A stretch of 64,000 bases of DNA. Source: Anaerolineae bacterium. Its GTDB lineage: Bacteria > Chloroflexota > Anaerolineae > Aggregatilineales > Aggregatilineaceae. The position numbers and the translations under genes were made by a program. Below, piece after piece: positions 1 to 64,000 of this stretch; position 1 is the stretch's first letter; each line of letters starts with the position of its first letter. The notes below the pieces were generated by a model, which worked only from the letters and a program-made list of their open reading frames with translations, made no database searches and had not been told where the DNA came from. The stretch spans positions 62,001 through 126,000 of the forward strand of contig JAHDLB010000008.1 of NCBI GenBank assembly GCA_018432315.1, given 5' to 3'.

Positions 1-1
1 G

Positions 2-3000
2 CCGCCCAAAGCGCGCTCGGCCCTGGTCGTCCCGGTCATGCAGGGCGAGCAGCCCGCCGGCCTGATCCACCTCTACAGCCAGCGCCCGGACGTCTTCAGC
101 CAGCAGGTCGTCGATTTCACCCTGGCGCTCACCGATCAGGCAAGCATCGCCATCAGCAACGCCCGCCGCTTCCACGAGCAGCTTGAGGTCAACCGGCAGC
201 TTCGCGTCCGCGCCGAGCGCATGGGCCGCGTGTTCGAGTTGGGCGAGATGTTCCGCCAGGGCGCCAGCCTCGCCGAGACGCTCGAAGAGGTCGCGCACAG
301 CATTCAGGAAACGGTCGGCTTCAACGTCGTGCTGATCAGCCAGGTGGACGAGCGCGAAGGCGTCCTGCGCCGCATCGCGCAGGCAGGGCTGCCGCTGGCC
401 GTGTTCGAGGAAATGCGCCAGATCGCGCCGCCGCTCGAACAGGCGCGCGGGCTGATGCAGGACATTTACCGGATCGGCAACAGCTATTTTCTGCCCGCCG
501 AGGGCAGCGAGGCGCTGCTGGCCGGGGTGCCCATCGTCCAGATCCTGCAGGAGCGCATGGGCGCCGGGCCGCGCGCCTGGGATCCGCAGGACCTGCTGCT
601 GGTGCCGATCTACGGCGCGCGCGGGCGCATGCTGGGCATGATCAGCGTGGACGAGCCGCGCTCGGGCCGCCGCCCGGACGTGGACACGGTCGAGGCGCTG
701 GAGATCTTCGCCAATCAGGCCGCGTTCAGCATCGAAAACTACCGGCTCATCACCCGCATCCAGCAGGAAGCCGAGGCCACCCGCCGCGAGCGCGACCGCC
801 TGGCGCAGCTTCACCTCGTCGCCAGCGAGATCCAGCAGGCGCAGGACGTGCCCTCGCGCTTGCAGGTCGTGGCCGATGGCATCCGGCAGGCGGGCTGGGG
901 CCGCGTGCTGATCACGCTGCGCGACGAGCACCTGGAGCCGACGGCGTTGATTCACGCGGGGTACGCGCCGGACGAAGCCGCTGACCTGTCGAAAAGCGTG
1001 GAGTCCGGCGAGGTGTGGCGCGCGTGGATCAACGATCTGGCATTCCACGAGCTGAAGCTCGGCGCGGGCTACTACCTGCGCTATGACCGGCCCTGGGTGC
1101 GGGAGCATGCCCTGCAGGGCGAGGACGTCGCGCCGGTGGCGGACGACGCGTGGCACCCCCGCGACGTGATCTACCTGCCGCTGATCGGCTACGACCAGAA
1201 GCGCATCATCGGCATCATCGCCATGCGCGACCCCGCCGACGGGCGCGCCCCGACCGAGGCGTCGCTCCAGCCGTTCGAGTTGTTCGCGTCCCAGGCGGCG
1301 GCGGCCATCGAGACGGCGCGCCTCTACGACGAAACCGTGCGCGCCGCCGAGCAGGAACAGCGCCTGAACGAAATCATGGAAGTGGTTTCGGGCGCGACCA
1401 GCCCCGAAGCCGTGATCCAGGCCATCGGGCGCGGCCTGCAGCAGATGGCGCCCTTCACGCGGATGAGCGTCGCGCTGTTCGACGAGGAGACGGGCCGCTT
1501 CGACGTGCTGCGCGCCGAGTTCGCGCCGGACGATTCGATCGCGGTGACGGCGGACGAGCCGCTGGACGTGGACGGCACGGCGACCGGCGCCGCCTATCGC
1601 GACATCGAGGCGCGCATCTACCAGCTCAAGCGCGAAGCCCGGATCCGCGAGGCGCGGCCCGACCTGCAGACGTGGTACGCCGACGGCGAGCGCACTACCC
1701 TGGTCGTGCCGATGGTCGCCGGCGGCCAGGTGATCGGGGCGCTGCGCCTGGGCACCGAGGCGGAGAACGCGCCCGGCTTCCGCGAAAACCTGGAGATGGT
1801 CCAGCGCCTGGCGAACCTGTCGGCGGTCGCGCTCGAAAATGCGCGGCTGTTCGAGGAGGTCGAGCAGCGCGCCGTCGAGTTGAACGCCCAGGCCCAGCGG
1901 CTGGCGCTGATCAACCGCATCGCGACCCGGCTGGCCCAGGCGATCACGCCCGGCGAGATCTACCAGATCGCGCTGTCCGAGATGCAGACCGTCTTCGGCG
2001 CGCAGTACGGCGGGCTGGTGATCTACGAGGATGACGAGACCGGCTTGCTGGCGCTGGATACGCACCCGACCGCGCCGCAGTCCGGCGAGGTGCGCCTGAC
2101 GCTGGTGGACAATCCTTCGACCGACATGGTGCGCCGCACGCGCCGCCCGGTCGTGTCCGAGGACGTGCAGACCGACCCGGCCTTTGTGCGGGATCGCCCC
2201 TTGCTGGCCGAGCGCGGGACGCGGGCGCTGTTGATCGTGCCGCTGATCGTCGCCCGCGAGGTCGTCGGCTCGATCGGCATCGACTTCACCGCGCCGCGCA
2301 CCTTCACCGAGACCGAGATCGAGCTGGCCGAAACCATCGCCAGCCAGGTGTCGGTCGCGCTCGAAAAGGCCAACCTGCTGGCCGAAACCGCCGAGCGCGC
2401 CAGCGAGCTGAACGCCCAGGCCCAGCGCCTGACGATCCTCAACCGCATGTCGGCGCGGTTGGCCCAATCGCTCGACCCGCACGAGATTTACGAAATGATC
2501 CTGACCGACCTCCAGCGGGCGCTCGGCTTCCAGTCGGCGGGCCTGATGCTGTTGGAGGAGGGCGGCGTGTCGCGGCTGGTGATGAGCACCCATCCCCAGG
2601 ACGCGGACGCCCCGGCGGACATCACGCTCCCGCTGGACGAGAACCCGATCGCCCGGCTCATTCTCGACACGCAGCAGCCGCTCGTCTCGCCGGACGTGAC
2701 GCGCGACCCGCGCTTCGAGAGCATGTGGGACGTGCTCGAACAGCGCAACACGCGCGCCATGATGATCGTCCCGGTGATCATGGGCAGCCAGGTGATCGGC
2801 ACCGTCGGGCTGGATTCGACCGTCCCGCGCGAATTCGACGACGCCGAGATCGAGCTGGCGCTGACCGCCGCCAACCAGGCCGCAGTCGCCATCGAAAAGG
2901 CGCGGCTGTTCACCGAAACGCAGGATCGCGCCGTCGAGCTGGACGCGCAGGCGCAGCGCATGGCGCTGATCAACCGCGTCTCGACGCGGCTGGCCGAAAC

Positions 3001-6000
3001 GCTCGACCCCGAGGAGATATACGCCATCGTGCTCACCGAGCTGGCCGAGATCCTCAACGTGCAGTTGGGCGGGCTGGTGCTGTTCGAGAGCGAGAAGGAA
3101 GGGCGGTTGGTGCTCAGCTACCCGCTCGACCAGCCGACGCCCGATCTCACGCTCAACCTGGAAGGCAACCTGTCCATCGAGCGCGTGCGCGAGACGCAGC
3201 GCCCGCTGGTGTCCGACGACGTGCTGAACGATCCGCTGTTCGAGCAGGCGTGGGACGTGCTGCGCCAGCGCGGCACGCGGTCCCTGATGACGGTGCCGCT
3301 GGTGGTGGGCGGCCAGGTGATCGGTACCATCGGCCTCGATGCGACGGAGCCGCGCAGCTTCACCGACACCGAGATCGAGCTGGCAATGACGACCGCCAAC
3401 CAGGCGTCGGTCGCCATCGAAAAGGCGCGGCTGTTCACCGAAACGCAGCAGCGCGCCGTCGAGCTGGACGCGCAGGCCAAGCGGATGGCGCTCATCAACC
3501 GCATCTCGACGCGGCTGGCCGAGACGCTCGACGCCCAGCAGATTTACGAGATCGTGCTGCACGAGCTGCAGGCCGCGCTGCGCGTCGATTTCAGCGGGTT
3601 GGTGCTGTTCGAGGACGAGCACACCGGGCGGCTGGTGCTGGGCACGCACCCCGACGATTCACTCAACGAGAACCTGACCATCCCGCTGGAGGACAACCCG
3701 TCGATCGCGCGCGTGCGCGAGACGCACCAGCCGCTGGTGTCGGATGATGCCCTGCGCGATCCGCTGTTCGAGCCGGCGTGGGACGTGCTGCGCCAACGCG
3801 GCACGCGCGCGCTGATGATCGTGCCGCTGCTCGTCGGCGAGAACGTGGTCGGCACCATCGGCCTGGATTCGAAGCGGCGCCGCAAATTCTCCGAAGCGGA
3901 GATCGAGCTGGCCGAAACCATCGCCGGGCAGGCGTCGCTGGCGATCGAGAAGGCGCGGCTCTACGCCGAAACGCTGAACCTCACGATCTTCAACCAGGCG
4001 GTTGTCGAATCGATCCAGCAGGGCATCGTCGTGCTCGACCGTGACCTGGTCGTGCGCCGCGTCAACAGCACGATGGCCGAGTGGTACGGCTGGTCGACCC
4101 AGGCCGTCGGCCAGCACCTGTTCGAGTACCGGCCCGACTACCAGGAGTTCCTGCGCCAGCCGGTCGCGGTGGCGCTGGGCATGGGCGTGCCCCAGGCGTG
4201 CGACGAGGTCGAGCGCGTCGATGCGTCCGGGCGCCCGTCGATCCGCAACTATTACGTCTACCCGATGCTCGAAGGCCACACCGTGACGGGCATCGTGCTT
4301 CTGGTCGAAGACGTGACCGAGCGCGCCATGCTTCAGGACGACCTGAACACGCGCGCGATCCAGATGGCGACGCTGTCCGAAGTTTCCAGCCAGATCACCT
4401 CGACGCTCGATCCCGACCAGGCGATCAACCTGATCCTCGACGCGCTGGGCCGCGTGCTGCCGTACGACGGCGTGTCGCTGTGGCTGCGCGTGCCGGACCG
4501 CGACGAGCTGCACATCGTGGCCGCGCGCGGCTACGACGAGCCGGACTCGCCCACCGCCGACGAGCTGATCGGTCTGCGCGTGGAGATTCCTTACAGCCCG
4601 TTGTTCCGCGAGATGTCCGACAAGGCCCAGGTGATCAACGTCGGCGACGTGAGCGCCGGCGATCCGCGCTTCCCATACGGCTCGGAGTCGGCCTACAAGA
4701 ACTGGCTCGGCGCGCCGCTGATCAGCAAGGGCAACGTGGTCGGCGTGCTGACCCTCGAGAAGCGGCAGCCGAATTTCTACACGGACCTGCACCAGCAGCT
4801 CACCCTGACGTTCGCCAACCAGGCGGCGGTCGCGCTCGACAACGCGCAGTTGTTCGAGGAAACGCGCGCCCGCGCTGTCGCGCTCGACGAGCAGGCCCAA
4901 CGGCTGGCGCTGCTCAACCGCGTGTCGCTGGCGCTGGCCCAGTCGCTGGACCTGGAGAACATCCTCGAGATCGCGCTGCGCGAGACGGCTATCACGCTCG
5001 ACGTGGCGGAAGGCTCGGCCATTTACATCGACAACGAAAACGTGTTGGGCCGCGTCATCGTCGAGTACCCGCGCGGCGACCTGCCGCCCGACACGGTTTT
5101 CGACCTGACGCGCAACGAGGCCATTCTGCGCGTGCGCGAAAACTGGATCCCGCTGGTGATCGAAGACGTGGACAACGACCCGCTGCGCGACGATCTGCGG
5201 TCGCTGATGCGCCGCGACGACGTGAAAAGCACGCTGCTGGTCCCGCTGGTCATGGGCGGCAAGGTGATCGGCGTGCTGCGGCTGGACGCGGTCGGCGAGC
5301 CGCGCGTCTTCAGCATGGAGCAGATCGAACTGGCGCAGACCATCGCCAGCCAGGCCGCCATCGCCGTGCAGAACGCCGCGCTGTTCGAGCAGAGCACGAT
5401 CCGCGCCAACGAACTCGAAACCCTGTTCGAGTCCGCCCAGGCGACCGCCGTCACGCTCGATCTCAACGAGGTGGTGCGGCGCGTCACCCAGCAGATGCTG
5501 TCCGCGCTGCGCGGCGACGCCAGCACGGTGTTCCTGTGGGACGACATCGACAACGCGCTGATCGTTCACGGCGACATCAGCGCCCGGCCCGAAGGCGTGC
5601 CCGTGGACCAGGTGGGCGATACGATCAGCCTGGGCGAGTACCCGCTGCGCGAGCGCGCTTTGCGCGACCGCGAGCTGATCATCGTGCGTGCCGAGGACGA
5701 GGACCTCCCGCCGGGCGAGGCGGCGTTGATGGAGCGCCACGCGGCGGCGAGCCGCATGGTGATCCCGCTGGTGGTCAACGAGGTGTCGATCGGGCTGGTC
5801 GAGGTCGAAACGCTGGACGAGAACCGCTACTTCCGCGCCGACGACGTCCGCATGGCGCGCACGATGGCGAGCCAGGCGGCGATCTCGATCGAGAACGCGC
5901 GCCTCCAAACCGAGACGCGGCGCACGGTCGAAGAGCTGTACATCATCAACGACATGTCCACCGCGCTCTCGTCGGCCAACAGCCTGGAACAACTGCTCTC

Positions 6001-8173
6001 GGTGGTGGACGCGCAGCTCCCCAGCGTGACCGATGCCCAGGTGATTTACGTCGCCCTGCACGACAGCGCGAACGATTCGATGAGCTTCCCGCTGGCGCAG
6101 TCGGTGCCCGACGATCGCCCGCTGGAGCTGGCGCCGCGCCCGCTGGGCAAAGACGAATTTTCGACGATTATCCGGCGCCAGGCGCCGCTGCTGCTGGCCG
6201 GCGACAGCCTGGAGGATGTGCGGCGCAGCCTGGACATCGAGACGATCATGCCGGAGGCGCGCTGCTTCCTGGGTGTGCCGCTGTTCGCCGGCGACGAGGT
6301 GATCGGCGTGCTGGCCGTGCGCGACGACGCCGATCCGCGCGCGTTCGGCCACAACGACCGGCGCATTCTGTCCACGGTGGGCGCGCAGTTGGGCGTCGCC
6401 ATCCAGAGCACGCGCCTCTTCGAGCAGACGCTGGAGCTGGCCGAGGTGCTCGACCAGCGCGTGCGCGAGCGCACCGCCGAGCTGGAAGAGGAGCGCCACC
6501 ACATCAGCACGCTGTACCAGATCACGACCGAGCTGGCGACCAGCCTGGACATGGAGCGCCTGCTCAGCCGCGCGCTGGAAATGGTTGCCGAGTCGGTTGG
6601 CGCGACGCAGGGGGCCATCCTGGCGGTCGATGCCGTCTCGGACCTGCTGCACTTCCGCGCGCGGCTCGGCTGGCCCGACCAGCCTGCCGGCGACGGCCAG
6701 GAACTGGCGCCCCTGCGCATCGACGAGGGGCTGGCCGGGTGGGCGATCCAGAACCGGCAGGCGGTCATCATCGACAACGTCCAGAAGGACCCGCGCTGGC
6801 TGCGGCTCGACGCTGCCGACGACATCCCGCGCGCTGCGCTGGTCGCCCTGATCGAGTCCAGCGAGGACATTCTCGGCGTGCTCATGCTCTACAGCGACCA
6901 GGAAGGCGCCTTCCGCGTGGACCACATGCGGCTGGTGTCGGCGGCGGCCAACCAGGTGGCGAACGCGATGAACAACGCCGAGCTGTACAGCCTGATCCGC
7001 GATCAGGCCGAGCGCCTGGGCGCGCTGCTGCGCCAGGAACAGGTCGAGGCCACCAAGAGCGGCGCGATCCTCGACTCGGTGGCGGACGGCGTGATGGTGG
7101 CCGACGCCGACGGGCAGGTGATCGTGTTCAACAGCACGGCGGAGCGCATCCTGGGCCTGCCCGCCAGGCGCGTGCTCAACCAGCCGACGTCCGCCGTCGC
7201 CGGGCTGTACGGCGCCGGGGCGACGCGCTGGGCCGATACCGTCGAGCGCTGGATGACCGATCCGACCGCCTATCGGCCCGGCGATTTCCTCGAGGAGCGG
7301 ATCACGCTCGAAGACGACCGCGTGATCAGCGTGCGCCTCTCGCCGGTGCACATGGGCGACCAGTTCCTGGGCACGGTGTCGATCTTCCGCGACATCACGC
7401 GCGAGGTCGAGGTCGACCGGCTCAAGAGCGAGTTCGTCGCGACGGTGTCGCACGAGCTGCGCACGCCCATGACGTCGATCAAAGGCTACGCGGACCTGCT
7501 GCTGCTCGGCGCGGCGGGCGACATCAGCGACCAGCAGCAGCACTTCCTGGAGACGATCAAGCAGAACGCCGACCGGCTGAGCATCCTGGTCAACGACCTG
7601 CTCGACATTTCGCGCATCGACCAGGGGCGCATGGAGCTGCGCTTCACGCTCGTCGACATCAAGAGTGTGTTGGAGATGGTAGCCGAGCACGTTCAGGGCC
7701 GCTCCGAAGACGAGAAACGCCCCATGAACGTCGTGGTGGAACGGCCGGGCGACGAGAGCCGGGCCGTGTGGGGCGACTACGACAAGGTGGCGCGGATCGT
7801 CACCAACCTGGCGGACAACGCGTTCAGCTACACGCCGGACGGCGGCACGATCACGCTCGGCGCGTCGTTCGATGCCGAGTCCGGTCACGCGATCGTCACC
7901 GTGACCGACACCGGGATCGGCATCCCGGCGGACGTCGCCGACCGGGTCTTCGACCGGTTCGTGCGCGGCGACGAAAGCCAGGAACTGGTGATGGACACGC
8001 CGGGAACCGGCCTGGGCCTGTCCATCGTGCGCGAGCTGGTCGAGATGCACAATGGCCGGATCTGGTTCGATAGCGAGGTGGGCGTGGGGACGACCTTCTA
8101 CGTGGTGCTGCCGGCGCGCGCGGTGGAAGCCGCCGGCGATGAAAAAACCGCGGTCACGGACTCACGCGAGTAA
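2..8173 (+). CDS. Giant multi-GAF/PAS sensor histidine kinase, 5' partial
   Basis: The frame is open to the left edge; residues before the first internal Met (position 38) read as the strand-forming end of a GAF domain, so the gene starts outside the window. Numbering from that Met (2711 residues): about 13 GAF domains (the first cut), a PAS domain near 1315-1430 after the eighth GAF, a coiled linker near 2135-2155, a last GAF, a second PAS near 2344-2458, then HisKA with SHELRTP (His about 2472) and an HATPase domain with NLADNA, DTGIGIP and GTGLGLS. No membrane segment is visible, so the visible part is probably cytoplasmic. It presumably autophosphorylates in response to several bound small molecules; the ligands are unknown. 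A receiver gene follows after 16 bp and is the likely partner. Function of the kinase core is secure; the input signals are not. Confidence 0.95.
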   Translation, partial: PPKARSALVVPVMQGEQPAGLIHLYSQRPDVFSQQVVDFTLALTDQASIAISNARRFHEQLEVNRQLRVRAERMGRVFELGEMFRQGASLAETLEEVAHSIQETVGFNVVLISQVDEREGVLRRIAQAGLPLAVFEEMRQIAPPLEQARGLMQDIYRIGNSYFLPAEGSEALLAGVPIVQILQERMGAGPRAWDPQDLLLVPIYGARGRMLGMISVDEPRSGRRPDVDTVEALEIFANQAAFSIENYRLITRIQQEAEATRRERDRLAQLHLVASEIQQAQDVPSRLQVVADGIRQAGWGRVLITLRDEHLEPTALIHAGYAPDEAADLSKSVESGEVWRAWINDLAFHELKLGAGYYLRYDRPWVREHALQGEDVAPVADDAWHPRDVIYLPLIGYDQKRIIGIIAMRDPADGRAPTEASLQPFELFASQAAAAIETARLYDETVRAAEQEQRLNEIMEVVSGATSPEAVIQAIGRGLQQMAPFTRMSVALFDEETGRFDVLRAEFAPDDSIAVTADEPLDVDGTATGAAYRDIEARIYQLKREARIREARPDLQTWYADGERTTLVVPMVAGGQVIGALRLGTEAENAPGFRENLEMVQRLANLSAVALENARLFEEVEQRAVELNAQAQRLALINRIATRLAQAITPGEIYQIALSEMQTVFGAQYGGLVIYEDDETGLLALDTHPTAPQSGEVRLTLVDNPSTDMVRRTRRPVVSEDVQTDPAFVRDRPLLAERGTRALLIVPLIVAREVVGSIGIDFTAPRTFTETEIELAETIASQVSVALEKANLLAETAERASELNAQAQRLTILNRMSARLAQSLDPHEIYEMILTDLQRALGFQSAGLMLLEEGGVSRLVMSTHPQDADAPADITLPLDENPIARLILDTQQPLVSPDVTRDPRFESMWDVLEQRNTRAMMIVPVIMGSQVIGTVGLDSTVPREFDDAEIELALTAANQAAVAIEKARLFTETQDRAVELDAQAQRMALINRVSTRLAETLDPEEIYAIVLTELAEILNVQLGGLVLFESEKEGRLVLSYPLDQPTPDLTLNLEGNLSIERVRETQRPLVSDDVLNDPLFEQAWDVLRQRGTRSLMTVPLVVGGQVIGTIGLDATEPRSFTDTEIELAMTTANQASVAIEKARLFTETQQRAVELDAQAKRMALINRISTRLAETLDAQQIYEIVLHELQAALRVDFSGLVLFEDEHTGRLVLGTHPDDSLNENLTIPLEDNPSIARVRETHQPLVSDDALRDPLFEPAWDVLRQRGTRALMIVPLLVGENVVGTIGLDSKRRRKFSEAEIELAETIAGQASLAIEKARLYAETLNLTIFNQAVVESIQQGIVVLDRDLVVRRVNSTMAEWYGWSTQAVGQHLFEYRPDYQEFLRQPVAVALGMGVPQACDEVERVDASGRPSIRNYYVYPMLEGHTVTGIVLLVEDVTERAMLQDDLNTRAIQMATLSEVSSQITSTLDPDQAINLILDALGRVLPYDGVSLWLRVPDRDELHIVAARGYDEPDSPTADELIGLRVEIPYSPLFREMSDKAQVINVGDVSAGDPRFPYGSESAYKNWLGAPLISKGNVVGVLTLEKRQPNFYTDLHQQLTLTFANQAAVALDNAQLFEETRARAVALDEQAQRLALLNRVSLALAQSLDLENILEIALRETAITLDVAEGSAIYIDNENVLGRVIVEYPRGDLPPDTVFDLTRNEAILRVRENWIPLVIEDVDNDPLRDDLRSLMRRDDVKSTLLVPLVMGGKVIGVLRLDAVGEPRVFSMEQIELAQTIASQAAIAVQNAALFEQSTIRANELETLFESAQATAVTLDLNEVVRRVTQQMLSALRGDASTVFLWDDIDNALIVHGDISARPEGVPVDQVGDTISLGEYPLRERALRDRELIIVRAEDEDLPPGEAALMERHAAASRMVIPLVVNEVSIGLVEVETLDENRYFRADDVRMARTMASQAAISIENARLQTETRRTVEELYIINDMSTALSSANSLEQLLSVVDAQLPSVTDAQVIYVALHDSANDSMSFPLAQSVPDDRPLELAPRPLGKDEFSTIIRRQAPLLLAGDSLEDVRRSLDIETIMPEARCFLGVPLFAGDEVIGVLAVRDDADPRAFGHNDRRILSTVGAQLGVAIQSTRLFEQTLELAEVLDQRVRERTAELEEERHHISTLYQITTELATSLDMERLLSRALEMVAESVGATQGAILAVDAVSDLLHFRARLGWPDQPAGDGQELAPLRIDEGLAGWAIQNRQAVIIDNVQKDPRWLRLDAADDIPRAALVALIESSEDILGVLMLYSDQEGAFRVDHMRLVSAAANQVANAMNNAELYSLIRDQAERLGALLRQEQVEATKSGAILDSVADGVMVADADGQVIVFNSTAERILGLPARRVLNQPTSAVAGLYGAGATRWADTVERWMTDPTAYRPGDFLEERITLEDDRVISVRLSPVHMGDQFLGTVSIFRDITREVEVDRLKSEFVATVSHELRTPMTSIKGYADLLLLGAAGDISDQQQHFLETIKQNADRLSILVNDLLDISRIDQGRMELRFTLVDIKSVLEMVAEHVQGRSEDEKRPMNVVVERPGDESRAVWGDYDKVARIVTNLADNAFSYTPDGGTITLGASFDAESGHAIVTVTDTGIGIPADVADRVFDRFVRGDESQELVMDTPGTGLGLSIVRELVEMHNGRIWFDSEVGVGTTFYVVLPARAVEAAGDEKTAVTDSRE
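1835..3946 (+). repeat. Four tandem GAF modules with a ~528-bp period
   Basis: Within the giant kinase, the junction encoding (V/A)A(I/L)E(K/N)A(R/N)L followed by a linker of the type RAVELDAQAQRMALINR recurs at 1835, 2363, 2894, 3419 and 3947, giving unit lengths of 528, 531, 525 and 528 bp. The copies starting at 2894 and 3419 are the closest to each other at the DNA level. This points to expansion by in-frame tandem duplication rather than shuffling of unrelated GAF domains. Confidence 0.85.
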
Positions 8174-8189
8174 CGGTAAAAGACGAGGC

Positions 8190-8567
8190 ATGGCAAAAAT
8201 ACTCATTGCAGAAGACGAACGCGACATCCGCGACCTGATCGAATTCACCCTCACGTACGCGGGGCATGACGTGGTCAAGACGTCCAACGGGGCCGAGGCG
8301 GTCGAAATGGCGCCCCAGGTGCGGCCCGACCTGATCCTGCTGGACGTGCGCATGCCGCGCATGACCGGTTACGAAGCCTGTCGCGCGCTCAAGGCGCTGG
8401 ACGGGCTGCGGGACACGCCGATCGTGTTTCTGTCGGCCAAAGGGCAGCAAACCGAGATGGAGTCCGGGCTGGACGCCGGGGCGTACGAATACATCCTGAA
8501 GCCGTTTGCGCCCGACCACCTGACGCGTAAGATCGCTGAAATCCTGACCAAGTTCGGGGTCGAGTGA
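8190..8567 (+). CDS. Single-domain response regulator (CheY-like receiver)
   Basis: A 125-residue protein made of one receiver domain. The acidic pocket (AEDE, residues 7-10), the phosphoacceptor Asp52 in LLDVRMPRMTG, a Ser in FLSAKG and the Lys in ILKPF are all present. There is no output domain, so it probably works by protein contact or as a relay intermediate. The ATG at 8190 is chosen because it opens the domain directly (MAKILIAEDE); an upstream in-frame extension would run into the preceding kinase. The 16-bp gap to that kinase suggests one transcript and a cognate pair. Confidence 0.93.
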   Translation: MAKILIAEDERDIRDLIEFTLTYAGHDVVKTSNGAEAVEMAPQVRPDLILLDVRMPRMTGYEACRALKALDGLRDTPIVFLSAKGQQTEMESGLDAGAYEYILKPFAPDHLTRKIAEILTKFGVE

Positions 8568-8579
8568 CCGGGTACTCTG

Positions 8580-9677
8580 ATGAGCGCCATAACGATCGAC
8601 AACGAACTGGTTCATTACGAGGTGTTGGGGCGCGGGCGCCCCGTCATCTTGCTGCACGGCTGGCTTGGCTCGTGGCGGTACTGGGTACCGGCCATGCGCC
8701 AGCTCAGCGCCAAATATCGCGTCTACGCGCTCGACCTGTGGGGCTTTGGCGACTCTGGCAAGGATGCGCAGCGCTTCGGGCTGGCCTCGCAGGTGCTGCT
8801 GCTCAGCCAGTTCATGGACAAAATGGGCATCACCAAGGCGGCGCTGGTCGGGCACGACCTGGGCGCGGCGGTGGCGGCGCATTACGCCGTGCGCCACGCG
8901 GACCGCGTGCCGCGTCTGCTGGCGGTATGCCCGCCGCTGTTCAAGGTCCAGGCCGGGATCATCGACGTGCTGCCCAAGGACGAGCCATCCCCCGCGGCAG
9001 CGCCCGGCCCGGCGACGGTCGCCACCGAGGCGGAGACGATCCCCAAGCCGACCGACGAGATGCGCGCGCGGATCGAGGCCGCGCTGGAACAGCGGGCCAG
9101 GGAGATCGGCGAGGCGGCGCTGCGCGCGCGGGCCCTGCGTGACGGGGCCCAGCCACCGGCCCCGCGTCCCAAGACGGAGCCGCCGGCGGCGCGCCTGCCC
9201 GACGTGCCCGACCTGCTGAAGGACAACCCCCTCCCGGACCAGCCCCAGGGCGCGAACCCCATCCGGGAGCACCTGGGCGAGCTGGACCGGGCCGCGCTGC
9301 TCGACAAGCATGTCGATGCCGGGCCGGACCTGGACAAGCTCAAGGCCGAGGTGGCGAAAGCCGATCCCCGCGTGCTGGCGGTGAACCTCGCCTCGCTGGC
9401 GGGCGTCGATACGGTGGGCGCGCTGAAGGCGCTGGCGATGCCGCTCGTCATGCTGCACGGCGCCAACGACACGCTGCTTCCCGCGCCGGGCAGCGACATC
9501 CTGGCCGCCCTGCAGGACAACCACCGGCCATTCCACGCGATCAGCATGGCGGACATTCGCCACTTCCCCATGCTGGAGAACGTCGCCGGGTTCAACCGGC
9601 TGCTGCTCGATTTTCTTGAAGTGCCCGACGTGACCAAACTGGAGATCAAAAAGCAGTGGGAGCGCCGCGTGCGTTGA
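8580..9677 (+). CDS. Alpha/beta-fold hydrolase with a long Ala/Pro-rich cap insert
   Basis: A 365-residue alpha/beta hydrolase. The oxyanion-side motif HGW is at 26-28, the nucleophile elbow GHDLG carries Asp93, and a C-terminal RHFPMLE supplies the catalytic His (about 328); Asp297 in GANDTLL may be the acid. An Asp nucleophile is typical of epoxide hydrolases and haloalkane dehalogenases rather than Ser esterases. Between about residues 130 and 265 the cap is replaced or extended by charged, Ala/Pro-rich sequence of low complexity, which makes the protein longer than the usual ~300 residues. Substrate cannot be assigned. It starts 12 bp after the response regulator and may be co-transcribed with it. 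Confidence 0.85.
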   Translation: MSAITIDNELVHYEVLGRGRPVILLHGWLGSWRYWVPAMRQLSAKYRVYALDLWGFGDSGKDAQRFGLASQVLLLSQFMDKMGITKAALVGHDLGAAVAAHYAVRHADRVPRLLAVCPPLFKVQAGIIDVLPKDEPSPAAAPGPATVATEAETIPKPTDEMRARIEAALEQRAREIGEAALRARALRDGAQPPAPRPKTEPPAARLPDVPDLLKDNPLPDQPQGANPIREHLGELDRAALLDKHVDAGPDLDKLKAEVAKADPRVLAVNLASLAGVDTVGALKALAMPLVMLHGANDTLLPAPGSDILAALQDNHRPFHAISMADIRHFPMLENVAGFNRLLLDFLEVPDVTKLEIKKQWERRVR

Positions 9678-9680
9678 GTA

Positions 9681-9707
9681 TTGGCGGCGCGCGCGATTCC
9701 TGATATA
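9681..9707 (+). promoter_or_regulatory. Probable promoter of the thiamine operon
   Basis: A TTGGCG box (9681-9686) and a TATAGT box (9702-9707) are separated by 15 bp, a little short of ideal. A start near 9714 would place the TPP aptamer about 20 nt into the transcript, which is the usual arrangement. Confidence 0.45.
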
Positions 9708-9734
9708 GTCTGAGCAGAACAACCGGATAGCCAG

Positions 9735-9836
9735 TCGCCAGGGGAGCTTGGGTTAGCCAGGCTGAGAGGCGCACCCACCATACGGTGCCGACCCTTCTAA
9801 ACCTGAACCGGATAATACCGGCGTAGGGAGTGGCGG
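9735..9836 (+). promoter_or_regulatory. TPP riboswitch aptamer (THI element)
   Basis: The conserved THI-box elements appear in order: GGGGAGC, GGCTGAGA (9760-9767), ACCC, and AACCTGAACCGGATAATACC followed by GGCGTAGGGAG. The ends TCGCCA (9735-9740) and TGGCGG (9831-9836) can pair as P1. It precedes thiamine pyrophosphokinase and a thiamine-precursor-type ABC importer, matching its ligand. The 3' end, AGGGAGTGG at 9825-9833, is identical to the 3' arm of the downstream terminator and so can act as antiterminator strand. Confidence 0.95.
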
Positions 9837-9850
9837 TGACGAACGCGATA

Positions 9851-9881
9851 CCACTCCCTGCACATCGAGGGAGTGGTTTTT
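9851..9881 (+). terminator. Riboswitch-controlled terminator overlapping the thiN SD
   Basis: CCACTCCCT (9851-9859), an 8-nt loop and AGGGAGTGG (9868-9876) form a perfect 9-bp stem followed by five T residues. The same AGGGAGTGG also occurs in the aptamer (9825-9833), so the two copies compete for CCACTCCCT. The AGGGAG in the 3' arm lies 9 nt before the start codon at 9883 and is the only visible ribosome-binding site, so the hairpin can block both transcription and translation. Confidence 0.88.
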
Positions 9882-9882
9882 C

Positions 9883-10560
9883 ATGTCCGAACGACAACCC
9901 ACCGCGCCCCGGCGCGTGCTGATCTTCGCCGCCGGCGATCTCAATGACGGGCCAGCCGTGCGGGCGGCGCTGGAACACGCGCCCCAGGCCGCGATCATCG
10001 CGGCGGACGGCGGCGCCCGGCTGGCCGAGCGCTGCGGCTTGCGGCCCGATCTGATCGTCGGCGACCTGGATTCGCTGTCCGGCGAGGAAGCGGATCGCTT
10101 CGCCGCCCAGGGCGCGACGATCGAGCGCGTGACCCCTCACAAGGACGAGACCGATCTCGAGCTGGCCCTGCTGGCCGCGGCTGCGCGCGGCGCGACGTGG
10201 ATTCGCGCGATCGGCGCGACGGGCGACCGGCTCGACCAGACGCTGGCGGCGGTGCACATGCTGCTCATGCCCCAGCTCGACGGGTGCGACGCGCGGCTGG
10301 TGGCCGGGCGGCAGACGCTGTGGGTGGTGGGGCCGGGCGAGCACGCGCTCGACGGCGCGCCGGGCGACACCCTCTCGCTGATCCCGCTGGCGGGCGATGC
10401 GCGGGGCGTCCGCACCGAGGCGCTCGAATACCCGCTGCGGGGCGAAACGCTGGTCATGGGCGCGGCGCGCGGCGTGAGCAACGTCATGGCGGCGAGCCGG
10501 GCAGGGGTGGCGCTGGAGTCCGGCCTGCTGGTCGTGGTGCACACGGTGGGGAGGGCCTGA
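9883..10560 (+). CDS. thiN: Thiamine pyrophosphokinase
   Basis: A 225-residue enzyme that transfers pyrophosphate from ATP to thiamine, giving the coenzyme TPP. The family motifs are present: ADGGA (about 41-45), GDLDS (60-64) and HKDETDLE (86-93), and a C-terminal GxSN region (GVSN) typical of the substrate-binding domain. It is the first gene after the TPP riboswitch, so its product feeds back on its own expression. Its stop codon overlaps the start of the ABC permease by one base (TGATG), indicating translational coupling with the importer. Start: the ATG at 9883 with AGGGAG in the terminator arm. Confidence 0.94.
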   Translation: MSERQPTAPRRVLIFAAGDLNDGPAVRAALEHAPQAAIIAADGGARLAERCGLRPDLIVGDLDSLSGEEADRFAAQGATIERVTPHKDETDLELALLAAAARGATWIRAIGATGDRLDQTLAAVHMLLMPQLDGCDARLVAGRQTLWVVGPGEHALDGAPGDTLSLIPLAGDARGVRTEALEYPLRGETLVMGAARGVSNVMAASRAGVALESGLLVVVHTVGRA

Positions 10561-11453
10561 TGGCGGTCGGCGAGCGGGCGGATCGGGCGGCTTCCGGCGC
10601 GGGGACGGTTTCGGCGCGGTCGTGGGCGGCGCGGCTGGGGCAGGACGTCGCGCGGATCGTGGTGCTGAGCGCGGTGGCCGGGCTGATGCTGGCGTTCTTC
10701 GCGTCGGGTGTGTACCAGTTGGTCGCGGAGGCGCGCGCCGTCGAAAACCTGACGTTCGAGGACATCCTGCCGTCGCCCGGCGAGATCCTCGACGCGTGGC
10801 GCGCCCACGAAACCCTGCTGCTGGACCGCCACATCCCCGAAACGCTGTGGGAGACGCTGGCCGGGCTGTCGATGGCGGTGGTGCTGGGCGTGACGATCGC
10901 GGCGCTGATGGACTTCTCGCCGCTGCTGCGCTGGGTGCTCTACCCGGTGCTGGTCGTCTCGCAGACGATCCCGATCTTTGCCATCGCGATCCTGCTCATC
11001 CTGGTGTTCGGCTTCGGCAGCGGGCCCAAGATCACGGTCGTGGTGTTGTTCTGCTTCTTCCCGATCGCGCTCAACACGTTCGGCGGGCTGCAATCCGCCG
11101 ACCCGGAGCTGGTGTCGCTGCTGCGCGCGATGGGCGCCAGCTCGCGCCAGGCGTGGCTGAAGGTCCGGCTCCCGGCGGCGATGCCGTCCTTTTTCGGCGG
11201 GCTGCGCATCGCGGCGACGTACAGCGTGGTCGGCGCCATCTTCGGGGAGTACATCACCGCCCAGCACGGGCTGGGGGTGTTCCTCAAACGAAGTTACAGC
11301 AGTTTCCGGCTGGATCAAGCCTATCTGGCGATCATCCTGACGGCGGCGCTCTCGCTGCTGCTGGTGCTGCTGGTCAATCTGGTGGAGCGGCTCGCGCTGC
11401 GCTGGTACTACACGTCGCGGCGGAGCGACTGGCGCGGGCCGGGCATCTACTGA
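10560..11453 (+). CDS. ABC transporter permease, ThiX-like
   Basis: A 297-residue inner-membrane permease of the binding-protein-dependent type (SsuC/TauC/ThiX group), with about six hydrophobic segments and the cytoplasmic-loop pattern around MGASSRQAWLKVRLPAAMPS that contacts the ATPase. The start at 10560 overlaps the thiN stop. With the binding protein and ATPase downstream it makes a complete importer. The NMT1/THI5-like binding protein and TPP riboswitch point to uptake of a thiamine pyrimidine precursor or breakdown product (as for ThiXYZ), though taurine or nitrate-type substrates are known for relatives. Confidence 0.88.
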   Translation: MAVGERADRAASGAGTVSARSWAARLGQDVARIVVLSAVAGLMLAFFASGVYQLVAEARAVENLTFEDILPSPGEILDAWRAHETLLLDRHIPETLWETLAGLSMAVVLGVTIAALMDFSPLLRWVLYPVLVVSQTIPIFAIAILLILVFGFGSGPKITVVVLFCFFPIALNTFGGLQSADPELVSLLRAMGASSRQAWLKVRLPAAMPSFFGGLRIAATYSVVGAIFGEYITAQHGLGVFLKRSYSSFRLDQAYLAIILTAALSLLLVLLVNLVERLALRWYYTSRRSDWRGPGIY

Positions 11454-11510
11454 CAATCATCTGAAACCTGTGAAGGCCGTATTTCTGGAAGTTGTAAAGG
11501 AGCGTTTGCG

Positions 11511-12563
11511 ATGCGACTCAAACCTCTATTCACCCTGTTGATCGCGGTGTGGCTGGCGGCGGCGAGCGTGCCCGCGCTGGCCCAGGACGGCGGCGAGGCC
11601 GATCCGCTGGGCGGCGCGACCGAGTTCGCCCAGGCCGATGAGCGGGCCAGCGTGACGCTGATCCTCGACTGGACGCCGAACACGAACCACACCGGCTTTT
11701 ACGTCGCCCAGGCGCTGGGCTACTACGACGAGGCGAACCTCGACGTGTCGATCCAGGAGCCGACCGATCTGCTGGTCGAGACGGTCGTCGTCACCGGCGC
11801 GGCCCAGTTCGGCGTCGGCTACCAGGAGTTCGCCACCTACGCGCTGGCCGACGGGCAGCCGATCGTGTCGCTGGCGGCGATCATCCAGCACAACACGTCC
11901 GGCTTCGTGACGCTGGCCGAGGACGATCCGCTGGCGCGCCCGGCGGACATGGGCGGGCTGCGCTATGGCGGGTTCGGCCAGCCGGACCTGGAAAACGCCG
12001 TTCTCAACACGCTGCTGGTGTGTGACGGCGCCGAGCCGGGGACGATCGAGTATATCGACGTGGGCTACGCCGATCCGATCCCGCTCATGCAGCGCGACCG
12101 CTTCGATCTGGCGTGGATGTACTACGGCTGGACCGGCGTCGATGCCGAGCTGCGCGGCGTGGACCTGGACGCGATCATGCTGGTGGATCATCTCGACTGC
12201 GTGCCGGACTACTACACGCCGATCCTGATCACCAGCCAGGACATGATCGAGACGCAGCCGGACGTAGTCGCGGCGTTCACCCAGGCGACGGCGCGCGGCT
12301 TCGCCTACGCCATCCAGAACCCGGCAGAAGCCGCCGACATTCTGATCGAAGCCGTGCCGGAGATCGATCCGGACCTGGTGCGCGCCAGCGCCGAATGGCT
12401 CGCGCCGCAGTACCAGGCCGACGCGCCTCGCTGGGGCCAGCAGTCGGTCGAGGTGTGGCAGGGCTTCAGCGATTTCCTGGTCGAGAATGGCATCCTGGCC
12501 GAGGGGATCGACGCCGAGGCCGCTTTCACCAACGACTTTCTGCCCGGCACGATCGAGGAGTAG
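11511..12563 (+). CDS. NMT1/THI5-like substrate-binding protein, ThiY-like
   Basis: A 350-residue secreted binding protein. The N-terminus is a typical Sec signal (basic MRLK, hydrophobic core, ALA-Q near residue 24) without a lipobox Cys. The mature part opens with VTLILDWTPNTNHTGFYVAQ, the signature region of the NMT1/THI5-like family, and includes GVGYQEF and DYYTPIL. The family binds pyrimidine moieties of thiamine such as formylaminopyrimidine or HMP. A clear AAAGGAG precedes the ATG. It sits between permease and ATPase in the riboswitch-controlled operon; a 57-bp gap separates it from the permease. Confidence 0.9.
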   Translation: MRLKPLFTLLIAVWLAAASVPALAQDGGEADPLGGATEFAQADERASVTLILDWTPNTNHTGFYVAQALGYYDEANLDVSIQEPTDLLVETVVVTGAAQFGVGYQEFATYALADGQPIVSLAAIIQHNTSGFVTLAEDDPLARPADMGGLRYGGFGQPDLENAVLNTLLVCDGAEPGTIEYIDVGYADPIPLMQRDRFDLAWMYYGWTGVDAELRGVDLDAIMLVDHLDCVPDYYTPILITSQDMIETQPDVVAAFTQATARGFAYAIQNPAEAADILIEAVPEIDPDLVRASAEWLAPQYQADAPRWGQQSVEVWQGFSDFLVENGILAEGIDAEAAFTNDFLPGTIEE

Positions 12564-12573
12564 GGCGCCCGCG

Positions 12574-13368
12574 ATGGCCGAAACCCCCTGCCTCGACGTG
12601 CGCGGCGTGAGCAAGACTTTCCGCGATGGCGGCCAGACCGTCACCGCGCTGGAGAACGTGAGCCTGGCCGCCCGGCCCGGTGAGTTCATCACGATCATCG
12701 GGCCGAGCGGCAGCGGCAAGAGCACGCTGTTCAACCTGATCACCGGCCTGGCCGAGCCGGACACGGGCGAGATCGTGTTCGACTGCGGCCCGGTGCGCAA
12801 GCGGGCCGGGCGGGTGGGCTACATGCCCCAGCGCGACCTGCTGCTGCCCTGGCGGACCGTGCTCGACAACGTGATCCTGGGGCCGGAGCTGGACGGTCGC
12901 CCGCGCCGCGAGGCGCGCCGCCGCGCCCGCGAGATGATGCCGCTGTTTGGGCTGGCGGGCTTCGAGGACGCGTTCCCGGACACGCTCTCCGGCGGGATGC
13001 GCCAGCGGGCGGCCCTGCTGCGCACCTTCCTGACCGACCGCGACGTGCTGCTGCTCGACGAGCCGTTTGGCGCGCTCGACGCGCTGACCCGCCGCGAGCT
13101 TCAGCGCTGGCTGCTGGACGTGTGGCAGCGCTTCCAGAAGACGATCCTGTTCATCACGCACGACGTCGAGGAGGCGGTCTTCCTGGCCGACCGGGTGCTG
13201 GTTTTCAGCGCGCGGCCCGGTCGCATCGTCAAGGAGCTGCACGTCACGCTGCCGCGCCCGCGCCAATCGATCTCGCTGCTGTCAACCGAACTGCGCGAGA
13301 TGGAAGCCGAGCTGCTCGACACGCTGCGGGCGGCCAACGGCGACCCGGCGCTGCCCGACGCGCGCTAG
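12574..13368 (+). CDS. ABC transporter ATPase, ThiZ-like
   Basis: A 264-residue ABC ATPase with Walker A GPSGSGKST (43-51), Q-loop MPQRDLLLPW, signature LSGGMRQR (138-145), Walker B VLLLDEP (158-164) and switch His196 in THD. The RDLLLPW and GALDALTRRELQ stretches are typical of the nitrate/taurine/thiamine-precursor importer branch. It energises the preceding permease and binding protein. The ATG at 12574 is chosen over an upstream in-frame Met because that one lies inside the binding-protein gene. It is the last gene of the operon. Confidence 0.92.
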   Translation: MAETPCLDVRGVSKTFRDGGQTVTALENVSLAARPGEFITIIGPSGSGKSTLFNLITGLAEPDTGEIVFDCGPVRKRAGRVGYMPQRDLLLPWRTVLDNVILGPELDGRPRREARRRAREMMPLFGLAGFEDAFPDTLSGGMRQRAALLRTFLTDRDVLLLDEPFGALDALTRRELQRWLLDVWQRFQKTILFITHDVEEAVFLADRVLVFSARPGRIVKELHVTLPRPRQSISLLSTELREMEAELLDTLRAANGDPALPDAR

Positions 13369-13509
13369 CGGGCGTGGTTTTTATACCCTTCTAACGCGGG
13401 CGCTTATCTCGTTCTAACTTTCATGCGATATGCTGGGGATGAGTTCGATGACAACTCGCTCAGCCAAGACGAATCAGGCCGCTCTGCGCGGCGAGAGGAA
13501 GCTTTTCGC

Positions 13510-13854
13510 ATGACGACTCCGGCTGCTGATACCGGCCACACCGCGCCGGCAGACACGGCGTTGGACAAACGGATCGCGGAGCTGGTCGACACGGTGCGGA
13601 TCAACCAGCAGCGCATTGCCCGCCTGGAAGCCCGCATCGAGGCCGTCAAGACCGAACTCCGCGCGCTGCTGGATCAGCGCGGCGAGAACTGGTCGGACGA
13701 CGAAGGCTACGCGCGGTTGGTGAGTGAGGGCGTGCGCTATTACTACGACAAGCAGGCCCTGGATCACCTGATCCTCACCGACCCGCTGCGGTACGGCTGG
13801 CTCAAAGACTATCGCAAGGAATCGATCGTGCAGGGCGGCGTTCAGGTCAGGTGA
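13510..13854 (+). CDS. Small coiled-coil protein of unknown function
   Basis: A 114-residue soluble protein I do not recognise. Residues from about 20 to 55 form an amphipathic, probably coiled-coil helix (KRIAELVDTVRINQQRIARL and continuing), followed by a conserved-looking tail with WSDDEGYARLVSEGVRYYYD. The ATG at 13510 has GAGAGGAAG upstream; a longer version starting at 13423 lacks an obvious ribosome-binding site. A strong terminator follows 28 bp after the stop, so it probably forms its own unit. Confidence 0.6.
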   Translation: MTTPAADTGHTAPADTALDKRIAELVDTVRINQQRIARLEARIEAVKTELRALLDQRGENWSDDEGYARLVSEGVRYYYDKQALDHLILTDPLRYGWLKDYRKESIVQGGVQVR

Positions 13855-13882
13855 CGTCCGCGCGGCCCCAGCACCGAACAGG

Positions 13883-13921
13883 GAGCGAGCATTCCGGCAC
13901 CCGGAATCGCTCGCTCTTTTT
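13883..13921 (+). terminator. Strong intrinsic terminator
   Basis: GAGCGAG (13883-13889) and ATTCCGG (13891-13897) pair with CCGGAAT (13901-13907) and CTCGCTC (13910-13916), giving 14 bp with a small internal bulge and a 3-nt loop, followed by TTTTT. It ends the coiled-coil gene transcript and insulates the next gene. Confidence 0.9.
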
Positions 13922-13936
13922 CGTTCCGCCTGCCGG

Positions 13937-13966
13937 TTGCCTTAAACGCGGGATGTAGCATATAGT
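13937..13966 (+). promoter_or_regulatory. Probable sigma-70-type promoter
   Basis: TTGCCT (13937-13942), an 18-bp spacer and TATAGT (13961-13966) lie 41 bp upstream of the ATG at 14007 and just after the preceding terminator. Confidence 0.55.
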
Positions 13967-14006
13967 TGTGTGTACTGGCTTCGACAGATTTCGGCGTGAG
14001 GATGCT

Positions 14007-14723
14007 ATGTCTTTACCGGACGAACTCCAAAAGCTGCCCATGCGCGCGCATGCGGTCATTCGTTTTCTGGCAAGCCACAACGGGCCGGCGGCGGTCGAGG
14101 TTATCCGGGCCGGGACCGGCCTGGGCGAGCGTGGAGCCGGGAAGGCCATCCGCCAGTTGGTGACGGGCGGCTATATCCAGATGCCGGAGGAGGGGCAGTA
14201 CGCCCTCACCGACCGGGGTCGCTGGGCCGCCGGTGAACTGGTCGCCGTCCAGGAGATCGAGGCTGCCCGCGCCGCCGAGGAAGCCGCCCAGCGGCAGCAG
14301 GCCGCGCCGCGTGCCGCGCGGCGGGTGGTCGCCGTGCTGGCCCAGGAACTGGTGATCGACCATCCCGCGCGGGTGATGGTGGGCGTCGACGCGCCCGCCG
14401 TCGATCAGGCGCCGCTGTCCGCAGCGGGGCACCTGGTCCTGCGGCTGAGCGCGCCGGGCTGCGAGGTCGATCCGCCGGAATGCACGCTCGACGTGCCGCA
14501 CGACGGCGCCGCCGGGCCGGTGGCCTTCCGCGTGACGCCCCACCAGTCCGGCAGTGTGCGGCTCAAGCTGGATGCGCGCCAGGTGATCGAATCTCACGAT
14601 CCATGGCGGGCGGGCGGGTTGTATTTCGATTTGAACGTGGCCGAGTTCCCGACGCCGCAGAGCGCCGAGATTCAGGCCCTGGGGGGGACGATCGAGCTTT
14701 ACACCGGTGGGCGTATCGGATAA
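14007..14723 (+). CDS. Winged-helix N-terminus plus beta-rich C-terminal domain protein
   Basis: A 238-residue protein. Residues about 10-75 resemble a winged helix (FLASHNGPAAVEVIRAGTGL, then a recognition-type helix and the wing QYALTDRGRWAA). An Ala/Glu/Arg-rich helix (about 75-110) links to a C-terminal domain of likely beta strands (PARVMVGVDAP to GTIELYTGGRIG). Its role is unknown; a DNA-binding regulator with a ligand or CARDB-like domain is one possibility. The ATG at 14007 has GTGAGGA just upstream and matches the predicted promoter; an upstream in-frame GTG would leave almost no leader. A membrane kinase follows after 52 bp. Confidence 0.65.
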   Translation: MSLPDELQKLPMRAHAVIRFLASHNGPAAVEVIRAGTGLGERGAGKAIRQLVTGGYIQMPEEGQYALTDRGRWAAGELVAVQEIEAARAAEEAAQRQQAAPRAARRVVAVLAQELVIDHPARVMVGVDAPAVDQAPLSAAGHLVLRLSAPGCEVDPPECTLDVPHDGAAGPVAFRVTPHQSGSVRLKLDARQVIESHDPWRAGGLYFDLNVAEFPTPQSAEIQALGGTIELYTGGRIG

Positions 14724-14775
14724 CCGTTCGTCGCTCTGCGCTGCACTGAGCTGACCCTGAGGAGACGACGCACAT

Positions 14776-17010
14776 ATGAAGAAAGCCAGCGCCGTCCCAG
14801 CCGCGAGCTGGGGGCGGCCTATCTTGCTGGGTGGCGGTTTGGGCCTGGGGATTGCGCTGTTGGATGCGCTCGCCCGCACGATTGTGCTTCACGACGCCGC
14901 CCTCGGCAGGCCCTTCCTCTATCACCTGATCATCGATATCATCTTGTTCGGCGGGCTGGGCGCGATCGTGTTCCGCGTGTGGGGGTATCGCCGCCAGACC
15001 GAAGACCAGCTTCGCAAGCTGTCGCGCGCCGTCGAGCAGAGCGCCAGCACGATCGTCATCACCGACCTGGACGGCAACATCGAGTATGCGAACCCCCGGT
15101 TCACCATGGTGACCGGGTATACGTTGGACGAAGTGCGCGGGCAAAACCCGCGCATTTTGAAATCGGGCGAGATGCCGCCGCAGGAATACGAGCACCTCTG
15201 GGAGACGATCACCGCCGGCGGCGAGTGGCGCGGCGAGTTCCACAACGTGCGCAAGAACGGCGAGCTGTTCTGGGAGCTGGCGTCGATCTCGCCCATCAAA
15301 AACGCCGACGGCGTGATCACGCATTTCCTGGCGGTCAAGGAGGACATCACCGCCCGCAAGCTGGCCGAAACCGCCGAGCGCGAGCAGCGCGCTCTGGCCG
15401 AAGCGCTGCGCGACATCGCCACCGCGATCGGCACGACGCTCGACCTCGACGTGATCCTCGATCTCCTGCTGACCAACCTGGGGAGCCTCGTGCCGCACGA
15501 TGGCGCCGACGTGATGTACATCCGCGACGGCGTGGCGAGCGTGGTGCGCGTGTGCGAGCATTTCTCGCCCGACGACGCGGCGGCGCTGCTCGCGCTGCGG
15601 CTGCCCGTCGCCGAGACGCCGCACCTGCACAAGATGGCCGAGACGGGCGAGCCGCTGCTGGTCGGCGACATGGCGAGCGACCCGTACTGGGCGGCGTTTC
15701 CGTTCGCGCGGACGCTCCGCTCGTACATCGGCGTGCCGTTTTGGTCCAGCGGCGCGGCGAGCGGGTTTGTGAATCTCTACGCGGCAGCGCCCGATTTCTA
15801 CACCGCCGATCACCTGGAACGCCTGCGGGCGTTCGCCGACCAGGCCGCCGTCGCCATCCAGAACGCGCAGATGTACGACGCCATGCGCGATTTCGCCGCC
15901 CAGCTCAGCGATCGCGTGGCCGAGCGCACCGCGGAGCTGGAACAGAAGCAGGCCCAGCTCCAGGCCATCCTCGATTCGATGGCCGAGGGCGTGGCCTACG
16001 TGCAGGACGGGCACATCCGCTATACCAACCCGGCGCTGGTGTCGATGTTGGGGGCCGCGCCCGGCGACCTGGACCTGCCCACCGAGCAGATCTTCGCCCG
16101 CTACATCCATTCCGTGGACAGCTTCTCCGACGTGGTCCGGCAGGCCAACGCGCTGTTTCAGCAGGGGCGCATCTGGCGCGGCCAGGTGCAGGTTCGCCGC
16201 CCGGACGGCGACCGGATCGACGCCGCGATGACGGTGACGCCGGTGTACGGCCCGGACGGGCAGCGCATCGGCAGCGTGGCGATGCTGCGCGACGTCAGCC
16301 AGGAGAAGGCGCTGCAAGCCCAGAAAGACCGGTTCCTCGCCAACGCGGCGCACGAGCTGCGCACGCCGATCTCCAACATCAAGACCCGGTTGTACCTGAT
16401 CCGCCGCCAGCCCGAACACGCCACCGGGCACCTCGACGTGCTGGACACCGTGGCCGAAAACATGATCGGGCTGGTCGAGGACCTGCTCGACGTGGTGCGC
16501 TTCGGGCGCCGGACGATCCGCCTGCACCGCAAGCCGCTCGTGCTGCAGGACCTGATCCGCGACGTGCTCGCCGTCCACCGTCCCGAAGTCGAGCGCTGGC
16601 AGATCCGGCTGGCCGTCGAGATGCCGGGCGAGCCGCTGACCATCGACGGCGACTGGCGGCGGCTGACGCAGGTGGTGACCAGGCTGATCCTCAACGCCAT
16701 CCACTATTCCGCCGAGGGGGGACAGGTGAGCGTGCGCCTGGCCGCCGAGGCCGGGCACGCCGCGATCCACGTGCAGGATTCCGGGCCGGGTATCGCGCCG
16801 GACCAGCTCCCGTACATTTTCCAGCCGTTTTTCCGGGCCACAGAAGGCGGCAGCGAGGGGTTGGGCCTGGGGCTGGCGATCGCGCAGCAGATTGTCGAGC
16901 TGCACGGGGGCACGCTGGCCGCGGAGAGCGAGATCGGGCGGGGCAGTGTGTTCACCGTCCGGCTGGCGCTGGCCGAGGACGGGGTGCGGGAAGGGCAGCC
17001 GCGCGCATGA
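14776..17010 (+). CDS. Membrane-anchored PAS-GAF-PAS histidine kinase
   Basis: A 744-residue sensor kinase. Two hydrophobic segments near residues 15-32 and 45-62 anchor it. A PAS/PAC unit (about 80-195, with TGYTLDEVRGQNPR), a GAF domain (205-375), a coiled linker and a second PAS (395-505) precede HisKA with AAHELRTP (His526) and an HATPase domain (NAIHYS about 637, DSGPGIA about 668, GLGLGLAI). The His box has Ala where Ser is usual, a common variant. No response regulator gene is adjacent; the partner must be elsewhere. The next gene overlaps by four bases (ATGA). Confidence 0.94.
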   Translation: MKKASAVPAASWGRPILLGGGLGLGIALLDALARTIVLHDAALGRPFLYHLIIDIILFGGLGAIVFRVWGYRRQTEDQLRKLSRAVEQSASTIVITDLDGNIEYANPRFTMVTGYTLDEVRGQNPRILKSGEMPPQEYEHLWETITAGGEWRGEFHNVRKNGELFWELASISPIKNADGVITHFLAVKEDITARKLAETAEREQRALAEALRDIATAIGTTLDLDVILDLLLTNLGSLVPHDGADVMYIRDGVASVVRVCEHFSPDDAAALLALRLPVAETPHLHKMAETGEPLLVGDMASDPYWAAFPFARTLRSYIGVPFWSSGAASGFVNLYAAAPDFYTADHLERLRAFADQAAVAIQNAQMYDAMRDFAAQLSDRVAERTAELEQKQAQLQAILDSMAEGVAYVQDGHIRYTNPALVSMLGAAPGDLDLPTEQIFARYIHSVDSFSDVVRQANALFQQGRIWRGQVQVRRPDGDRIDAAMTVTPVYGPDGQRIGSVAMLRDVSQEKALQAQKDRFLANAAHELRTPISNIKTRLYLIRRQPEHATGHLDVLDTVAENMIGLVEDLLDVVRFGRRTIRLHRKPLVLQDLIRDVLAVHRPEVERWQIRLAVEMPGEPLTIDGDWRRLTQVVTRLILNAIHYSAEGGQVSVRLAAEAGHAAIHVQDSGPGIAPDQLPYIFQPFFRATEGGSEGLGLGLAIAQQIVELHGGTLAAESEIGRGSVFTVRLALAEDGVREGQPRA

Positions 17011-17477
17011 CGGCGATCACCGTGATCAAGAACGACCACGTCGGGCGCGAAACATGGCGCTACCAGGGGCGCGTGCTGGAGCGCGGCGCGACGTGGGTGA
17101 AGCTCGAAGCGTTTTTCAACCGCCCCGACGTCGCCGCCGGGTACCACACTTTTCGCCGGGGCGATCGTTTCGTCGAGTGGTTTTTCAGCGACCGCTGGTA
17201 CAACATCTTCCAGATGCACGACGCCGGCGACGATCACCTGAAGGGCTGGTACTGCAACGTCACCCGCCCGGCGCGCCTGGGCGAGCGCGAGATCGTGGCC
17301 GACGACCTGGCGCTGGACCTGTTCATCGCGCCGGGGGGGGCGATTACCGTGCTGGACGAAGACGAGTTCGCCGCGCTGCCGCTGGACGAGGCGACCCGCC
17401 GCGCCGCGCGCGAGGCGGTCGAGACGCTGCGGGGCATGGTGGCCGGGCGCCGCCCGCCGTTCGACGCGATCCCCTGA
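17007..17477 (+). CDS. DUF402 (FomD/Ntdp-like) protein
   Basis: A 156-residue protein of the DUF402 fold. The recognisable pieces are the barrel start DRWYNIFQMHD, the core KGWYCNVTRPAR and DDLALDLFIAPGG followed by acidic LDEDEF, plus a C-terminal helix. Characterised family members (FomD, Ntdp) hydrolyse nucleotide phosphates with divalent metal held by Asp/Glu residues, so a nucleotidase-like role is possible. The start overlaps the preceding kinase stop, so the two are translationally coupled, which is the only hint of a functional link. Confidence 0.85.
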   Translation: MTAITVIKNDHVGRETWRYQGRVLERGATWVKLEAFFNRPDVAAGYHTFRRGDRFVEWFFSDRWYNIFQMHDAGDDHLKGWYCNVTRPARLGEREIVADDLALDLFIAPGGAITVLDEDEFAALPLDEATRRAAREAVETLRGMVAGRRPPFDAIP

Positions 17478-17483
17478 CGGCGC

Positions 17484-18287
17484 TCAGCCCCAGAGGTTGA
17501 ACCCATCCCACGTGCCGGTGAGGGCATAGCGCACCGCGTCGATCAGGCCGATGACCGCGAAGGCGAACGCCAGCCCCGCCAGCGCCGGGGCGGCCAGGTC
17601 ACGCCAGCGTTCGGCGGCATTTTCGCGCCGGGCCAGCGTCACGAACAGCACGCCCCCCACCAGCACGAACATCACCACCACGCCCGCCGCGCTGACCAGC
17701 CCGAAGAACAGCAGCAGCGCCGGGACGCGCACCATCACCCCGGCGGCGATCAGCCCCAGGATGGCAAGCAGCGCGGCCAGCTCGCGCAGGCTGCGAATCG
17801 TCGCGCCGCGCCCTGGCATCCGCCAGACGGTGGCGTTGAACACCGGCAGGGCCAGCGCGATCATCGCCAGCCCAAACGCCAGCCCGGTGACCAGCCGCAG
17901 GCTGTTGCGCGGCTCGTAGGGCGGCGAATAGAACTCGAACAGGGTCAGGTAGCTGTTGAGGCCGTCGATGGCGTAGGTGGCGCCCAGCGGCACCAGCACG
18001 GCCAGGACGCGCACCGGCGGCAGGCGCCCCGCGCGCAGGCGACCACTCCCGGCGAAGACCGCCAGCCCGGCCATCACGCCCAAATAGATCCCCGTGCAGC
18101 GCGCGCACAGCGGCAGCGGGCGGTCGTGGACGTGGAACGAGCGCGCCTCGATGCGGTGGCAGATGGCATAGCCGACCGCGTCCGCCTTGCCGAGCACGCC
18201 GGACGGCGTCCCGGCCAGCCAGAGCAGGGCGATCAGCCCGGCTACGAGCAGCAGCGAGCGGGTGGTGGCGCGTGAATAGGGGGGCAT
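17484..18287 (-). CDS. DUF2085 integral membrane protein
   Basis: A 267-residue membrane protein with about six hydrophobic helices. The family hallmark is near the N-terminus: ICHRIEARSF (about 42-51) followed by LPLCARCTGIYLG (58-70), where Cys and His could bind a metal or haem. Biochemical function of DUF2085 is unknown. The start at 18287 (MPPYSRATTR) is preferred to an in-frame Met further upstream because the latter would overlap the promoter of the divergent epimerase gene. Convergent with the DUF402 gene, 6 bp between stops. Confidence 0.85.
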   Translation of the reverse strand: MPPYSRATTRSLLLVAGLIALLWLAGTPSGVLGKADAVGYAICHRIEARSFHVHDRPLPLCARCTGIYLGVMAGLAVFAGSGRLRAGRLPPVRVLAVLVPLGATYAIDGLNSYLTLFEFYSPPYEPRNSLRLVTGLAFGLAMIALALPVFNATVWRMPGRGATIRSLRELAALLAILGLIAAGVMVRVPALLLFFGLVSAAGVVVMFVLVGGVLFVTLARRENAAERWRDLAAPALAGLAFAFAVIGLIDAVRYALTGTWDGFNLWG

Positions 18288-18313
18288 GGCGTCCGTTCGG
18301 CGGCCTGCGCGAT

Positions 18314-18344
18314 TTGCAGGCGGTAGGCTAAGTGGGGTTATAAT
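18314..18344 (+). promoter_or_regulatory. Probable promoter of the epimerase gene
   Basis: A consensus TATAAT box (18339-18344) preceded by TTGCAG at 18314-18319 with a 19-bp spacer. It lies inside what would be the N-terminal extension of the epimerase frame and therefore supports the downstream TTG start at 18412. Confidence 0.5.
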
Positions 18345-18411
18345 GCCACAAAGTGCGGGGCGTGCCAACCGCGCCTCGGCGGGCCTGGGAGTGACGAGAG
18401 GGGGACGGGTT

Positions 18412-19353
18412 TTGACGCAAGTGTTGGTGACCGGCGGCGCGGGATTTGTGGGAAGCGCGCTCGTTCGCCGGCTGTTCGAGAGGGGCTACAGCGTCCGCGT
18501 GATCGACGACCTCAGCGCGGGCGATCCGGCGCGGCTGCCGCCCGAGGTGAGCTTCACGCGTGGCGACGTCAAGGACCTGCCGCGCCTGTGGACGCTGCTG
18601 CAAGGCGTCGACTGCGTGTATCACCTGGCCGCGCGGGTCAGCGTGCCGGAGAGCGTGCGCTTCCCGCGCGAGTACAACACCGCCAACGTGGACGGTACGG
18701 TCAGCGTGCTGGAGGCGGCGCGCGATGTGGGCGTGCGCCGGGTGGTGCTCGTCTCGTCGGGCGCGATCTACGGCGCCCAGCAGCACCAGCCGGTTCACGA
18801 GAGCCTGCCGCCCGCCCCGGACTCGCCCTACGCGGTCAGCAAGCTGGCGGCGGAGCAGTACCTGCACACCATCGGGCGGCTGTGCGATTTCGAGACGGTG
18901 AGCGTGCGCGTGTTCAACGCCTATGGCCCCGGCCAGCAGCTTCCCGCGGTGCACCCGCCGGTGATCCCGCAGGTGTTGCGCCAGGTGCTCGGCGGCGGGT
19001 CGGTCGTGGTGCACGGCAGCGGCGTCCAGACGCGTGATTTCGTCTACGTCGATGACGTCGTCGACGCGCTGATCGCGGCAGGGACGGCGCCGCACGTCAA
19101 CCGGCGCGTGATCAACGTCGGCAGCGGGGTCGAGACGAGCGTCAACGACCTCGTCGCGCTGATCGGCGCGGTCACCGGGCACGAGCCGCACCTGCTGCAC
19201 ACGACCCAACAGAGCGCGGGGGTGTCGCGCCTGTGCGCCGATCTGACGCTGGCCGGGGAGCTGTTGGGATTCCGCCCGCGCGTGTTCCTCGAAGAGGGCC
19301 TGCGCCGCATCGTCGAGCAGGACGAGCGCTTCGCCATCACCCCGGCTCCGTAG
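18412..19353 (+). CDS. NAD-dependent epimerase/dehydratase (extended SDR)
   Basis: A 313-residue extended short-chain dehydrogenase of the nucleotide-sugar epimerase type. The Rossmann motif GGAGFVG starts seven residues in, NAD-contact DDLSAG follows, and the catalytic pair is in YAVSK, with Ser in VSSGAIYG. NAYGPGQ and RDFVYVDDVV are typical of UDP-glucose/GlcNAc 4-epimerase relatives. The TTG at 18412 is chosen: it has AGAGGGGG upstream, fits the domain start, and lies after the TATAAT box. It probably makes an activated sugar for cell-surface glycans; exact substrate is not deducible. Confidence 0.88.
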   Translation: MTQVLVTGGAGFVGSALVRRLFERGYSVRVIDDLSAGDPARLPPEVSFTRGDVKDLPRLWTLLQGVDCVYHLAARVSVPESVRFPREYNTANVDGTVSVLEAARDVGVRRVVLVSSGAIYGAQQHQPVHESLPPAPDSPYAVSKLAAEQYLHTIGRLCDFETVSVRVFNAYGPGQQLPAVHPPVIPQVLRQVLGGGSVVVHGSGVQTRDFVYVDDVVDALIAAGTAPHVNRRVINVGSGVETSVNDLVALIGAVTGHEPHLLHTTQQSAGVSRLCADLTLAGELLGFRPRVFLEEGLRRIVEQDERFAITPAP

Positions 19354-19455
19354 GGCGCTATTTGGCGAAATTGCCCAGGCGGGCCGGCCCATGGAGGCCT
19401 ATATTCCACGCTGGACGCGTAAAATCGAATAACGGTTTACCACAAGGAGGGCACT

Positions 19456-20460
19456 ATGATCACCCGTCGTATGCTTGGTCCTGTTGTGCTGCTGGTGGCC
19501 CTGCTTCTGCCGGCTGCCGTAGCCGTGGCCCAGGGGCCGGTCGACGTCGTCGCCACGATCACTGCCGAGGACGTCATGCAGCACGTCCGGGCGCTCTCGG
19601 TGGCGATTGGCGCGCGCCCGATGGGGGGCGAGGCCGAATCCCGCGCCGCGGAGTACATCGCCGCCGCGTTCCGCGATTGGGGCTACGCCGTCGAGGTCCA
19701 GTCCTTCGAGGTCGCGCCGCCCGGCGACGAGGAGGCATCCGCCGAGCCGGTGACCTCGCGCAACGTGATCGCGGTCAAACCCGGCGGCGAGGGGATGGTC
19801 GTCGTCGGCGCGCACGTGGACTCGGTGACTGCCGGGACCGGCGCCGGGGATAACGCGTCTGGTGTGGCGGCGATGCTGGCCGCGGCGGAGGTCTTGCAGG
19901 ACGTCGAGCCGGTCCACACGCTGGTATTCGTCGCCTTCGGGGCGGAGGAAGGCGGCTCGCCTTCCGGCGCGAGCGTGTATGTTGACAGCCTGGGCGACGA
20001 GATCGCCAACGTAGTCGCCATGATCAACGTCGACTCGGTGGGCGTCGGCACGGGGCTCAACGTGTACGCCGGGGCCAAGATCACCTGGCCGGAAGCGGAA
20101 GACGCCGCGCCGGAGATCGAGGGCGGGCCGGTCTGGGTGCGCGATCTGGCGCTGGAACTGGCCGCCGGGCTGGGCCTGCCGTTCGGCACGAGTCCCGACG
20201 ACACGTGGGGCGGCTTCACCGGCGACTGGAGCGATCATTATGCGTTCGTGCTCCAGGATGTGCCGGTGGCCTATTTCGAGGCGTGGCAGTGGGAAGACGC
20301 CGCCGATCCGTGGTGGGGCCAGGAAACCGCCGAGGGCGACGTGATGCACACTGCGGGCGATGTGTACGAGAACGTCGTGCCCCAGAAGGTGGAGAACGCC
20401 GCCGAACTGCTGGCCGCGCTGACGCTCGCGCTGGTCACCGGCGACGGCGTGCCGGAGTAG
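19456..20460 (+). CDS. Secreted M28-family zinc peptidase
   Basis: A 334-residue protein with a Sec signal (about 1-26, ending AVAVAQ). The M28 metal ligands are visible: His120 in GAHVDS, Asp132 in GDNASG, Glu164/165 in GAEEGG, Asp193 in INVDSVG and His298 in MHTAGD. It should be an exported aminopeptidase or related hydrolase with two zinc ions. A perfect AAGGAGGG precedes the ATG. It stands alone between the epimerase and a convergent gene. Confidence 0.93.
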   Translation: MITRRMLGPVVLLVALLLPAAVAVAQGPVDVVATITAEDVMQHVRALSVAIGARPMGGEAESRAAEYIAAAFRDWGYAVEVQSFEVAPPGDEEASAEPVTSRNVIAVKPGGEGMVVVGAHVDSVTAGTGAGDNASGVAAMLAAAEVLQDVEPVHTLVFVAFGAEEGGSPSGASVYVDSLGDEIANVVAMINVDSVGVGTGLNVYAGAKITWPEAEDAAPEIEGGPVWVRDLALELAAGLGLPFGTSPDDTWGGFTGDWSDHYAFVLQDVPVAYFEAWQWEDAADPWWGQETAEGDVMHTAGDVYENVVPQKVENAAELLAALTLALVTGDGVPE

Positions 20461-20474
20461 CGCGGGCCGGGGCG

Positions 20475-21578
20475 TCAGCGGGCCGCGCGTTCGCTGGGCG
20501 CCATGTCGCGCAGGGCCAGCTCGGCCACCACGGGGTAATGGTCCGAGGGGCCGCTGTCGTCGCCCACGTAGGCATCGCGCGCGACGAATTCGTCGCTGTG
20601 CCACACGTAATCGATCCGGATGGCGGGCGGGATCAGGCCGGTCGTCGCCGAGAAGGTGAAGCCCATCCCCCAGCCGGCTTCGCGGAAGGCGTCGTTGAAC
20701 CGCCGGGCCATCCGGCGATAATCGTCGCTGCGGTCGGTCATGTTGCAGTCGCACAGGACGAGCACCGGGTTGCTCTCGGCGGCCATGCGGGGCAGCAGCT
20801 CGTCGAAGGCCGACGAGCGCCGCGCGGTCGAGTAGTGGTGCGGCGGCATGAACGTCGGGTTGTCCGGGTGGATGACGTAGACCGTCACCGCCACGCCCTC
20901 GACGTTCACCGTGGCGCGCAGGTGGCGCATCCGGTGCTCGGTGACGATCGCCTCGTGGTCGAGGATCGGGTAGCGGCTGAGCAGGCCCACGCCCGACAGC
21001 GGCGGCGGCTTGGCGCCGTCGTAGGGCTCTTTGGCGTAGAGCGCCCGGTACGGGTAGCGCCGGGCCAGCCGTTCCTCCAGCGCCGGGACGTGCTCGCTGC
21101 TCAACTCCTCGATGCCCAGCAGGTCGGCGTCCAGTTTGGCGACCGCGCCGGCGACGGCGTCCGGGTCCGAATGGGCGTGCACGTTGAACGTGGCGACGGT
21201 CAGCGCCGGGCCGGACGTCGCGGGGATCGACTGGGGCCAGAACAGCGCGCCGTACAGGATCACGAACATGACGATGCCCGGCAGTTGCAGCGCGATCAGC
21301 GGTTTGCGGAAGCGCGAGAACAGCGCGACCAGCGCCAGGATGAACCCACCCCACGCCAGCCACGGGAAGAAGTTCCCGAAGAACCCGACCAGGCTCACGT
21401 CCTCGCCAACGACCGCCTCGGCCACCAGGTAGGCGATCACGCCCAGCCCGTAGAGCGCGATGGCAAGCTGCGCGACGAACCCGATCAGGCGCAGCGGCCA
21501 CCGCAGGGGCCAGGGCATGCGCCGGGGGGCCGGTTGGGCGAGGGCAGGCGCCTGGTCGATGTGCTCGCTGTCGAGCAT
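20475..21578 (-). CDS. Membrane-anchored endonuclease/exonuclease/phosphatase-family protein
   Basis: A 367-residue protein with three hydrophobic segments (about 30-55, 65-88 and 95-117) followed by an EEP catalytic domain. Active-site residues: Asn132 in TFNVHAH, Glu157/158 in GIEELS, His/Asp in HPDNPT, Asp/Asn in CDCNMTD and the terminal SDHYPV. Such membrane-tethered forms resemble the YafD-like group; the substrate may be a phosphodiester or phosphomonoester near the membrane. The ATG at 21578 has AGGAG 7 nt upstream. It is divergent from a URO-D-like gene with mirrored promoter elements. Confidence 0.88.
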   Translation of the reverse strand: MLDSEHIDQAPALAQPAPRRMPWPLRWPLRLIGFVAQLAIALYGLGVIAYLVAEAVVGEDVSLVGFFGNFFPWLAWGGFILALVALFSRFRKPLIALQLPGIVMFVILYGALFWPQSIPATSGPALTVATFNVHAHSDPDAVAGAVAKLDADLLGIEELSSEHVPALEERLARRYPYRALYAKEPYDGAKPPPLSGVGLLSRYPILDHEAIVTEHRMRHLRATVNVEGVAVTVYVIHPDNPTFMPPHHYSTARRSSAFDELLPRMAAESNPVLVLCDCNMTDRSDDYRRMARRFNDAFREAGWGMGFTFSATTGLIPPAIRIDYVWHSDEFVARDAYVGDDSGPSDHYPVVAELALRDMAPSERAAR

Positions 21579-21613
21579 AGTGCTACTCCTGTGTGAGACG
21601 CGACACATCAGGG

Positions 21614-21683
21614 ATTTTAGCAGGTGTGGGGCGGCGGCGGGAATTTTGGGCGTTTCCCCCACCGCGCGATCACCTGCTATACT
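21614..21683. promoter_or_regulatory. Divergent extended -10 promoters inside an inverted repeat
   Basis: On the plus strand TGCTATACT (21675-21683) and on the minus strand TGCTAAAAT (21622 down to 21614) look like extended -10 boxes. They belong to a perfect 9-bp inverted repeat, TAGCAGGTG (21618-21626) and CACCTGCTA (21671-21679), 44 bp apart. No good -35 boxes are seen. The repeat could be a shared operator or just two similar promoters. Confidence 0.4.
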
Positions 21684-21724
21684 CGGCGGGATGGTATCCG
21701 GCGCACCCACGAGGACACGCCAAC

Positions 21725-22774
21725 ATGGATCTCCGCGAGCAATTGGCCGCGTTCTGGGCGGGCGAGCGGCCCGACCAGATCCCCTACACAATTTACCAGA
21801 GCAAGCTGCCGCCGGTCGATCACCCGGTCGTGCAGCAGATGTTCGCCGGCGGGCTGGGCGTCACGTGTTTCGTCCCCACCTGGGAGGTCAGCTACGACGC
21901 CTCGATCGAGGTGCGCGACGACGCGATCCGCCAGGACGGCAGGCCGCTCCACCGCCAGACGTGGCGCACGCCTCTCGGCGAGATCGTCGCCACCTGGGCC
22001 GAGGATTGGCACCAGAAGTACTTCCTCGAAACCGCCGAGGACTACCGCGTGATGACGTACATCGTCGAGCACACGACGCTCGCGCCCGCCTACGAGTCGT
22101 TTCTGGAGCAGGACGCGGCGCTGCCGCCCTACGCCGTCGCCGTGCCGCGCATGGGGCGCACCCCGCTGCAAACCATCCTGGTCGATTACGCCGGGCTGGG
22201 CAACTTCGCGCTGCACCTGTACGAGTACGAAGACGAGGTGCGCGCGCTGTACGAGGCGCTGCTGGTCCAGTTCCGCCGCCACGTCGAGATCGTGGCCGGG
22301 GGGCCGGGGCGCTACGTCAACGTGCTGGAGAACTTCACCGCCGAGACGCTCGGCCCGCGCCGCTACCGCGAATTTCTGCTGCCCGTCTACGAGGAATGCT
22401 TCCCGGTGCTCCAGGCGGCGGGGAAGGTCGTCGGCTGCCACTACGACGGGCAGCTCGCCGTCGTCAAGGACCTGGTCGCCGGGGCGCCGATCGACCTGAT
22501 CGAGTCGCTGACGCCGCCGCCGGAGGGCGACCTGACGCTGGCCGAGGCGCGGGCCGCGTGGCCGGACAAGCTGTTCTGGGCGCACATCAACCTGGGCTGC
22601 TACGACCTGCCCGCCGGGGAACTGCGGCGGCTGGTCCTGGAGCGGATCGAGGAGGGCGCGCCGGATGGCCGCCGCCTCGCCTTCGAGGTGTCCGAGCAGC
22701 TTCCCGCCCGCTGGCTGGAGTCGATGCCGGTGGTGCTGGACGCGCTGGCCGAGGCGCGCGCGTGCTTCGCGTGA
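21725..22774 (+). CDS. Uroporphyrinogen decarboxylase-like (URO-D superfamily) protein
   Basis: A 349-residue TIM-barrel protein with the late-barrel features of the URO-D superfamily: GKVVGCHYDGQL, IDLIESLTPP (the conserved acidic end of a strand) and DKLFWAHINLG. The N-terminal haem-pathway signature region of HemE (the Arg-rich PVWxMRQAGR motif) is absent, so it is unlikely to be HemE itself. Relatives include corrinoid-dependent methyltransferases, but no corrinoid protein gene is near. The ATG at 21725 follows the extended -10 box by about 40 bp. Confidence 0.75.
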   Translation: MDLREQLAAFWAGERPDQIPYTIYQSKLPPVDHPVVQQMFAGGLGVTCFVPTWEVSYDASIEVRDDAIRQDGRPLHRQTWRTPLGEIVATWAEDWHQKYFLETAEDYRVMTYIVEHTTLAPAYESFLEQDAALPPYAVAVPRMGRTPLQTILVDYAGLGNFALHLYEYEDEVRALYEALLVQFRRHVEIVAGGPGRYVNVLENFTAETLGPRRYREFLLPVYEECFPVLQAAGKVVGCHYDGQLAVVKDLVAGAPIDLIESLTPPPEGDLTLAEARAAWPDKLFWAHINLGCYDLPAGELRRLVLERIEEGAPDGRRLAFEVSEQLPARWLESMPVVLDALAEARACFA

Positions 22775-22790
22775 GGGGCCGGGAGGGGCG

Positions 22791-24389
22791 ATGACCGAGC
22801 CGCACGCTTCGGCGCGGGCCCTGTCGGGCCGCCAGATCGCGCAGGCCGCCGGGATCGTGATGCTGGCCTACATTGCCAGCGGCGTGCTGGGCATCGTCCG
22901 CCAGTCCGCGATCAACGCGGCGTTCGGCGCGGGCGTCGAGCTGGACGCGTTCATGGCCGCGCAGCGCGTCCCGGAGACGCTGTTCGTGCTGGTGGCGGGC
23001 GGGGCGCTCGGCTCGGCGTTCATCCCGGTGTTCACGCGCTTCCTGGCGCTGGGCGACGACGACGGGGCCGAGCGGCTCGCGGGCGGCGTGATCACGCTGC
23101 TCGTTCTCGCGGCGACGCTGCTGGCCGGGCTGGCGTTCGCCCTGGCCGGGCCGATCGCGCGCCGCCTGCTGGTGCCGGATGCCGCGCCGGATACCCAGGC
23201 GCTGACGGTCGAGCTGATGCGGATCATGCTGCTGACCGTGATCGTCTTCGGGATCAGCGGCCTGTTCATGGGCATTCTGAACGCCCACCAGCATTTCCTG
23301 GCGCCCGCGCTGGCGCCCAGCATGTACAACCTGGGGCTGATCTTCGGGGCGCTGGTGCTGGCGCGCGGTGGGAACGTGCACGGGCTGGCGTGGGGCGCGG
23401 TGTTGGGCGCGGGGCTGCACCTGGGCGTGCAGATACCGGCCCTGCTGCGCGTCAGGTTCCGCTACCGGCCCCTGTTCGGCCTGAATGTGCCCGGCGTGAG
23501 CGAGGTCCTGCTGTTGATGGGGCCGCGCGTGCTGGGACTGGGCGTGGTGCAGGTCAACTTCTGGGTGAACACGGCGCTGGCGTCGGGCATGGTCGAGGGC
23601 AGCGTCACGGCGCTGGGCGTGGCCTTCACGCTGATGTTCACCGTGATCGGCATCCTGGGCCAAAGCGTGGGGACGGCGGTCTTTCCCACGCTCTCCACGT
23701 TGGGCGCCCTCAAGGATTCCGACGATTTTCGCCGCACGCTGGCCCGCGCGCTGAGCAGCGTGTTGTTCCTGTCGATCCCGGCGGGGATCGGGATGGCCGT
23801 CGTCAGCCGCCCGGTGATCGCGCTGCTGTTCGAGCGCGGCGAGTGGTCCAGCGGCGACACCGCCGGGACAGCCTGGGCGCTGGCGCTGTTCAGCGTGGGG
23901 CTGGCGGGGCATACCGTGCTGGAGATCCTGGTGCGCGCTTTCTTCGCGCTGCACGATACGTGGACGCCGGTCAAGGTCGGCACGGCGACGATGCTGCTCA
24001 ACATCGCGCTGAGCCTCGCCCTGATCTACGCCATGGGCTACCCGGACACGACCGAGTTCGAGCGCGGGCCGTTCGGCGGGCTGGCGCTGGCGATGTCCAT
24101 CGCCACCGCGCTGGAGAGCACGGCGCTGTGGATCATCCTGCGGCGGCGGGTCGGCGGCCTGGACGAGCGGCGCGTGCTCGGCAGCGCGGCGCGCACGCTG
24201 GTCGCCTCGGCGCTGATGGCGCTGGCGGCGGGCGGCTTCCTGCGCCTGCTGCCCGATCTGCCGGTTCTGTTCCAGGCGGGTGGGGCGATGGCCCTGGGCG
24301 CGGCGGTGTTCTGGGGCGCGGCGCTGCTGCTAGACGTGGAAGAGGCCGAGATGGTGCCGCGGCTGGTGCTGCGGCGGCTGAGGCGGTAA
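22791..24389 (+). CDS. murJ: MurJ/MviN-type lipid II flippase
   Basis: A 532-residue polytopic membrane protein of the MOP superfamily with about 14 hydrophobic segments. The opening GIVMLAYIASGVLGIVRQSA and the RVPETLFVLVAGGALGSAFIP stretch are typical of MurJ, which flips lipid-linked peptidoglycan precursor to the outer face. GMAVVSRPVIALLFERGEW is the conserved C-lobe segment. It starts 16 bp after the URO-D-like gene with GGGAGGGG upstream. No other cell-wall genes adjoin it. Confidence 0.9.
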   Translation: MTEPHASARALSGRQIAQAAGIVMLAYIASGVLGIVRQSAINAAFGAGVELDAFMAAQRVPETLFVLVAGGALGSAFIPVFTRFLALGDDDGAERLAGGVITLLVLAATLLAGLAFALAGPIARRLLVPDAAPDTQALTVELMRIMLLTVIVFGISGLFMGILNAHQHFLAPALAPSMYNLGLIFGALVLARGGNVHGLAWGAVLGAGLHLGVQIPALLRVRFRYRPLFGLNVPGVSEVLLLMGPRVLGLGVVQVNFWVNTALASGMVEGSVTALGVAFTLMFTVIGILGQSVGTAVFPTLSTLGALKDSDDFRRTLARALSSVLFLSIPAGIGMAVVSRPVIALLFERGEWSSGDTAGTAWALALFSVGLAGHTVLEILVRAFFALHDTWTPVKVGTATMLLNIALSLALIYAMGYPDTTEFERGPFGGLALAMSIATALESTALWIILRRRVGGLDERRVLGSAARTLVASALMALAAGGFLRLLPDLPVLFQAGGAMALGAAVFWGAALLLDVEEAEMVPRLVLRRLRR

Positions 24390-24431
24390 GCTCGAACCCG
24401 GACGAGTAAGCGATATGAGGAGAAACCGACG

Positions 24432-25355
24432 ATGACGAAACCCGAAATCGCCATCATGATCGAGGGCCAGATGGGACTCAACTGGCCGCGCTGGAAGCGC
24501 ATCGTCCGCGCCGTGGAGGACCTCGGCTTCGTGGGGCTGTACCGCTCCGATCATTTCGTCAATCCCGATCCGCCCGACCAGGATTCGCTCGAACTGTGGA
24601 TGTCGCTGGCGTGGCTGGCCGATCACACCGAGCGGATCGCGTTCGGGCCGCTGGTGACGCCCGTCTCGTTCCGCCACCCGGCGATGACGGCCCGCATGGC
24701 GTCGGCGGTCGATGACCTGTCGGGCGGGCGGCTGACGCTGGGCGTGGGCGCGGGCTGGCAGGAGCGCGAGCACCATAACTACAGCTACGACCTGCTGAAA
24801 GGCTCCGGCGAGCGCTTCGACCGGTTCGAAGAGGCGCTACACGTGCTGACGAGGCTGCTCCGGTCCGGCGAGCCGGTCACGTTCGAGGGCGAGTATTACC
24901 GGTTTTACGACGCGGTGCTGCTGCCACGCCCGGCGCGCCCCGGCGGCCCGCCGATCCTGATCGGGGGCAACGGCCCGGAGCGCACGCTGCCGATGGTCGC
25001 GCGGTTCGCGGACGAGTGGAACGCCGTGTTCGTCACCGCGCCGCGTTTCGCCGAGCTGAACGCGCTGCTCGACGACCTGCTGCGCGCCGAGGAGCGCCCC
25101 CCGGACTCGGTGCGGCGCTCGTTGATGACGGGCCTCGTGTTTGGCCGGACGGACGGCGACCTGCGCCAGAAGCTGAGCGACGCGGGCGCGGTGCGCGACG
25201 ATCTGACCGGGCGCGGCATGGTGGTCGGCACGCCGTCCGAAGTGGTGGATCAGGTCGAACGGCTGGGCGAGGCGGGCGTGCAGCGCGTAATGCTGCAATG
25301 GCTGGCCCTGGACGATCTCGATGGGCTGGAGGCGTTCGCCCACGCCGTGCTGTGA
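24432..25355 (+). CDS. LLM-class flavin/F420-dependent oxidoreductase
   Basis: A 307-residue luciferase-like monooxygenase-family TIM barrel. Visible family segments: FVGLYRSDHF near residue 33-42, AWLADHTERIAFGPLVTPVS, DDLSGGRLTLGVGAGW and RPARPGGPPILIGG. Members use FMN or coenzyme F420; the sequence does not decide between them. Substrate unknown. GAGGAGAAA precedes the ATG. A second LLM gene of a different subgroup lies at 63093. Confidence 0.9.
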   Translation: MTKPEIAIMIEGQMGLNWPRWKRIVRAVEDLGFVGLYRSDHFVNPDPPDQDSLELWMSLAWLADHTERIAFGPLVTPVSFRHPAMTARMASAVDDLSGGRLTLGVGAGWQEREHHNYSYDLLKGSGERFDRFEEALHVLTRLLRSGEPVTFEGEYYRFYDAVLLPRPARPGGPPILIGGNGPERTLPMVARFADEWNAVFVTAPRFAELNALLDDLLRAEERPPDSVRRSLMTGLVFGRTDGDLRQKLSDAGAVRDDLTGRGMVVGTPSEVVDQVERLGEAGVQRVMLQWLALDDLDGLEAFAHAVL

Positions 25356-25447
25356 TCCCCCTCAAATTTGGGGGGATGGCGGGCGATCCGCCGCTGCTAC
25401 CATCTGCGTACCGTACCGGGAAGCACCACGAGGAGCGAGCTGGATCG

Positions 25448-25759
25448 ATGAAATGTCCCGTATGCAAAGACACGGACCTGGTGATCGCGGATCGCCAGGG
25501 CGTAGAGATCGACTACTGCCCGCAGTGCCGCGGCGTGTGGCTGGATCGCGGTGAGCTGGACAAGATCATCGAGCGGTCCGAGGCCATCGAGCAGGCGTCG
25601 CGCGCGCCGGATCGCCGCCGGGCCGATGCCCGCTACGACGACCGCGACGATGACGACGATTACTACGACGACGACCGGAGCAATCCGCGGCGCAGGCCGC
25701 AAAAGCGCAAAAAACGCGAGTCGTTTCTCGAGGAATTGTTCGACTTCGACCTGTTCTAA
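25448..25759 (+). CDS. Small TFIIB-type zinc-ribbon protein
   Basis: A 103-residue protein. The N-terminus is a zf-TFIIB-like ribbon: CPVCKDTDL (Cys3, Cys6) and CPQCRGVWLDRGEL, a four-Cys site followed by the WLDRGEL motif characteristic of this family. The tail is first acidic (Asp/Tyr runs near 63-77), then very basic (RRRPQKRKKRE), and ends with the hydrophobic-acidic FLEELFDFDLF. Such tails suggest interaction with protein or nucleic acid. Role unknown. Confidence 0.85.
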   Translation: MKCPVCKDTDLVIADRQGVEIDYCPQCRGVWLDRGELDKIIERSEAIEQASRAPDRRRADARYDDRDDDDDYYDDDRSNPRRRPQKRKKRESFLEELFDFDLF

Positions 25760-25772
25760 CGCGGCGTGCGCC

Positions 25773-26870
25773 TCACCACCGCTTCCACCAGGGCCGGTCA
25801 TCCGGCCCGCCGCGTTTGGCCTTGAAATCGCCGGGGGCCGGGCCGATCTGCGCGCCGCCCGGTTCCACGAATTTGAGCTGCTGGCCGCTCAGCTTGACGC
25901 CCAGGAACAGCGCCCCGGTGAGCGCCGTTTCGGCGGAAAACTCGGCGTTGGCGACCAACGCGCCGGTCAGGTCCGCCCCGGTGAGGTTGGCCCCTACCAA
26001 CCGCGCCCCGGATAGATTCGCCCTGTACAACACCGCGCCGGCCAGGTCCGCGCCGTTGAGCCGCGCGCCCGATAGGTCCGCCTCGCTGAGATCCGCCCCG
26101 GCCAGGGCCGCGCGGGCCAGATTGGCGCCAGGCAGCCGCGCGCCGGTCAGGATCGCGCCGGTGAGCTGGGCGTCGCGCAGGTCGGCGTGGCTCAGATCGG
26201 AGTCGTGCAGGTCGGCGTTGAGCAGGTCGGCCTGGGTGAGAATCGCGCCGCTCAGGTCCAGCCCGTACAGGCTGAGGTTGGGCATCAGCGCCTGGTGGAG
26301 GTTGGCGCGGGCCAGGATGGCGGCTTTCAGCCGCGCGCCGGTCAGGTTGGCGAGGGTCAGGTCGGCGCCGGTGAGGTCGGCGCGTTCGAGCACGGCCTCG
26401 CGCAGCTCCGAGCCGGAGAGATCGGCCCCGGCGACGGCGCAGCCCGCCAGGTTGGCCTTGATCAGCCGCGCGCCGGCCATCGCGGCCCCGGTGAGCGTGG
26501 CGCGGGCCAGGGTGGCCTCGTGCAGCTCGACGCGCCGCAGGTCCGCCCCGGTGAGATCGGCCCCGGTCAGGTCGGCCCCCACCAGGATCGCCTCGGACTG
26601 GCTGGTGTGCCCGTCACGATAGCGCCCCAGCGTGGCCCGGACGAGGCTCGCCCCGCGCAGGTTCGCGCCGGTGAGGTCCGCCCCGCTGAGCGTCGCCCCG
26701 GTCAGCGCCGCGCCGTGCAGGTCGGCCCCCACCAGGACGGCGTCGCGCAGGTCCGCCGCGGACAGGTCCAGCGCCGACAGGTCCAGTCCCGACAGGTTGG
26801 CCCCGGACAGATTGCGATCGCCCGCCAGGCGCGCCGTGACGGCGGCCCGCGTCAGTTGGATTCCGGCCAT
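25773..26870 (-). CDS. Pentapeptide-repeat protein
   Basis: A 365-residue protein made almost entirely of pentapeptide repeats of the A(D/N)LXX type, from about residue 19 to 335 (for example LSGANLSGLDLSALDLSAAD). They should form a right-handed quadrilateral beta helix of about 15 or more coils. One stretch near 82-95 (GRYRDGHTSQSEA) breaks the register. Family members include DNA-mimicking gyrase protectors, but most have no assigned role and no diagnostic residue is visible. It lies 19 bp downstream of xseB on the same strand and may share its transcript. The tail is a polar segment ending PWWKRW. Confidence 0.9.
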   Translation of the reverse strand: MAGIQLTRAAVTARLAGDRNLSGANLSGLDLSALDLSAADLRDAVLVGADLHGAALTGATLSGADLTGANLRGASLVRATLGRYRDGHTSQSEAILVGADLTGADLTGADLRRVELHEATLARATLTGAAMAGARLIKANLAGCAVAGADLSGSELREAVLERADLTGADLTLANLTGARLKAAILARANLHQALMPNLSLYGLDLSGAILTQADLLNADLHDSDLSHADLRDAQLTGAILTGARLPGANLARAALAGADLSEADLSGARLNGADLAGAVLYRANLSGARLVGANLTGADLTGALVANAEFSAETALTGALFLGVKLSGQQLKFVEPGGAQIGPAPGDFKAKRGGPDDRPWWKRW

Positions 26871-26889
26871 GTTGGCGCTCTCCGGCGTG

Positions 26890-27117
26890 TCAGTCCAGGG
26901 GTTCGACGGTCCCGTCGGCGGCGAGCTGCTGCACGCGCAGCTCCGCCGAGTCGAGCATGGCGCCGCACAGGTGCGCCAGCTTCTGCCCGCGCTCGTACAG
27001 GTCGACGGATTCTTCCAGCGGCAGGTCGCCGGATTCCAGCCGGTTGACGATGTCTTCCAGCTCGGCGAACGCCTGCTCGAACGTCAGTTGGTCGGTGTTC
27101 TTGTCTTCGGTGCTCAT
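26890..27117 (-). CDS. xseB: Exodeoxyribonuclease VII small subunit
   Basis: A 75-residue protein with the family signature LTFEQAFAELEDIVNRLESG followed by DLPLEESVDLYERGQKL, i.e. two helices that pack on the XseA coiled coil. It forms ExoVII with the large subunit, degrading single-stranded DNA to acid-soluble oligonucleotides. The start at 27117 has GGAGGG upstream. It is separated from xseA by a 2.8-kb kinase gene on the same strand, an unusual arrangement. Confidence 0.93.
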   Translation of the reverse strand: MSTEDKNTDQLTFEQAFAELEDIVNRLESGDLPLEESVDLYERGQKLAHLCGAMLDSAELRVQQLAADGTVEPLD

Positions 27118-27143
27118 GCTTCCCTCCGCTAGTGGCCGGGCCG

Positions 27144-29909
27144 CTAATCTTCCCCGGCGCTCTCCGGCGCGGACATGCCCTCCACGGCGCCGGGCAGGGC
27201 CGGATCGCTGCCCTGCGTGACGCTGCCGAACAGGTTCGTGCAGTCGATCGCGCCCGCCTCGAAGCCGCTGATGAGCGAATCCAGATCGGGCCGGACCTCG
27301 CGCACAAGCGCGAAGTCTTCCCCGGCGCCGTCCTGGTTTTGCATCTTCAGCCGCACATCCCCGCGCAGCAAATGCGTGAACCACGTGTATTTCCAACTGA
27401 TCCGCCGGCTCACGTCGATCGCGGTCGAATAGGCGGCCTCGGCGCCGCGGTTGTTGCCCAGGTTGCAGTACGCCATCCCCTGCAAAACGAACAGGTCCGG
27501 CACCGGGCCCATGCGCTCGTGGCCCTCTTTGGCGGCCTCGATGGCCTGCTCGTAGCGGCCCATGCTGACGTTCACGAAGACGGTGACCAGCGGCCCGAAA
27601 TCGTCGTGGCCGCCCACCGTCGTCCCCACGATGCGGCTGTACAGGTTCGGGTCCGGGAAGTCTTCCAGGATGACCTTGATGTACTGCGCGGCAGTTTCGA
27701 AGCGCCCCTCGTTGATGGCGATCAGCGCCGCGTAGACGTACGGGAAATTGGCGTTCGGCTCCAGCGCGATGGCCGCTTCGAGATCCTCGCGGGCGGCATC
27801 GTGCCGGCCCGACACGTAATAGAGCGCCCCGCGCGCGCTGTGCGCGTACCAGTCGTCCGGGCGGAGCGTCAGAATGCGGGCGTCGTAGGCCAGCACGTCC
27901 TCGGTGCGCTCGGTGCTGTTGGCGAGCAGGTACAGCGGCACGACCCAGTTGAACGGCCCCAGGCGGGCGGCAGTCTCAGCGGCGCGGGCGGCTTCGTCGG
28001 TGCGCGCCTCGTGGAGCAGCGCCACGCCCTGCAGCCCGTAGAGCAGCGGGTTGGACGCGTCTTTCGCCAGCGCCCCGTCGATGGCTTCGAAGGCCGCCGG
28101 CATGTCCTTGTTGAACGCCGCGAAATAGCGGTGCACGTAGGCTGCCACGTTGTCGCCGACGATCTGCGCGTCCTGCACGTTGACCTCGTCCATCATCGCC
28201 AGCGTGCGCATGTATTCGTACACGTTGCCGTCGCCGGCGTGCAGCGTCGCCAGCACGCCCAATACCATCGTGGCGACCGATTCGCGCCGTTCGTCGGCCA
28301 TCCGCACGCGCACGTTCGCCGCCTGTTCGAGTGCCTGCCGCTCGACCGGCATCTGCGGGAAGGCCGTCGTCTCGCCGATTTGCACCGCCAGCTCGATCGT
28401 GTTGGGCGTGAAGTTGCCCCAGATGATCACGGTGGCGTCGTTGGCCGCCGCCGCTTCCTGCGCTTCGGCCTGGGACGTGATGATCCGCGGGTAGCGCCGC
28501 ACGCGCACGTTCGAAAACGGCACGCCGACTTCCAGCGTCTGGATCAGCTCGTCGGCCACGAAGCGGCCTGCCTCGCGCTCGACCGGGCCCAGCGGCTCCA
28601 ACTGGGCCACCAGCACCATGTACTCGTCCGGCCCGACCGGCTCCACCGCCGGGATCACGTCTTCCGGCACCGAGCGATTCGCCTCCAGGCCCGGCGTATC
28701 GTCGTCCATGGTGGCGAGCCACGTCACGGCGATCGCCGCCAGGGCCAGCACGATCACCGATACCATGATCGTCAGCCACAGCCACTTCCCGGACCGGACC
28801 GGCACCAGCTCGCCGGACGGCGTGACGTAGACGCCATCGGGCCGGATATACCCGCTCGGCGTGATCATGTGCCCGGCAGGGGTGGGCGCCGGGGCGCCGG
28901 TGGGCGGCCTGGTGGGGTGGGTATCCGATGGCGTGGGATAGACGCTGAAGCCGTGCGTGTGGCCGGGATCGTGATGCGCCATCCCCGGAACGCCGATGTC
29001 GTGATCGGACGGCGTGGCGAAACGCGACCGGCCCGGCGTGCCGATCTCCTCACCGAACACGAGCCGGCGCAGCGGGGTGTCCATCCCGCGAATGATCGCC
29101 TCCAGTTCGGCGCCGATCAGGCGTATACTGCTGATGCGGTGGTCGCGTTCCTTGACCAACATGCCGTCGATCAGGTCCACCAGGGCGGGCGGCAGGCCGG
29201 GCCGCAGGCGGTTGATGTCCGGCGCGGACTTGGTCAGGATGGCGGTCAGCATGGCGGCGGTGCCCGTTTCCTGGAACGGCAGGCGCCCGGTCAGGGCCTC
29301 GTACAACAGCACGCCGAACGACCAAATGTCGGTCCGCTCGTCCAGATCCAGGCCGTTGCAGGCTTCGGGGCTCAGGTAGGCGTAGGTGCCGATCACCGAG
29401 CCGGTTTGCGTCAGGCGGGTGCGGTTGCCCAGGTGCGCGACGCCAAAATCGGTCAGGCGCGGGGTGCCGTCTTCGGCCAGCAGGACGTTGTCGGGCTTGA
29501 TGTCGCGGTGGATGATGTTCATGCGGTGGGCGCGCGTCAGGGCGTCGGCCAGGTCCAGCGCGACGTTGAGCACCACCTCGACCGGCAGCCGCCCCTGCTC
29601 GTCGATCAGCTCGCGCAGCGATCCCCCGCTGATGTACTCCATCACGAGATAATGCGTGTTGTCGTGCTCGATCGTCGCCATCACGTTGACGATGTTCGGG
29701 TGATCGAGCTGGCGCAGCGCCTCGCCCTCGCGCTTGAAACGGTCGACCAGGTCGGGGTTCTCCTCGACGATGTGGCGGTGCAGCTCCTTGATCGCCACGA
29801 TCTCGCCGGTGTACAGGTCCACGCCGCGATAGACGTGCCCCATGCCGCCCCGGCCAATCAGATTGCCCACCTGGTAGCGCCCGGCGATGACCGCCTGTTC
29901 TTCGCTCAT
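27144..29909 (-). CDS. Membrane Ser/Thr protein kinase with extracytoplasmic TPR tail
   Basis: A 921-residue PknB-type kinase. The kinase domain (about 12-280) has the glycine loop GRGGMGHVYRG, Lys41, HRDIKPDN (catalytic Asp136), DFG (154-156) and SPE in place of APE. A Pro/Thr/His-rich linker leads to one transmembrane helix (WLWLTIMVSVIVLALAAIAV, roughly 375-400). The outer part holds a domain with VIIWGNFTPN and then several TPR units (LYGLQGVALLHEARTDEAAR and following). It is intact, so it should be an active kinase with an external protein-binding sensor. It lies 3 bp after xseA and 26 bp before xseB, so it is likely co-transcribed with both. Confidence 0.93.
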   Translation of the reverse strand: MSEEQAVIAGRYQVGNLIGRGGMGHVYRGVDLYTGEIVAIKELHRHIVEENPDLVDRFKREGEALRQLDHPNIVNVMATIEHDNTHYLVMEYISGGSLRELIDEQGRLPVEVVLNVALDLADALTRAHRMNIIHRDIKPDNVLLAEDGTPRLTDFGVAHLGNRTRLTQTGSVIGTYAYLSPEACNGLDLDERTDIWSFGVLLYEALTGRLPFQETGTAAMLTAILTKSAPDINRLRPGLPPALVDLIDGMLVKERDHRISSIRLIGAELEAIIRGMDTPLRRLVFGEEIGTPGRSRFATPSDHDIGVPGMAHHDPGHTHGFSVYPTPSDTHPTRPPTGAPAPTPAGHMITPSGYIRPDGVYVTPSGELVPVRSGKWLWLTIMVSVIVLALAAIAVTWLATMDDDTPGLEANRSVPEDVIPAVEPVGPDEYMVLVAQLEPLGPVEREAGRFVADELIQTLEVGVPFSNVRVRRYPRIITSQAEAQEAAAANDATVIIWGNFTPNTIELAVQIGETTAFPQMPVERQALEQAANVRVRMADERRESVATMVLGVLATLHAGDGNVYEYMRTLAMMDEVNVQDAQIVGDNVAAYVHRYFAAFNKDMPAAFEAIDGALAKDASNPLLYGLQGVALLHEARTDEAARAAETAARLGPFNWVVPLYLLANSTERTEDVLAYDARILTLRPDDWYAHSARGALYYVSGRHDAAREDLEAAIALEPNANFPYVYAALIAINEGRFETAAQYIKVILEDFPDPNLYSRIVGTTVGGHDDFGPLVTVFVNVSMGRYEQAIEAAKEGHERMGPVPDLFVLQGMAYCNLGNNRGAEAAYSTAIDVSRRISWKYTWFTHLLRGDVRLKMQNQDGAGEDFALVREVRPDLDSLISGFEAGAIDCTNLFGSVTQGSDPALPGAVEGMSAPESAGED

Positions 29910-29912
29910 GTC

Positions 29913-31133
29913 TCAGTCCCGTGGCTCGCTTCCGATGGCGCGCTCGCGGACGATGGCCGCCAGGTGTCCATCGTGCAGGGCGATGTCGATCCGGGTGCCC
30001 TCGGCGGCGTCGTGCGCGCTGGTGACGCGGTGCCCGTCCCCGGTGCGGGTGACGATCGCGTAGCCGCGCGCCAGCAGGGCGCGGGGGTTGGCCGCTTCCA
30101 GGGCGCGGATGCGGGCATCCAGCCGGTCGCGCCGCCGCGCCAGCCCGTGGCGCAGGTGGGTGTCGATCCGGTTGGCGATCTCGTCGATGCGCTGCCGCGC
30201 CGTTTGAATCTGGACCAGCGGCGAGAGCCGTTCGAGCAGGCGGCGGTTGGCGTCGAGCGCCTGCCGCTGCCCGGCCAACCGGTCGCCCATCGCCGCCAGC
30301 AAGCGATCCGCGCGGGCGGCCAGCTCGAACTTCAGCGCGGCGCCGTCCGGCGTCACCAGCTCGGCGGCAGCGGAAGGCGTGGGCGCGCGCTGGTCGGCGG
30401 CGAAATCCACCAGCGTGAAGTCGATCTCGTGGCCGACGCCGGTCACGATCGGGATCTCCGACGCGACCACGGCGCGCACGACGGCCTCGTCGTTGAAGCA
30501 CCACAGGTCTTCGAGGCTGCCGCCGCCGCGCGCCAGCAGGATCACGTCGACCTGGCCGTAGGCGTTCAGGCGCTGGAGGGCCTCGACGATCTGCGGCGGG
30601 GCGTCCTTGCCCTGGACGGGCGTCGGGCTGAGCACGATCTCCACCATCGGGAAGCGGCGCCGCAGCACGTTCTGGATGTCCTGAAAGGCGGCGGTCGTGG
30701 GTGACGTCACGATCCCGATGCGGCGCGGGAAGGCCGGGATCGGGCGCTTCAATTCCGGCGCGAACAGGCCTTCGGCTTCCAGGCGGGCCTTGAGCAGCTC
30801 GAACTGGCGGTTCAGCTCGCCGACGCCCGCCGGCTGGATGGCGTCGCAGTACAACTGGTACTGGCCGCGCGCCTCGTAGACCGTCACGTGCCCGTGGGCC
30901 AGCACCGCGTCGCCGTGCTGCGGCTCGAATGGCAGAAAGGCCGCCTGGCTGCGCCACATGACGCACGCCAGCTCGCTCTTGTCGTCCTTGAGCGTGAAGT
31001 ACAGGTGTCCGGACGCGGCCCGCTTGAAGTTGCTGATCTCGCCCTCGATCCACACGTCTTGCAGACGCGGGTCAAGCTCGAACAGGTCGCGGATAGTGGC
31101 GGTAAGCTCGTAAACGGTGTAGGTGTCGGTCAT
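29913..31133 (-). CDS. xseA: Exodeoxyribonuclease VII large subunit
   Basis: A 406-residue protein with the N-terminal OB-fold (DVWIEGEISNFKRAASGHLYF), the catalytic core with GIVTSPTTAAFQDI, LLARGGGSLEDLW and PIVTGVGHEIDFTLVDFAAD, and the long C-terminal coiled coil that binds XseB. It is slightly shorter than the E. coli enzyme. First gene of the minus-strand unit xseA, kinase, xseB, and perhaps the pentapeptide protein. Confidence 0.95.
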   Translation of the reverse strand: MTDTYTVYELTATIRDLFELDPRLQDVWIEGEISNFKRAASGHLYFTLKDDKSELACVMWRSQAAFLPFEPQHGDAVLAHGHVTVYEARGQYQLYCDAIQPAGVGELNRQFELLKARLEAEGLFAPELKRPIPAFPRRIGIVTSPTTAAFQDIQNVLRRRFPMVEIVLSPTPVQGKDAPPQIVEALQRLNAYGQVDVILLARGGGSLEDLWCFNDEAVVRAVVASEIPIVTGVGHEIDFTLVDFAADQRAPTPSAAAELVTPDGAALKFELAARADRLLAAMGDRLAGQRQALDANRRLLERLSPLVQIQTARQRIDEIANRIDTHLRHGLARRRDRLDARIRALEAANPRALLARGYAIVTRTGDGHRVTSAHDAAEGTRIDIALHDGHLAAIVRERAIGSEPRD

Positions 31134-31277
31134 CAGACTATTCTATGGGCTGGCGTGTGTCATTCGATTGTACATCACCCGGCGCCGGGCTGCTATGCGG
31201 CGGCGAGCCGGATTTGTGTTAAAATGCAGGCAGATCGTTTTGGACTGTGCAATTCGCCAATCTCGGAGTGAATCCCG

Positions 31278-31622
31278 ATGGATGAGACAGCTCGCGAAAA
31301 ACTGGCCCAACGCCTGAGCGCGCTGAGCCTGAAGGATGCGCGCAAGGAAATCTACCGGATGGACCCGGACTCGGAGCTGAAGTTCTTCCGGAACTCCATC
31401 TGGGACGAATACCATACCCTGTTCCTGATGCCCAACCAGGGCCTGAGCGTGACGCTGGTCGAAAAGCGCGACAAAGACACCCTGAGCAAAGCCGACCCGG
31501 CCAGTGCCACCAAGAACCGCAAGAAGCAAGCGATCGACTACAATTACGTCGAGGCGCGCGTGGCGCCGCTGGCGCGGCCCGCCCTCAAGCGCCCCCTGCG
31601 GATGCGCGCCGGCGAGCCATAA
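31278..31622 (+). CDS. Small protein of unknown function
   Basis: A 114-residue protein I do not recognise. It is largely hydrophilic, with an alpha-helical start (REKLAQRLSALSLKDARKEI), a middle segment with aromatic residues (FFRNSIWDEYHTLFLM) and a strand-like QGLSVTLVEKRD. The tail is basic and Pro-rich. GGAG precedes the ATG at 31278. It is divergent from xseA and convergent with fabI, so it is a single-gene unit. Confidence 0.6.
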   Translation: MDETAREKLAQRLSALSLKDARKEIYRMDPDSELKFFRNSIWDEYHTLFLMPNQGLSVTLVEKRDKDTLSKADPASATKNRKKQAIDYNYVEARVAPLARPALKRPLRMRAGEP

Positions 31623-31635
31623 CCGCCCGGAAGCG

Positions 31636-31668
31636 AAAAGCGTGGGGCGACCGCGTGCCGTCGCCCCA
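31636..31668 (-). terminator. Terminator between fabI and the upstream small gene
   Basis: TGGGGCGAC (31643-31651) and GTCGCCCCA (31660-31668) form a 9-bp stem with an 8-nt loop. On the minus strand it is followed after GC by TTTT (opposite AAAA at 31636-31639), so it best fits termination of fabI, ending close to the convergent gene's stop. Confidence 0.6.
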
Positions 31669-31677
31669 TCGAAGCCG

Positions 31678-32472
31678 CTAGGCTTTCAGTTCGTCCTCGG
31701 TGACCGTCAGCCCCAGCACGTGGTAGCCGCCGTCGATGTACAGCGTTTCGCCGGTGACCAGCTTGCCCCAATCGCTCGCCAGGAACACCGCCGCGTTGCC
31801 GACGTCGTCCTGCGTGATCTGCGACCGCAGCGGGGCGATCCGGTCCGCATAGTTGAGCATCAGCCGGAAGCCGGGCACGCCCGCCGCCGCCAGCGTCTTG
31901 ATCGGCCCCGGGCTGAGCGCGTTGACGCGGATGCCCTGCGGCCCCAGGTCCACCGCCAGGTAACGCACGATGTTCTCCAGCGCCGACTTGGCGATCGCCA
32001 TCACGTTGTAGCGCGGCATGACCTTCTCCGCGGCGTAGTAGGTCAGCGCCATGATGCTGCCGCCATCCGGCATCAACTCGGCGGCGTGTTTCGCCATCGG
32101 GATCAGGCTGTAGGCGGAGATGTCGAGCGCCAGCTTGAACCCCTCGCGGCTCACGTCGCGGAAGCGCCCGCCCAGGTCGTCGCCCGGCGCAAACGCCACG
32201 GCGTGGACCAGGATATCGACCGTGCCGAAGCGATCCTTGGCTTTGGCGAAGACCGCTTCGATCTCCTCGTCCGACGTCACGTCGCACTTTTCGACGAAGG
32301 TGATGTTGGCCTCTTCGGCCAGCGGGAACACCCGTTTTTCGAGCACCTCGCCCGCGTAGCTCAGGCCGACCGTCGCCCCTTCGCGCAGCAGCGCCTCGGT
32401 GATGCCCCAGGCGATCGAGCGCTTGTTGGCGACGCCGAAGACCAGCGCCTTTTTTCCGTCTAGAAGTCCCAT
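31678..32472 (-). CDS. fabI: Enoyl-[acyl-carrier-protein] reductase (NADH)
   Basis: A 264-residue FabI-type reductase, the last step in each fatty-acid elongation cycle. Diagnostic features: [12 protein letters not shown] near residue 13 (NAD binding), [20 protein letters not shown] with the Tyr-x6-Lys catalytic arrangement of FabI, and [14 protein letters not shown] (substrate loop). The presence of an elongation-cycle reductase implies conventional type II fatty-acid synthesis. The ATG at 32472 has AGGAGG about 10 nt upstream. No other fab genes adjoin it. Confidence 0.95.
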
Positions 32473-32545
32473 GTTTGGTTGCCTCCTGATGAAGTGTGCT
32501 TGTTGTAACACGCCGGGCGCGCTTCCGTCACGCCGGGCGGTGCGC

Positions 32546-34549
32546 TCACGCGCCGCGATGGGGCTGCGACGAGACGAGCACCGGCGTCCCGACCTCGGCC
32601 CAATAAAAGAACCACTTGGCCTCCTGCGTGGGCAGGTTGACGCAGCCATGACTCATCGGCTGGCCGAAGTTGTCGTGCCAGTACGTGCCGTGCAGCCCGT
32701 AGCCCTGGTGAAAGTACATCACGTAGGGCACGCCGGGCAGATAATACCCCGGCCCGCTCATGGTCTGCGAGGGCAGTTTCTGGTAGATGCGAAATTCGCC
32801 CTCGACGGTCGGCGTGGCGGGCAGGCCGGTGGACACCGTCACGCTGCGCACCAGCCGGTTGTCTTCGTAGGCGTAGACCTTCTGCTCGTCCAGCCGGACG
32901 ACGATCTGCTTGCGCACGCCCATATCGCCCAGGCTTTCCGGGTCGGGATGCTGGTAGCCGCCGGGACGGTGCCCGGTGCGCGTCACCGGCACGGTCAGCA
33001 CCTGCCCGACGCGCAGCCGGTTGGGATCGCCCAGGCGGTTGATCTCGGCCAGCACGTCCCAGCTCACGCCGTAGACCGAGCTGATCGCCAGCAGGTTTTC
33101 GCCGCGCTGGACCGTGTGCGGGTGGCCCTGGGCGGCGAGCAGCGCCGGCGAGAGCGCGCCCTCGTTGGACGGGGTGGGCGTGCTGGTGGGCGGCGGGACG
33201 GTGACGGTCGGCGTGGGACTGGGAGTCAGCGTCGGCGCGAGCGTGGGCTCCGGCGGCAGCCCGGCGGGATCGACGGTGCACAGCCGCGCGCCGCCGTTGA
33301 ACGCTCCCCGCTCCGTCAGGCGGACGACCTCGCCGGTGGTCACGTCGACCAGCGCGATCTGCACGTCGCCTTCCGGCCCGACGGACGCCAGCAGGTGGTT
33401 GTCGTCGCCCCACGCCCACGCGATCGCCGCGCCCGGCCCGGCCAGCAGCGGGACCGGCTCCGGCTGCTCGAAGTCCAGCAGCATGATGTCGGCGGTCTGT
33501 GGATCGTTCAGGTCGTCCCAGGTGGAATAGGCGACGCGCTCGCCCAGCGAATCGAAGACCGGCCACACCTGGTTCCCGGCGGCGAAATCGGGCGGCAGCA
33601 CGGGGAACTCGCCGGCCACTTCCTCGTTCAGGATGGTGATGAACAGGTCCCATGGCCCGTCCTGGTCGCTGGCGAACAGCAACTGGCGGCCATCCGGTCC
33701 CCACGACGGGGACGTATCGCGCCCCAGCTCAGTGGTGATCTGGCGCTGGTTGCTCCCGTCGGCGTTCATCAGCCAGATCGTCGGGATACCCTGGTTGCGC
33801 GTCGAGACGAACGCGATGGTGCTGCCGTCCGGGCTGTAGACCGGCGCGAAGTTCATCCCCTCGGAGTTGGTGAGCTGGACCGGCGCCGACCCGTCCAGCC
33901 GGAGCTGCATGATCTGGAAGCGCCCGCTCTCGTCGGACGCATACACGACCGTCCGGCCATCCGGCGCGCAGGACGGCTCACGCTCGTTCGCCAGCCCGCT
34001 CGTGACGGCGCGCTCGACGCCGTTGAGCGTCATCAGGTAGATGTCGTCCGACCCGTTGCGGTCCGAATAGTACACGACCTGGAACGGCTCGCCGGGCTGG
34101 GGCGGCGGCTCGGTGGCCTGGGGCGTGGGCGTGATGGTGGGCGCTTCCGCCGTCTGGAGGGCGGCGGCGGTCTGGGTGACCGGCCACGCCCCGGCGATGG
34201 CGGTCGTCGTCAGCGCGATGTCGGTCGCCCGCACATCCGGCGCGGGAGTATCGGTCGGCGGGATGTCCGTCGCGGTGGGTATGGCCGTGTCGATCGCCGC
34301 GACGGTGACCGGCAGCGGCGCGTCCGTCGCCGCGAGGGTGGGCGTTGCGGTCGGCGTTGGCGGCGCGGGCGTGGGGCTGGCCTCGGCGGGCGGCGCGGCC
34401 ACGCTGGTCGCCAGCGCGTCGAGATCGGCCAGGGTGGGCGGCGGGCTGTCGTCCGCCTCACCGCCGCAGGCGGCCAGCGCCAGCGCGAGGATCGCGGCCA
34501 GCAGCGCGGGTCGGAGTGGGTTGGGGATGCAGATCGCTTTGTGGGTCAC
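32546..34549 (-). CDS. Lipoprotein fusion: TolB-like propeller, LysM and L,D-transpeptidase
   Basis: A 667-residue envelope protein. A signal peptide ends in the lipobox LALAAC (Cys28). A long Thr/Pro/Ala-rich spacer (to about 155) is followed by TolB/WD40-type repeats ([52 protein letters not shown]), a second Pro/Thr spacer, a LysM domain ([20 protein letters not shown], about 475-520) and a YkuD catalytic domain with [19 protein letters not shown] (catalytic Cys636). The transpeptidase should cross-link peptidoglycan stems or attach proteins, with LysM binding glycan. The GTG at 34549 is chosen for its GGAGG 6 nt upstream and direct entry into the signal peptide. Confidence 0.9.
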
Positions 34550-34668
34550 GCCACGCCTCCTGTGCGAAGGTCGCACCGATAATGACGCCCCATAGTGTAG
34601 TGTGGCCCGCGTAGTTTGACCAGCCGGGCGGGAGCGGCCTTCCGGCGGCCCCAAAACGCCAAACGCGC

Positions 34669-34698
34669 TTGCCGCCGGCGGGCGTTTGAGTCTATAAT
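34669..34698 (+). promoter_or_regulatory. Promoter of the tetR-acyl-CoA dehydrogenase operon
   Basis: TTGCCG (34669-34674), 18-bp spacer, consensus TATAAT (34693-34698). The start codon at 34738 is 39 bp downstream. The -10 box overlaps the palindrome at 34695-34716. Confidence 0.65.
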
Positions 34699-34716
34699 CA
34701 AATCTAGATTTGATTA
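34695..34716. promoter_or_regulatory. 22-bp perfect palindrome, likely TetR operator
   Basis: TAATCAAATCT and AGATTTGATTA form an uninterrupted palindrome, strikingly AT-rich in a GC-rich setting. It begins inside the -10 box and covers the transcription start region, so a bound dimer would block the promoter. The gene 21 bp downstream encodes a TetR-type repressor, making autoregulation the natural reading. Confidence 0.75.
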
Positions 34717-34737
34717 CTTTTTGGGCGAGGCGCGCTT

Positions 34738-35361
34738 ATGGCCCGCAAACCTGCCGAGCAAACCGTCCACCCGGACGCGATCATCCAGGCCGCGGCGGCG
34801 GTCTTCCACCGCCAGGGCTACCACGGCGCGACGATGGCCGACATCGCCGCCGAGGTCCACCTGACCGCGGGCAGCCTTTACCACCACTTCCCCAGCAAGC
34901 AGGACATCCTGATCGCCGTGCTCGACGCCGGGCTGGACCAGATCACGCGCGACGTGCGCGCCGTCGCCGCCGGGCGCGCGGACCCCGCCGCGAAGGTCCG
35001 GCAGATCGTGCGCGCTCACATTCGCAGCGTGATCGACAACGCCAGCATCGCCGCCGCCGTGATCTTCGAGAGCCGCGCGCTGCTCGACGATCCCGGCGTG
35101 CGCGACCGGGTGGCGGCGCGGCGCGACCAGTTGGAGGCGCTGTATCGCGGCGTGATCGAGGCGGGCGTCGCGGCGGGCGATTTCGCGCCGGTGGACGTGG
35201 GCATTTTCGTTAAGACGTTGTTCGGCGCGCTCAACTGGGTCAGCGTGTGGTACCGCGAGGGCGGGCGGCTGACCGGGGAGCAGATCGCCGACGAGATCGC
35301 CGGGACGTTTTTGAGAGCGTTACGACCAGACAGTGAAGGGCGAGGAGGCACACCATTATGA
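34738..35361 (+). CDS. TetR-family transcriptional regulator
   Basis: A 207-residue repressor. The N-terminal helix-turn-helix (about 12-58) includes IIQAAAAVFHRQGYHGATMA and LTAGSLYHHFPSKQDIL; the C-terminal domain resembles the TetR_C ligand-binding fold of fatty-acid-degradation regulators. It overlaps the following acyl-CoA dehydrogenase by four bases (ATGA). It probably senses an acyl-CoA and controls this operon through the palindrome at its own promoter. Confidence 0.92.
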   Translation: MARKPAEQTVHPDAIIQAAAAVFHRQGYHGATMADIAAEVHLTAGSLYHHFPSKQDILIAVLDAGLDQITRDVRAVAAGRADPAAKVRQIVRAHIRSVIDNASIAAAVIFESRALLDDPGVRDRVAARRDQLEALYRGVIEAGVAAGDFAPVDVGIFVKTLFGALNWVSVWYREGGRLTGEQIADEIAGTFLRALRPDSEGRGGTPL

Positions 35362-36458
35362 TCAGTTTCACGCCGACCGAAGAACAGCAGATGCTGATCG
35401 ACGCCGTGCGCCGCTACAGCGCGAATGAGGTCCGCCCGGTGGCGCACGACTCCGACGAGAACTGCGGTTTTCCCGACAAGGTGATCCGGACCGGCTGGGC
35501 GCTGGGCATCCTGCCGGGCAACATCCCCGAGGCGCTGGGCGGCTTTGGCGACGCGCACAGCGCCGTCACCGGGGCGCTGGCCTACGAGGAACTGGCCTAT
35601 GGCGACCTGTCGCTGGCGCTGCACCTGATGGCTCCGGCCCTGGTCGCCGTCCCGTTGATGCTGGACGGCACGCCCGACCAGCGCGCCGAATTCATGGACC
35701 TGTTCCTGGACGAAACTCCGCCGCCGGTCACTGCCGCGCTGATCGAGCCGCGCATCAACTTCGATCCGGCCCGGCCCCAGACGACCGCCGCCGCCGAGAA
35801 CGGGCACTTCCGGCTGAACGGGCGCAAGGTTTATGTGCCGCTGGCCGAGGGCGCCGAGTGGATCCTGGTCTACGCGTGGAATGCCGGCGCCGAGCGGGTG
35901 GATGCCTTCTTCGTGCGCGGCGACGCGCCGGGGCTGGCGGTCGGCCCGCGCGAGCGGCTGATGGGCGTCCGGGCGCTGCCGACCTATCCCGTGACGCTGG
36001 AAGATGTGCAGGTCGAGGCGGCTTACCGGCTGGGCGGCGAGGCGGGCGCGGACTTCGCCCGGCTGATGGCGCACAGCCGCGTGGCGCTGGCGGCGCTGGC
36101 GGTGGGCGTGATGCGCGGCGCGCTCGATTACGCGATCGACTACGCCAAGCAGCGGGAGCAGTTCGGCGCGCCCATCGCGACCCGGCAGGCGATCGCGTTC
36201 ATGCTGGCCGAATGCGCGATCGAGGTCGACGCGGCCCGCCTGATGGCCTGGGAAGCCGCCTGGAAGCTGGACCAGGGCCAGGACGCGACGCGCGAATCCG
36301 TCCTGGCGAAGACCTACGCGGACCAGGCCGCCGTGATGGTGGCCGACAGCGCCGTACAGACGTTGGGCGGGTATGGCTACATCCGCGAGTATCCGGTCGA
36401 GCGCTGGCTGCGCAACGCGCGCGGCTTCGCCGCTTTCGATGGCCTGGCGATGGTATAG
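35358..36458 (+). CDS. Acyl-CoA dehydrogenase-family subunit lacking the usual catalytic Glu
   Basis: A 366-residue acyl-CoA dehydrogenase fold: N-terminal helices from FTPTEEQQMLIDAV, a middle beta domain (GHFRLNGRKVYVPLAEGAEW) and the C-terminal helical domain (KQREQFGAPIATRQAIAFML, VQTLGGYGYIREYPVERW). The chain ends just after RNARGFAAFDGLAMV; where active enzymes have YEGT with the catalytic base, this has FDGL (Asp361). FAD contacts look conserved. It may be a non-catalytic partner of the next gene's product or an altered enzyme. GAGGAGG precedes the start. Confidence 0.88.
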   Translation: MISFTPTEEQQMLIDAVRRYSANEVRPVAHDSDENCGFPDKVIRTGWALGILPGNIPEALGGFGDAHSAVTGALAYEELAYGDLSLALHLMAPALVAVPLMLDGTPDQRAEFMDLFLDETPPPVTAALIEPRINFDPARPQTTAAAENGHFRLNGRKVYVPLAEGAEWILVYAWNAGAERVDAFFVRGDAPGLAVGPRERLMGVRALPTYPVTLEDVQVEAAYRLGGEAGADFARLMAHSRVALAALAVGVMRGALDYAIDYAKQREQFGAPIATRQAIAFMLAECAIEVDAARLMAWEAAWKLDQGQDATRESVLAKTYADQAAVMVADSAVQTLGGYGYIREYPVERWLRNARGFAAFDGLAMV

Positions 36459-36471
36459 GGAGGACGCGATC

Positions 36472-37727
<1,256 letters not shown>

Positions 37728-37731
<4 letters not shown>

Positions 37732-38198
37732 CCGCGGTAGGGGTGCGGGCCGTACTGGTCGATCACCAGGCCGGAGAGCGACGCCGCGTCCAGGGCCTCG
37801 ATCTGCTGCACGCGCTGGAACAGCTCCATGAAGCCGTGCGGCTTGACCAGGAACACGTTGCAGCCGTTCTCGAACGCCTGCGCCATGATCGCGCGCTCGT
37901 CGAGCATGGTCGCCATGACCATCACGGCCTGCGGAAAGCGCGCGCGCAGTTGTTTGAGCAGCGTCACGCCGTCCACGTCCGGCAGCTTGTTGTCGATCAC
38001 GATCAGCCGGATGCCCTGAAGCTCGCCCGCGATGGTCAGCGCCTCGGCGCCGGTGGAGGCACCGCGCACGCGCAGCCGCGCCTGCTCCAGCAGGCGGACG
38101 AGGAAATCGCGGTTGGCCGGTTCATCATCGATGACGAGGGCAGCGGGGGGCAGGGCCGAACCGGCTTCACCTTCCGAAGCCGGGACGCGATCCGTCAT
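37728..38198 (-). CDS. Stand-alone receiver protein (second in phosphorelay operon)
   Basis: A 156-residue receiver domain with short tails. Acidic pocket IDDEP (23-27), phosphoacceptor Asp69 in VIDNKLPDVDG, and Lys in LVKPHGF are present; there is no output domain. The start overlaps the stop of the preceding receiver gene by four bases, so the two are translationally coupled. Its stop codon overlaps the convergent acyl-CoA dehydrogenase stop within CTAG. Confidence 0.88.
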
Positions 38199-38773
38199 GC
38201 CGGGTTTTCCTCGTGGGCCGGGGCGCGCCCGTTCCCAGCCGGTGGTTTTTCCGGCGCAGTGGCGCTCGCCGCGCCGGGCGAATCCGGCGGGGCCGCTTCG
38301 CGCGGCGGCGGTGGCGGTGAATCGGTGGCGGGGGCCGGGGCGTCCTGCGGCGTGGCCGGTTCCTGCGGGGGCGCCGCCTGGGCCGGCGCGTCCCCGTCGT
38401 GGCGGGCGGACAGCTCGGCGTCGTATTCGTCGAGCAGCGCCAGCAGGTCCACGATATTCAGCGGTTTGGGCAGGTACTGGTCGCACCCGGCTTCGAGGAA
38501 CCGCTCGCGGTCGCCCATCATGGCGTAGGCGGTGACGGCCACCACCGGGCGCGCATCGCCGCGCGAGCGCATTTCCTTGATCACGTCCATCCCGCTGATC
38601 GCCCCGGCCAGCTCGATGTCGAGCAGGATCAGGTCGATGGCCGGGTCCTCGGCCAGCAGCGCCAGCGCGCCCTCGCCGTCTTCGCGGAACAGGACGGTGT
38701 GCTGTTTGGCGCGGATGACGCGCTCGACCAGCGCCTGGTTGATCTCGTTGTCTTCGACATAAAGAATTCGCAT
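38195..38773 (-). CDS. Receiver protein with Pro/Ala-rich tail
   Basis: A 192-residue protein: a receiver domain (about 1-120) with YVEDNEIN, phosphoacceptor Asp52 in LLDIELAG, and Lys in YLPKPL, followed by about 70 residues of Pro/Ala/Glu-rich low-complexity sequence with no fold. The VEDNEIN start is typical of receivers partnered with hybrid-type kinases. It is 26 bp downstream of the histidine kinase and overlaps the next receiver gene, so the three form one operon. Confidence 0.88.
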   Translation of the reverse strand: MRILYVEDNEINQALVERVIRAKQHTVLFREDGEGALALLAEDPAIDLILLDIELAGAISGMDVIKEMRSRGDARPVVAVTAYAMMGDRERFLEAGCDQYLPKPLNIVDLLALLDEYDAELSARHDGDAPAQAAPPQEPATPQDAPAPATDSPPPPPREAAPPDSPGAASATAPEKPPAGNGRAPAHEENPA

Positions 38774-38799
38774 CAGGTTTATGTCCTACCGGTAATCTC

Positions 38800-40320
<1,521 letters not shown>

Positions 40321-40607
40321 AATATCCTCGGCCTTACGCGGAATGATCCGTCAATCCGGCGGGCGTGCAGCGTGGGGGGCAGTTGCAGGATGTGATGGGG
40401 AGTCGAACCGGCGCTTCCCCCCTTTGAGACGCTGTCGTTATCAGTATACACTAAAATTAACTTCGTTAAGGCAATCTGGATCGAAATTCATTTTACTTTC
40501 ATAAATCACTGATATCATCCCCGTCCGATGCCGGCGCGCCACAAGCCACGCCCGGCACCAATTTTGTATCATATAATAGTGAGTGGCATTCACAAGGGGA
40601 ACAGGCG
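40321..40607. other. AT-rich intergenic region between divergent HK and TIR genes
   Basis: A 287-bp gene-free stretch separating the divergent histidine kinase and TIR-TPR genes. The part 40438-40520 is unusually AT-rich for this genome and contains TTAAC-TTC-GTTAA (40457-40469), a short inverted repeat. A consensus TATAAT at 40572-40577 (no convincing -35) lies 30 bp before the TIR gene start. A minus-strand TATACT (40448 down to 40443) could serve the kinase. Confidence 0.4.
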
Positions 40608-42005
40608 GTGAGCATGGCAGCAAACGGCGAGCAGGCAACCACGTTTATCAGCTATTCGCGGCAGAACTCGGCCTTCGTCCGGCGGTTGTACAACGACCTG
40701 ATGGCGGCGGGCGTCCGCCCGTGGCTGGACCGCTACGACATTCCGCCCGGCGCGATCTGGGACGATGCCATCCAGCGCGGGTTGAACGCGTGCAGCCACG
40801 TGCTGATCGTGCTGTCGAAACCGGCCATCGAGTCGCGCAACGTGCACGCCGAATGGAACTATGCCGACTCGCTGGGCAAGACATTGATCCCGTTGATCGT
40901 CGAAAAGCTCGAGCCGCGCGCGATCCCGTTCCGGCTGCACGGGCCGAACTGGGTGGACTTCACCGCGCAGGACTATCCCGCGGCGCTGGAGGGCCTGCTG
41001 ACCGTGCTGCCGGTCACGGCGGCGCCCAACCCGGACGCCGCGCCCGAACCCGCCGCGCCGGTCGAGGCCCTGCCGGAAGGCGAGCCGAACCCGGTGGCCG
41101 CTGCCGCCGCCTGGAAACACGGCAACGCCGAATTTCACGACGGCAACATGGACGCGGCCATGCAAGCCTACACCCGCGCGATCCACCTGGCGCCGGACCG
41201 GCCCGAAGCGTACATTCACCGGGGCATGGTGCTGTACTCGCTGCGGCGCTACCAGGACGCGCTGACCGATTTCACGCGGGCCGAGCAGCGCGACCCGGCG
41301 ATTGCCCTGCTGTACAACAACCGGGGCGTTACGCACCTGGCGCTCAAGCAGGTGGTGCAGGCGCTGGCCGATTTCGACGAGGCGACCATGCTCAACCCGG
41401 AGTACGCCAATGCCTACTACAACCGGGCGGCGGCCTATATGGACCTGGGGCGGTACCGGCTGGCGAGCTTCCATTACTCGCGGGCCATCGCCATCAACCG
41501 GCGCGTGCCGCTGTTCTACAACAGCCGGGGATTGAGCTACACGGCACAGCACCTGTACGATCGGGCGCTGGCCGATTATAATCGGGCGCTGGAGCTCGAC
41601 GAGAACTACGCCGGCGCCTACGGCAACCGCGCCAACCTGCACGCCAACACCGGGCGCATGGCCGAGGCGCTGGCCGATTACGACCGGGTTATTGCGCTCG
41701 ATCCCGAGCACGCCCTGGCCTACGCGGGGCGCAGCGAGGTGCGGCTGTGCGAGGGGGAATACGCGCTGGCCGCGCGCGATGCCTCGACGATCATCGGGCT
41801 CCGTCCCGAGTTTCACGGGGGATACGCGCTGCGCGCGCTGGCTGATTTCCGGCGCGGCAAGCGGGGCGACGCGCTCAAGGACTATGCGCGGGCCATCGAG
41901 CGGGACCCGGCCTGGCGCACGGTGGACGGCGCTGCAACTTACCTGACCGTATGTCCGTATAAGGCCCTGGAGACTGCTCGCGAGATTCTGGCTGCGATGG
42001 AGTAG
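40608..42005 (+). CDS. TIR-domain protein with C-terminal TPR array
   Basis: A 465-residue protein. Residues about 11-130 form a TIR domain: TTFISYSRQNSAFVRRLYND, the BB-loop-like YDIPPG, and SHVLIVLSKPAIESRNVHAEW with Glu82 at the position of the catalytic Glu of NAD-cleaving TIR domains. After a Pro/Ala linker, residues about 150-460 hold around nine TPRs (for example YNNRGVTHLALKQ, YNRAAAYMDLGRYRLA). TIR enzymes cleave NAD+ or make cyclic ADP-ribose-type signals; TPRs would bind a partner. The GTG at 40608 has AAGGGGA 7 nt upstream; an ATG at 40614 is the alternative. A membrane phosphatase-like gene follows after 8 bp. Confidence 0.9.
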   Translation: MSMAANGEQATTFISYSRQNSAFVRRLYNDLMAAGVRPWLDRYDIPPGAIWDDAIQRGLNACSHVLIVLSKPAIESRNVHAEWNYADSLGKTLIPLIVEKLEPRAIPFRLHGPNWVDFTAQDYPAALEGLLTVLPVTAAPNPDAAPEPAAPVEALPEGEPNPVAAAAAWKHGNAEFHDGNMDAAMQAYTRAIHLAPDRPEAYIHRGMVLYSLRRYQDALTDFTRAEQRDPAIALLYNNRGVTHLALKQVVQALADFDEATMLNPEYANAYYNRAAAYMDLGRYRLASFHYSRAIAINRRVPLFYNSRGLSYTAQHLYDRALADYNRALELDENYAGAYGNRANLHANTGRMAEALADYDRVIALDPEHALAYAGRSEVRLCEGEYALAARDASTIIGLRPEFHGGYALRALADFRRGKRGDALKDYARAIERDPAWRTVDGAATYLTVCPYKALETAREILAAME

Positions 42006-42013
42006 GGTAGCCC

Positions 42014-42787
42014 TTGAACGACCATCTGCTCGACAAACCGATCGTTCGCACCATCTTCACCAACCGGCTGCTGCTGCTGGCGGTTCTGTTCGCGATCCAG
42101 TTGCAGTTTTTCACGATCAACCTGGCGAACAGCGTGCTGCGCGAGCCGACCGACGGCTGGGAACTCAAGATCGCGTTCATCGACGATCACCTGGAGCCCC
42201 AGGGCATCTGGCTGATCCCGTACACGTTTGGATTTTTCGCGGCGGTGTTGGTGCCGGTGTGGGCGGCCTACGTCATGCCGAACAGGCTGTTTCGCCAGTT
42301 CGTGCTGGGCATGGCCGTCGCGGCGCTGTTCGGCTACGTGATCTACATCCTCTTCCCGACTTACGTCGTCAAGCCGGAGCCGCACGAAGTGTCGGGCGAG
42401 CACGCGCTGGCCGAGATGCTCCGTTCCAGCTACGAGGCCGACAGCGCGGCCAGCACGCACAACGCCGCGCCAAGCCAGCACGTCTTCTACGCGCTGCTGA
42501 ACATGTGCTTCATGATCCGCTTCCGGCCCCGCCCGCGCGTGTTCTGGGCGTGGGTGACGCTGGCAGCCCTGATCAGCGCCTCGACCCTGCTCACCCAGCG
42601 CCACAACTCGCCCGACGTGATCACCGGGTGGCTGGTGGCGGTCGGCGCGTATTACGCGGGCGTGCGGCTGGGCGCCCGGATCACGGCGCGGCTGGGTGAC
42701 GAGGCCGGCCCGATCGTGATGCCCCCGGCGCGCATCGGGGCGCGGCTGCGCCGCCGCGTGGCGAAGATGCAGACCGATTCGGTGTAG
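42014..42787 (+). CDS. PAP2-like membrane phosphatase/phosphotransferase
   Basis: A 257-residue protein with about six membrane helices. The PAP2-type motifs are visible as APSQHVFYALLN (like PSxH) and TQRHNSPDVITGW (like RHxxxD), giving the His/His/Asp active site of lipid phosphatases and inositol-phosphoceramide-synthase-like transferases. The first motif KxxxxxxRP is not clear. The TTG at 42014 is the first in-frame start; only a weak AGGG lies upstream, suggesting coupling to the TIR-TPR gene 8 bp before. Substrate is probably a lipid phosphate but is not determined. Confidence 0.8.
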   Translation: MNDHLLDKPIVRTIFTNRLLLLAVLFAIQLQFFTINLANSVLREPTDGWELKIAFIDDHLEPQGIWLIPYTFGFFAAVLVPVWAAYVMPNRLFRQFVLGMAVAALFGYVIYILFPTYVVKPEPHEVSGEHALAEMLRSSYEADSAASTHNAAPSQHVFYALLNMCFMIRFRPRPRVFWAWVTLAALISASTLLTQRHNSPDVITGWLVAVGAYYAGVRLGARITARLGDEAGPIVMPPARIGARLRRRVAKMQTDSV

Positions 42788-42934
42788 CCGCGGGCCGGTG
42801 TTTGGTCGCTCTGACTATAGGCTCAAGCCGCATCCGGCGTTATCATCGTCGCCTGTTCGCGCGTGGACAGGCGGCGTTCGTTTGCCGGGCTGCCGTCCAC
42901 CTCAGGCCCTAGACCGTGTTGCGAGGAAACCATC

Positions 42935-44248
42935 ATGACTGCCTTCGATACGCCCCGTTTTGCCGTGCCGGATCAAACGCTGGTTCCCGTCGATGCGTAT
43001 CCCGGCGCGATGTACGAGATTCCGCCGTCGCGCATGTTCCTGATCAAGCACTCGCTGAAGAAATACCGCGACAAGATGGGCCCCGGCGCGACAATCTTCG
43101 ACGCGTCGCAGGGCGACGGGGGCGCATCGCTGCCCGGCGTCCCGGCGGACCTGCTCGACCGCGCGCACGAGATGGTGAGGGCGCACGGCACCGGCTACGA
43201 CTTTCCCTACGGCTGCAACGAGTTCCGCGCCTCGGTGATCGAGCAGTACTGGCAGCTCGACCCGGCGCTGGGGTGGGGGCCCGCCAACGTGATCGCCACC
43301 GTGGGCGGGCGCGACGCGCTCGAAAAAGCGTATACCGCCATGATCGCGCTGGGAACGGGGCGCATTGGCGACGCGGTGATCGTCTCGCGCGTGCCGTGGA
43401 TCAGCTACAACTGGGGCCCGTATGCCGTCGGGGCGAACGTGCTGCTGGCCCCGGGTGACGAGGCGTTCGCCTGGCGCTACACCGAGGACGGCATCGCCGA
43501 GTCGGTCGCCTTCTGCAAGCGCAACGGCGGGCGGCAGATCGCCGGGATCGTGATCACCTCGCCGGACAACCCGACCGGCCACACGCTCTCGCTGGAGCGC
43601 CAGATCGCGCTCGGCCATGCGGCGCTGGAGCAGGGCATCCCGTTCGTGCTCTACGACTGGATCTACCACTACATCACCGAGGGCGAGCCGGCCAGCGCCA
43701 ACGCGCTGCTGGGCGCGTTCTCGCCGGACGAGCGCGAGCGGATCATCATCCTCGACGGGCTGACCAAGTCGCTCGGCGCGTCGAACGTGCGCGGCGGCCA
43801 CCTGCTGGCGAGCAAGCAGGTGATCGACTTCATCAGCGGGCGCGCCTCGCACGGCGTGATCCCGTCCTTCCACGCCCAGGCGGTGGCGATGGCGGCTTAC
43901 GAGCGCGGCTTCCGCGAGGCGGCGGCGCCGATCATCGAGCCGACGAACGCCAGCCGCAAGCTCGTGCGGCAGTTCCTGACCGACTGCGGCTACCGCTTCA
44001 TTATGGGCGACGGCGGCTATTACGCCTTCGTGAACGTGGGCGACCGAATGGACGCCGCCGGGATGGACGACAGCTTCGCCCTGGGCGAGTATCTGGCGGC
44101 GGAGCACGGCGTGGCGGTGGTGCCCGGTGCGGCGTTTTCTGCCGAGGGCAACCGCTGGATCCGGTTTTCGTACGCGCTGCCGCCCGACGTGACGCAGGGC
44201 GCGCTGAGGCGCTTCCACGCGGGGCTGAGCGCGCTCAAGCAGGCGTGA
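42935..44248 (+). CDS. PLP-dependent aminotransferase, class I/II
   Basis: A 437-residue fold-type I aminotransferase. Features: VGGRDALEKAYTAM (cofactor phosphate side), SPDNPTGHTLS (the NPTG motif), YDWIYHYI in place of the usual YDE(I/V)Y, and LDGLTKSLGASNVRGGHL with the PLP-binding Lys. C-terminal RWIRFSYAL supplies the carboxylate-binding Arg. Substrate cannot be assigned; no pathway genes adjoin. GCGAGGAAAC precedes the ATG. A strong terminator follows directly. Confidence 0.9.
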   Translation: MTAFDTPRFAVPDQTLVPVDAYPGAMYEIPPSRMFLIKHSLKKYRDKMGPGATIFDASQGDGGASLPGVPADLLDRAHEMVRAHGTGYDFPYGCNEFRASVIEQYWQLDPALGWGPANVIATVGGRDALEKAYTAMIALGTGRIGDAVIVSRVPWISYNWGPYAVGANVLLAPGDEAFAWRYTEDGIAESVAFCKRNGGRQIAGIVITSPDNPTGHTLSLERQIALGHAALEQGIPFVLYDWIYHYITEGEPASANALLGAFSPDERERIIILDGLTKSLGASNVRGGHLLASKQVIDFISGRASHGVIPSFHAQAVAMAAYERGFREAAAPIIEPTNASRKLVRQFLTDCGYRFIMGDGGYYAFVNVGDRMDAAGMDDSFALGEYLAAEHGVAVVPGAAFSAEGNRWIRFSYALPPDVTQGALRRFHAGLSALKQA

Positions 44249-44256
44249 GCATCCGG

Positions 44257-44283
44257 ACCCCCTGGGCGCACCAGGGGGTTTTT
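44257..44283 (+). terminator. Intrinsic terminator after the aminotransferase
   Basis: ACCCCCTGG (44257-44265), a 5-nt loop and CCAGGGGGT (44271-44279) form a perfect 9-bp stem running into TTTTT. Confidence 0.92.
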
Positions 44284-44294
44284 CTTAGCGCCGA

Positions 44295-44678
44295 TTACCG
44301 TTCAGCCGCGCCAGCAGCGCCAGGCGCGGCTTTTTGGGTCAGATAGTGCCGCGCCTTATCCAGTCCATCTGTGCGCAGAAACTTCCGCGGGCCCCGGTAA
44401 TAGACGCGCAGCTCCTCTATCGCCGGTTCGAGCAGGTGGCGCTCGCCTCCACATTCCTGAATCGTCGTGTGGATGCGGATACCATAGGTATCGTTCATCT
44501 CGTGTACAAAGGTGTGGAAAGATGTGTATTGGTCCTCTTGTCCTTCCGGTACGGCATAGGTTTTTCGATAGGCCGCTACGTCCGAGAGGGTGAATCCCAT
44601 CTCTCGCAATTCCTTACGTAGACGCCGAGTTGTTTGGCCTTCTATCTGACCAGTCCGATCAATCGGGTGCTGTTTCAT
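44295..44678 (-). CDS. Small protein of unknown function with atypical codon use
   Basis: A 127-residue protein I do not recognise. It is soluble, starts with MKQHPIDRTGQIEGQTTRRL, and has a middle part with FHTFVHEMNDTYGIRIHTTI and a C-terminal helix pair (EPAIEELRVYYRGPRKF). Spacing of His residues could suit a metal site but this is a guess. The DNA from about 44390 to 44690 has clearly less G/C at third positions than its neighbours, suggesting recent arrival. GGAGG is about 10 nt before the ATG at 44678. It lies 71 bp downstream of the kinase-like gene on the same strand. Confidence 0.6.
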   Translation of the reverse strand: MKQHPIDRTGQIEGQTTRRLRKELREMGFTLSDVAAYRKTYAVPEGQEDQYTSFHTFVHEMNDTYGIRIHTTIQECGGERHLLEPAIEELRVYYRGPRKFLRTDGLDKARHYLTQKAAPGAAGAAER

Positions 44679-44749
44679 CCCCTCTTTACCTCCAGGAGTT
44701 CGCAGATCAGCGGCAAGGCGCGGAGTTTGACGCCGCTCGCCGGAACCGT

Positions 44750-45493
44750 TCACTCCGGTTCGCCCTCCGGCAGCAGGTGCTGAAGCCCGGTGACGATGAC
44801 CTGCGCGGCGGCCTCGACGCTCAGCTTGCCGGTGTTGAGGACGATGTGATACAGCGCCGGATTCTCCCAGTCGATGTCGTAGAAGCGGCCCAGGTATTCG
44901 GCGGTCGCGCGGTCCTTGCGCATGATGAACCGCCGCGCCTCGTCCTCTTCGACGCGCGCCTCCTCCATGATGCGCTGGGTCCGGACGTCGGTCGGGGCTT
45001 CGATGCGCACGTGCAGCACGTCGGGCGCTTCGCGCAGGACGGCCTGGGCGCCCCGGCCCACGATCACGACCTTGCCGGCGATGTGCGCGGCGTGAATCGT
45101 GCTGCGAATCAGGCTGACGCAGTATACCTCGTCCAGTTCCTTGATGGTGAGCGGACTAGGTTCTTCCGGCTCGGTGGGGGCCGGCTGGAAGGGATAGTGG
45201 CGGCGTGGCCGGTGGACGATCACGTCGCCCGTCGCGGTCATCGCTTCCTCGTGCTCGATCGGAATGCGGGCAACGGTGCGCGGCCCGGGGCGCAGCAGGC
45301 GTTCGATGAAGTTCTGGACAGTGTAATGATCTTCCGAATAATCGACCAGCTCGCGCTCGGACAGGCCGACTTCTTCCGCGACCTGGGTCATCAGGCGTTT
45401 GTCGAAATACTGGTAGTCGAGGATCTCGCAGACCCGCGCGGCGATCGCGTCGCCGCCGCTGCCGATCTGCCGGGAAATGGTGATAGCTGCCAT
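44750..45493 (-). CDS. Cytidylate kinase-like protein
   Basis: A 247-residue P-loop protein of the cytidylate kinase-like family. The loop is TISRQIGSGGDAIA (about 4-17), followed by ILDYQYFDKRLM, VGRGAQAVL and LHVRIEAPTDVRTQRIM (the usual lid/NMP region). True CMP kinase has GxGGxGKG/S; here the Lys is missing from the loop, as in other members of this family, whose substrate is not known to me. The ATG at 45493 has GGAGG 7 nt upstream. A minus-strand promoter is visible at 45655-45684. Confidence 0.85.
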   Translation of the reverse strand: MAAITISRQIGSGGDAIAARVCEILDYQYFDKRLMTQVAEEVGLSERELVDYSEDHYTVQNFIERLLRPGPRTVARIPIEHEEAMTATGDVIVHRPRRHYPFQPAPTEPEEPSPLTIKELDEVYCVSLIRSTIHAAHIAGKVVIVGRGAQAVLREAPDVLHVRIEAPTDVRTQRIMEEARVEEDEARRFIMRKDRATAEYLGRFYDIDWENPALYHIVLNTGKLSVEAAAQVIVTGLQHLLPEGEPE

Positions 45494-45654
45494 CGTACAC
45501 CTCCGGAAAGTTACGGGCGGTCGAGAGGTGCGGATCAGCTTCGGCGCGCATCCGGGCACAGCCGGCGCCCCTGCGACATTCCCCTGCACGATCCGGGTGC
45601 GGGCGAACATGCCCGGCGCGGCCCCGCTATCAGGCGTGGATTGTTCTGAATACC

Positions 45655-45684
45655 AGTATACAGGATGCGCGCGCGGCTTGTCGA
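45655..45684 (-). promoter_or_regulatory. Promoter of the cytidylate kinase-like gene
   Basis: On the minus strand TCGACA (45684-45679), an 18-bp spacer and TATACT (45660-45655). The leader to the start at 45493 would be about 155 nt. Confidence 0.55.
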
Positions 45685-45704
45685 TAGAGGGGGCCGGGCG
45701 CGTT

Positions 45705-45732
45705 TTGTTTTCGCCCGATGCTATGCTAGAAT
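45705..45732 (+). promoter_or_regulatory. Promoter of the nuo membrane-subunit operon
   Basis: TTGTTT (45705-45710), a 16-bp spacer and an extended -10, TGCTAGAAT (TAGAAT at 45727-45732). The leader to nuoA is about 120 nt. Confidence 0.5.
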
Positions 45733-45858
45733 GGAGGGCGGTGACGCGCGCTCAGCGGTCCACATCGGCTGACCTGTAGGCCGCTGATAGACTTGCTCAC
45801 GACTGCCAATAATTTGTTAAAGCGGACCGTCCACCGTATGCTGGAGGGTATATCGGTT

Positions 45859-46218
45859 ATGAGTTTGAACGAGTGGATCTTTATTGGCCTCTTTTTTGCA
45901 TTGAGCTGGATTCTGCCAGCCACGCCCATCGTTCTGGGCAAGATCCTCGCCCCCCGCCGGCCCAACCCGGTCAAACATCAGGTCTACGAATGCGGCGTCG
46001 AAACGTTCGGCGACACGCGCGTCCAGTTCCGCGCCCAGTATTACATCTTCGCGCTGGTGTTCGTGCTGTTCGATGTCGAGCTGGTGTTCCTGTTCCCCTG
46101 GGCGCTGGCCTACAACCAGTTGGGGCTGTTCGCGCTCTTCGAGATGACGGTCTTCATCTTCTTGTTGGTCGTCGCCCTGGTCTATACCTGGCGCAAAGGC
46201 GCGTTGACATGGGCATAA
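45859..46218 (+). CDS. nuoA: NADH-quinone oxidoreductase subunit A
   Basis: A 119-residue subunit with three membrane helices, part of the junction between membrane and peripheral arms of complex I. The conserved loop KHQVYECGVETFGDTRVQFR and the third-helix acidic stretch VLFDVELVFLFPWA are diagnostic. The ATG at 45859 gives the usual length and has GGAGGG upstream; an ATG 21 bp earlier is possible. In most bacteria nuoB, C and D follow; here nuoH follows directly. Confidence 0.95.
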   Translation: MSLNEWIFIGLFFALSWILPATPIVLGKILAPRRPNPVKHQVYECGVETFGDTRVQFRAQYYIFALVFVLFDVELVFLFPWALAYNQLGLFALFEMTVFIFLLVVALVYTWRKGALTWA

Positions 46219-46294
46219 CCCGACAGGTCGGTAGCGTGTCGATCCGCCGCCGGCCTTTTTGCTTGTCGTTGCGAATCTCGCCGGAGATGACAGA

Positions 46295-47473
46295 ATGACA
46301 GAGTTGTTGCAGGATATTGGTTTGTCGCACGGCCTCGCCGTCTTCATCGCCAAAGCAGTGGGCGTGATGGTGGTGGGGGCGTTCGGCTTGCTCTGGACGC
46401 TGCTCGGCATCTGGATCGAGCGCAAGGCGGCGGGCCGCTTTCAGGATCGGTTGGGGCCGAACCGCGTCGGGCCGTTTGGCCTGATCCAGTCCATCGCCGA
46501 CACGGTCAAGATTTTACTGAAGGAAGACCTGATGCCCCAGGGCGCCGACCGCTGGGTGTTCAACCTGGCGCCGATCGTGTCCGTGGTATCGGTGATGCTG
46601 ATCTGGGCGGTCGTGCCGTTCAGCGGAAGCTGGATCGGATCGGACCTGAATATCGGCGTGCTATACCTGGTGGCGGTGGGCGCGTTCGGCACGGTGGCCG
46701 TGCTGATGGCCGGCTGGAGCAGCAACAACAAGTACGCCCTGCTCAGCGCGTTCCGGTCGGTGGCCCAGCTCGTCAGCTATGAGGTGCCGATGGTGCTGGC
46801 GCTGCTGGTGCCGGTGCTGCTCTCCGGCTCGATGAGCACGCAGACGATCGTCGAGCAGCAGCACATCATGTACCTGCTGGCCGTGCCGCTGACGGTGCTG
46901 ATCTTCCTGACGAGCGGCCAGGCCGAAACCGGGCGCGGGCCGTTCGACCTGCTCGAAGCGGAATCGGAGATTGTGTCCGGCTTTCACATCGAGTACTCGG
47001 GCATGAAGTTCGGCATGTTCTACGTGGCCGAGTTCCTGCACGCGTTCACGATCGGCGTGCTGACGGCGATCCTGTTCATGGGCGGCTGGCGCGGCCCGTT
47101 CGCCGAGGATGTGCCGCTGTTGGGGTTCATCTACCTGATGATCAAGAGCATGGTGGCCTACATGGTGCTGATCTGGGTGCGCATGACCCTGCCGCGCCTG
47201 CGCATCGACCAGTTGCTCGATTTCAACTGGAAGTTCCTGGTCCCGCTCAGCCTGGTCAACCTGCTGGTGGTCGCGTTTGTGTGGAAGATCCTGCCCGACA
47301 CCGACCAGATTAACAGCTTCGGCGATGCGCTGGTGCCCACGCTGGTGCTGCTGGTGGTGAACATCGCCCTGATCGCGGGCGTGGGTGCCATCCTGCGCGA
47401 GCGCGGGCGGCGCGAGCGGCAGCGGGTCGAGGCGCGGTTGACCGCAGCCGAATCTGCGGCGGCGGGTGATTAG
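46295..47473 (+). CDS. nuoH: NADH-quinone oxidoreductase subunit H
   Basis: A 392-residue subunit with about eight membrane helices that forms much of the quinone tunnel. Family signatures: ERKAAGRFQDRLGPNRVGPF near the N-terminus and the acidic loop GQAETGRGPFDLLEAESEIV followed by GFHIEYSGMKFGMFYVAEF. A charged C-terminal extension (RERGRRERQRVEARL) is unusual. GGAGA lies 8 nt before the ATG. It follows nuoA by 76 bp with no nuoBCDEFG between. Confidence 0.96.
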   Translation: MTELLQDIGLSHGLAVFIAKAVGVMVVGAFGLLWTLLGIWIERKAAGRFQDRLGPNRVGPFGLIQSIADTVKILLKEDLMPQGADRWVFNLAPIVSVVSVMLIWAVVPFSGSWIGSDLNIGVLYLVAVGAFGTVAVLMAGWSSNNKYALLSAFRSVAQLVSYEVPMVLALLVPVLLSGSMSTQTIVEQQHIMYLLAVPLTVLIFLTSGQAETGRGPFDLLEAESEIVSGFHIEYSGMKFGMFYVAEFLHAFTIGVLTAILFMGGWRGPFAEDVPLLGFIYLMIKSMVAYMVLIWVRMTLPRLRIDQLLDFNWKFLVPLSLVNLLVVAFVWKILPDTDQINSFGDALVPTLVLLVVNIALIAGVGAILRERGRRERQRVEARLTAAESAAAGD

Positions 47474-47482
47474 GAGGGCGGC

Positions 47483-48058
47483 GTGGATATTACGGTTGAA
47501 TCGATTGTCTTTTTGATCTTCGGAGTTCTGACCCTGGGCAGCGCGCTGCTGGTGGTCACCACGCGCAACCTGTTTCACGGCGCGCTGTACCTGATGGCGA
47601 GCCTGTTCGGGGTGGCCGGGCTGTTCGTGCTGCTGGCCGCGCCGTTCCTGGCCGGGGTGCAGGTCGTGGTGTACATCGGCGCGATCGCGATCCTGATCAT
47701 CTTCGCGATCATGCTCACGCCCCAGGTAACGGCCATGCGCAGCGTGCGCACGGCCCAATGGCCGGTGGCGGTCGCCGTGGCGGTGATCTTCTTCGCGCTG
47801 CTGGTGTCGGTCGTCACGCCGCTGATGGACGAGCTGGGCGTGGACGACTTCGCGGCGGACTTCACCCAGGAGAACCCGCCCGACGTGCCCGCCGACAGCC
47901 TGGTCCGGCTGGGCGAGCAGTTGGTCGATCCGCAGCAGTTCATGCTGCCGTTCGAGGTGGCGTCGGTGCTGCTGATGGCGGCGCTGATTGGGGCCGTGCT
48001 GCTGGTGTGGCCCGAAGGCACACGATCGACACCGCCGGGCGAGGCGGGCGACGATTAG
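47483..48058 (+). CDS. nuoJ: NADH-quinone oxidoreductase subunit J
   Basis: A 191-residue membrane subunit with five helices. [20 protein letters not shown] and the third-helix [20 protein letters not shown] (the pi-bulge helix coupling quinone chemistry to proton pumping) are conserved. An extra hydrophilic loop (about 118-155, [20 protein letters not shown]) precedes the last helix. GTG start at 47483 with GGAGGG upstream. nuoI, usually between H and J, is missing. Confidence 0.95.
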
Positions 48059-48123
48059 CGTTTGGCGTGCATTGGGCAGGGGCCGCCCGGCGGCGGGCGC
48101 TCTTGCGGGAGGCGTGGAGACGA

Positions 48124-48432
48124 ATGGTACCGTTATGGATGTACTTGATGGTGGCTGCCGGGCTGTTTAGCATCGGGCTGTACGGCGTGCTCGCACGGCG
48201 CAACGCCATCGCCATTTTGATGAGCATCGAACTGATGTTAAACGCGGTCAACATCAACCTGGTCGCGTTCTGGCGCTACCAGGCGCCGCTCGCGCTCAAC
48301 GGGCAGGCGTTTGCCGCGTTCGTGTTTGTGGTGGCGGCAGCCGAGGCGGCGGTCGGCCTGGCGCTGATCATCACCATCTATCGCCGGCGCCAGTCGGTGA
48401 TCGCCGAAGACGTGGACTTACTCAAGTGGTGA
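48124..48432 (+). CDS. nuoK: NADH-quinone oxidoreductase subunit K
   Basis: A 102-residue subunit with three helices. The two membrane Glu residues important for proton transfer are in [12 protein letters not shown] and [13 protein letters not shown]. Length matches the family. The ATG at 48124 follows GGAGACGA. MrpC-like antiporter subunits are homologous, but the order J-K-L and the NuoH gene support complex I. Confidence 0.95.
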
Positions 48433-48460
48433 TCGGCCACAACGACAGAGGAAATCGCGT

Positions 48461-50710
48461 ATGGATATAAATTGGTTTCACGCCGACTATCTCCCCTGGC
48501 TGATCCTGTTGTTCCCGCTGGTGAGCTTCCTGGTCATCGTGCTGTTCACCTCGAAGAACACGGTCCTCAGCCAGGTGGTGGGCCTGGGCGGGATTGGCGT
48601 GTCGTGGGCGCTCAGCATGGTGCTGTTCGTCAAGACGGTGTGGGCCGCGGACCCCGCGCTGGGCGAGCGCGTGTACGGCAGCTCGCTCGACTGGATGAGC
48701 CTGGGCGCGTATACCTTCCGCATGGGCGTGCTGGTCGACCCGCTGACGGCGTACATGCTGCTGATGGTCCCGCTGGCCTGCCTGATGATCTTCATCTACT
48801 CGGTGGGGTACATGCGCGGCGACGCGCACAATTCGCGCTTCTTCGCCTACATCTCGCTGTTTTCGGGCGCGATGCTCGTCCTCGTCCTGGCCGACAACCT
48901 GCTGCTGCTGTTCATCGGCTGGGAGCTGATGGGCTTCTGCTCGTACTCGCTGATTGGCTTCTGGGCGCACAAGAAGACCGCCATGGAAGCCGGCGTCAAA
49001 GCCTTCATGACGACCCGCGTGGCCGACATGCTGATGCTGGTCGGGATCGGGTACCTGTTCCTGGAGGCGCGCACGCTCAACTTCCGCGACATCCTCTACA
49101 ACGAAGAGATGCTGCACCACCTGGCGAGCACCGACGCGATCCTGTTCGGCGGCAGCGTGGCCGGGCTGGTGGGCGTGCTGCTGGTCATCGGCACCATCGG
49201 CAAGAGCGCGCAGTTTCCGCTGCACACCTGGCTGCCCGATGCGATGGAAGGCCCGACCCCCGTCAGCGCGATGATCCACGCGGCGGCGATGGTGTCGGCG
49301 GGCGTGTACATGGTCGTGCGCATGTTCCCGCTGCTGTCGGCGGGCGCGGACTTCCACCATTTCGATTACAGCACGCCGATGGTCTTCATGGGCCTGATCG
49401 GCGCGATCACGGCGCTGGGCGCGGCGGTGCTGGCCCTGGGTCAGAACGACATCAAGCGCATCCTGGCCTATTCGACGATCAGCCAGTTGGGGTACATGGT
49501 GGCGGCGCTCGGCATCGGCGCGTGGGTGGCGGCGGTCTTCCACCTGATCAACCACGCGTTCTTCAAAGCGCTGTTGTTCATGGCGTCCGGCTCGGTGATC
49601 CACGCGATGGAGCACGGCGAGCATCACGCCGCCGAGCACGGCCACGGCCACGCGGAGCACGAAGAACCCGACGGGCTGGTGATGGATTACGTCGCGCCGC
49701 CCAACGACATCCAGCGCATGGGCGGGCTGCTGCACCGGCTGCCCGTCACGGCGATCACGATGGCGATCGGCGGGCTGTCGCTGGCCGGATTCCCGCTGCT
49801 GACCGCCGGGTTCTGGTCGAAAGATGAGATCATCGCCGAGGCGTGGCACGGCATGACGAACGATCCGTTCCCGCTGTTCGTGCTGCTGGCGCTGGTGGTA
49901 GCGGCCTTCCTGACGGCCTTCTACACCGCGCGCATGTGGCTGCTGACCTTCTGGGGCCAGCCGCGCACCCCGGCGGCGGAATACGCCAGCCTGGGCACCT
50001 TCCGCAAGCAGTGGGTGGTGTGGTGGAACAAGCGCGGCTGGAACAAAGACGTCAAGCTGATGCAAGAGCCGACCACTGCCCGCGACCGGCTGAGCTTCGC
50101 GCAGATGGAAACGCCGCTGATCATCCTGGCCTTTTTCGCCATTTTTGCCGGGTTCATCGGCACGCCGGTCTATCACGCGCTGCACGACTTCCTGGCGCCG
50201 ACCCTGCTCGAAGAACCGCTCAAGATCGACTTCAACGTCCTGCCGATGCTGCTCAGCATGGCGCTGGCGCTCGGCGGGCTGGCGCTGGGCTGGTGGGTGT
50301 ATGCGGTGAAACCGCTGCGCCAGGACGAGGTCGATCCGACCGAAAAGGCGCTGGGGCCGGGCGTGTGGGAGATGCTGCAAAACCGGCTCTACATCGACAT
50401 CCTCTACCGGCGCTACCTGCTGCGCCCGGTGGAGTGGTTCTCGGTCAACATCGTGATCCAGGCCATCGACAAGGAGACGATCGACGGAGTGCTCGAAACC
50501 ATCGCCGAGGCATTCACCTGGCTGGGCGAAGCCTTCAAGCGCTTCAACACGGTCGTGATCGACGGCGTGGGCGACGGCCTTCCGCGCGCGGTGGGCGACT
50601 TTGGGGCGTGGTTCCGACAGGTGCAATCCGGTCGTATCCAACAGTATCTGCTGTACGTCACACTGGCGCTGCTGGCGCTGGGCACGCTGTTCCTGGTCCA
50701 GGTGAGATAA
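48461..50710 (+). CDS. nuoL: NADH-quinone oxidoreductase subunit L, long form
   Basis: A 749-residue antiporter-like subunit at the distal end of the membrane arm, longer than the ~610 residues of E. coli NuoL. Core motifs: LLFIGWELMGFCSYSLIGFW (key Glu), HTWLPDAMEGPTPVSAMIHA, HAFFKALLFMASGSVI and TAGFWSKDEI (key Lys). A His/Glu-rich insertion EHGEHHAAEHGHGHAEHEE sits near 384-402. The C-terminal ~150 residues include the lateral amphipathic helix and a final membrane anchor (YVTLALLALGTLFLVQVR). GAGGAAA precedes the ATG. Confidence 0.95.
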   Translation: MDINWFHADYLPWLILLFPLVSFLVIVLFTSKNTVLSQVVGLGGIGVSWALSMVLFVKTVWAADPALGERVYGSSLDWMSLGAYTFRMGVLVDPLTAYMLLMVPLACLMIFIYSVGYMRGDAHNSRFFAYISLFSGAMLVLVLADNLLLLFIGWELMGFCSYSLIGFWAHKKTAMEAGVKAFMTTRVADMLMLVGIGYLFLEARTLNFRDILYNEEMLHHLASTDAILFGGSVAGLVGVLLVIGTIGKSAQFPLHTWLPDAMEGPTPVSAMIHAAAMVSAGVYMVVRMFPLLSAGADFHHFDYSTPMVFMGLIGAITALGAAVLALGQNDIKRILAYSTISQLGYMVAALGIGAWVAAVFHLINHAFFKALLFMASGSVIHAMEHGEHHAAEHGHGHAEHEEPDGLVMDYVAPPNDIQRMGGLLHRLPVTAITMAIGGLSLAGFPLLTAGFWSKDEIIAEAWHGMTNDPFPLFVLLALVVAAFLTAFYTARMWLLTFWGQPRTPAAEYASLGTFRKQWVVWWNKRGWNKDVKLMQEPTTARDRLSFAQMETPLIILAFFAIFAGFIGTPVYHALHDFLAPTLLEEPLKIDFNVLPMLLSMALALGGLALGWWVYAVKPLRQDEVDPTEKALGPGVWEMLQNRLYIDILYRRYLLRPVEWFSVNIVIQAIDKETIDGVLETIAEAFTWLGEAFKRFNTVVIDGVGDGLPRAVGDFGAWFRQVQSGRIQQYLLYVTLALLALGTLFLVQVR

Positions 50711-50726
50711 CGCGAGGCGCACCTCC

Positions 50727-52430
50727 ATGTACGATTTGTTACCCATAGACTTCTTGACGCTGCTGACCTTCCTGCCCTTGTTGGGCGCGGTGATCGTCTT
50801 CGTCATCCCGCGCGGGCGCGAAAACTGGGCACGCTGGACGGCGCTGGGGTTCAGCCTGGTGGTGCTGGTGATGACCATCGCCGTGTTCTACAACGTCCAG
50901 TCCGACCCGCCAGGGCCGGGCCAATGGGCGTTCGAGGAGCAGGCCGAATGGTTCCCGCAGCTCAACGCGTCGTGGCACATCGGCGTCGATGGCCTGAGCG
51001 CCACCATGATCCTGCTGACCGGCATCCTGGTCCCGCTGGCGATCCTGATCTCGTTCGAGACGAAGGAGCGTGTGCAGGCCAACATGGCGCTGTTCCTGTT
51101 CCTGCAGACCGGGATGCTCGGCGTATTCGTGGCGCTGGACATGATGGTCTTCTTCGTCTTCTGGGAGATCGGGCTGGTGCCGATGTACTTCCTGATCTAC
51201 CTGTGGGGCGGCGAGAACCGGCGTTATGCGGCCAACAAGTTCTTCCTGTACACCATGGCCGGGTCGCTGGGGCTGCTGCTCGCCACGCAGTTGATCGGCC
51301 TGTCGGTCGAGAGCTTCGACATCCCGGTGATGATGCAGGCGTGGCCCAATTTCACCGGCTCGTCCGGCGAGATCCTGGGCGTGGACGCCTCGATCATCAA
51401 ATATTACGCGCTGCTCGGCTTCACCATCGCGTTCCTGATCAAGATTCCCGCGTGGCCGTTCCACACGTGGCTGCCCGACGCGCACACCGAAGCGCCGACC
51501 GGCGGCTCGATGCTGCTGGCGGGTGTGCTGCTCAAGCTGGGCGCCTACGGGTTCCTGCGGCTGGCGATCCCGCTGTTCCCCACCGAGTGGATCATTCGCC
51601 GCGAGCTGTTCAGCCTGCAATACAACCTGGTGGACGTGCTGGGCTTCCTGGCCGTGCTGGGGATCGTGCTCGGCGCGCTGGCGGCCTGGGGCCAGAACGA
51701 TTTCAAGCGGCTGGTCGCCTATTCGTCGGTGAACCACATGGGCTTCGTGGTGTTGGGGCTGGCCGTCGCGGCGCTGATGTACGGCACCGTCTGGGCCGAG
51801 CAGAACAACAAGTGGGGCCTGATGGGCGACGTGGCCGGCGTCGAGCGCGCCGAGGCGACCAAGACGAAGGTCGACGAGGTCTACCCGGTCGAGCTGCGCG
51901 AGTCCGACCGGGACGACGCGCGGATCGCGCTCAACGGCGCGGTGCTGCAAATGTTCAACCACGGGCTGAGCAGCGCGGGCATGTTCCTGCTGGCCGGGGC
52001 GCTCTATCACAAGGCCCACACGCGCGACCTGCGGCGGTTCGGCGGCCTGTGGGACATCGTGCCGGTGTTCGGCGCGCTGCTGATCTTCGTCAGCATGGCG
52101 TCGCTGGGCCTGCCGGGCCTCAACGGCTTCGTGGGCGAATTTCTGATCGTCTCGGGATCGTTCAAAGCGTACCCGGTGTACGTGTTCCTGAGCCTGTTCG
52201 GCCTGCTGGTGACCGGCATTTACATCCTCAAGGGGATTCAAAAATTATTACACGGCCCCTACAACGAAGAATGGGCCGAATATGACCGGACCGAGCACCG
52301 GCTGGAGATCGAACGGCGCGAAGTGATCGCGCTGGCGCCGTTGGTGGTGTTGATGCTGATCACGGGCCTGTATCCGAACTGGGTGCTGGACGTGATCAAC
52401 AGCGGCGTGGTGCGGTTCCTGGGTGGCTGA
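50727..52430 (+). CDS. nuoM: NADH-quinone oxidoreductase subunit M (first copy)
   Basis: A 567-residue antiporter-like proton-pumping subunit with about 14 helices. Motifs: FFVFWEIGLVPMYFLIYLWG (key Glu), HTWLPDAHTEAPTGGSMLLA, LKLGAYGFLRLAIPLFP and VNHMGFVVLGL. A hydrophilic insertion at about 354-400 (NNKWGLMGDVAGVERAEATK and following) is not typical of NuoM. It is followed 26 bp later by a second, divergent NuoM. GCGAGGCG precedes the ATG. Confidence 0.94.
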   Translation: MYDLLPIDFLTLLTFLPLLGAVIVFVIPRGRENWARWTALGFSLVVLVMTIAVFYNVQSDPPGPGQWAFEEQAEWFPQLNASWHIGVDGLSATMILLTGILVPLAILISFETKERVQANMALFLFLQTGMLGVFVALDMMVFFVFWEIGLVPMYFLIYLWGGENRRYAANKFFLYTMAGSLGLLLATQLIGLSVESFDIPVMMQAWPNFTGSSGEILGVDASIIKYYALLGFTIAFLIKIPAWPFHTWLPDAHTEAPTGGSMLLAGVLLKLGAYGFLRLAIPLFPTEWIIRRELFSLQYNLVDVLGFLAVLGIVLGALAAWGQNDFKRLVAYSSVNHMGFVVLGLAVAALMYGTVWAEQNNKWGLMGDVAGVERAEATKTKVDEVYPVELRESDRDDARIALNGAVLQMFNHGLSSAGMFLLAGALYHKAHTRDLRRFGGLWDIVPVFGALLIFVSMASLGLPGLNGFVGEFLIVSGSFKAYPVYVFLSLFGLLVTGIYILKGIQKLLHGPYNEEWAEYDRTEHRLEIERREVIALAPLVVLMLITGLYPNWVLDVINSGVVRFLGG

Positions 52431-52456
52431 GCAGAACATTCACGGAGGCCTTTTGT

Positions 52457-54061
52457 ATGGTAATGACGTTTAGCGGTGTCCTGACGGGCATCCTCCTCAT
52501 CCCGCTGATCAGCGCGATCATCATCCTTCTGCTGCCCAAGGAGAAGAAGGAAGAGGCGCGCATCATCGCGGCGATGGCGACGGGGATGGTCCTGCTGCTG
52601 GCCCTCGGCGTGTTCTTCGGCTACAGCGTTGACGACGCCAACGCTGCCAACGACAACGGCCAGGCGTACTTCGCATATGAGGATCACGTCCAGTGGATCG
52701 AGTCGATTGGCGTGAGCTGGCACCTGGGCGTGGACGGCATCAGCGCGCCGATGGTCCTGCTGACGGCGCTGGCCGGGTTCACCGGGGTGCTGATCTCGTG
52801 GGGCATCGAAGATCGCACCCGCGAGTTCATGGCCTTCTTCCTGCTGTTGGTGGGCGGCGTGTTGGGCGTGTTCATGGCGGTCGACCTGTTTGTGCTGTTC
52901 TTCTTCTACGAGCTGGCGATCTTCCCGATGTACTTCCTGATCGTCATCTGGGGCTGGGTGAAGACGCGCGAATACGCGGCCATGAAGCTGACGCTCTACA
53001 TCCTGGTCGGGTCCGTGGTGGCGCTGATCGGCATGCTGGCGCTGTATTTCAAGGCCGGGCAGGCGACGGGCGTGTACAGCTTCGATTTCGTGGACCTGCA
53101 AGCGGCGGCCAAAGCGGGCGTGTTCGACGAGCCGTTCTCGCCGGCGTGGTCCGCGGCGACCACCGCGCGGCTGTGGTTCCCGGCCATCTTCATCGGGTTT
53201 GGCGTGCTGGCCGGTGTGTGGCCCTTCCATAACTGGAGCCCGGACGGTCACGTTGCCGCACCGACCGCCGTCTCGATGATTCACGCGGGCGTGCTGATGA
53301 AGCTCGGCGCGTTCGCCGCGCTGCGGGTTGGCGTGCAGCTTCTGCCGGAGGGCGCCAAGGCGCACCTGCCCTGGATCATCTTCCTGACCCTGATCAACGT
53401 GGTTTACGGCGCGCTGATCGCCATGCGCCAGCGCGATTTCAAATACGTCATCGGTTTCAGCTCGGTCAGCCACATGGGGCTGGTGAGCATGGGCTTCGCC
53501 ACGATGAACGTCACCGGCATGACCGGCGCGGGCCTGCAAATGTTCAGCCACGGCGTCATGACGGCGCTCTTCTTCGCCTGCGTCGGCATGGTGTACGACC
53601 GCGCCCACACGCGCGACATCCCCAGCCTGGGCGGCTTCGTGCAAAAACTGCCCTGGGTGGCGGTGGCCTTCATCATCGGCGGGTTCGTGAGCATGGGCAT
53701 GCCGGGGCTGAGCGGGTTCGTGGCCGAGTTCCCGATCTTCGTCGGGCTGTGGGATGGCCCGAACTTCGCGCCGGACGCGGGCTGGCTGACCGGCAGCTTC
53801 ACCTATTACGGGCTGATCGCGGTCGTGGCGGCGCTGGGCATCATCGTCACGGCGGCCTACGTGCTGCGCGTCGTGGGGCAGGTGTTCTTCGGCGACTTCA
53901 ACCGCGAGCGCTTCCCGGACGTGTCGCCGATCACGATCTACGACAAGATCGCGTTGGTGGTGCTGGTGTTCTGGCTGGTAGCGCTCGGTGTCTATCCCCG
54001 GCTGATGGCGCCGATGGTCGAATCGGGCGTCAAGCCTATCGTGTCGATGCTGGGAGGTTAA
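52457..54061 (+). CDS. nuoM: NADH-quinone oxidoreductase subunit M (second copy)
   Basis: A 534-residue second NuoM-like subunit. It keeps the key Glu in FFFYELAIFPMYFLIVIWGW and the SVSHMGLVSMGF segment, but the channel motif reads HNWSPDGHVAAPTAVSMIHA instead of HTWLPDAH, and it lacks the insertion of the first copy. It is therefore a diverged paralogue, not a recent duplicate. It probably adds a further antiporter-like module to the membrane arm. CGGAGG precedes the ATG. Confidence 0.92.
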   Translation: MVMTFSGVLTGILLIPLISAIIILLLPKEKKEEARIIAAMATGMVLLLALGVFFGYSVDDANAANDNGQAYFAYEDHVQWIESIGVSWHLGVDGISAPMVLLTALAGFTGVLISWGIEDRTREFMAFFLLLVGGVLGVFMAVDLFVLFFFYELAIFPMYFLIVIWGWVKTREYAAMKLTLYILVGSVVALIGMLALYFKAGQATGVYSFDFVDLQAAAKAGVFDEPFSPAWSAATTARLWFPAIFIGFGVLAGVWPFHNWSPDGHVAAPTAVSMIHAGVLMKLGAFAALRVGVQLLPEGAKAHLPWIIFLTLINVVYGALIAMRQRDFKYVIGFSSVSHMGLVSMGFATMNVTGMTGAGLQMFSHGVMTALFFACVGMVYDRAHTRDIPSLGGFVQKLPWVAVAFIIGGFVSMGMPGLSGFVAEFPIFVGLWDGPNFAPDAGWLTGSFTYYGLIAVVAALGIIVTAAYVLRVVGQVFFGDFNRERFPDVSPITIYDKIALVVLVFWLVALGVYPRLMAPMVESGVKPIVSMLGG

Positions 54062-54062
54062 G

Positions 54063-55586
54063 TTGAACTTCTCGACTGATACCCAGGCGAGTGTAATCGC
54101 AATCCTGCCTGAAATACTCATGACGATCCTGGCCGTGGCGGTGCTGGTCTATGACGTGATCTGGCCGGAAGAACGGCGCGTCCAGCTTGGCTACCTGGCC
54201 GGGTTCGGGCTGATGAGTATCGCGGGCGTGGTCTGGCTGATCGGCGTGCCACCGGCGGGCGGGCTGCAAGAGCAGCTTTTGCTGGGCGGCATGGTCCGGC
54301 ACGACGACATGGCCCAGATCTTCCGCGTGATGGTCATCCTGGCGGGCGCGTTGAGCTGCCTCCTGGCGATGGGCGTGCTCAAGCTGCGGGCACGCGGCGA
54401 CTTCTACGCTGTGCTGATCGTGGCGGTGATCGGCGCCAGCCTGATGAGCGCTGCCGCCGACCTGATCATGATCTTCCTGGCGCTGGAGACGACCTCGATC
54501 ACGCTCTACCTGCTGGCGGGGTACCTGCGCGACGACGATCGCAGCACCGAAGCGGGCCTCAAATATTTCCTGTTCGGCGCGTTTACGTCGGCCTTCACGC
54601 TGTACGGGCTGTCGCTGGTGTACGGTCTGACCGGCCAGACGAACATCTACGAGCTGGGCAAAACCCTGGCGACCAACGGCCTGCCCGATCCGCCGGTGGT
54701 GATCGCGCTGGGGCTGGTGGCGGTCGGCTTCGGGTTCAAGATCAGCGCTGTGCCGTTCCACTTCTGGACGCCGGACGTGTACGAAGGCGCGCCGACGCCC
54801 ATCACGGCCCTGCTGAGCTCGGCCAGCAAGGCGGCGGCGGTCGGTTTGCTGCTGCGCTTCCTGCTGGCGGTGTTCCCGCCGCCGGAACTGCTCGGTGCGC
54901 TGGAAGGCGTCAAGGATTACAGCGCGTTCTGGGTGCAGCTCGCGGCGGTGCTGTCGGTGGTGTCGATGTCGCTCGGCAACGTGCTGGCCCTGGTCCAGAG
55001 CAACATCAAGCGCCTGCTGGCCTATTCGACCATCGCGCACGCCGGGTACATCCTGATCGGCGTGGCGGCGATCTCGACCGACTGCAGCGGCGACGGCGCG
55101 GCGGCGGTGGCGTTCTACATGTTCATGTACGTCCTGACGAATATCCTGGCGTTCGGCGTGGTCATCCTGTTCGCCAACGCGACCGGCAGCGAGCAGATCA
55201 GCGACCTGGCCGGGCTGAGCCGCCGCAACCCGTGGCTGGCCCTGGCGATGACGATCGCGCTGCTCAGCCTGGCGGGCATCCCCCCGGCGGCGGGCTTCAT
55301 CGGCAAGTTCCTGCTGTTCCGCGCGGCGGTCAACGCGAATCTTGTCTGGCTGGCGCTGGTCGGCATCGTGAACGTGATCATCGGCCTGTACTACTACCTG
55401 GTCGTGGTCAAGGTGATGTACATGGAGCGCAGCGAGGACGAAGACAAGCCGATCCCGGTCGGCACGCCGTACTCGTGGGCGCTGGGGATCTCGGTGGCGG
55501 GCGTGCTGCTGTTCGGCACGATCCTGGTCACGCCGCTGCTCGACTGGGCGACCGACGCGGCTCACGCGCTGTACGTGCTGCTCTAG
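54063..55586 (+). CDS. nuoN: NADH-quinone oxidoreductase subunit N
   Basis: A 507-residue antiporter-like subunit, proximal of the three pump types. Motifs: MIFLALETTSITLYLLAGYL (key Glu), GFGFKISAVPFHFWTPDVYE with GAPTPITALLS, and SLAGIPPAAGFIGKFLLF. The TTG at 54063 starts one base after the nuoM stop codon, with GGAGGT upstream. It is the last gene of the nuo unit; a strong terminator follows. Confidence 0.95.
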   Translation: MNFSTDTQASVIAILPEILMTILAVAVLVYDVIWPEERRVQLGYLAGFGLMSIAGVVWLIGVPPAGGLQEQLLLGGMVRHDDMAQIFRVMVILAGALSCLLAMGVLKLRARGDFYAVLIVAVIGASLMSAAADLIMIFLALETTSITLYLLAGYLRDDDRSTEAGLKYFLFGAFTSAFTLYGLSLVYGLTGQTNIYELGKTLATNGLPDPPVVIALGLVAVGFGFKISAVPFHFWTPDVYEGAPTPITALLSSASKAAAVGLLLRFLLAVFPPPELLGALEGVKDYSAFWVQLAAVLSVVSMSLGNVLALVQSNIKRLLAYSTIAHAGYILIGVAAISTDCSGDGAAAVAFYMFMYVLTNILAFGVVILFANATGSEQISDLAGLSRRNPWLALAMTIALLSLAGIPPAAGFIGKFLLFRAAVNANLVWLALVGIVNVIIGLYYYLVVVKVMYMERSEDEDKPIPVGTPYSWALGISVAGVLLFGTILVTPLLDWATDAAHALYVLL

Positions 55587-55608
55587 CGCGGCATTTTTCG
55601 GCATGACT

Positions 55609-55644
55609 CAGGGGCGGCTGTCGCGTGATGGCCGCCCCTGTTTT
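55609..55644 (+). terminator. Intrinsic terminator ending the nuo operon
   Basis: CAGGGGCGGC (55609-55618), a 12-nt loop and GCCGCCCCTG (55631-55640) form a perfect 10-bp stem followed by TTTT. Confidence 0.9.
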
Positions 55645-55727
55645 GTGCCTGGGTGCCGGGCGCTCGCAACGCGGCGGGCGCGCCGTGCGTATATTCCTTC
55701 AGACGCGTGAGTGAGGAGAGGTTCAGC

Positions 55728-55892
55728 ATGGCCGAAGAGAAAACCTTCCCCTGCGAGACGTGCGCGATGCGCCGCCGCGCCGAGGAAAACCCGAAATCGT
55801 TCATGGCCCGGTTGTGGCGCTGGCATACCAAGATATGCCCCGGCTGGAAAGCCTACCAGCGCCACCTGGCCGAGCAGGGGCGGAGCCAGTAA
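55728..55892 (+). CDS. 54-residue Cys-containing protein
   Basis: A 54-residue protein starting MAEEKTFPCETCAMRRRAEE, with CETC and a third Cys in KICPGWKAYQRHL. A single CxxC plus a later Cys and His might hold zinc, but the fourth ligand is not certain. It is basic and aromatic (FMARLWRWHTK), so it could bind nucleic acid or protein. GAGGAGAGG lies 7 nt before the ATG, supporting it as a real gene. No known family is recognised. Confidence 0.65.
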   Translation: MAEEKTFPCETCAMRRRAEENPKSFMARLWRWHTKICPGWKAYQRHLAEQGRSQ

Positions 55893-55950
55893 CCGGCCCG
55901 GTTCCAACAGCGGGGCGCATCGCCCGGTGCGCCCCGAACGCTGCTCCCTC

Positions 55951-56667
55951 TCACGCGCTCCGCAGCGCGGCGTCGACCTTGCCCCGCAGCAGCGGTTCCG
56001 GCGCGGCCCCCACGATGCGATCCACCACGCGCCCGCCACGGAAGATCAGCAGGGTGGGGATGCCCTGCACGTGGTAGGCGTTGGCCGTGGCCGGGTTCTC
56101 GTCCACGTTCAGTTTGGCGACCTTCAGCCGCCCGGCGTATTCCCCCGCCAGTTTTTCCACCACGGGCGCGATCATGTGGCACGGGCCGCACCACGGCGCC
56201 CACAGATCGACCAGCACCGGCAGATCGCTCTCCAGCACGTCGCGCCGGAACGACTCATCGCTGACCGCCACCGGTTTGGACGGCGCGCCGGCTGGCGCGC
56301 CCTGGGCGGCCCGAGCGGCTGCCGGGCGTGCCTGGGGGCGCGGGCCGCGTCCCAGCAGGAAATCGACGTGCTCGCGGGCGGTCGCGGACGTGACGCCCTC
56401 GGCCCGCGCCACCTCCTGCCCGTCGCGGTAGGTGATGAGCGCCGGCAGCGGCCCGGCGACCCGCGCGGCGGTCTGCGGGTTGGCGCTCGCGTCCAGCCGG
56501 GCGACCAGCAGCCGCCCGGCGTCGTTCTGCGCGATCTGGCGCAGGGTTTCGTCGAGCGATCCGTCCAGGCTGTCGCGCCAGATGACCAGCACGACCGGCA
56601 GGCCGGTGTTCAAAACGCGATCAATGCTTTGATCGTTGGTGTGCAAAGGTGTGTCGAAGCGTGGCAT
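55951..56667 (-). CDS. Tandem thioredoxin-domain protein
   Basis: A 238-residue protein with two thioredoxin folds. The N-terminal one (about 5-105) has [20 protein letters not shown] where the active site would be, i.e. no CxxC, but keeps [11 protein letters not shown]. An Ala/Pro/Arg-rich linker (about 112-135) leads to a canonical thioredoxin (140-238) with [20 protein letters not shown] and [11 protein letters not shown]. The second domain should be redox-active; the first may bind substrate. No signal peptide, so cytoplasmic. The start at 56667 has AAGGAG about 10 nt upstream. Confidence 0.9.
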
Positions 56668-56784
56668 GGTGAATTTGCTCCTTTCCCATCTCTCTTTAGA
56701 TGCTGTTCTGCGCGATTTGGTTAGCATCGATATGTCGAATCTGCGTTAGAAACCCGTAAATTCTGTCATTTTTGATTCGTTTTT

Positions 56785-56813
56785 TTGACAATTACAGGGG
56801 ACTTTGCTACGCT
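56785..56813 (+). promoter_or_regulatory. Promoter of the atp membrane-sector operon
   Basis: A perfect TTGACA (56785-56790), 17-bp spacer and an extended -10, TGCTACGCT (TACGCT at 56808-56813), in an AT-rich stretch. It lies 82 bp before the first gene. Confidence 0.65.
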
Positions 56814-56894
56814 TGTGCTTTAAGGCACAGGGGGCTCTGGTCACGACGTCGTGGTTGAATCCTCCTCAACGAGCGCGCAGCGGGATTGACCATC

Positions 56895-57425
56895 ATGCAC
56901 GCCAGAAAAGCGTCGTACAGTGCGCGATACACTGCCGTGAATGCCGTGGTTGGAGAAGCCGGCTGTGCGGGACTGGCCTTCATAGCGCTGGCGACAGGCG
57001 CGGGCCTGCTGCTGGATTTTCAAGTCACAAATTTGCATCCGATATTTAGCGTGGGGCTGTTGTTCCTGAGCATCCCCGCGGGCCTGTACTGGACGATCCG
57101 CAGGACGCTGAGCATGGACCGGAAGGTGACCCCTGACTATGTGCGCAACCTGGCGCTGGCGAGCATGGCAAGCCAGGCGGGCTGTCTCAGCGTGATCCTG
57201 ATCTTTCTGGCCCTGTTTGCCGGGCTGTTCCTCGACGCCCGGCTGGATACGCACCCTATTTTTACCATCGTACTTATTGTCATCAGCATCCCGGTCAGCC
57301 TGCTGGCGATGATCCGGCTGATGCTGTCTTCGGTGGCGGCGATGAAGCTGTCGGCGGCGGACACCTCGCGCGCCACCCCCTCTTCCACCGGTAAGTCTGT
57401 CCATACGAAGGAGAATGGCTCTTGA
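56895..57425 (+). CDS. Tandem AtpZ/AtpI-like membrane protein
   Basis: A 176-residue protein with four hydrophobic helices arranged as two homologous halves. Half one has GAGLLLDFQ, then HPIFSVGLLFLSIPAGLYW; half two has AGLFLDARL, then HPIFTIVLIVISIPVSLLA. Each half resembles the two-helix AtpZ/AtpI-type protein that precedes ATP synthase genes and assists c-ring assembly or Mg2+ handling. The family is normally ~70-120 residues with one such unit. ATG at 56895; an upstream TTG (56886) is an alternative. Its stop overlaps the atpB start. Confidence 0.8.
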   Translation: MHARKASYSARYTAVNAVVGEAGCAGLAFIALATGAGLLLDFQVTNLHPIFSVGLLFLSIPAGLYWTIRRTLSMDRKVTPDYVRNLALASMASQAGCLSVILIFLALFAGLFLDARLDTHPIFTIVLIVISIPVSLLAMIRLMLSSVAAMKLSAADTSRATPSSTGKSVHTKENGS

Positions 57426-58528
57426 AGGGAGTGCTCATACTAATCGGCATCATCGTCTTCAGCGCTATCTTTTGTTACTGGGTGCCCTTCGTGCTCATGC
57501 CCGGCCAGGGGATCGCGGTAGCGCTGCCGGTGATTATGGTGCCCGGCGAAGTCGTTTGGGAGGATTTCCTGGGCGTCGAGGGCCTGACCGTCACCAACAC
57601 GATCATCGGGACCCTGGTGGCCGACGTGTTGGTGCTGCTCTTTGCCTTTGGCGCGACGCGGAACATGAAGAAGATTCCGGGGCGGCTGCAGAGCCTGTTC
57701 GAGATGCTGACCGAGGCGCTGTACAACCTCGCCAAGTCGACGGCAGGCCACAACGCGCGCGCGATCTTCCCGCTGATGGCGACGATCTTCCTGTTTCTGC
57801 TGATCGCCAACTGGGTCAAGCTGGTGCCCGGCGCCGAGAGCGTGGGCCTGATGCACTGCGCCCACGACGGCATCAACGGCTATCCGAAGAACGGCATCAT
57901 CCTCGACGTCGATTCGCCGCTGGATACCGGCACGCGCGCCACCGAGGCCGACTACGAAGCCTGCTACGCGGCGTCGCACGGTGAGGCTCACGCCGAGGAG
58001 GGCGATCACGGCGAGGAGGCTGTCGCTGAAGGCGCGGGCGAAGGCGAGGCAGCCACGGCTGAGGCCGAAGGCGCTCGCGACGACATCTACGCCGTGACGC
58101 CGTTCGTGCGCGGCGCGGCCACCGACCTCAACCTGACCCTGGGGTTGGGCCTGCTGGCCTTCCTGGCGATCCAGTACTTCGGCGTGAAGGCGCTGGGGAT
58201 CGGCTATTTCGCCAAGTTCGTGAACACCCCGGCGCTGGCGAACGTCGGTAAGCGGCCTATGGGGATCATGGATTTCGCCGTCGGGTTGTTGGAAATCATC
58301 CTCGAGCTGGCGAAAATTCTCAGTTTCGGCTTCCGTCTTTTCGGCAACCTGTTCGCGGGCGGCGTGCTGTTGTTCGTCATGTCGTTCCTGCTGGCGATGA
58401 TGGTTCCGGCAGCGGTTTACGTTTTGGAATTGTTCGTCGGCTTGATCCAGGCATTTGTGTTTGCCATGCTGCTGCTGGTCTTTAGCTCGATGGCGATGCA
58501 GCCGCACGGTCACGACGACGCGCATTAG
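57422..58528 (+). CDS. atpB: ATP synthase subunit a with a long acidic/His-rich loop
   Basis: A 368-residue Fo subunit a (usual length 230-280). The conserved proton-path Arg is Arg305 in SFGFRLFGNLFAGG; FVGLIQAFVFAMLLLVF is the last helix. The extra length comes from a hydrophilic loop at about 143-225 containing HGEAHAEEGDHGEE and an Ala/Glu/Gly run, between helices where E. coli has a short periplasmic loop. TTG start at 57422 overlaps the previous stop (TTGA), with GGAG upstream. It forms the proton half-channels against the c-ring. Confidence 0.94.
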   Translation: MKGVLILIGIIVFSAIFCYWVPFVLMPGQGIAVALPVIMVPGEVVWEDFLGVEGLTVTNTIIGTLVADVLVLLFAFGATRNMKKIPGRLQSLFEMLTEALYNLAKSTAGHNARAIFPLMATIFLFLLIANWVKLVPGAESVGLMHCAHDGINGYPKNGIILDVDSPLDTGTRATEADYEACYAASHGEAHAEEGDHGEEAVAEGAGEGEAATAEAEGARDDIYAVTPFVRGAATDLNLTLGLGLLAFLAIQYFGVKALGIGYFAKFVNTPALANVGKRPMGIMDFAVGLLEIILELAKILSFGFRLFGNLFAGGVLLFVMSFLLAMMVPAAVYVLELFVGLIQAFVFAMLLLVFSSMAMQPHGHDDAH

Positions 58529-58546
58529 ACGCATTACACACACTGA

Positions 58547-58807
<261 letters not shown>

Positions 58808-58829
58808 TCGCGGATCGGGAGGCACAAGG

Positions 58830-59531
58830 GTGGACGCATTAGGCATCAATCTAGGCTTTTTCATCGCACAGCTCATCAACTTCGGGATCATCTTCTTCCT
58901 GCTGGCGAAGTTCGTCTGGCCGCGCGTGCTGGATATGCTCGACGAGCGCCAGGAACGCATCGCCAAGGGGCTGGAAGATGCGCGGGCCGCCGAAGAGGCG
59001 CGCCAGAACGCGGAGCGCGAACGCGATAAGGTGCTCGCCCAGGCCCGTGCCGACGGCCAGAAAGTGTTGGAAGAGGCGCGGCAGCGGGGCGAGGAACAGG
59101 TCAAGCAGATCATCCGCGAGGCCCAGCGCGAGTCCGAGGAGATCCGGACTCAGGCGCGCATTCAGGCTGAAGAAGAACGCAACCGCATCCTGTCGGACAC
59201 GCGCGATCAGATTGTGGCGCTGGCGATGGCGGCGGCGGAGCGCGTGGTCGGCGGCGGGCTGGACGAGAAGCGCCAGCGGTCGATCATCAACTCGTTCTTC
59301 TCCGAGATCCCCGCCGAAGCCAAGGACCTGGGCAAGCACGTCCAGGTAGTGAGCGCGCTGCCGCTCACCGAGGCGGAGCAGGCCGAAATCGTCAAGGTGA
59401 CCGGGGCGGAGCAGGTCGAGTACAAGGTCGATCCGTCGATTCTGGGCGGTTTGATCTTGCGCTCGGGTGACAAGGTTGTGGACGGCAGCGTGCGGGGCGA
59501 TATGACGGCGCTGTCCGCTCAACTCCGCTAA
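58830..59531 (+). CDS. atpF: ATP synthase subunit b fused to a delta-like C-terminal domain
   Basis: A 233-residue stator protein (usual b is ~160). Residues 1-30 are the membrane anchor (FIAQLINFGIIFFLLAKFVW), 35-150 a right-handed coiled coil typical of b. From about 168 the sequence VQVVSALPLTEAEQAEI and LGGLILRSGDKVVDGSV matches the C-terminal domain of subunit delta (OSCP), which joins b to F1. The N-terminal six-helix domain of delta, which binds alpha, is not present. GTG start with GGGAGG upstream. No atpH, A, G, D or C follows. Confidence 0.9.
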   Translation: MDALGINLGFFIAQLINFGIIFFLLAKFVWPRVLDMLDERQERIAKGLEDARAAEEARQNAERERDKVLAQARADGQKVLEEARQRGEEQVKQIIREAQRESEEIRTQARIQAEEERNRILSDTRDQIVALAMAAAERVVGGGLDEKRQRSIINSFFSEIPAEAKDLGKHVQVVSALPLTEAEQAEIVKVTGAEQVEYKVDPSILGGLILRSGDKVVDGSVRGDMTALSAQLR

Positions 59532-59562
59532 CGACCGGCGTATGCGGTAAGAACGATTCAGG

Positions 59563-59591
59563 CGCCAGGGATGTGTAGTCTCTGGCGTTTT
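59563..59591 (+). terminator. Intrinsic terminator ending the atp membrane operon
   Basis: CGCCAGGGA (59563-59571), a 7-nt loop and TCTCTGGCG (59579-59587) pair with one G-T wobble and run into TTTT. It shows that the transcription unit ends after the b-delta gene, so F1 genes are not simply further downstream in it. Confidence 0.85.
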
Positions 59592-59619
59592 CATTGCTTA
59601 TTGCTTTGAGGAGGCAATC

Positions 59620-60567
59620 ATGCGAACCATTCCGTTAGGCCATACCGGCGTGGAGGTCAGCGCGCTGTGCCTGGGCGCGATGTATTTTGGCACCCGCACC
59701 GGCGAGGCGACCTCGCTGGCGCTGCTCGACCAGTACGTGGCGGCGGGCGGCACGTTCATCGACACGGCGAACATCTACGCCCACTGGGCCGAGGGCGGCC
59801 AGGGCGGCGAGAGCGAAACCCTGTTGGGCCGCTGGATGAAGCAGCGCGGCAACCGCGCCGATCTGTTCATCGCCAGCAAAGTCGGGTTCGAGTACACCGG
59901 CGTCGATCGTGGCCTGTCCGCCGGGCGCATCGAGGCCGAGTGCGACAAGAGCCTGCGGCGGCTGGGCGTGGAGACCATCGACCTGTATTACGCGCACGTC
60001 GACGACCGCGCAACTCCGCTGGACGAAACGCTGGCGGCGTTCGACCGGCTGGTGCAGGCGGGCAAGGTGCGGTACGTGGGCGCCAGCAACTACACCGCGT
60101 GGCGGCTCGAAGAAGCGCGGGCGGTCAGCGCGGCGGGAGGTTACCCGGTGTTCTGCGGCGTGCAGCAGCGCCATACCTACCTGCGGCCCAAGCCCGGCGC
60201 GGACTTCGATCCGCAGCTCGCCGCCAACGACGACCTGCTCGATTTCTGCCGGGTGCGCAGCGCGGAGATCACCCTGCTGGCCTATTCGCCGCTGCTGGGC
60301 GGCGCCTACACGCGTGCCGACCGTCCCGTACCGGCGGAATACGCCGGGCCGGACACGGATGCCCGGCTGGCGGCGCTGCGCGCGGTGGCCGCGGCGCACG
60401 GCGCGACGCCCAACCAGGTCGTGCTGGCGTGGATGCTGCACAGCGATCCGGTGGTGATCCCGGTCTTCGCGGCGAGCACGCCGCAGCAGATGGCCGAGAA
60501 CCTGGGGGCGCTCGACGTCGCGCTCAGCCCCGGCGACATGGCGCAGTTGAACGGCGCGTCCGGCTAG
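59620..60567 (+). CDS. Aldo/keto reductase
   Basis: A 315-residue NADPH-dependent TIM-barrel reductase. The catalytic tetrad is visible: Asp and Tyr in FIDTANIYAHW, Lys in FIASKVGF and His in LYYAHVDD. CGASNYTA-type substrate segment (VGASNYTAW) and LLAYSPLLGG are conserved. Substrate unknown. GAGGAGG precedes the ATG. It stands alone after the atp terminator. Confidence 0.93.
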   Translation: MRTIPLGHTGVEVSALCLGAMYFGTRTGEATSLALLDQYVAAGGTFIDTANIYAHWAEGGQGGESETLLGRWMKQRGNRADLFIASKVGFEYTGVDRGLSAGRIEAECDKSLRRLGVETIDLYYAHVDDRATPLDETLAAFDRLVQAGKVRYVGASNYTAWRLEEARAVSAAGGYPVFCGVQQRHTYLRPKPGADFDPQLAANDDLLDFCRVRSAEITLLAYSPLLGGAYTRADRPVPAEYAGPDTDARLAALRAVAAAHGATPNQVVLAWMLHSDPVVIPVFAASTPQQMAENLGALDVALSPGDMAQLNGASG

Positions 60568-60650
60568 GGCGCGCGAATGAACCTGCGCCGCCATGGGGCG
60601 GTGAGCGTCGTTTAGTTGGTTCCAGCGATCCTGGTGGGCAGGATGGTGTG

Positions 60651-60881
60651 TTACCGGGTGGGCGTGACGTTGTAGAGCGAGCCGCGCTCGCCATTGACCA
60701 GCAGTGTGTAGCTCTTGGTCAAACGTCCCTCGGCAACAAGTTCGTCTAGTAGCTCACCCAGGTCCGCGCCATCGGGCATGGCGACGTACTCGGCGACTTT
60801 CTGGCGGCGCAGGGCTATTCCGTTGCGCTTGACGATGTTCACGATGTCGTCTTTGAGTGACTCCCGCTGTGATGGGGTCAT
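60651..60881 (-). CDS. Small winged-helix-like protein
   Basis: A 76-residue protein. Helical segments KDDIVNIVKRNGIALRRQKV and ELLDELVAEGRLT followed by a strand pair (SYTLLVNGERGSLYNV) fit a minimal winged helix, so DNA binding is plausible. The minus-strand sequence upstream is AT-rich with TATAAT (60920-60915) about 35 bp before the ATG, and GAGAGGA ahead of the start. The gene is an isolated unit, convergent with the aldo/keto reductase and divergent from the Mur ligase. Confidence 0.65.
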   Translation of the reverse strand: MTPSQRESLKDDIVNIVKRNGIALRRQKVAEYVAMPDGADLGELLDELVAEGRLTKSYTLLVNGERGSLYNVTPTR

Positions 60882-60958
60882 TTTCGTCCTCTCATATAAT
60901 TAACTCGTATCTATATTATAGGCTATCTGTCAAATTACCGCCTGTGTCCCGCGGGGCT

Positions 60959-60987
60959 TTGGTCTGGCTGGCTATCGGCGCTACAAT
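60959..60987 (+). promoter_or_regulatory. Promoter of the Mur ligase gene
   Basis: TTGGTC (60959-60964), 17-bp spacer, TACAAT (60982-60987), 41 bp before the ATG. Confidence 0.5.
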
Positions 60988-61028
60988 GTGTGCCACCGGA
61001 GAAACACGCGACACGTGAAGGGGACAGG

Positions 61029-62618
61029 ATGAAGTTCAGCGATTTGCTGTCGGCGCTGCCCAACCTGGTGACGCCGCCGGACACGGACGCGATCATCACG
61101 GCGCCGGTCAGCGAAAGCGCGCAGGCGGTCGAGCCGGGCGGGGTGTTCCTGGCGCGGCGCGGCGCGAACGTCGACGGCCACGACCTGATCGCCGAGGCGG
61201 TGGCGCGCGGCGCGGCGGCGGTGGTCGGCGAGCGCCCGCCCGGTGACGTGGCCTGCCCGGTGCCGTATGCCCAGGTCGCGGCGGGAGCGCGGGCGCTGGG
61301 CCCGCTGGCGGCGGCCTATTACGGCTACCCGGCGCGCAGGCTGGTGATCGTCGGCGTGACCGGCACCGACGGCAAAACCACCACCTGCACGCTGATTCAC
61401 AGCATCCTGGTGGCGGCAGGCGTGCGCGCCGGGCTGATCTCCACCGTGAACGCCGTCATCGGCGACCAGGCGCTCGAAACCGGCCTGCACGTCACCACGC
61501 CGCCCGCCCACGAGGTCCAGATGTACCTCGCGAAGATGGTCGAGGCCGGGCTGACTCACGCCGTGCTGGAGGCGACCTCGCATGGGCTGGCCCAGGGCCG
61601 CGTGGATGGCGTGGATGTCGACGTGGTCGTGCTGACCAACGTCACGCACGAGCACCTCGACTTTCACGGCACGTGGGAGCAGTACCGGCGCGACAAGGCG
61701 CGGCTGTTCGAGATGGCGGCAACGAGCTATCGCAAGCCGGGCGTGCCCAAAATCGCGGTGATCAACGCGGGCGATCCCAGCGCCGATCTCTTCCGCCAGA
61801 TGGCCGCCGGGGTGGACCGCGTGCTGACCTACGCGCTCGACCCGGTGGGGCCGGTCGACGTGCGCGCCGAGGGGATCGATTACGGGCCGGACGCGACGCG
61901 CTGCACGGTCGTCGGGCCGGGGAATGCGCGCCAGCGGGTCGAGACGCGGCTGGTGGGGCCGTTCAACGTGGCGAACCTGCTCGCGGGGGTGACGGCCAGC
62001 AGCGCCCTGCTCGGCGACGACGTCGAGCGGCTGCGGGCGGCGGTGGCCGGCGGGCTGCGCGCCGTGCCGCTGATTCCGGGGCGCATGGAGCGCATCGACG
62101 AGGGGCAGGACTTCCTGGCGATCGTCGATTTTGCGCACACGCCCAACGCGCTCAAGCGGGCGCTCGAAGCGGCGCGGGCGATGATCCCCGCCGACCGCCG
62201 CGTGATCGCGGTCTTCGGCAGCGCCGGGCTGCGCGATCGCGAAAAGCGCCGGTTGATGGCCGAGATCGGCGCGGAGCTGGCCGACGTGTCCGTGTTCACC
62301 GCCGAGGACCCGCGCACCGAGTCGCTGGCGAGCATCCTCAACGAGATGGCCCAGGGGTGCATTCGCCGCGGCGGGGTGGAGGGCGAAACCTTCTGGCGGG
62401 TGATGGACCGGGGGCGGGCGCTGGCCTTTGCGTGCTCGCTGGCGCGGCGCGGCGACCTGGTGATCGCGTGCGGCAAGGGCCACGAGCAGAGCATGTGTTT
62501 CGGCACGACGGAGTATCCCTGGGACGACCGGCAGGCGCTGCGGGCGGCGCTGCGCGGGGAGCCGCTGCTGACGCTGCCCACCGCCGATCTCAAGCTGCGC
62601 GACACGGGGATTGTCTAG
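61029..62618 (+). CDS. murE: MurE-type UDP-MurNAc-tripeptide ligase
   Basis: A 529-residue Mur ligase. The UDP-substrate domain (1-105) has VSESAQAVEPGGVFLARRG; the ATP domain has GVTGTDGKTTT (109-119) and VLTNVTHEHLDFHGTWEQYR; the C-terminal domain has FAHTPNALKRAL and CGKGHEQ. MurE adds the third amino acid of the peptidoglycan stem. The specificity motif, DNPR for diaminopimelate in E. coli, is EDPR here (426-429). The ligase sits outside any division/cell-wall cluster. GAAGGGGA precedes the ATG. Confidence 0.88.
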   Translation: MKFSDLLSALPNLVTPPDTDAIITAPVSESAQAVEPGGVFLARRGANVDGHDLIAEAVARGAAAVVGERPPGDVACPVPYAQVAAGARALGPLAAAYYGYPARRLVIVGVTGTDGKTTTCTLIHSILVAAGVRAGLISTVNAVIGDQALETGLHVTTPPAHEVQMYLAKMVEAGLTHAVLEATSHGLAQGRVDGVDVDVVVLTNVTHEHLDFHGTWEQYRRDKARLFEMAATSYRKPGVPKIAVINAGDPSADLFRQMAAGVDRVLTYALDPVGPVDVRAEGIDYGPDATRCTVVGPGNARQRVETRLVGPFNVANLLAGVTASSALLGDDVERLRAAVAGGLRAVPLIPGRMERIDEGQDFLAIVDFAHTPNALKRALEAARAMIPADRRVIAVFGSAGLRDREKRRLMAEIGAELADVSVFTAEDPRTESLASILNEMAQGCIRRGGVEGETFWRVMDRGRALAFACSLARRGDLVIACGKGHEQSMCFGTTEYPWDDRQALRAALRGEPLLTLPTADLKLRDTGIV

Positions 62619-62641
62619 CCGGGAAGTGTGGAGGTGTGACC

Positions 62642-63079
62642 ATGACCGACCGCCGCGCCGCCGAGGTGCAGCTCTACCGGGTCCAGACGGGCGCCTCGCG
62701 GGTGCATATCCTCACGCTGCTGTCGCCGCAACGACCGGCGCTCGACCGGTTCGTGCTCGTCGAGCGCGACCGCGACGCCGCGCTGATCGCCTGCGACGGC
62801 TGCCCGCTCGACGCGCCACTCGGACGCGGCGCGCCGCAGCCCGTCCCGGCCCAGACGCTGGCGATGTTCCTGTTCGAGCTGCGCTCGGTGAGCGCGGCGT
62901 GGTCCGAAGACTGCATATCCGAGGACGCCCACGACGGGATCACCATCATCGTCGAGCGCGCCGAGCAGGACCTCTACCGCCGGACGCGCATGGTCGATCC
63001 GCCGGTGAACAGCGCCCACGCGCGGCTGGTGGATGCCTGGAAGAACGCCTTCCCGGCGGTGCGCCGGGTGCTACGCTGA
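62642..63079 (+). CDS. Protein of unknown function
   Basis: A 145-residue soluble protein I do not recognise. The first half looks beta-rich (EVQLYRVQTGASRVHILTLL, DRFVLVERDRDAALIACDG); the second has helices (AQTLAMFLFELRSVSAAW, ARLVDAWKNAFPAVRRV). GGAGG lies 8 nt before the ATG, 23 bp after the Mur ligase, and the next gene starts 13 bp after its stop, so it is probably the middle gene of a three-gene unit. Confidence 0.65.
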   Translation: MTDRRAAEVQLYRVQTGASRVHILTLLSPQRPALDRFVLVERDRDAALIACDGCPLDAPLGRGAPQPVPAQTLAMFLFELRSVSAAWSEDCISEDAHDGITIIVERAEQDLYRRTRMVDPPVNSAHARLVDAWKNAFPAVRRVLR

Positions 63080-63092
63080 GGAGAGAGACGCG

Positions 63093-63986
63093 ATGCGCTA
63101 TGGTTTGAGCCTGCCGCCGTTCGCGCAGTTCGCCGATCCGGCGCTGCTGGCCCGGTTAGCGCGCGACGCCGAAGATGCCGGGTGGGATGGGTTCTTCCTG
63201 TGGGATCACATGATCTCGCGCAACACCGGGACGCCGATCGCGGATGCGTGGGTGGCACTGGCCGCCGCCGCGATGGCGACGCGCCGGATTCGCCTCGGCA
63301 CGCTGATCACGCCCGTGGCGCGCCGCCACCCGTGGAAGCTCGCCCGCGAGACGGTCACGCTCGACCGGCTCTCCGGTGGGCGGGCGATCCTGGGCGTGGG
63401 TCTGGGCAGCCCGCCGGAATGGGAGTTCGCCGCGTTCGGCGAGGACCCCGACGCCCGCGTGCGCGCCCAGAAGCTCGACGAGGGGCTGGCGATCCTCGAT
63501 GGACTGTGGCGCGGGGAGCCGTTCGCGTTCGCGGGCGCGCATTACCGGCTGGCGCCGCCGGTCACCTTCCTGCCGCGCCCGGTGCAGACGCCGCGCATCC
63601 CGATCTGGGTGGCGGGCAACTGGCCCAACAAACCGCCCATCCGGCGGGCGGCGCGCTGGGACGGCGTCTGCCCGGAGGCGAAAGAGGGGCGGCTCTCGCC
63701 GGACGACTGGCGCGCGATCCTGGCGCTGGTCCGCGAGACGCGGGCGGGCGACGCGCCGTTCGACGCCGTGCACCTGGACAGCCTGGCCGGTCTCGCGCCG
63801 CGCAAAGCGGCGGAGCACATCGCGCCCTATGCCGAGGCGGGCGTCACGTGGTGGATCGAGTACATCACGCCGGACGCGTTCGGCGCGGAACGCTACAAGC
63901 CCTGGCCGGACGCGATCGTCGAGCAGATGGTCGCGCGGCTGCGCGAGGGGCCGTCAGCGTTAGGCAGGCGTCAGGGAGACGTGTGA
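63093..63986 (+). CDS. LLM-class flavin/F420-dependent oxidoreductase (second)
   Basis: A 297-residue luciferase-like TIM barrel with WDGFFLWDHM (about 30-39), MATRRIRLGTLITPVARRHP, TLDRLSGGRAILGVGLG and a shortened mid region. It differs in subgroup from the one at 24432 (AGNWPNKPPIRRAARWDG instead of the GGNG motif). Cofactor FMN or F420 and substrate are not decided by sequence. GAGGAGAGAG precedes the ATG. The gene appears complete; 14 bp remain to the window end. Confidence 0.9.
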   Translation: MRYGLSLPPFAQFADPALLARLARDAEDAGWDGFFLWDHMISRNTGTPIADAWVALAAAAMATRRIRLGTLITPVARRHPWKLARETVTLDRLSGGRAILGVGLGSPPEWEFAAFGEDPDARVRAQKLDEGLAILDGLWRGEPFAFAGAHYRLAPPVTFLPRPVQTPRIPIWVAGNWPNKPPIRRAARWDGVCPEAKEGRLSPDDWRAILALVRETRAGDAPFDAVHLDSLAGLAPRKAAEHIAPYAEAGVTWWIEYITPDAFGAERYKPWPDAIVEQMVARLREGPSALGRRQGDV

Positions 63987-64000
63987 CAATCATCTGGCCC

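Follow-up and report, generated by a model that had tools for sequence, protein, structure and literature searches.

Gene sets for a two-NuoM complex I in an Anaerolineae bacterium include a NuoM without the conserved TM7 lysine

Complexes I with two NuoM subunits of the Chloroflexi type ("2M complexes I") were defined by Chadwick et al. in 2018, as related in the available text of PMC7117926 and PMC8004040. They have the gene order nuoLM1M2N, nuoBCDI genes that are split off from the operon, and a fused nuoCD. Such complexes occur in cultured Chloroflexi (PMC7117926), and in Chloroflexus aggregans a two-M set and a complete set are both transcribed (PMC8004040). Duplicated nuoM genes of Chloroflexus aurantiacus were noted in 2011, at which time, according to the excerpted text of the same report, there was no biochemistry for complex I of this species or of any filamentous anoxygenic phototroph (PMC3150298). 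In PMC7117926 and PMC8004040, the pumping of one more proton is attributed to the additional NuoM, and a yield of 5 H+ per two electrons has been proposed in print for 2M complexes. In another phylum, the 2M complex of Nitrospira and Complex_I_3 of Manganitrophaceae (PMC6606698, PMC9040806) share with the complex described here a second NuoM and an insertion in the lateral helix that is about as long (26 residues according to these papers); Manganitrophaceae have similar insertions in the NuoL of their other complexes I as well (PMC9040806). The N. moscoviensis cluster differs in that it lacks nuoE, nuoF, and nuoH and has an enlarged nuoG.

It is an open question in the study of complex I whether every antiporter-like subunit needs a Glu-Lys pair, and whether the number of these subunits sets the number of protons pumped. 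As described in the sections available of PMC10212512 and PMC7419157, each antiporter-like subunit contains a TM5-Glu/TM7-Lys ion pair, a Lys or His on TM8, and a Lys or Glu on TM12. The ion pair is reported in every antiporter-like subunit (PMC10212512), and the TM7 lysine is called "absolutely conserved" (PMC7419157). The Glu-Lys pair of NuoM is essential for catalysis in a model system (PMC9802314), and ion-pair mutations abolish both the pumping and the activity of the intact enzyme (PMC11496545). Model organisms are of little help with the two questions, since the intact enzyme becomes inactive when the ion pair is mutated (PMC11496545, PMC9802314). A bacterial group that retains a complex I with one lysine-less subunit is a natural experiment.

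The window analyzed here is a stretch of 64,000 nucleotides (C50:62001-126000) from a genome assembled in 66 contigs with a total of 5.69 Mb (completeness 99.4%, contamination 3.3%). Open reading frames and NCBIfam matches bear out the order nuoA-H-J-K-L-M-M'-N that an earlier note on this DNA had proposed, with all eight genes present at 45859-55586 (Table 1). The first NuoM is referred to as M1, and M' as M2. Both M genes exceed the TIGR01972 NuoM cut-off of 263.8, with scores of 496 and 451 bits. The reading of the open reading frame translation makes an ATG at 46295 a more likely start of nuoH than the TTG. The earlier note also described the unit as closed by a terminator, and a terminator-like hairpin is located 3' of nuoN; however, the scan is weak by itself, with 10 terminator-like sites in the scanned stretch compared to 7.1 in shuffles. 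No genes for hydrophilic subunits were found, in line with the earlier note: a whole-genome profile search gave no NuoB, NuoD, or NuoF family match inside the window, and tblastn searches with reference sequences of NuoB, C, D, E, F, G, and I gave no match in positions 40000-59999 of the window, which is the range covered for C, E, G, and I. Mrp-type antiporter gene sets are not known to contain NuoH. The window cluster includes NuoH. Unlike the canonical 14-subunit complex I of E. coli and of an operon on contig C43 of the same genome, it is not a single cluster from A to N with its own NuoE, F, and G and one NuoM; the homologues of NuoA, H, J, K, L, M, and N are shared. By homology and gene order, the cluster encodes the predicted membrane arm of a 2M complex I of the Chloroflexota type.

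Table 1 Features of the membrane-arm gene cluster in the window.
Feature	Position	Strand	Details
nuoA	45859..46218	+	119 aa; start ATG 45859; NCBIfam
nuoH	46259..47473	+	404 aa from TTG 46259; NCBIfam
nuoJ	47483..48058	+	191 aa; NCBIfam
nuoK	48124..48432	+	102 aa; start ATG 48124; NCBIfam
nuoL	48461..50710	+	749 aa; TM5 Glu155, TM7 Lys248, TM8 His273, TM12 Lys454, none missing
NuoL lateral (transverse) helix	50384..50614	+	residues 642-718; predicted single 77-residue helix
nuoM1	50727..52430	+	567 aa; pump residues complete: Glu147, Lys239, Lys270, Glu471
nuoM2 (M')	52457..54061	+	534 aa; Leu251 in place of TM7 lysine
M2 Leu251 codon (CTG)	53207..53209	+	at E. coli NuoM Lys234 position
M2 His276 codon (CAC)	53282..53284	+	additional titratable residue on TM8
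nuoN	54063..55586	+	507 aa; pump residues complete
Intrinsic-terminator-like hairpin with T tail	55609..55640	+	14 pairs, then TTTT

The peripheral partners are encoded elsewhere, as had been suggested. The genome was searched for NuoB, NuoD, NuoF, and others, and contig C14 was found to carry a nuoB gene followed by a fused nuoCD and then nuoI, apart from the membrane-arm genes, as in the published 2M complexes. NuoCD is one protein of 614 residues with Complex1_30kDa (NuoC) and Complex1_49kDa (NuoD) domains. The whole-genome family searches produced five NuoB-like, five NuoD-like (three proteins), and three NuoF-like matches. Contig C43 contains a complete nuoA-N operon with a single NuoM, contig C60 a membrane-hydrogenase-like cluster, and contig C66 an Mrp-like cluster. 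C. aggregans, too, is described as having both a two-M set and a complete 14-gene operon. The earlier note had named a second complete nuo operon as evidence against its proposal of a two-NuoM complex; the operon on C43 is such an operon, but it does not refute the proposal, as the two-M complex comes with B-CD-I genes of its own.

The arrangement is conserved in relatives. In a phylum sample of 81 genomes, including the one studied here, M2 and fused NuoCD are both present in all nine same-class genomes, each of which has the A-H-J-K-L-M1-M2-N run. The B-CD-I order is found in 10 of 10 loci (the genome studied here and the nine). In seven of the nine genomes the membrane and B-CD-I clusters are on different contigs; the distance between them is 37 kb in an eighth and 234 kb in the ninth, which consists of one contig (G005). 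All nine also possess a single-M operon, which extends from A to N in eight and from A to M in G037, where the stretch fetched contained no NuoN match. All four of the more distant relatives examined (families f14 and f24; four of eight such genomes) have a contiguous A-B-C-D-I-H-J-K-L-M1-M2-N cluster. Among 80 named loci, some of which come from the same genomes as loci of the unnamed set (e.g., L105/L175 and L104/L186), 48 are fully flanked, and the order A-H-J-K-L-M1-M2-N is present in 48/48, with a lone nuoI-like or nuoB-like match nearby in two. The nearest named relatives of M2 are from two Anaerolineae metagenome-assembled genomes, CHL4 and Gw_SlDig_bin_20, with 88% identity each. The 94 M2 sequences form 76 clusters at 90% and 17 clusters at 70% identity. 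The gene arrangement is the already known Chloroflexi-type "2M complex I".

The genome and its relatives show NuoB, fused NuoCD, and NuoI of C14 to be the quinone-reducing part of the 2M complex, with the membrane arm of which they would assemble. The membrane arm might instead dock on the peripheral arm of the C43 operon, which holds a full nuoA-N set, or on the hydrogenase-like module of C60, which has its own NuoB-, NuoD-, and NuoH-like proteins. However, orthologues of the C14 proteins are encoded within the A-H-J-K-L-M1-M2-N run in the four distant relatives, and every same-class genome sampled has a B-CD-I cluster in addition to the membrane cluster, which makes docking on other partners very improbable.

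Neither nuoE, nuoF, nor nuoG was found beside the membrane or the B-CD-I gene cluster. For this reason, NADH would be no more than a possible donor. Candidates for the electron input are NuoEFG, which would be shared with the C43 operon, and ferredoxin. The sharing of NuoG has been raised as a possibility for C. aurantiacus in the portion available of PMC3150298. Two more NuoE-NuoF fusions, at C43:122.7 kb beside fdhD and at C32:3.8 kb near a molybdopterin-domain protein, look like formate-dehydrogenase-type modules; they were rejected as dedicated electron inputs, being without linkage to the two-M genes.

The length of the lateral segment of NuoL was defined as the number of residues between two NuoL anchor motifs. 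It is 84 residues in the window, 31 longer than the 53 residues of E. coli. The lateral helix is modeled as a single helix with mean pLDDT of about 78-82 up to residue 690, and of 66, 51, and 45 per block of ten residues past it. The earlier note was correct in describing NuoL as long, and the segment measures 82-88 residues in all 77 two-M NuoL proteins counted (80 were found, and three of 550 residues or fewer were dropped). Nevertheless, this length is no clean indication of the extra module that the note had seen in it. The segment is 86-87 residues long in 9 of 14 single-M NuoL proteins, among them that of the C43 operon (86), and 53-57 residues long in the other five, which are the E. 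coli protein and four from Chloroflexota. Of the 12 loci that surround NuoM genes of other Chloroflexota, the motif gave a span in five (56, 56, 87, 87, and 87 residues) and no span in seven. Because 9 of the 14 single-M proteins have equally long segments, the length is not diagnostic and was rejected as proof of a fourth module; the helix permits such a module without proving one.

The residues of the antiporter-like subunits were mapped from E. coli with the numbering given in the available text of PMC9271201. NuoL, M1, and NuoN of the window have the complete TM5-Glu/TM7-Lys/TM8/TM12 set, as in the canonical complex, and M2 has Leu251 at the position of the TM7 lysine. The same position is Leu in 94 of 94 M2 sequences and Lys in 89 of 89 M1 sequences, in NuoM of 15 of 15 single-M operons (E. 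coli included), and in 12 of 12 NuoM proteins of other Chloroflexota. The core of TM7 is devoid of any charged residue in all M2 sequences; therefore, the leucine does not result from a misplaced alignment. NuoL and NuoN of the two-M clusters retain their key residues, gaps aside. The presence of standard proton-transfer residues in each antiporter-like subunit is implied by the pumping claim, rather than known to be listed by the authors of the 2018 definition, and the M2 sequences depart from it. No mention of the lysine loss was found in the literature searched, the scope of which excludes the 2018 paper that defined 2M complexes.

The remainder of M2 is well conserved. Of 19 positions with a charged residue or histidine that are at least 90% conserved in other NuoM, 17 are unchanged in 89 or more of the 94 M2 sequences; one of the other two is mostly changed from Glu to Asp, and the last is the lost lysine. 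The residues TM5 Glu152 (93/94), TM8 Lys282 (90/94), His339 (94/94), His365 (90/94), and TM12 Glu424 (92/94) are conserved. TM8 of M2 contains a His together with a Lys in 91 sequences and a Glu together with a Lys in three. By contrast, TM8 of other NuoM has Lys alone in 115 of 116 sequences, the exception being E. coli, with Asp and Lys. MrpA, as described in the accessible part of PMC7419157, also combines His and Lys on TM8, as most M2 do; however, MrpA keeps the TM7 lysine that is missing from the otherwise NuoM-like M2. In its structural model (mean pLDDT 90.3), M2 has the predicted fold of an ordinary NuoM and resembles solved NuoM chains with Z scores of 49.5 (mycobacterial) and 48.0 (E. 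coli, entry 3rko). The helix of residues 236-249 stops just before Leu251, which is predicted to lie in a TM7 break that extends to residue 269 and is modeled with low confidence.

M1 and M2 are old paralogues, consistent with the two diverged copies reported in the earlier note. Two NuoM trees were calculated with 16 and 15 sequences chosen from the 94 two-M loci, including the window; the later tree also contained 8 of the 12 NuoM of other Chloroflexota, from presumed single-NuoM clusters. In the later tree, M2 forms one clade (100/100) that connects to the NuoM proteins of other Chloroflexota, and M1 connects to NuoM of the 14-gene operons (100/100 split). The separate clades of M1 and M2 in both trees led to the rejection of a recent tandem duplication of nuoM, and the TM7 lysine difference corresponds to one change on the later tree. 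An unrooted NuoD tree was built from ten two-M sequences, seven from other Chloroflexota, and nine canonical ones, with E. coli among the latter; in it, the NuoD proteins of the two-M complexes group with those of the Chloroflexota whose NuoM connects to M2 (99/97). According to the simplest interpretation of the unrooted trees, the complex would have had M2 as its native NuoM, and M1, which is related to NuoM of the 14-gene operons, was probably added later. This is contrary to PMC8004040, where, in the text available, the NuoM adjoining NuoN is taken as the additional one; that subunit is the one without the TM7 lysine here. NuoM from rhizobial plasmids was rejected as a second 2M clade, with all matches of the plasmid search below 60% identity (388/388 records). 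The rhizobial form is described as MrpD-based in the accessible text of PMC9040806.

The best explanation of the observations as a whole, with a probability of about 55%, is a 2M membrane arm that has its partners on C14, with M2 as a rewired relay and M1 as a newcomer. Quinone reduction would cause protonation changes that pass through NuoH, A, J, and K to four antiporter-like subunits instead of three, the row of four being strapped by the long lateral helix of NuoL. M2 would be a functional but rewired module, which relays the signal along its charged axis without the standard Glu-Lys gate. It would add no independently gated proton, and the yield may be nearer to 4 than to 5 H+ per two electrons. 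Several points weaken this explanation. The 17 other conserved positions in M2 suit a working pump equally well, the additional His or Glu on TM8 could stand in for the lysine, and, because the Glu-Lys pair is needed in the model systems of the published reports available, its absence from a working complex is odd under published models.

The main rival to the rewired relay is a full pump of changed chemistry, in which the TM8 His or Glu of M2 replaces the TM7 lysine and the complex translocates 5 H+ per two electrons. It would account for the retention of nearly all other conserved charges and for the additional titratable residue on TM8, which occurs in 94 of 94 sequences, since the three without the histidine carry Glu; in NuoL, too, TM8 carries a His, which presumably substitutes for a Lys there (PMC7419157). 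However, the standard ion pair cannot form in M2, the pair is essential in the model NuoM (PMC9802314, as excerpted), and one adjacent titratable residue need not restore the gating. A full fourth pump is conceivable but rather unlikely. The loss of the lysine from every M2 sequence could also indicate a structural spacer in which proton transfer is wholly lost. A dead spacer would be expected to shed its other buried charges, whereas M2 retains those on TM5, TM8, and TM12 as well as His339 and His365, and the conserved TM8 His or Glu arose in M2. The conservation of M2 outside TM7 makes a dead spacer improbable.

The suggestion in the earlier note that the second NuoM enables more protons to be pumped per NADH is unsupported as stated, as M' is without the TM7 lysine in all 94 sequences. 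The extra proton per NADH is unproven, because mutants show the residue that M2 has lost to be essential for catalysis in NuoM (PMC9802314). It is tentatively proposed, at slightly less than an even chance, that in the four-module complex I of Anaerolineae and related Chloroflexota the one antiporter-like subunit without the TM7 lysine uses a TM8 His/Lys (or Glu/Lys) site, and that this subunit is the native NuoM, which changed once the complex had acquired another, complete NuoM. If this is true, a natural complex I operates with a different gate in one module, and the published value of one extra proton needs to be measured again. Owing to the loss of the lysine from M2, the claim that extra protons are pumped can be put to the test. 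The organisms with the two-M set include the cultured Chloroflexota Leptolinea and Thermoflexus.

The long lateral segment of NuoL, which is delimited by two anchor motifs, is also found in operons with a single nuoM gene. NuoL subunits encoded by the complete nuoA-N operon on contig C43 of the same genome (locus L014) and by the single-NuoM operons of L200 and L202-L208 have lateral segments of 86-87 residues, comparable in length to those of NuoL in two-M complexes. These long-segment NuoL proteins contain the FWHD motif, and none of the operons encodes a second NuoM. The lateral segment of NuoL from the single-NuoM operon of L209, which belongs to the same class, is 57 residues long.

NuoJ from the C43 operon has 409 residues because of a long insertion, and its alignment to the examined relatives covers only its two ends. 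In the window's NuoM1, the first NuoM of the two-M cluster, approximately 55 residues form a charged insertion, with limits judged by eye; NuoM1 proteins from the nine relatives of the same class are shorter by about this length. M2, the second NuoM, of the Leptolinea-type loci L189, L193, and L194 lacks the titratable TM8 histidine, and a glutamate is present in this helix four residues further on.

The two-M cluster of the window is followed by atpB, encoding the a subunit of F-type ATP synthase. A same-strand atpB is present after the cluster in 60 of the 71 two-M loci of at least 13 kb, at a median distance of 2.2 kb from the end of nuoM2. Seven of the 11 loci without atpB have less than 6 kb of downstream sequence; atpB was not found in L125, L131, L189, and L196 despite approximately 10 kb of downstream sequence in each.

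Among the nuoB-CD-I loci, which include L034 and L112, an ArsR-type HTH protein gene upstream of nuoB is matched in eight of the other nine. In L112, nuoI is followed by a gene for a NUBPL-type Fe-S carrier ATPase, matched in seven of the other nine. A further locus of the genome, L015, contains a cluster resembling a membrane-bound hydrogenase, and the window encodes a 2711-residue histidine kinase.

Features of the window and of other contigs of its genome
Feature	Location	Description
Histidine kinase	window 38-8173	GAF (about ten) and PAS domains
NuoM1 insertion	window ~51774-51942	about residues 350-405
atpB	window 57422-58528	same strand as two-M cluster
nuoL, single-NuoM operon	L014:10390-12678 (C43)	
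nuoJ, single-NuoM operon	L014:13072-14301 (C43)	
L015 cluster	C60:33000-47893	NuoH-, NuoD/NiFe-, NuoB-, and NuoK-like, two antiporter-like
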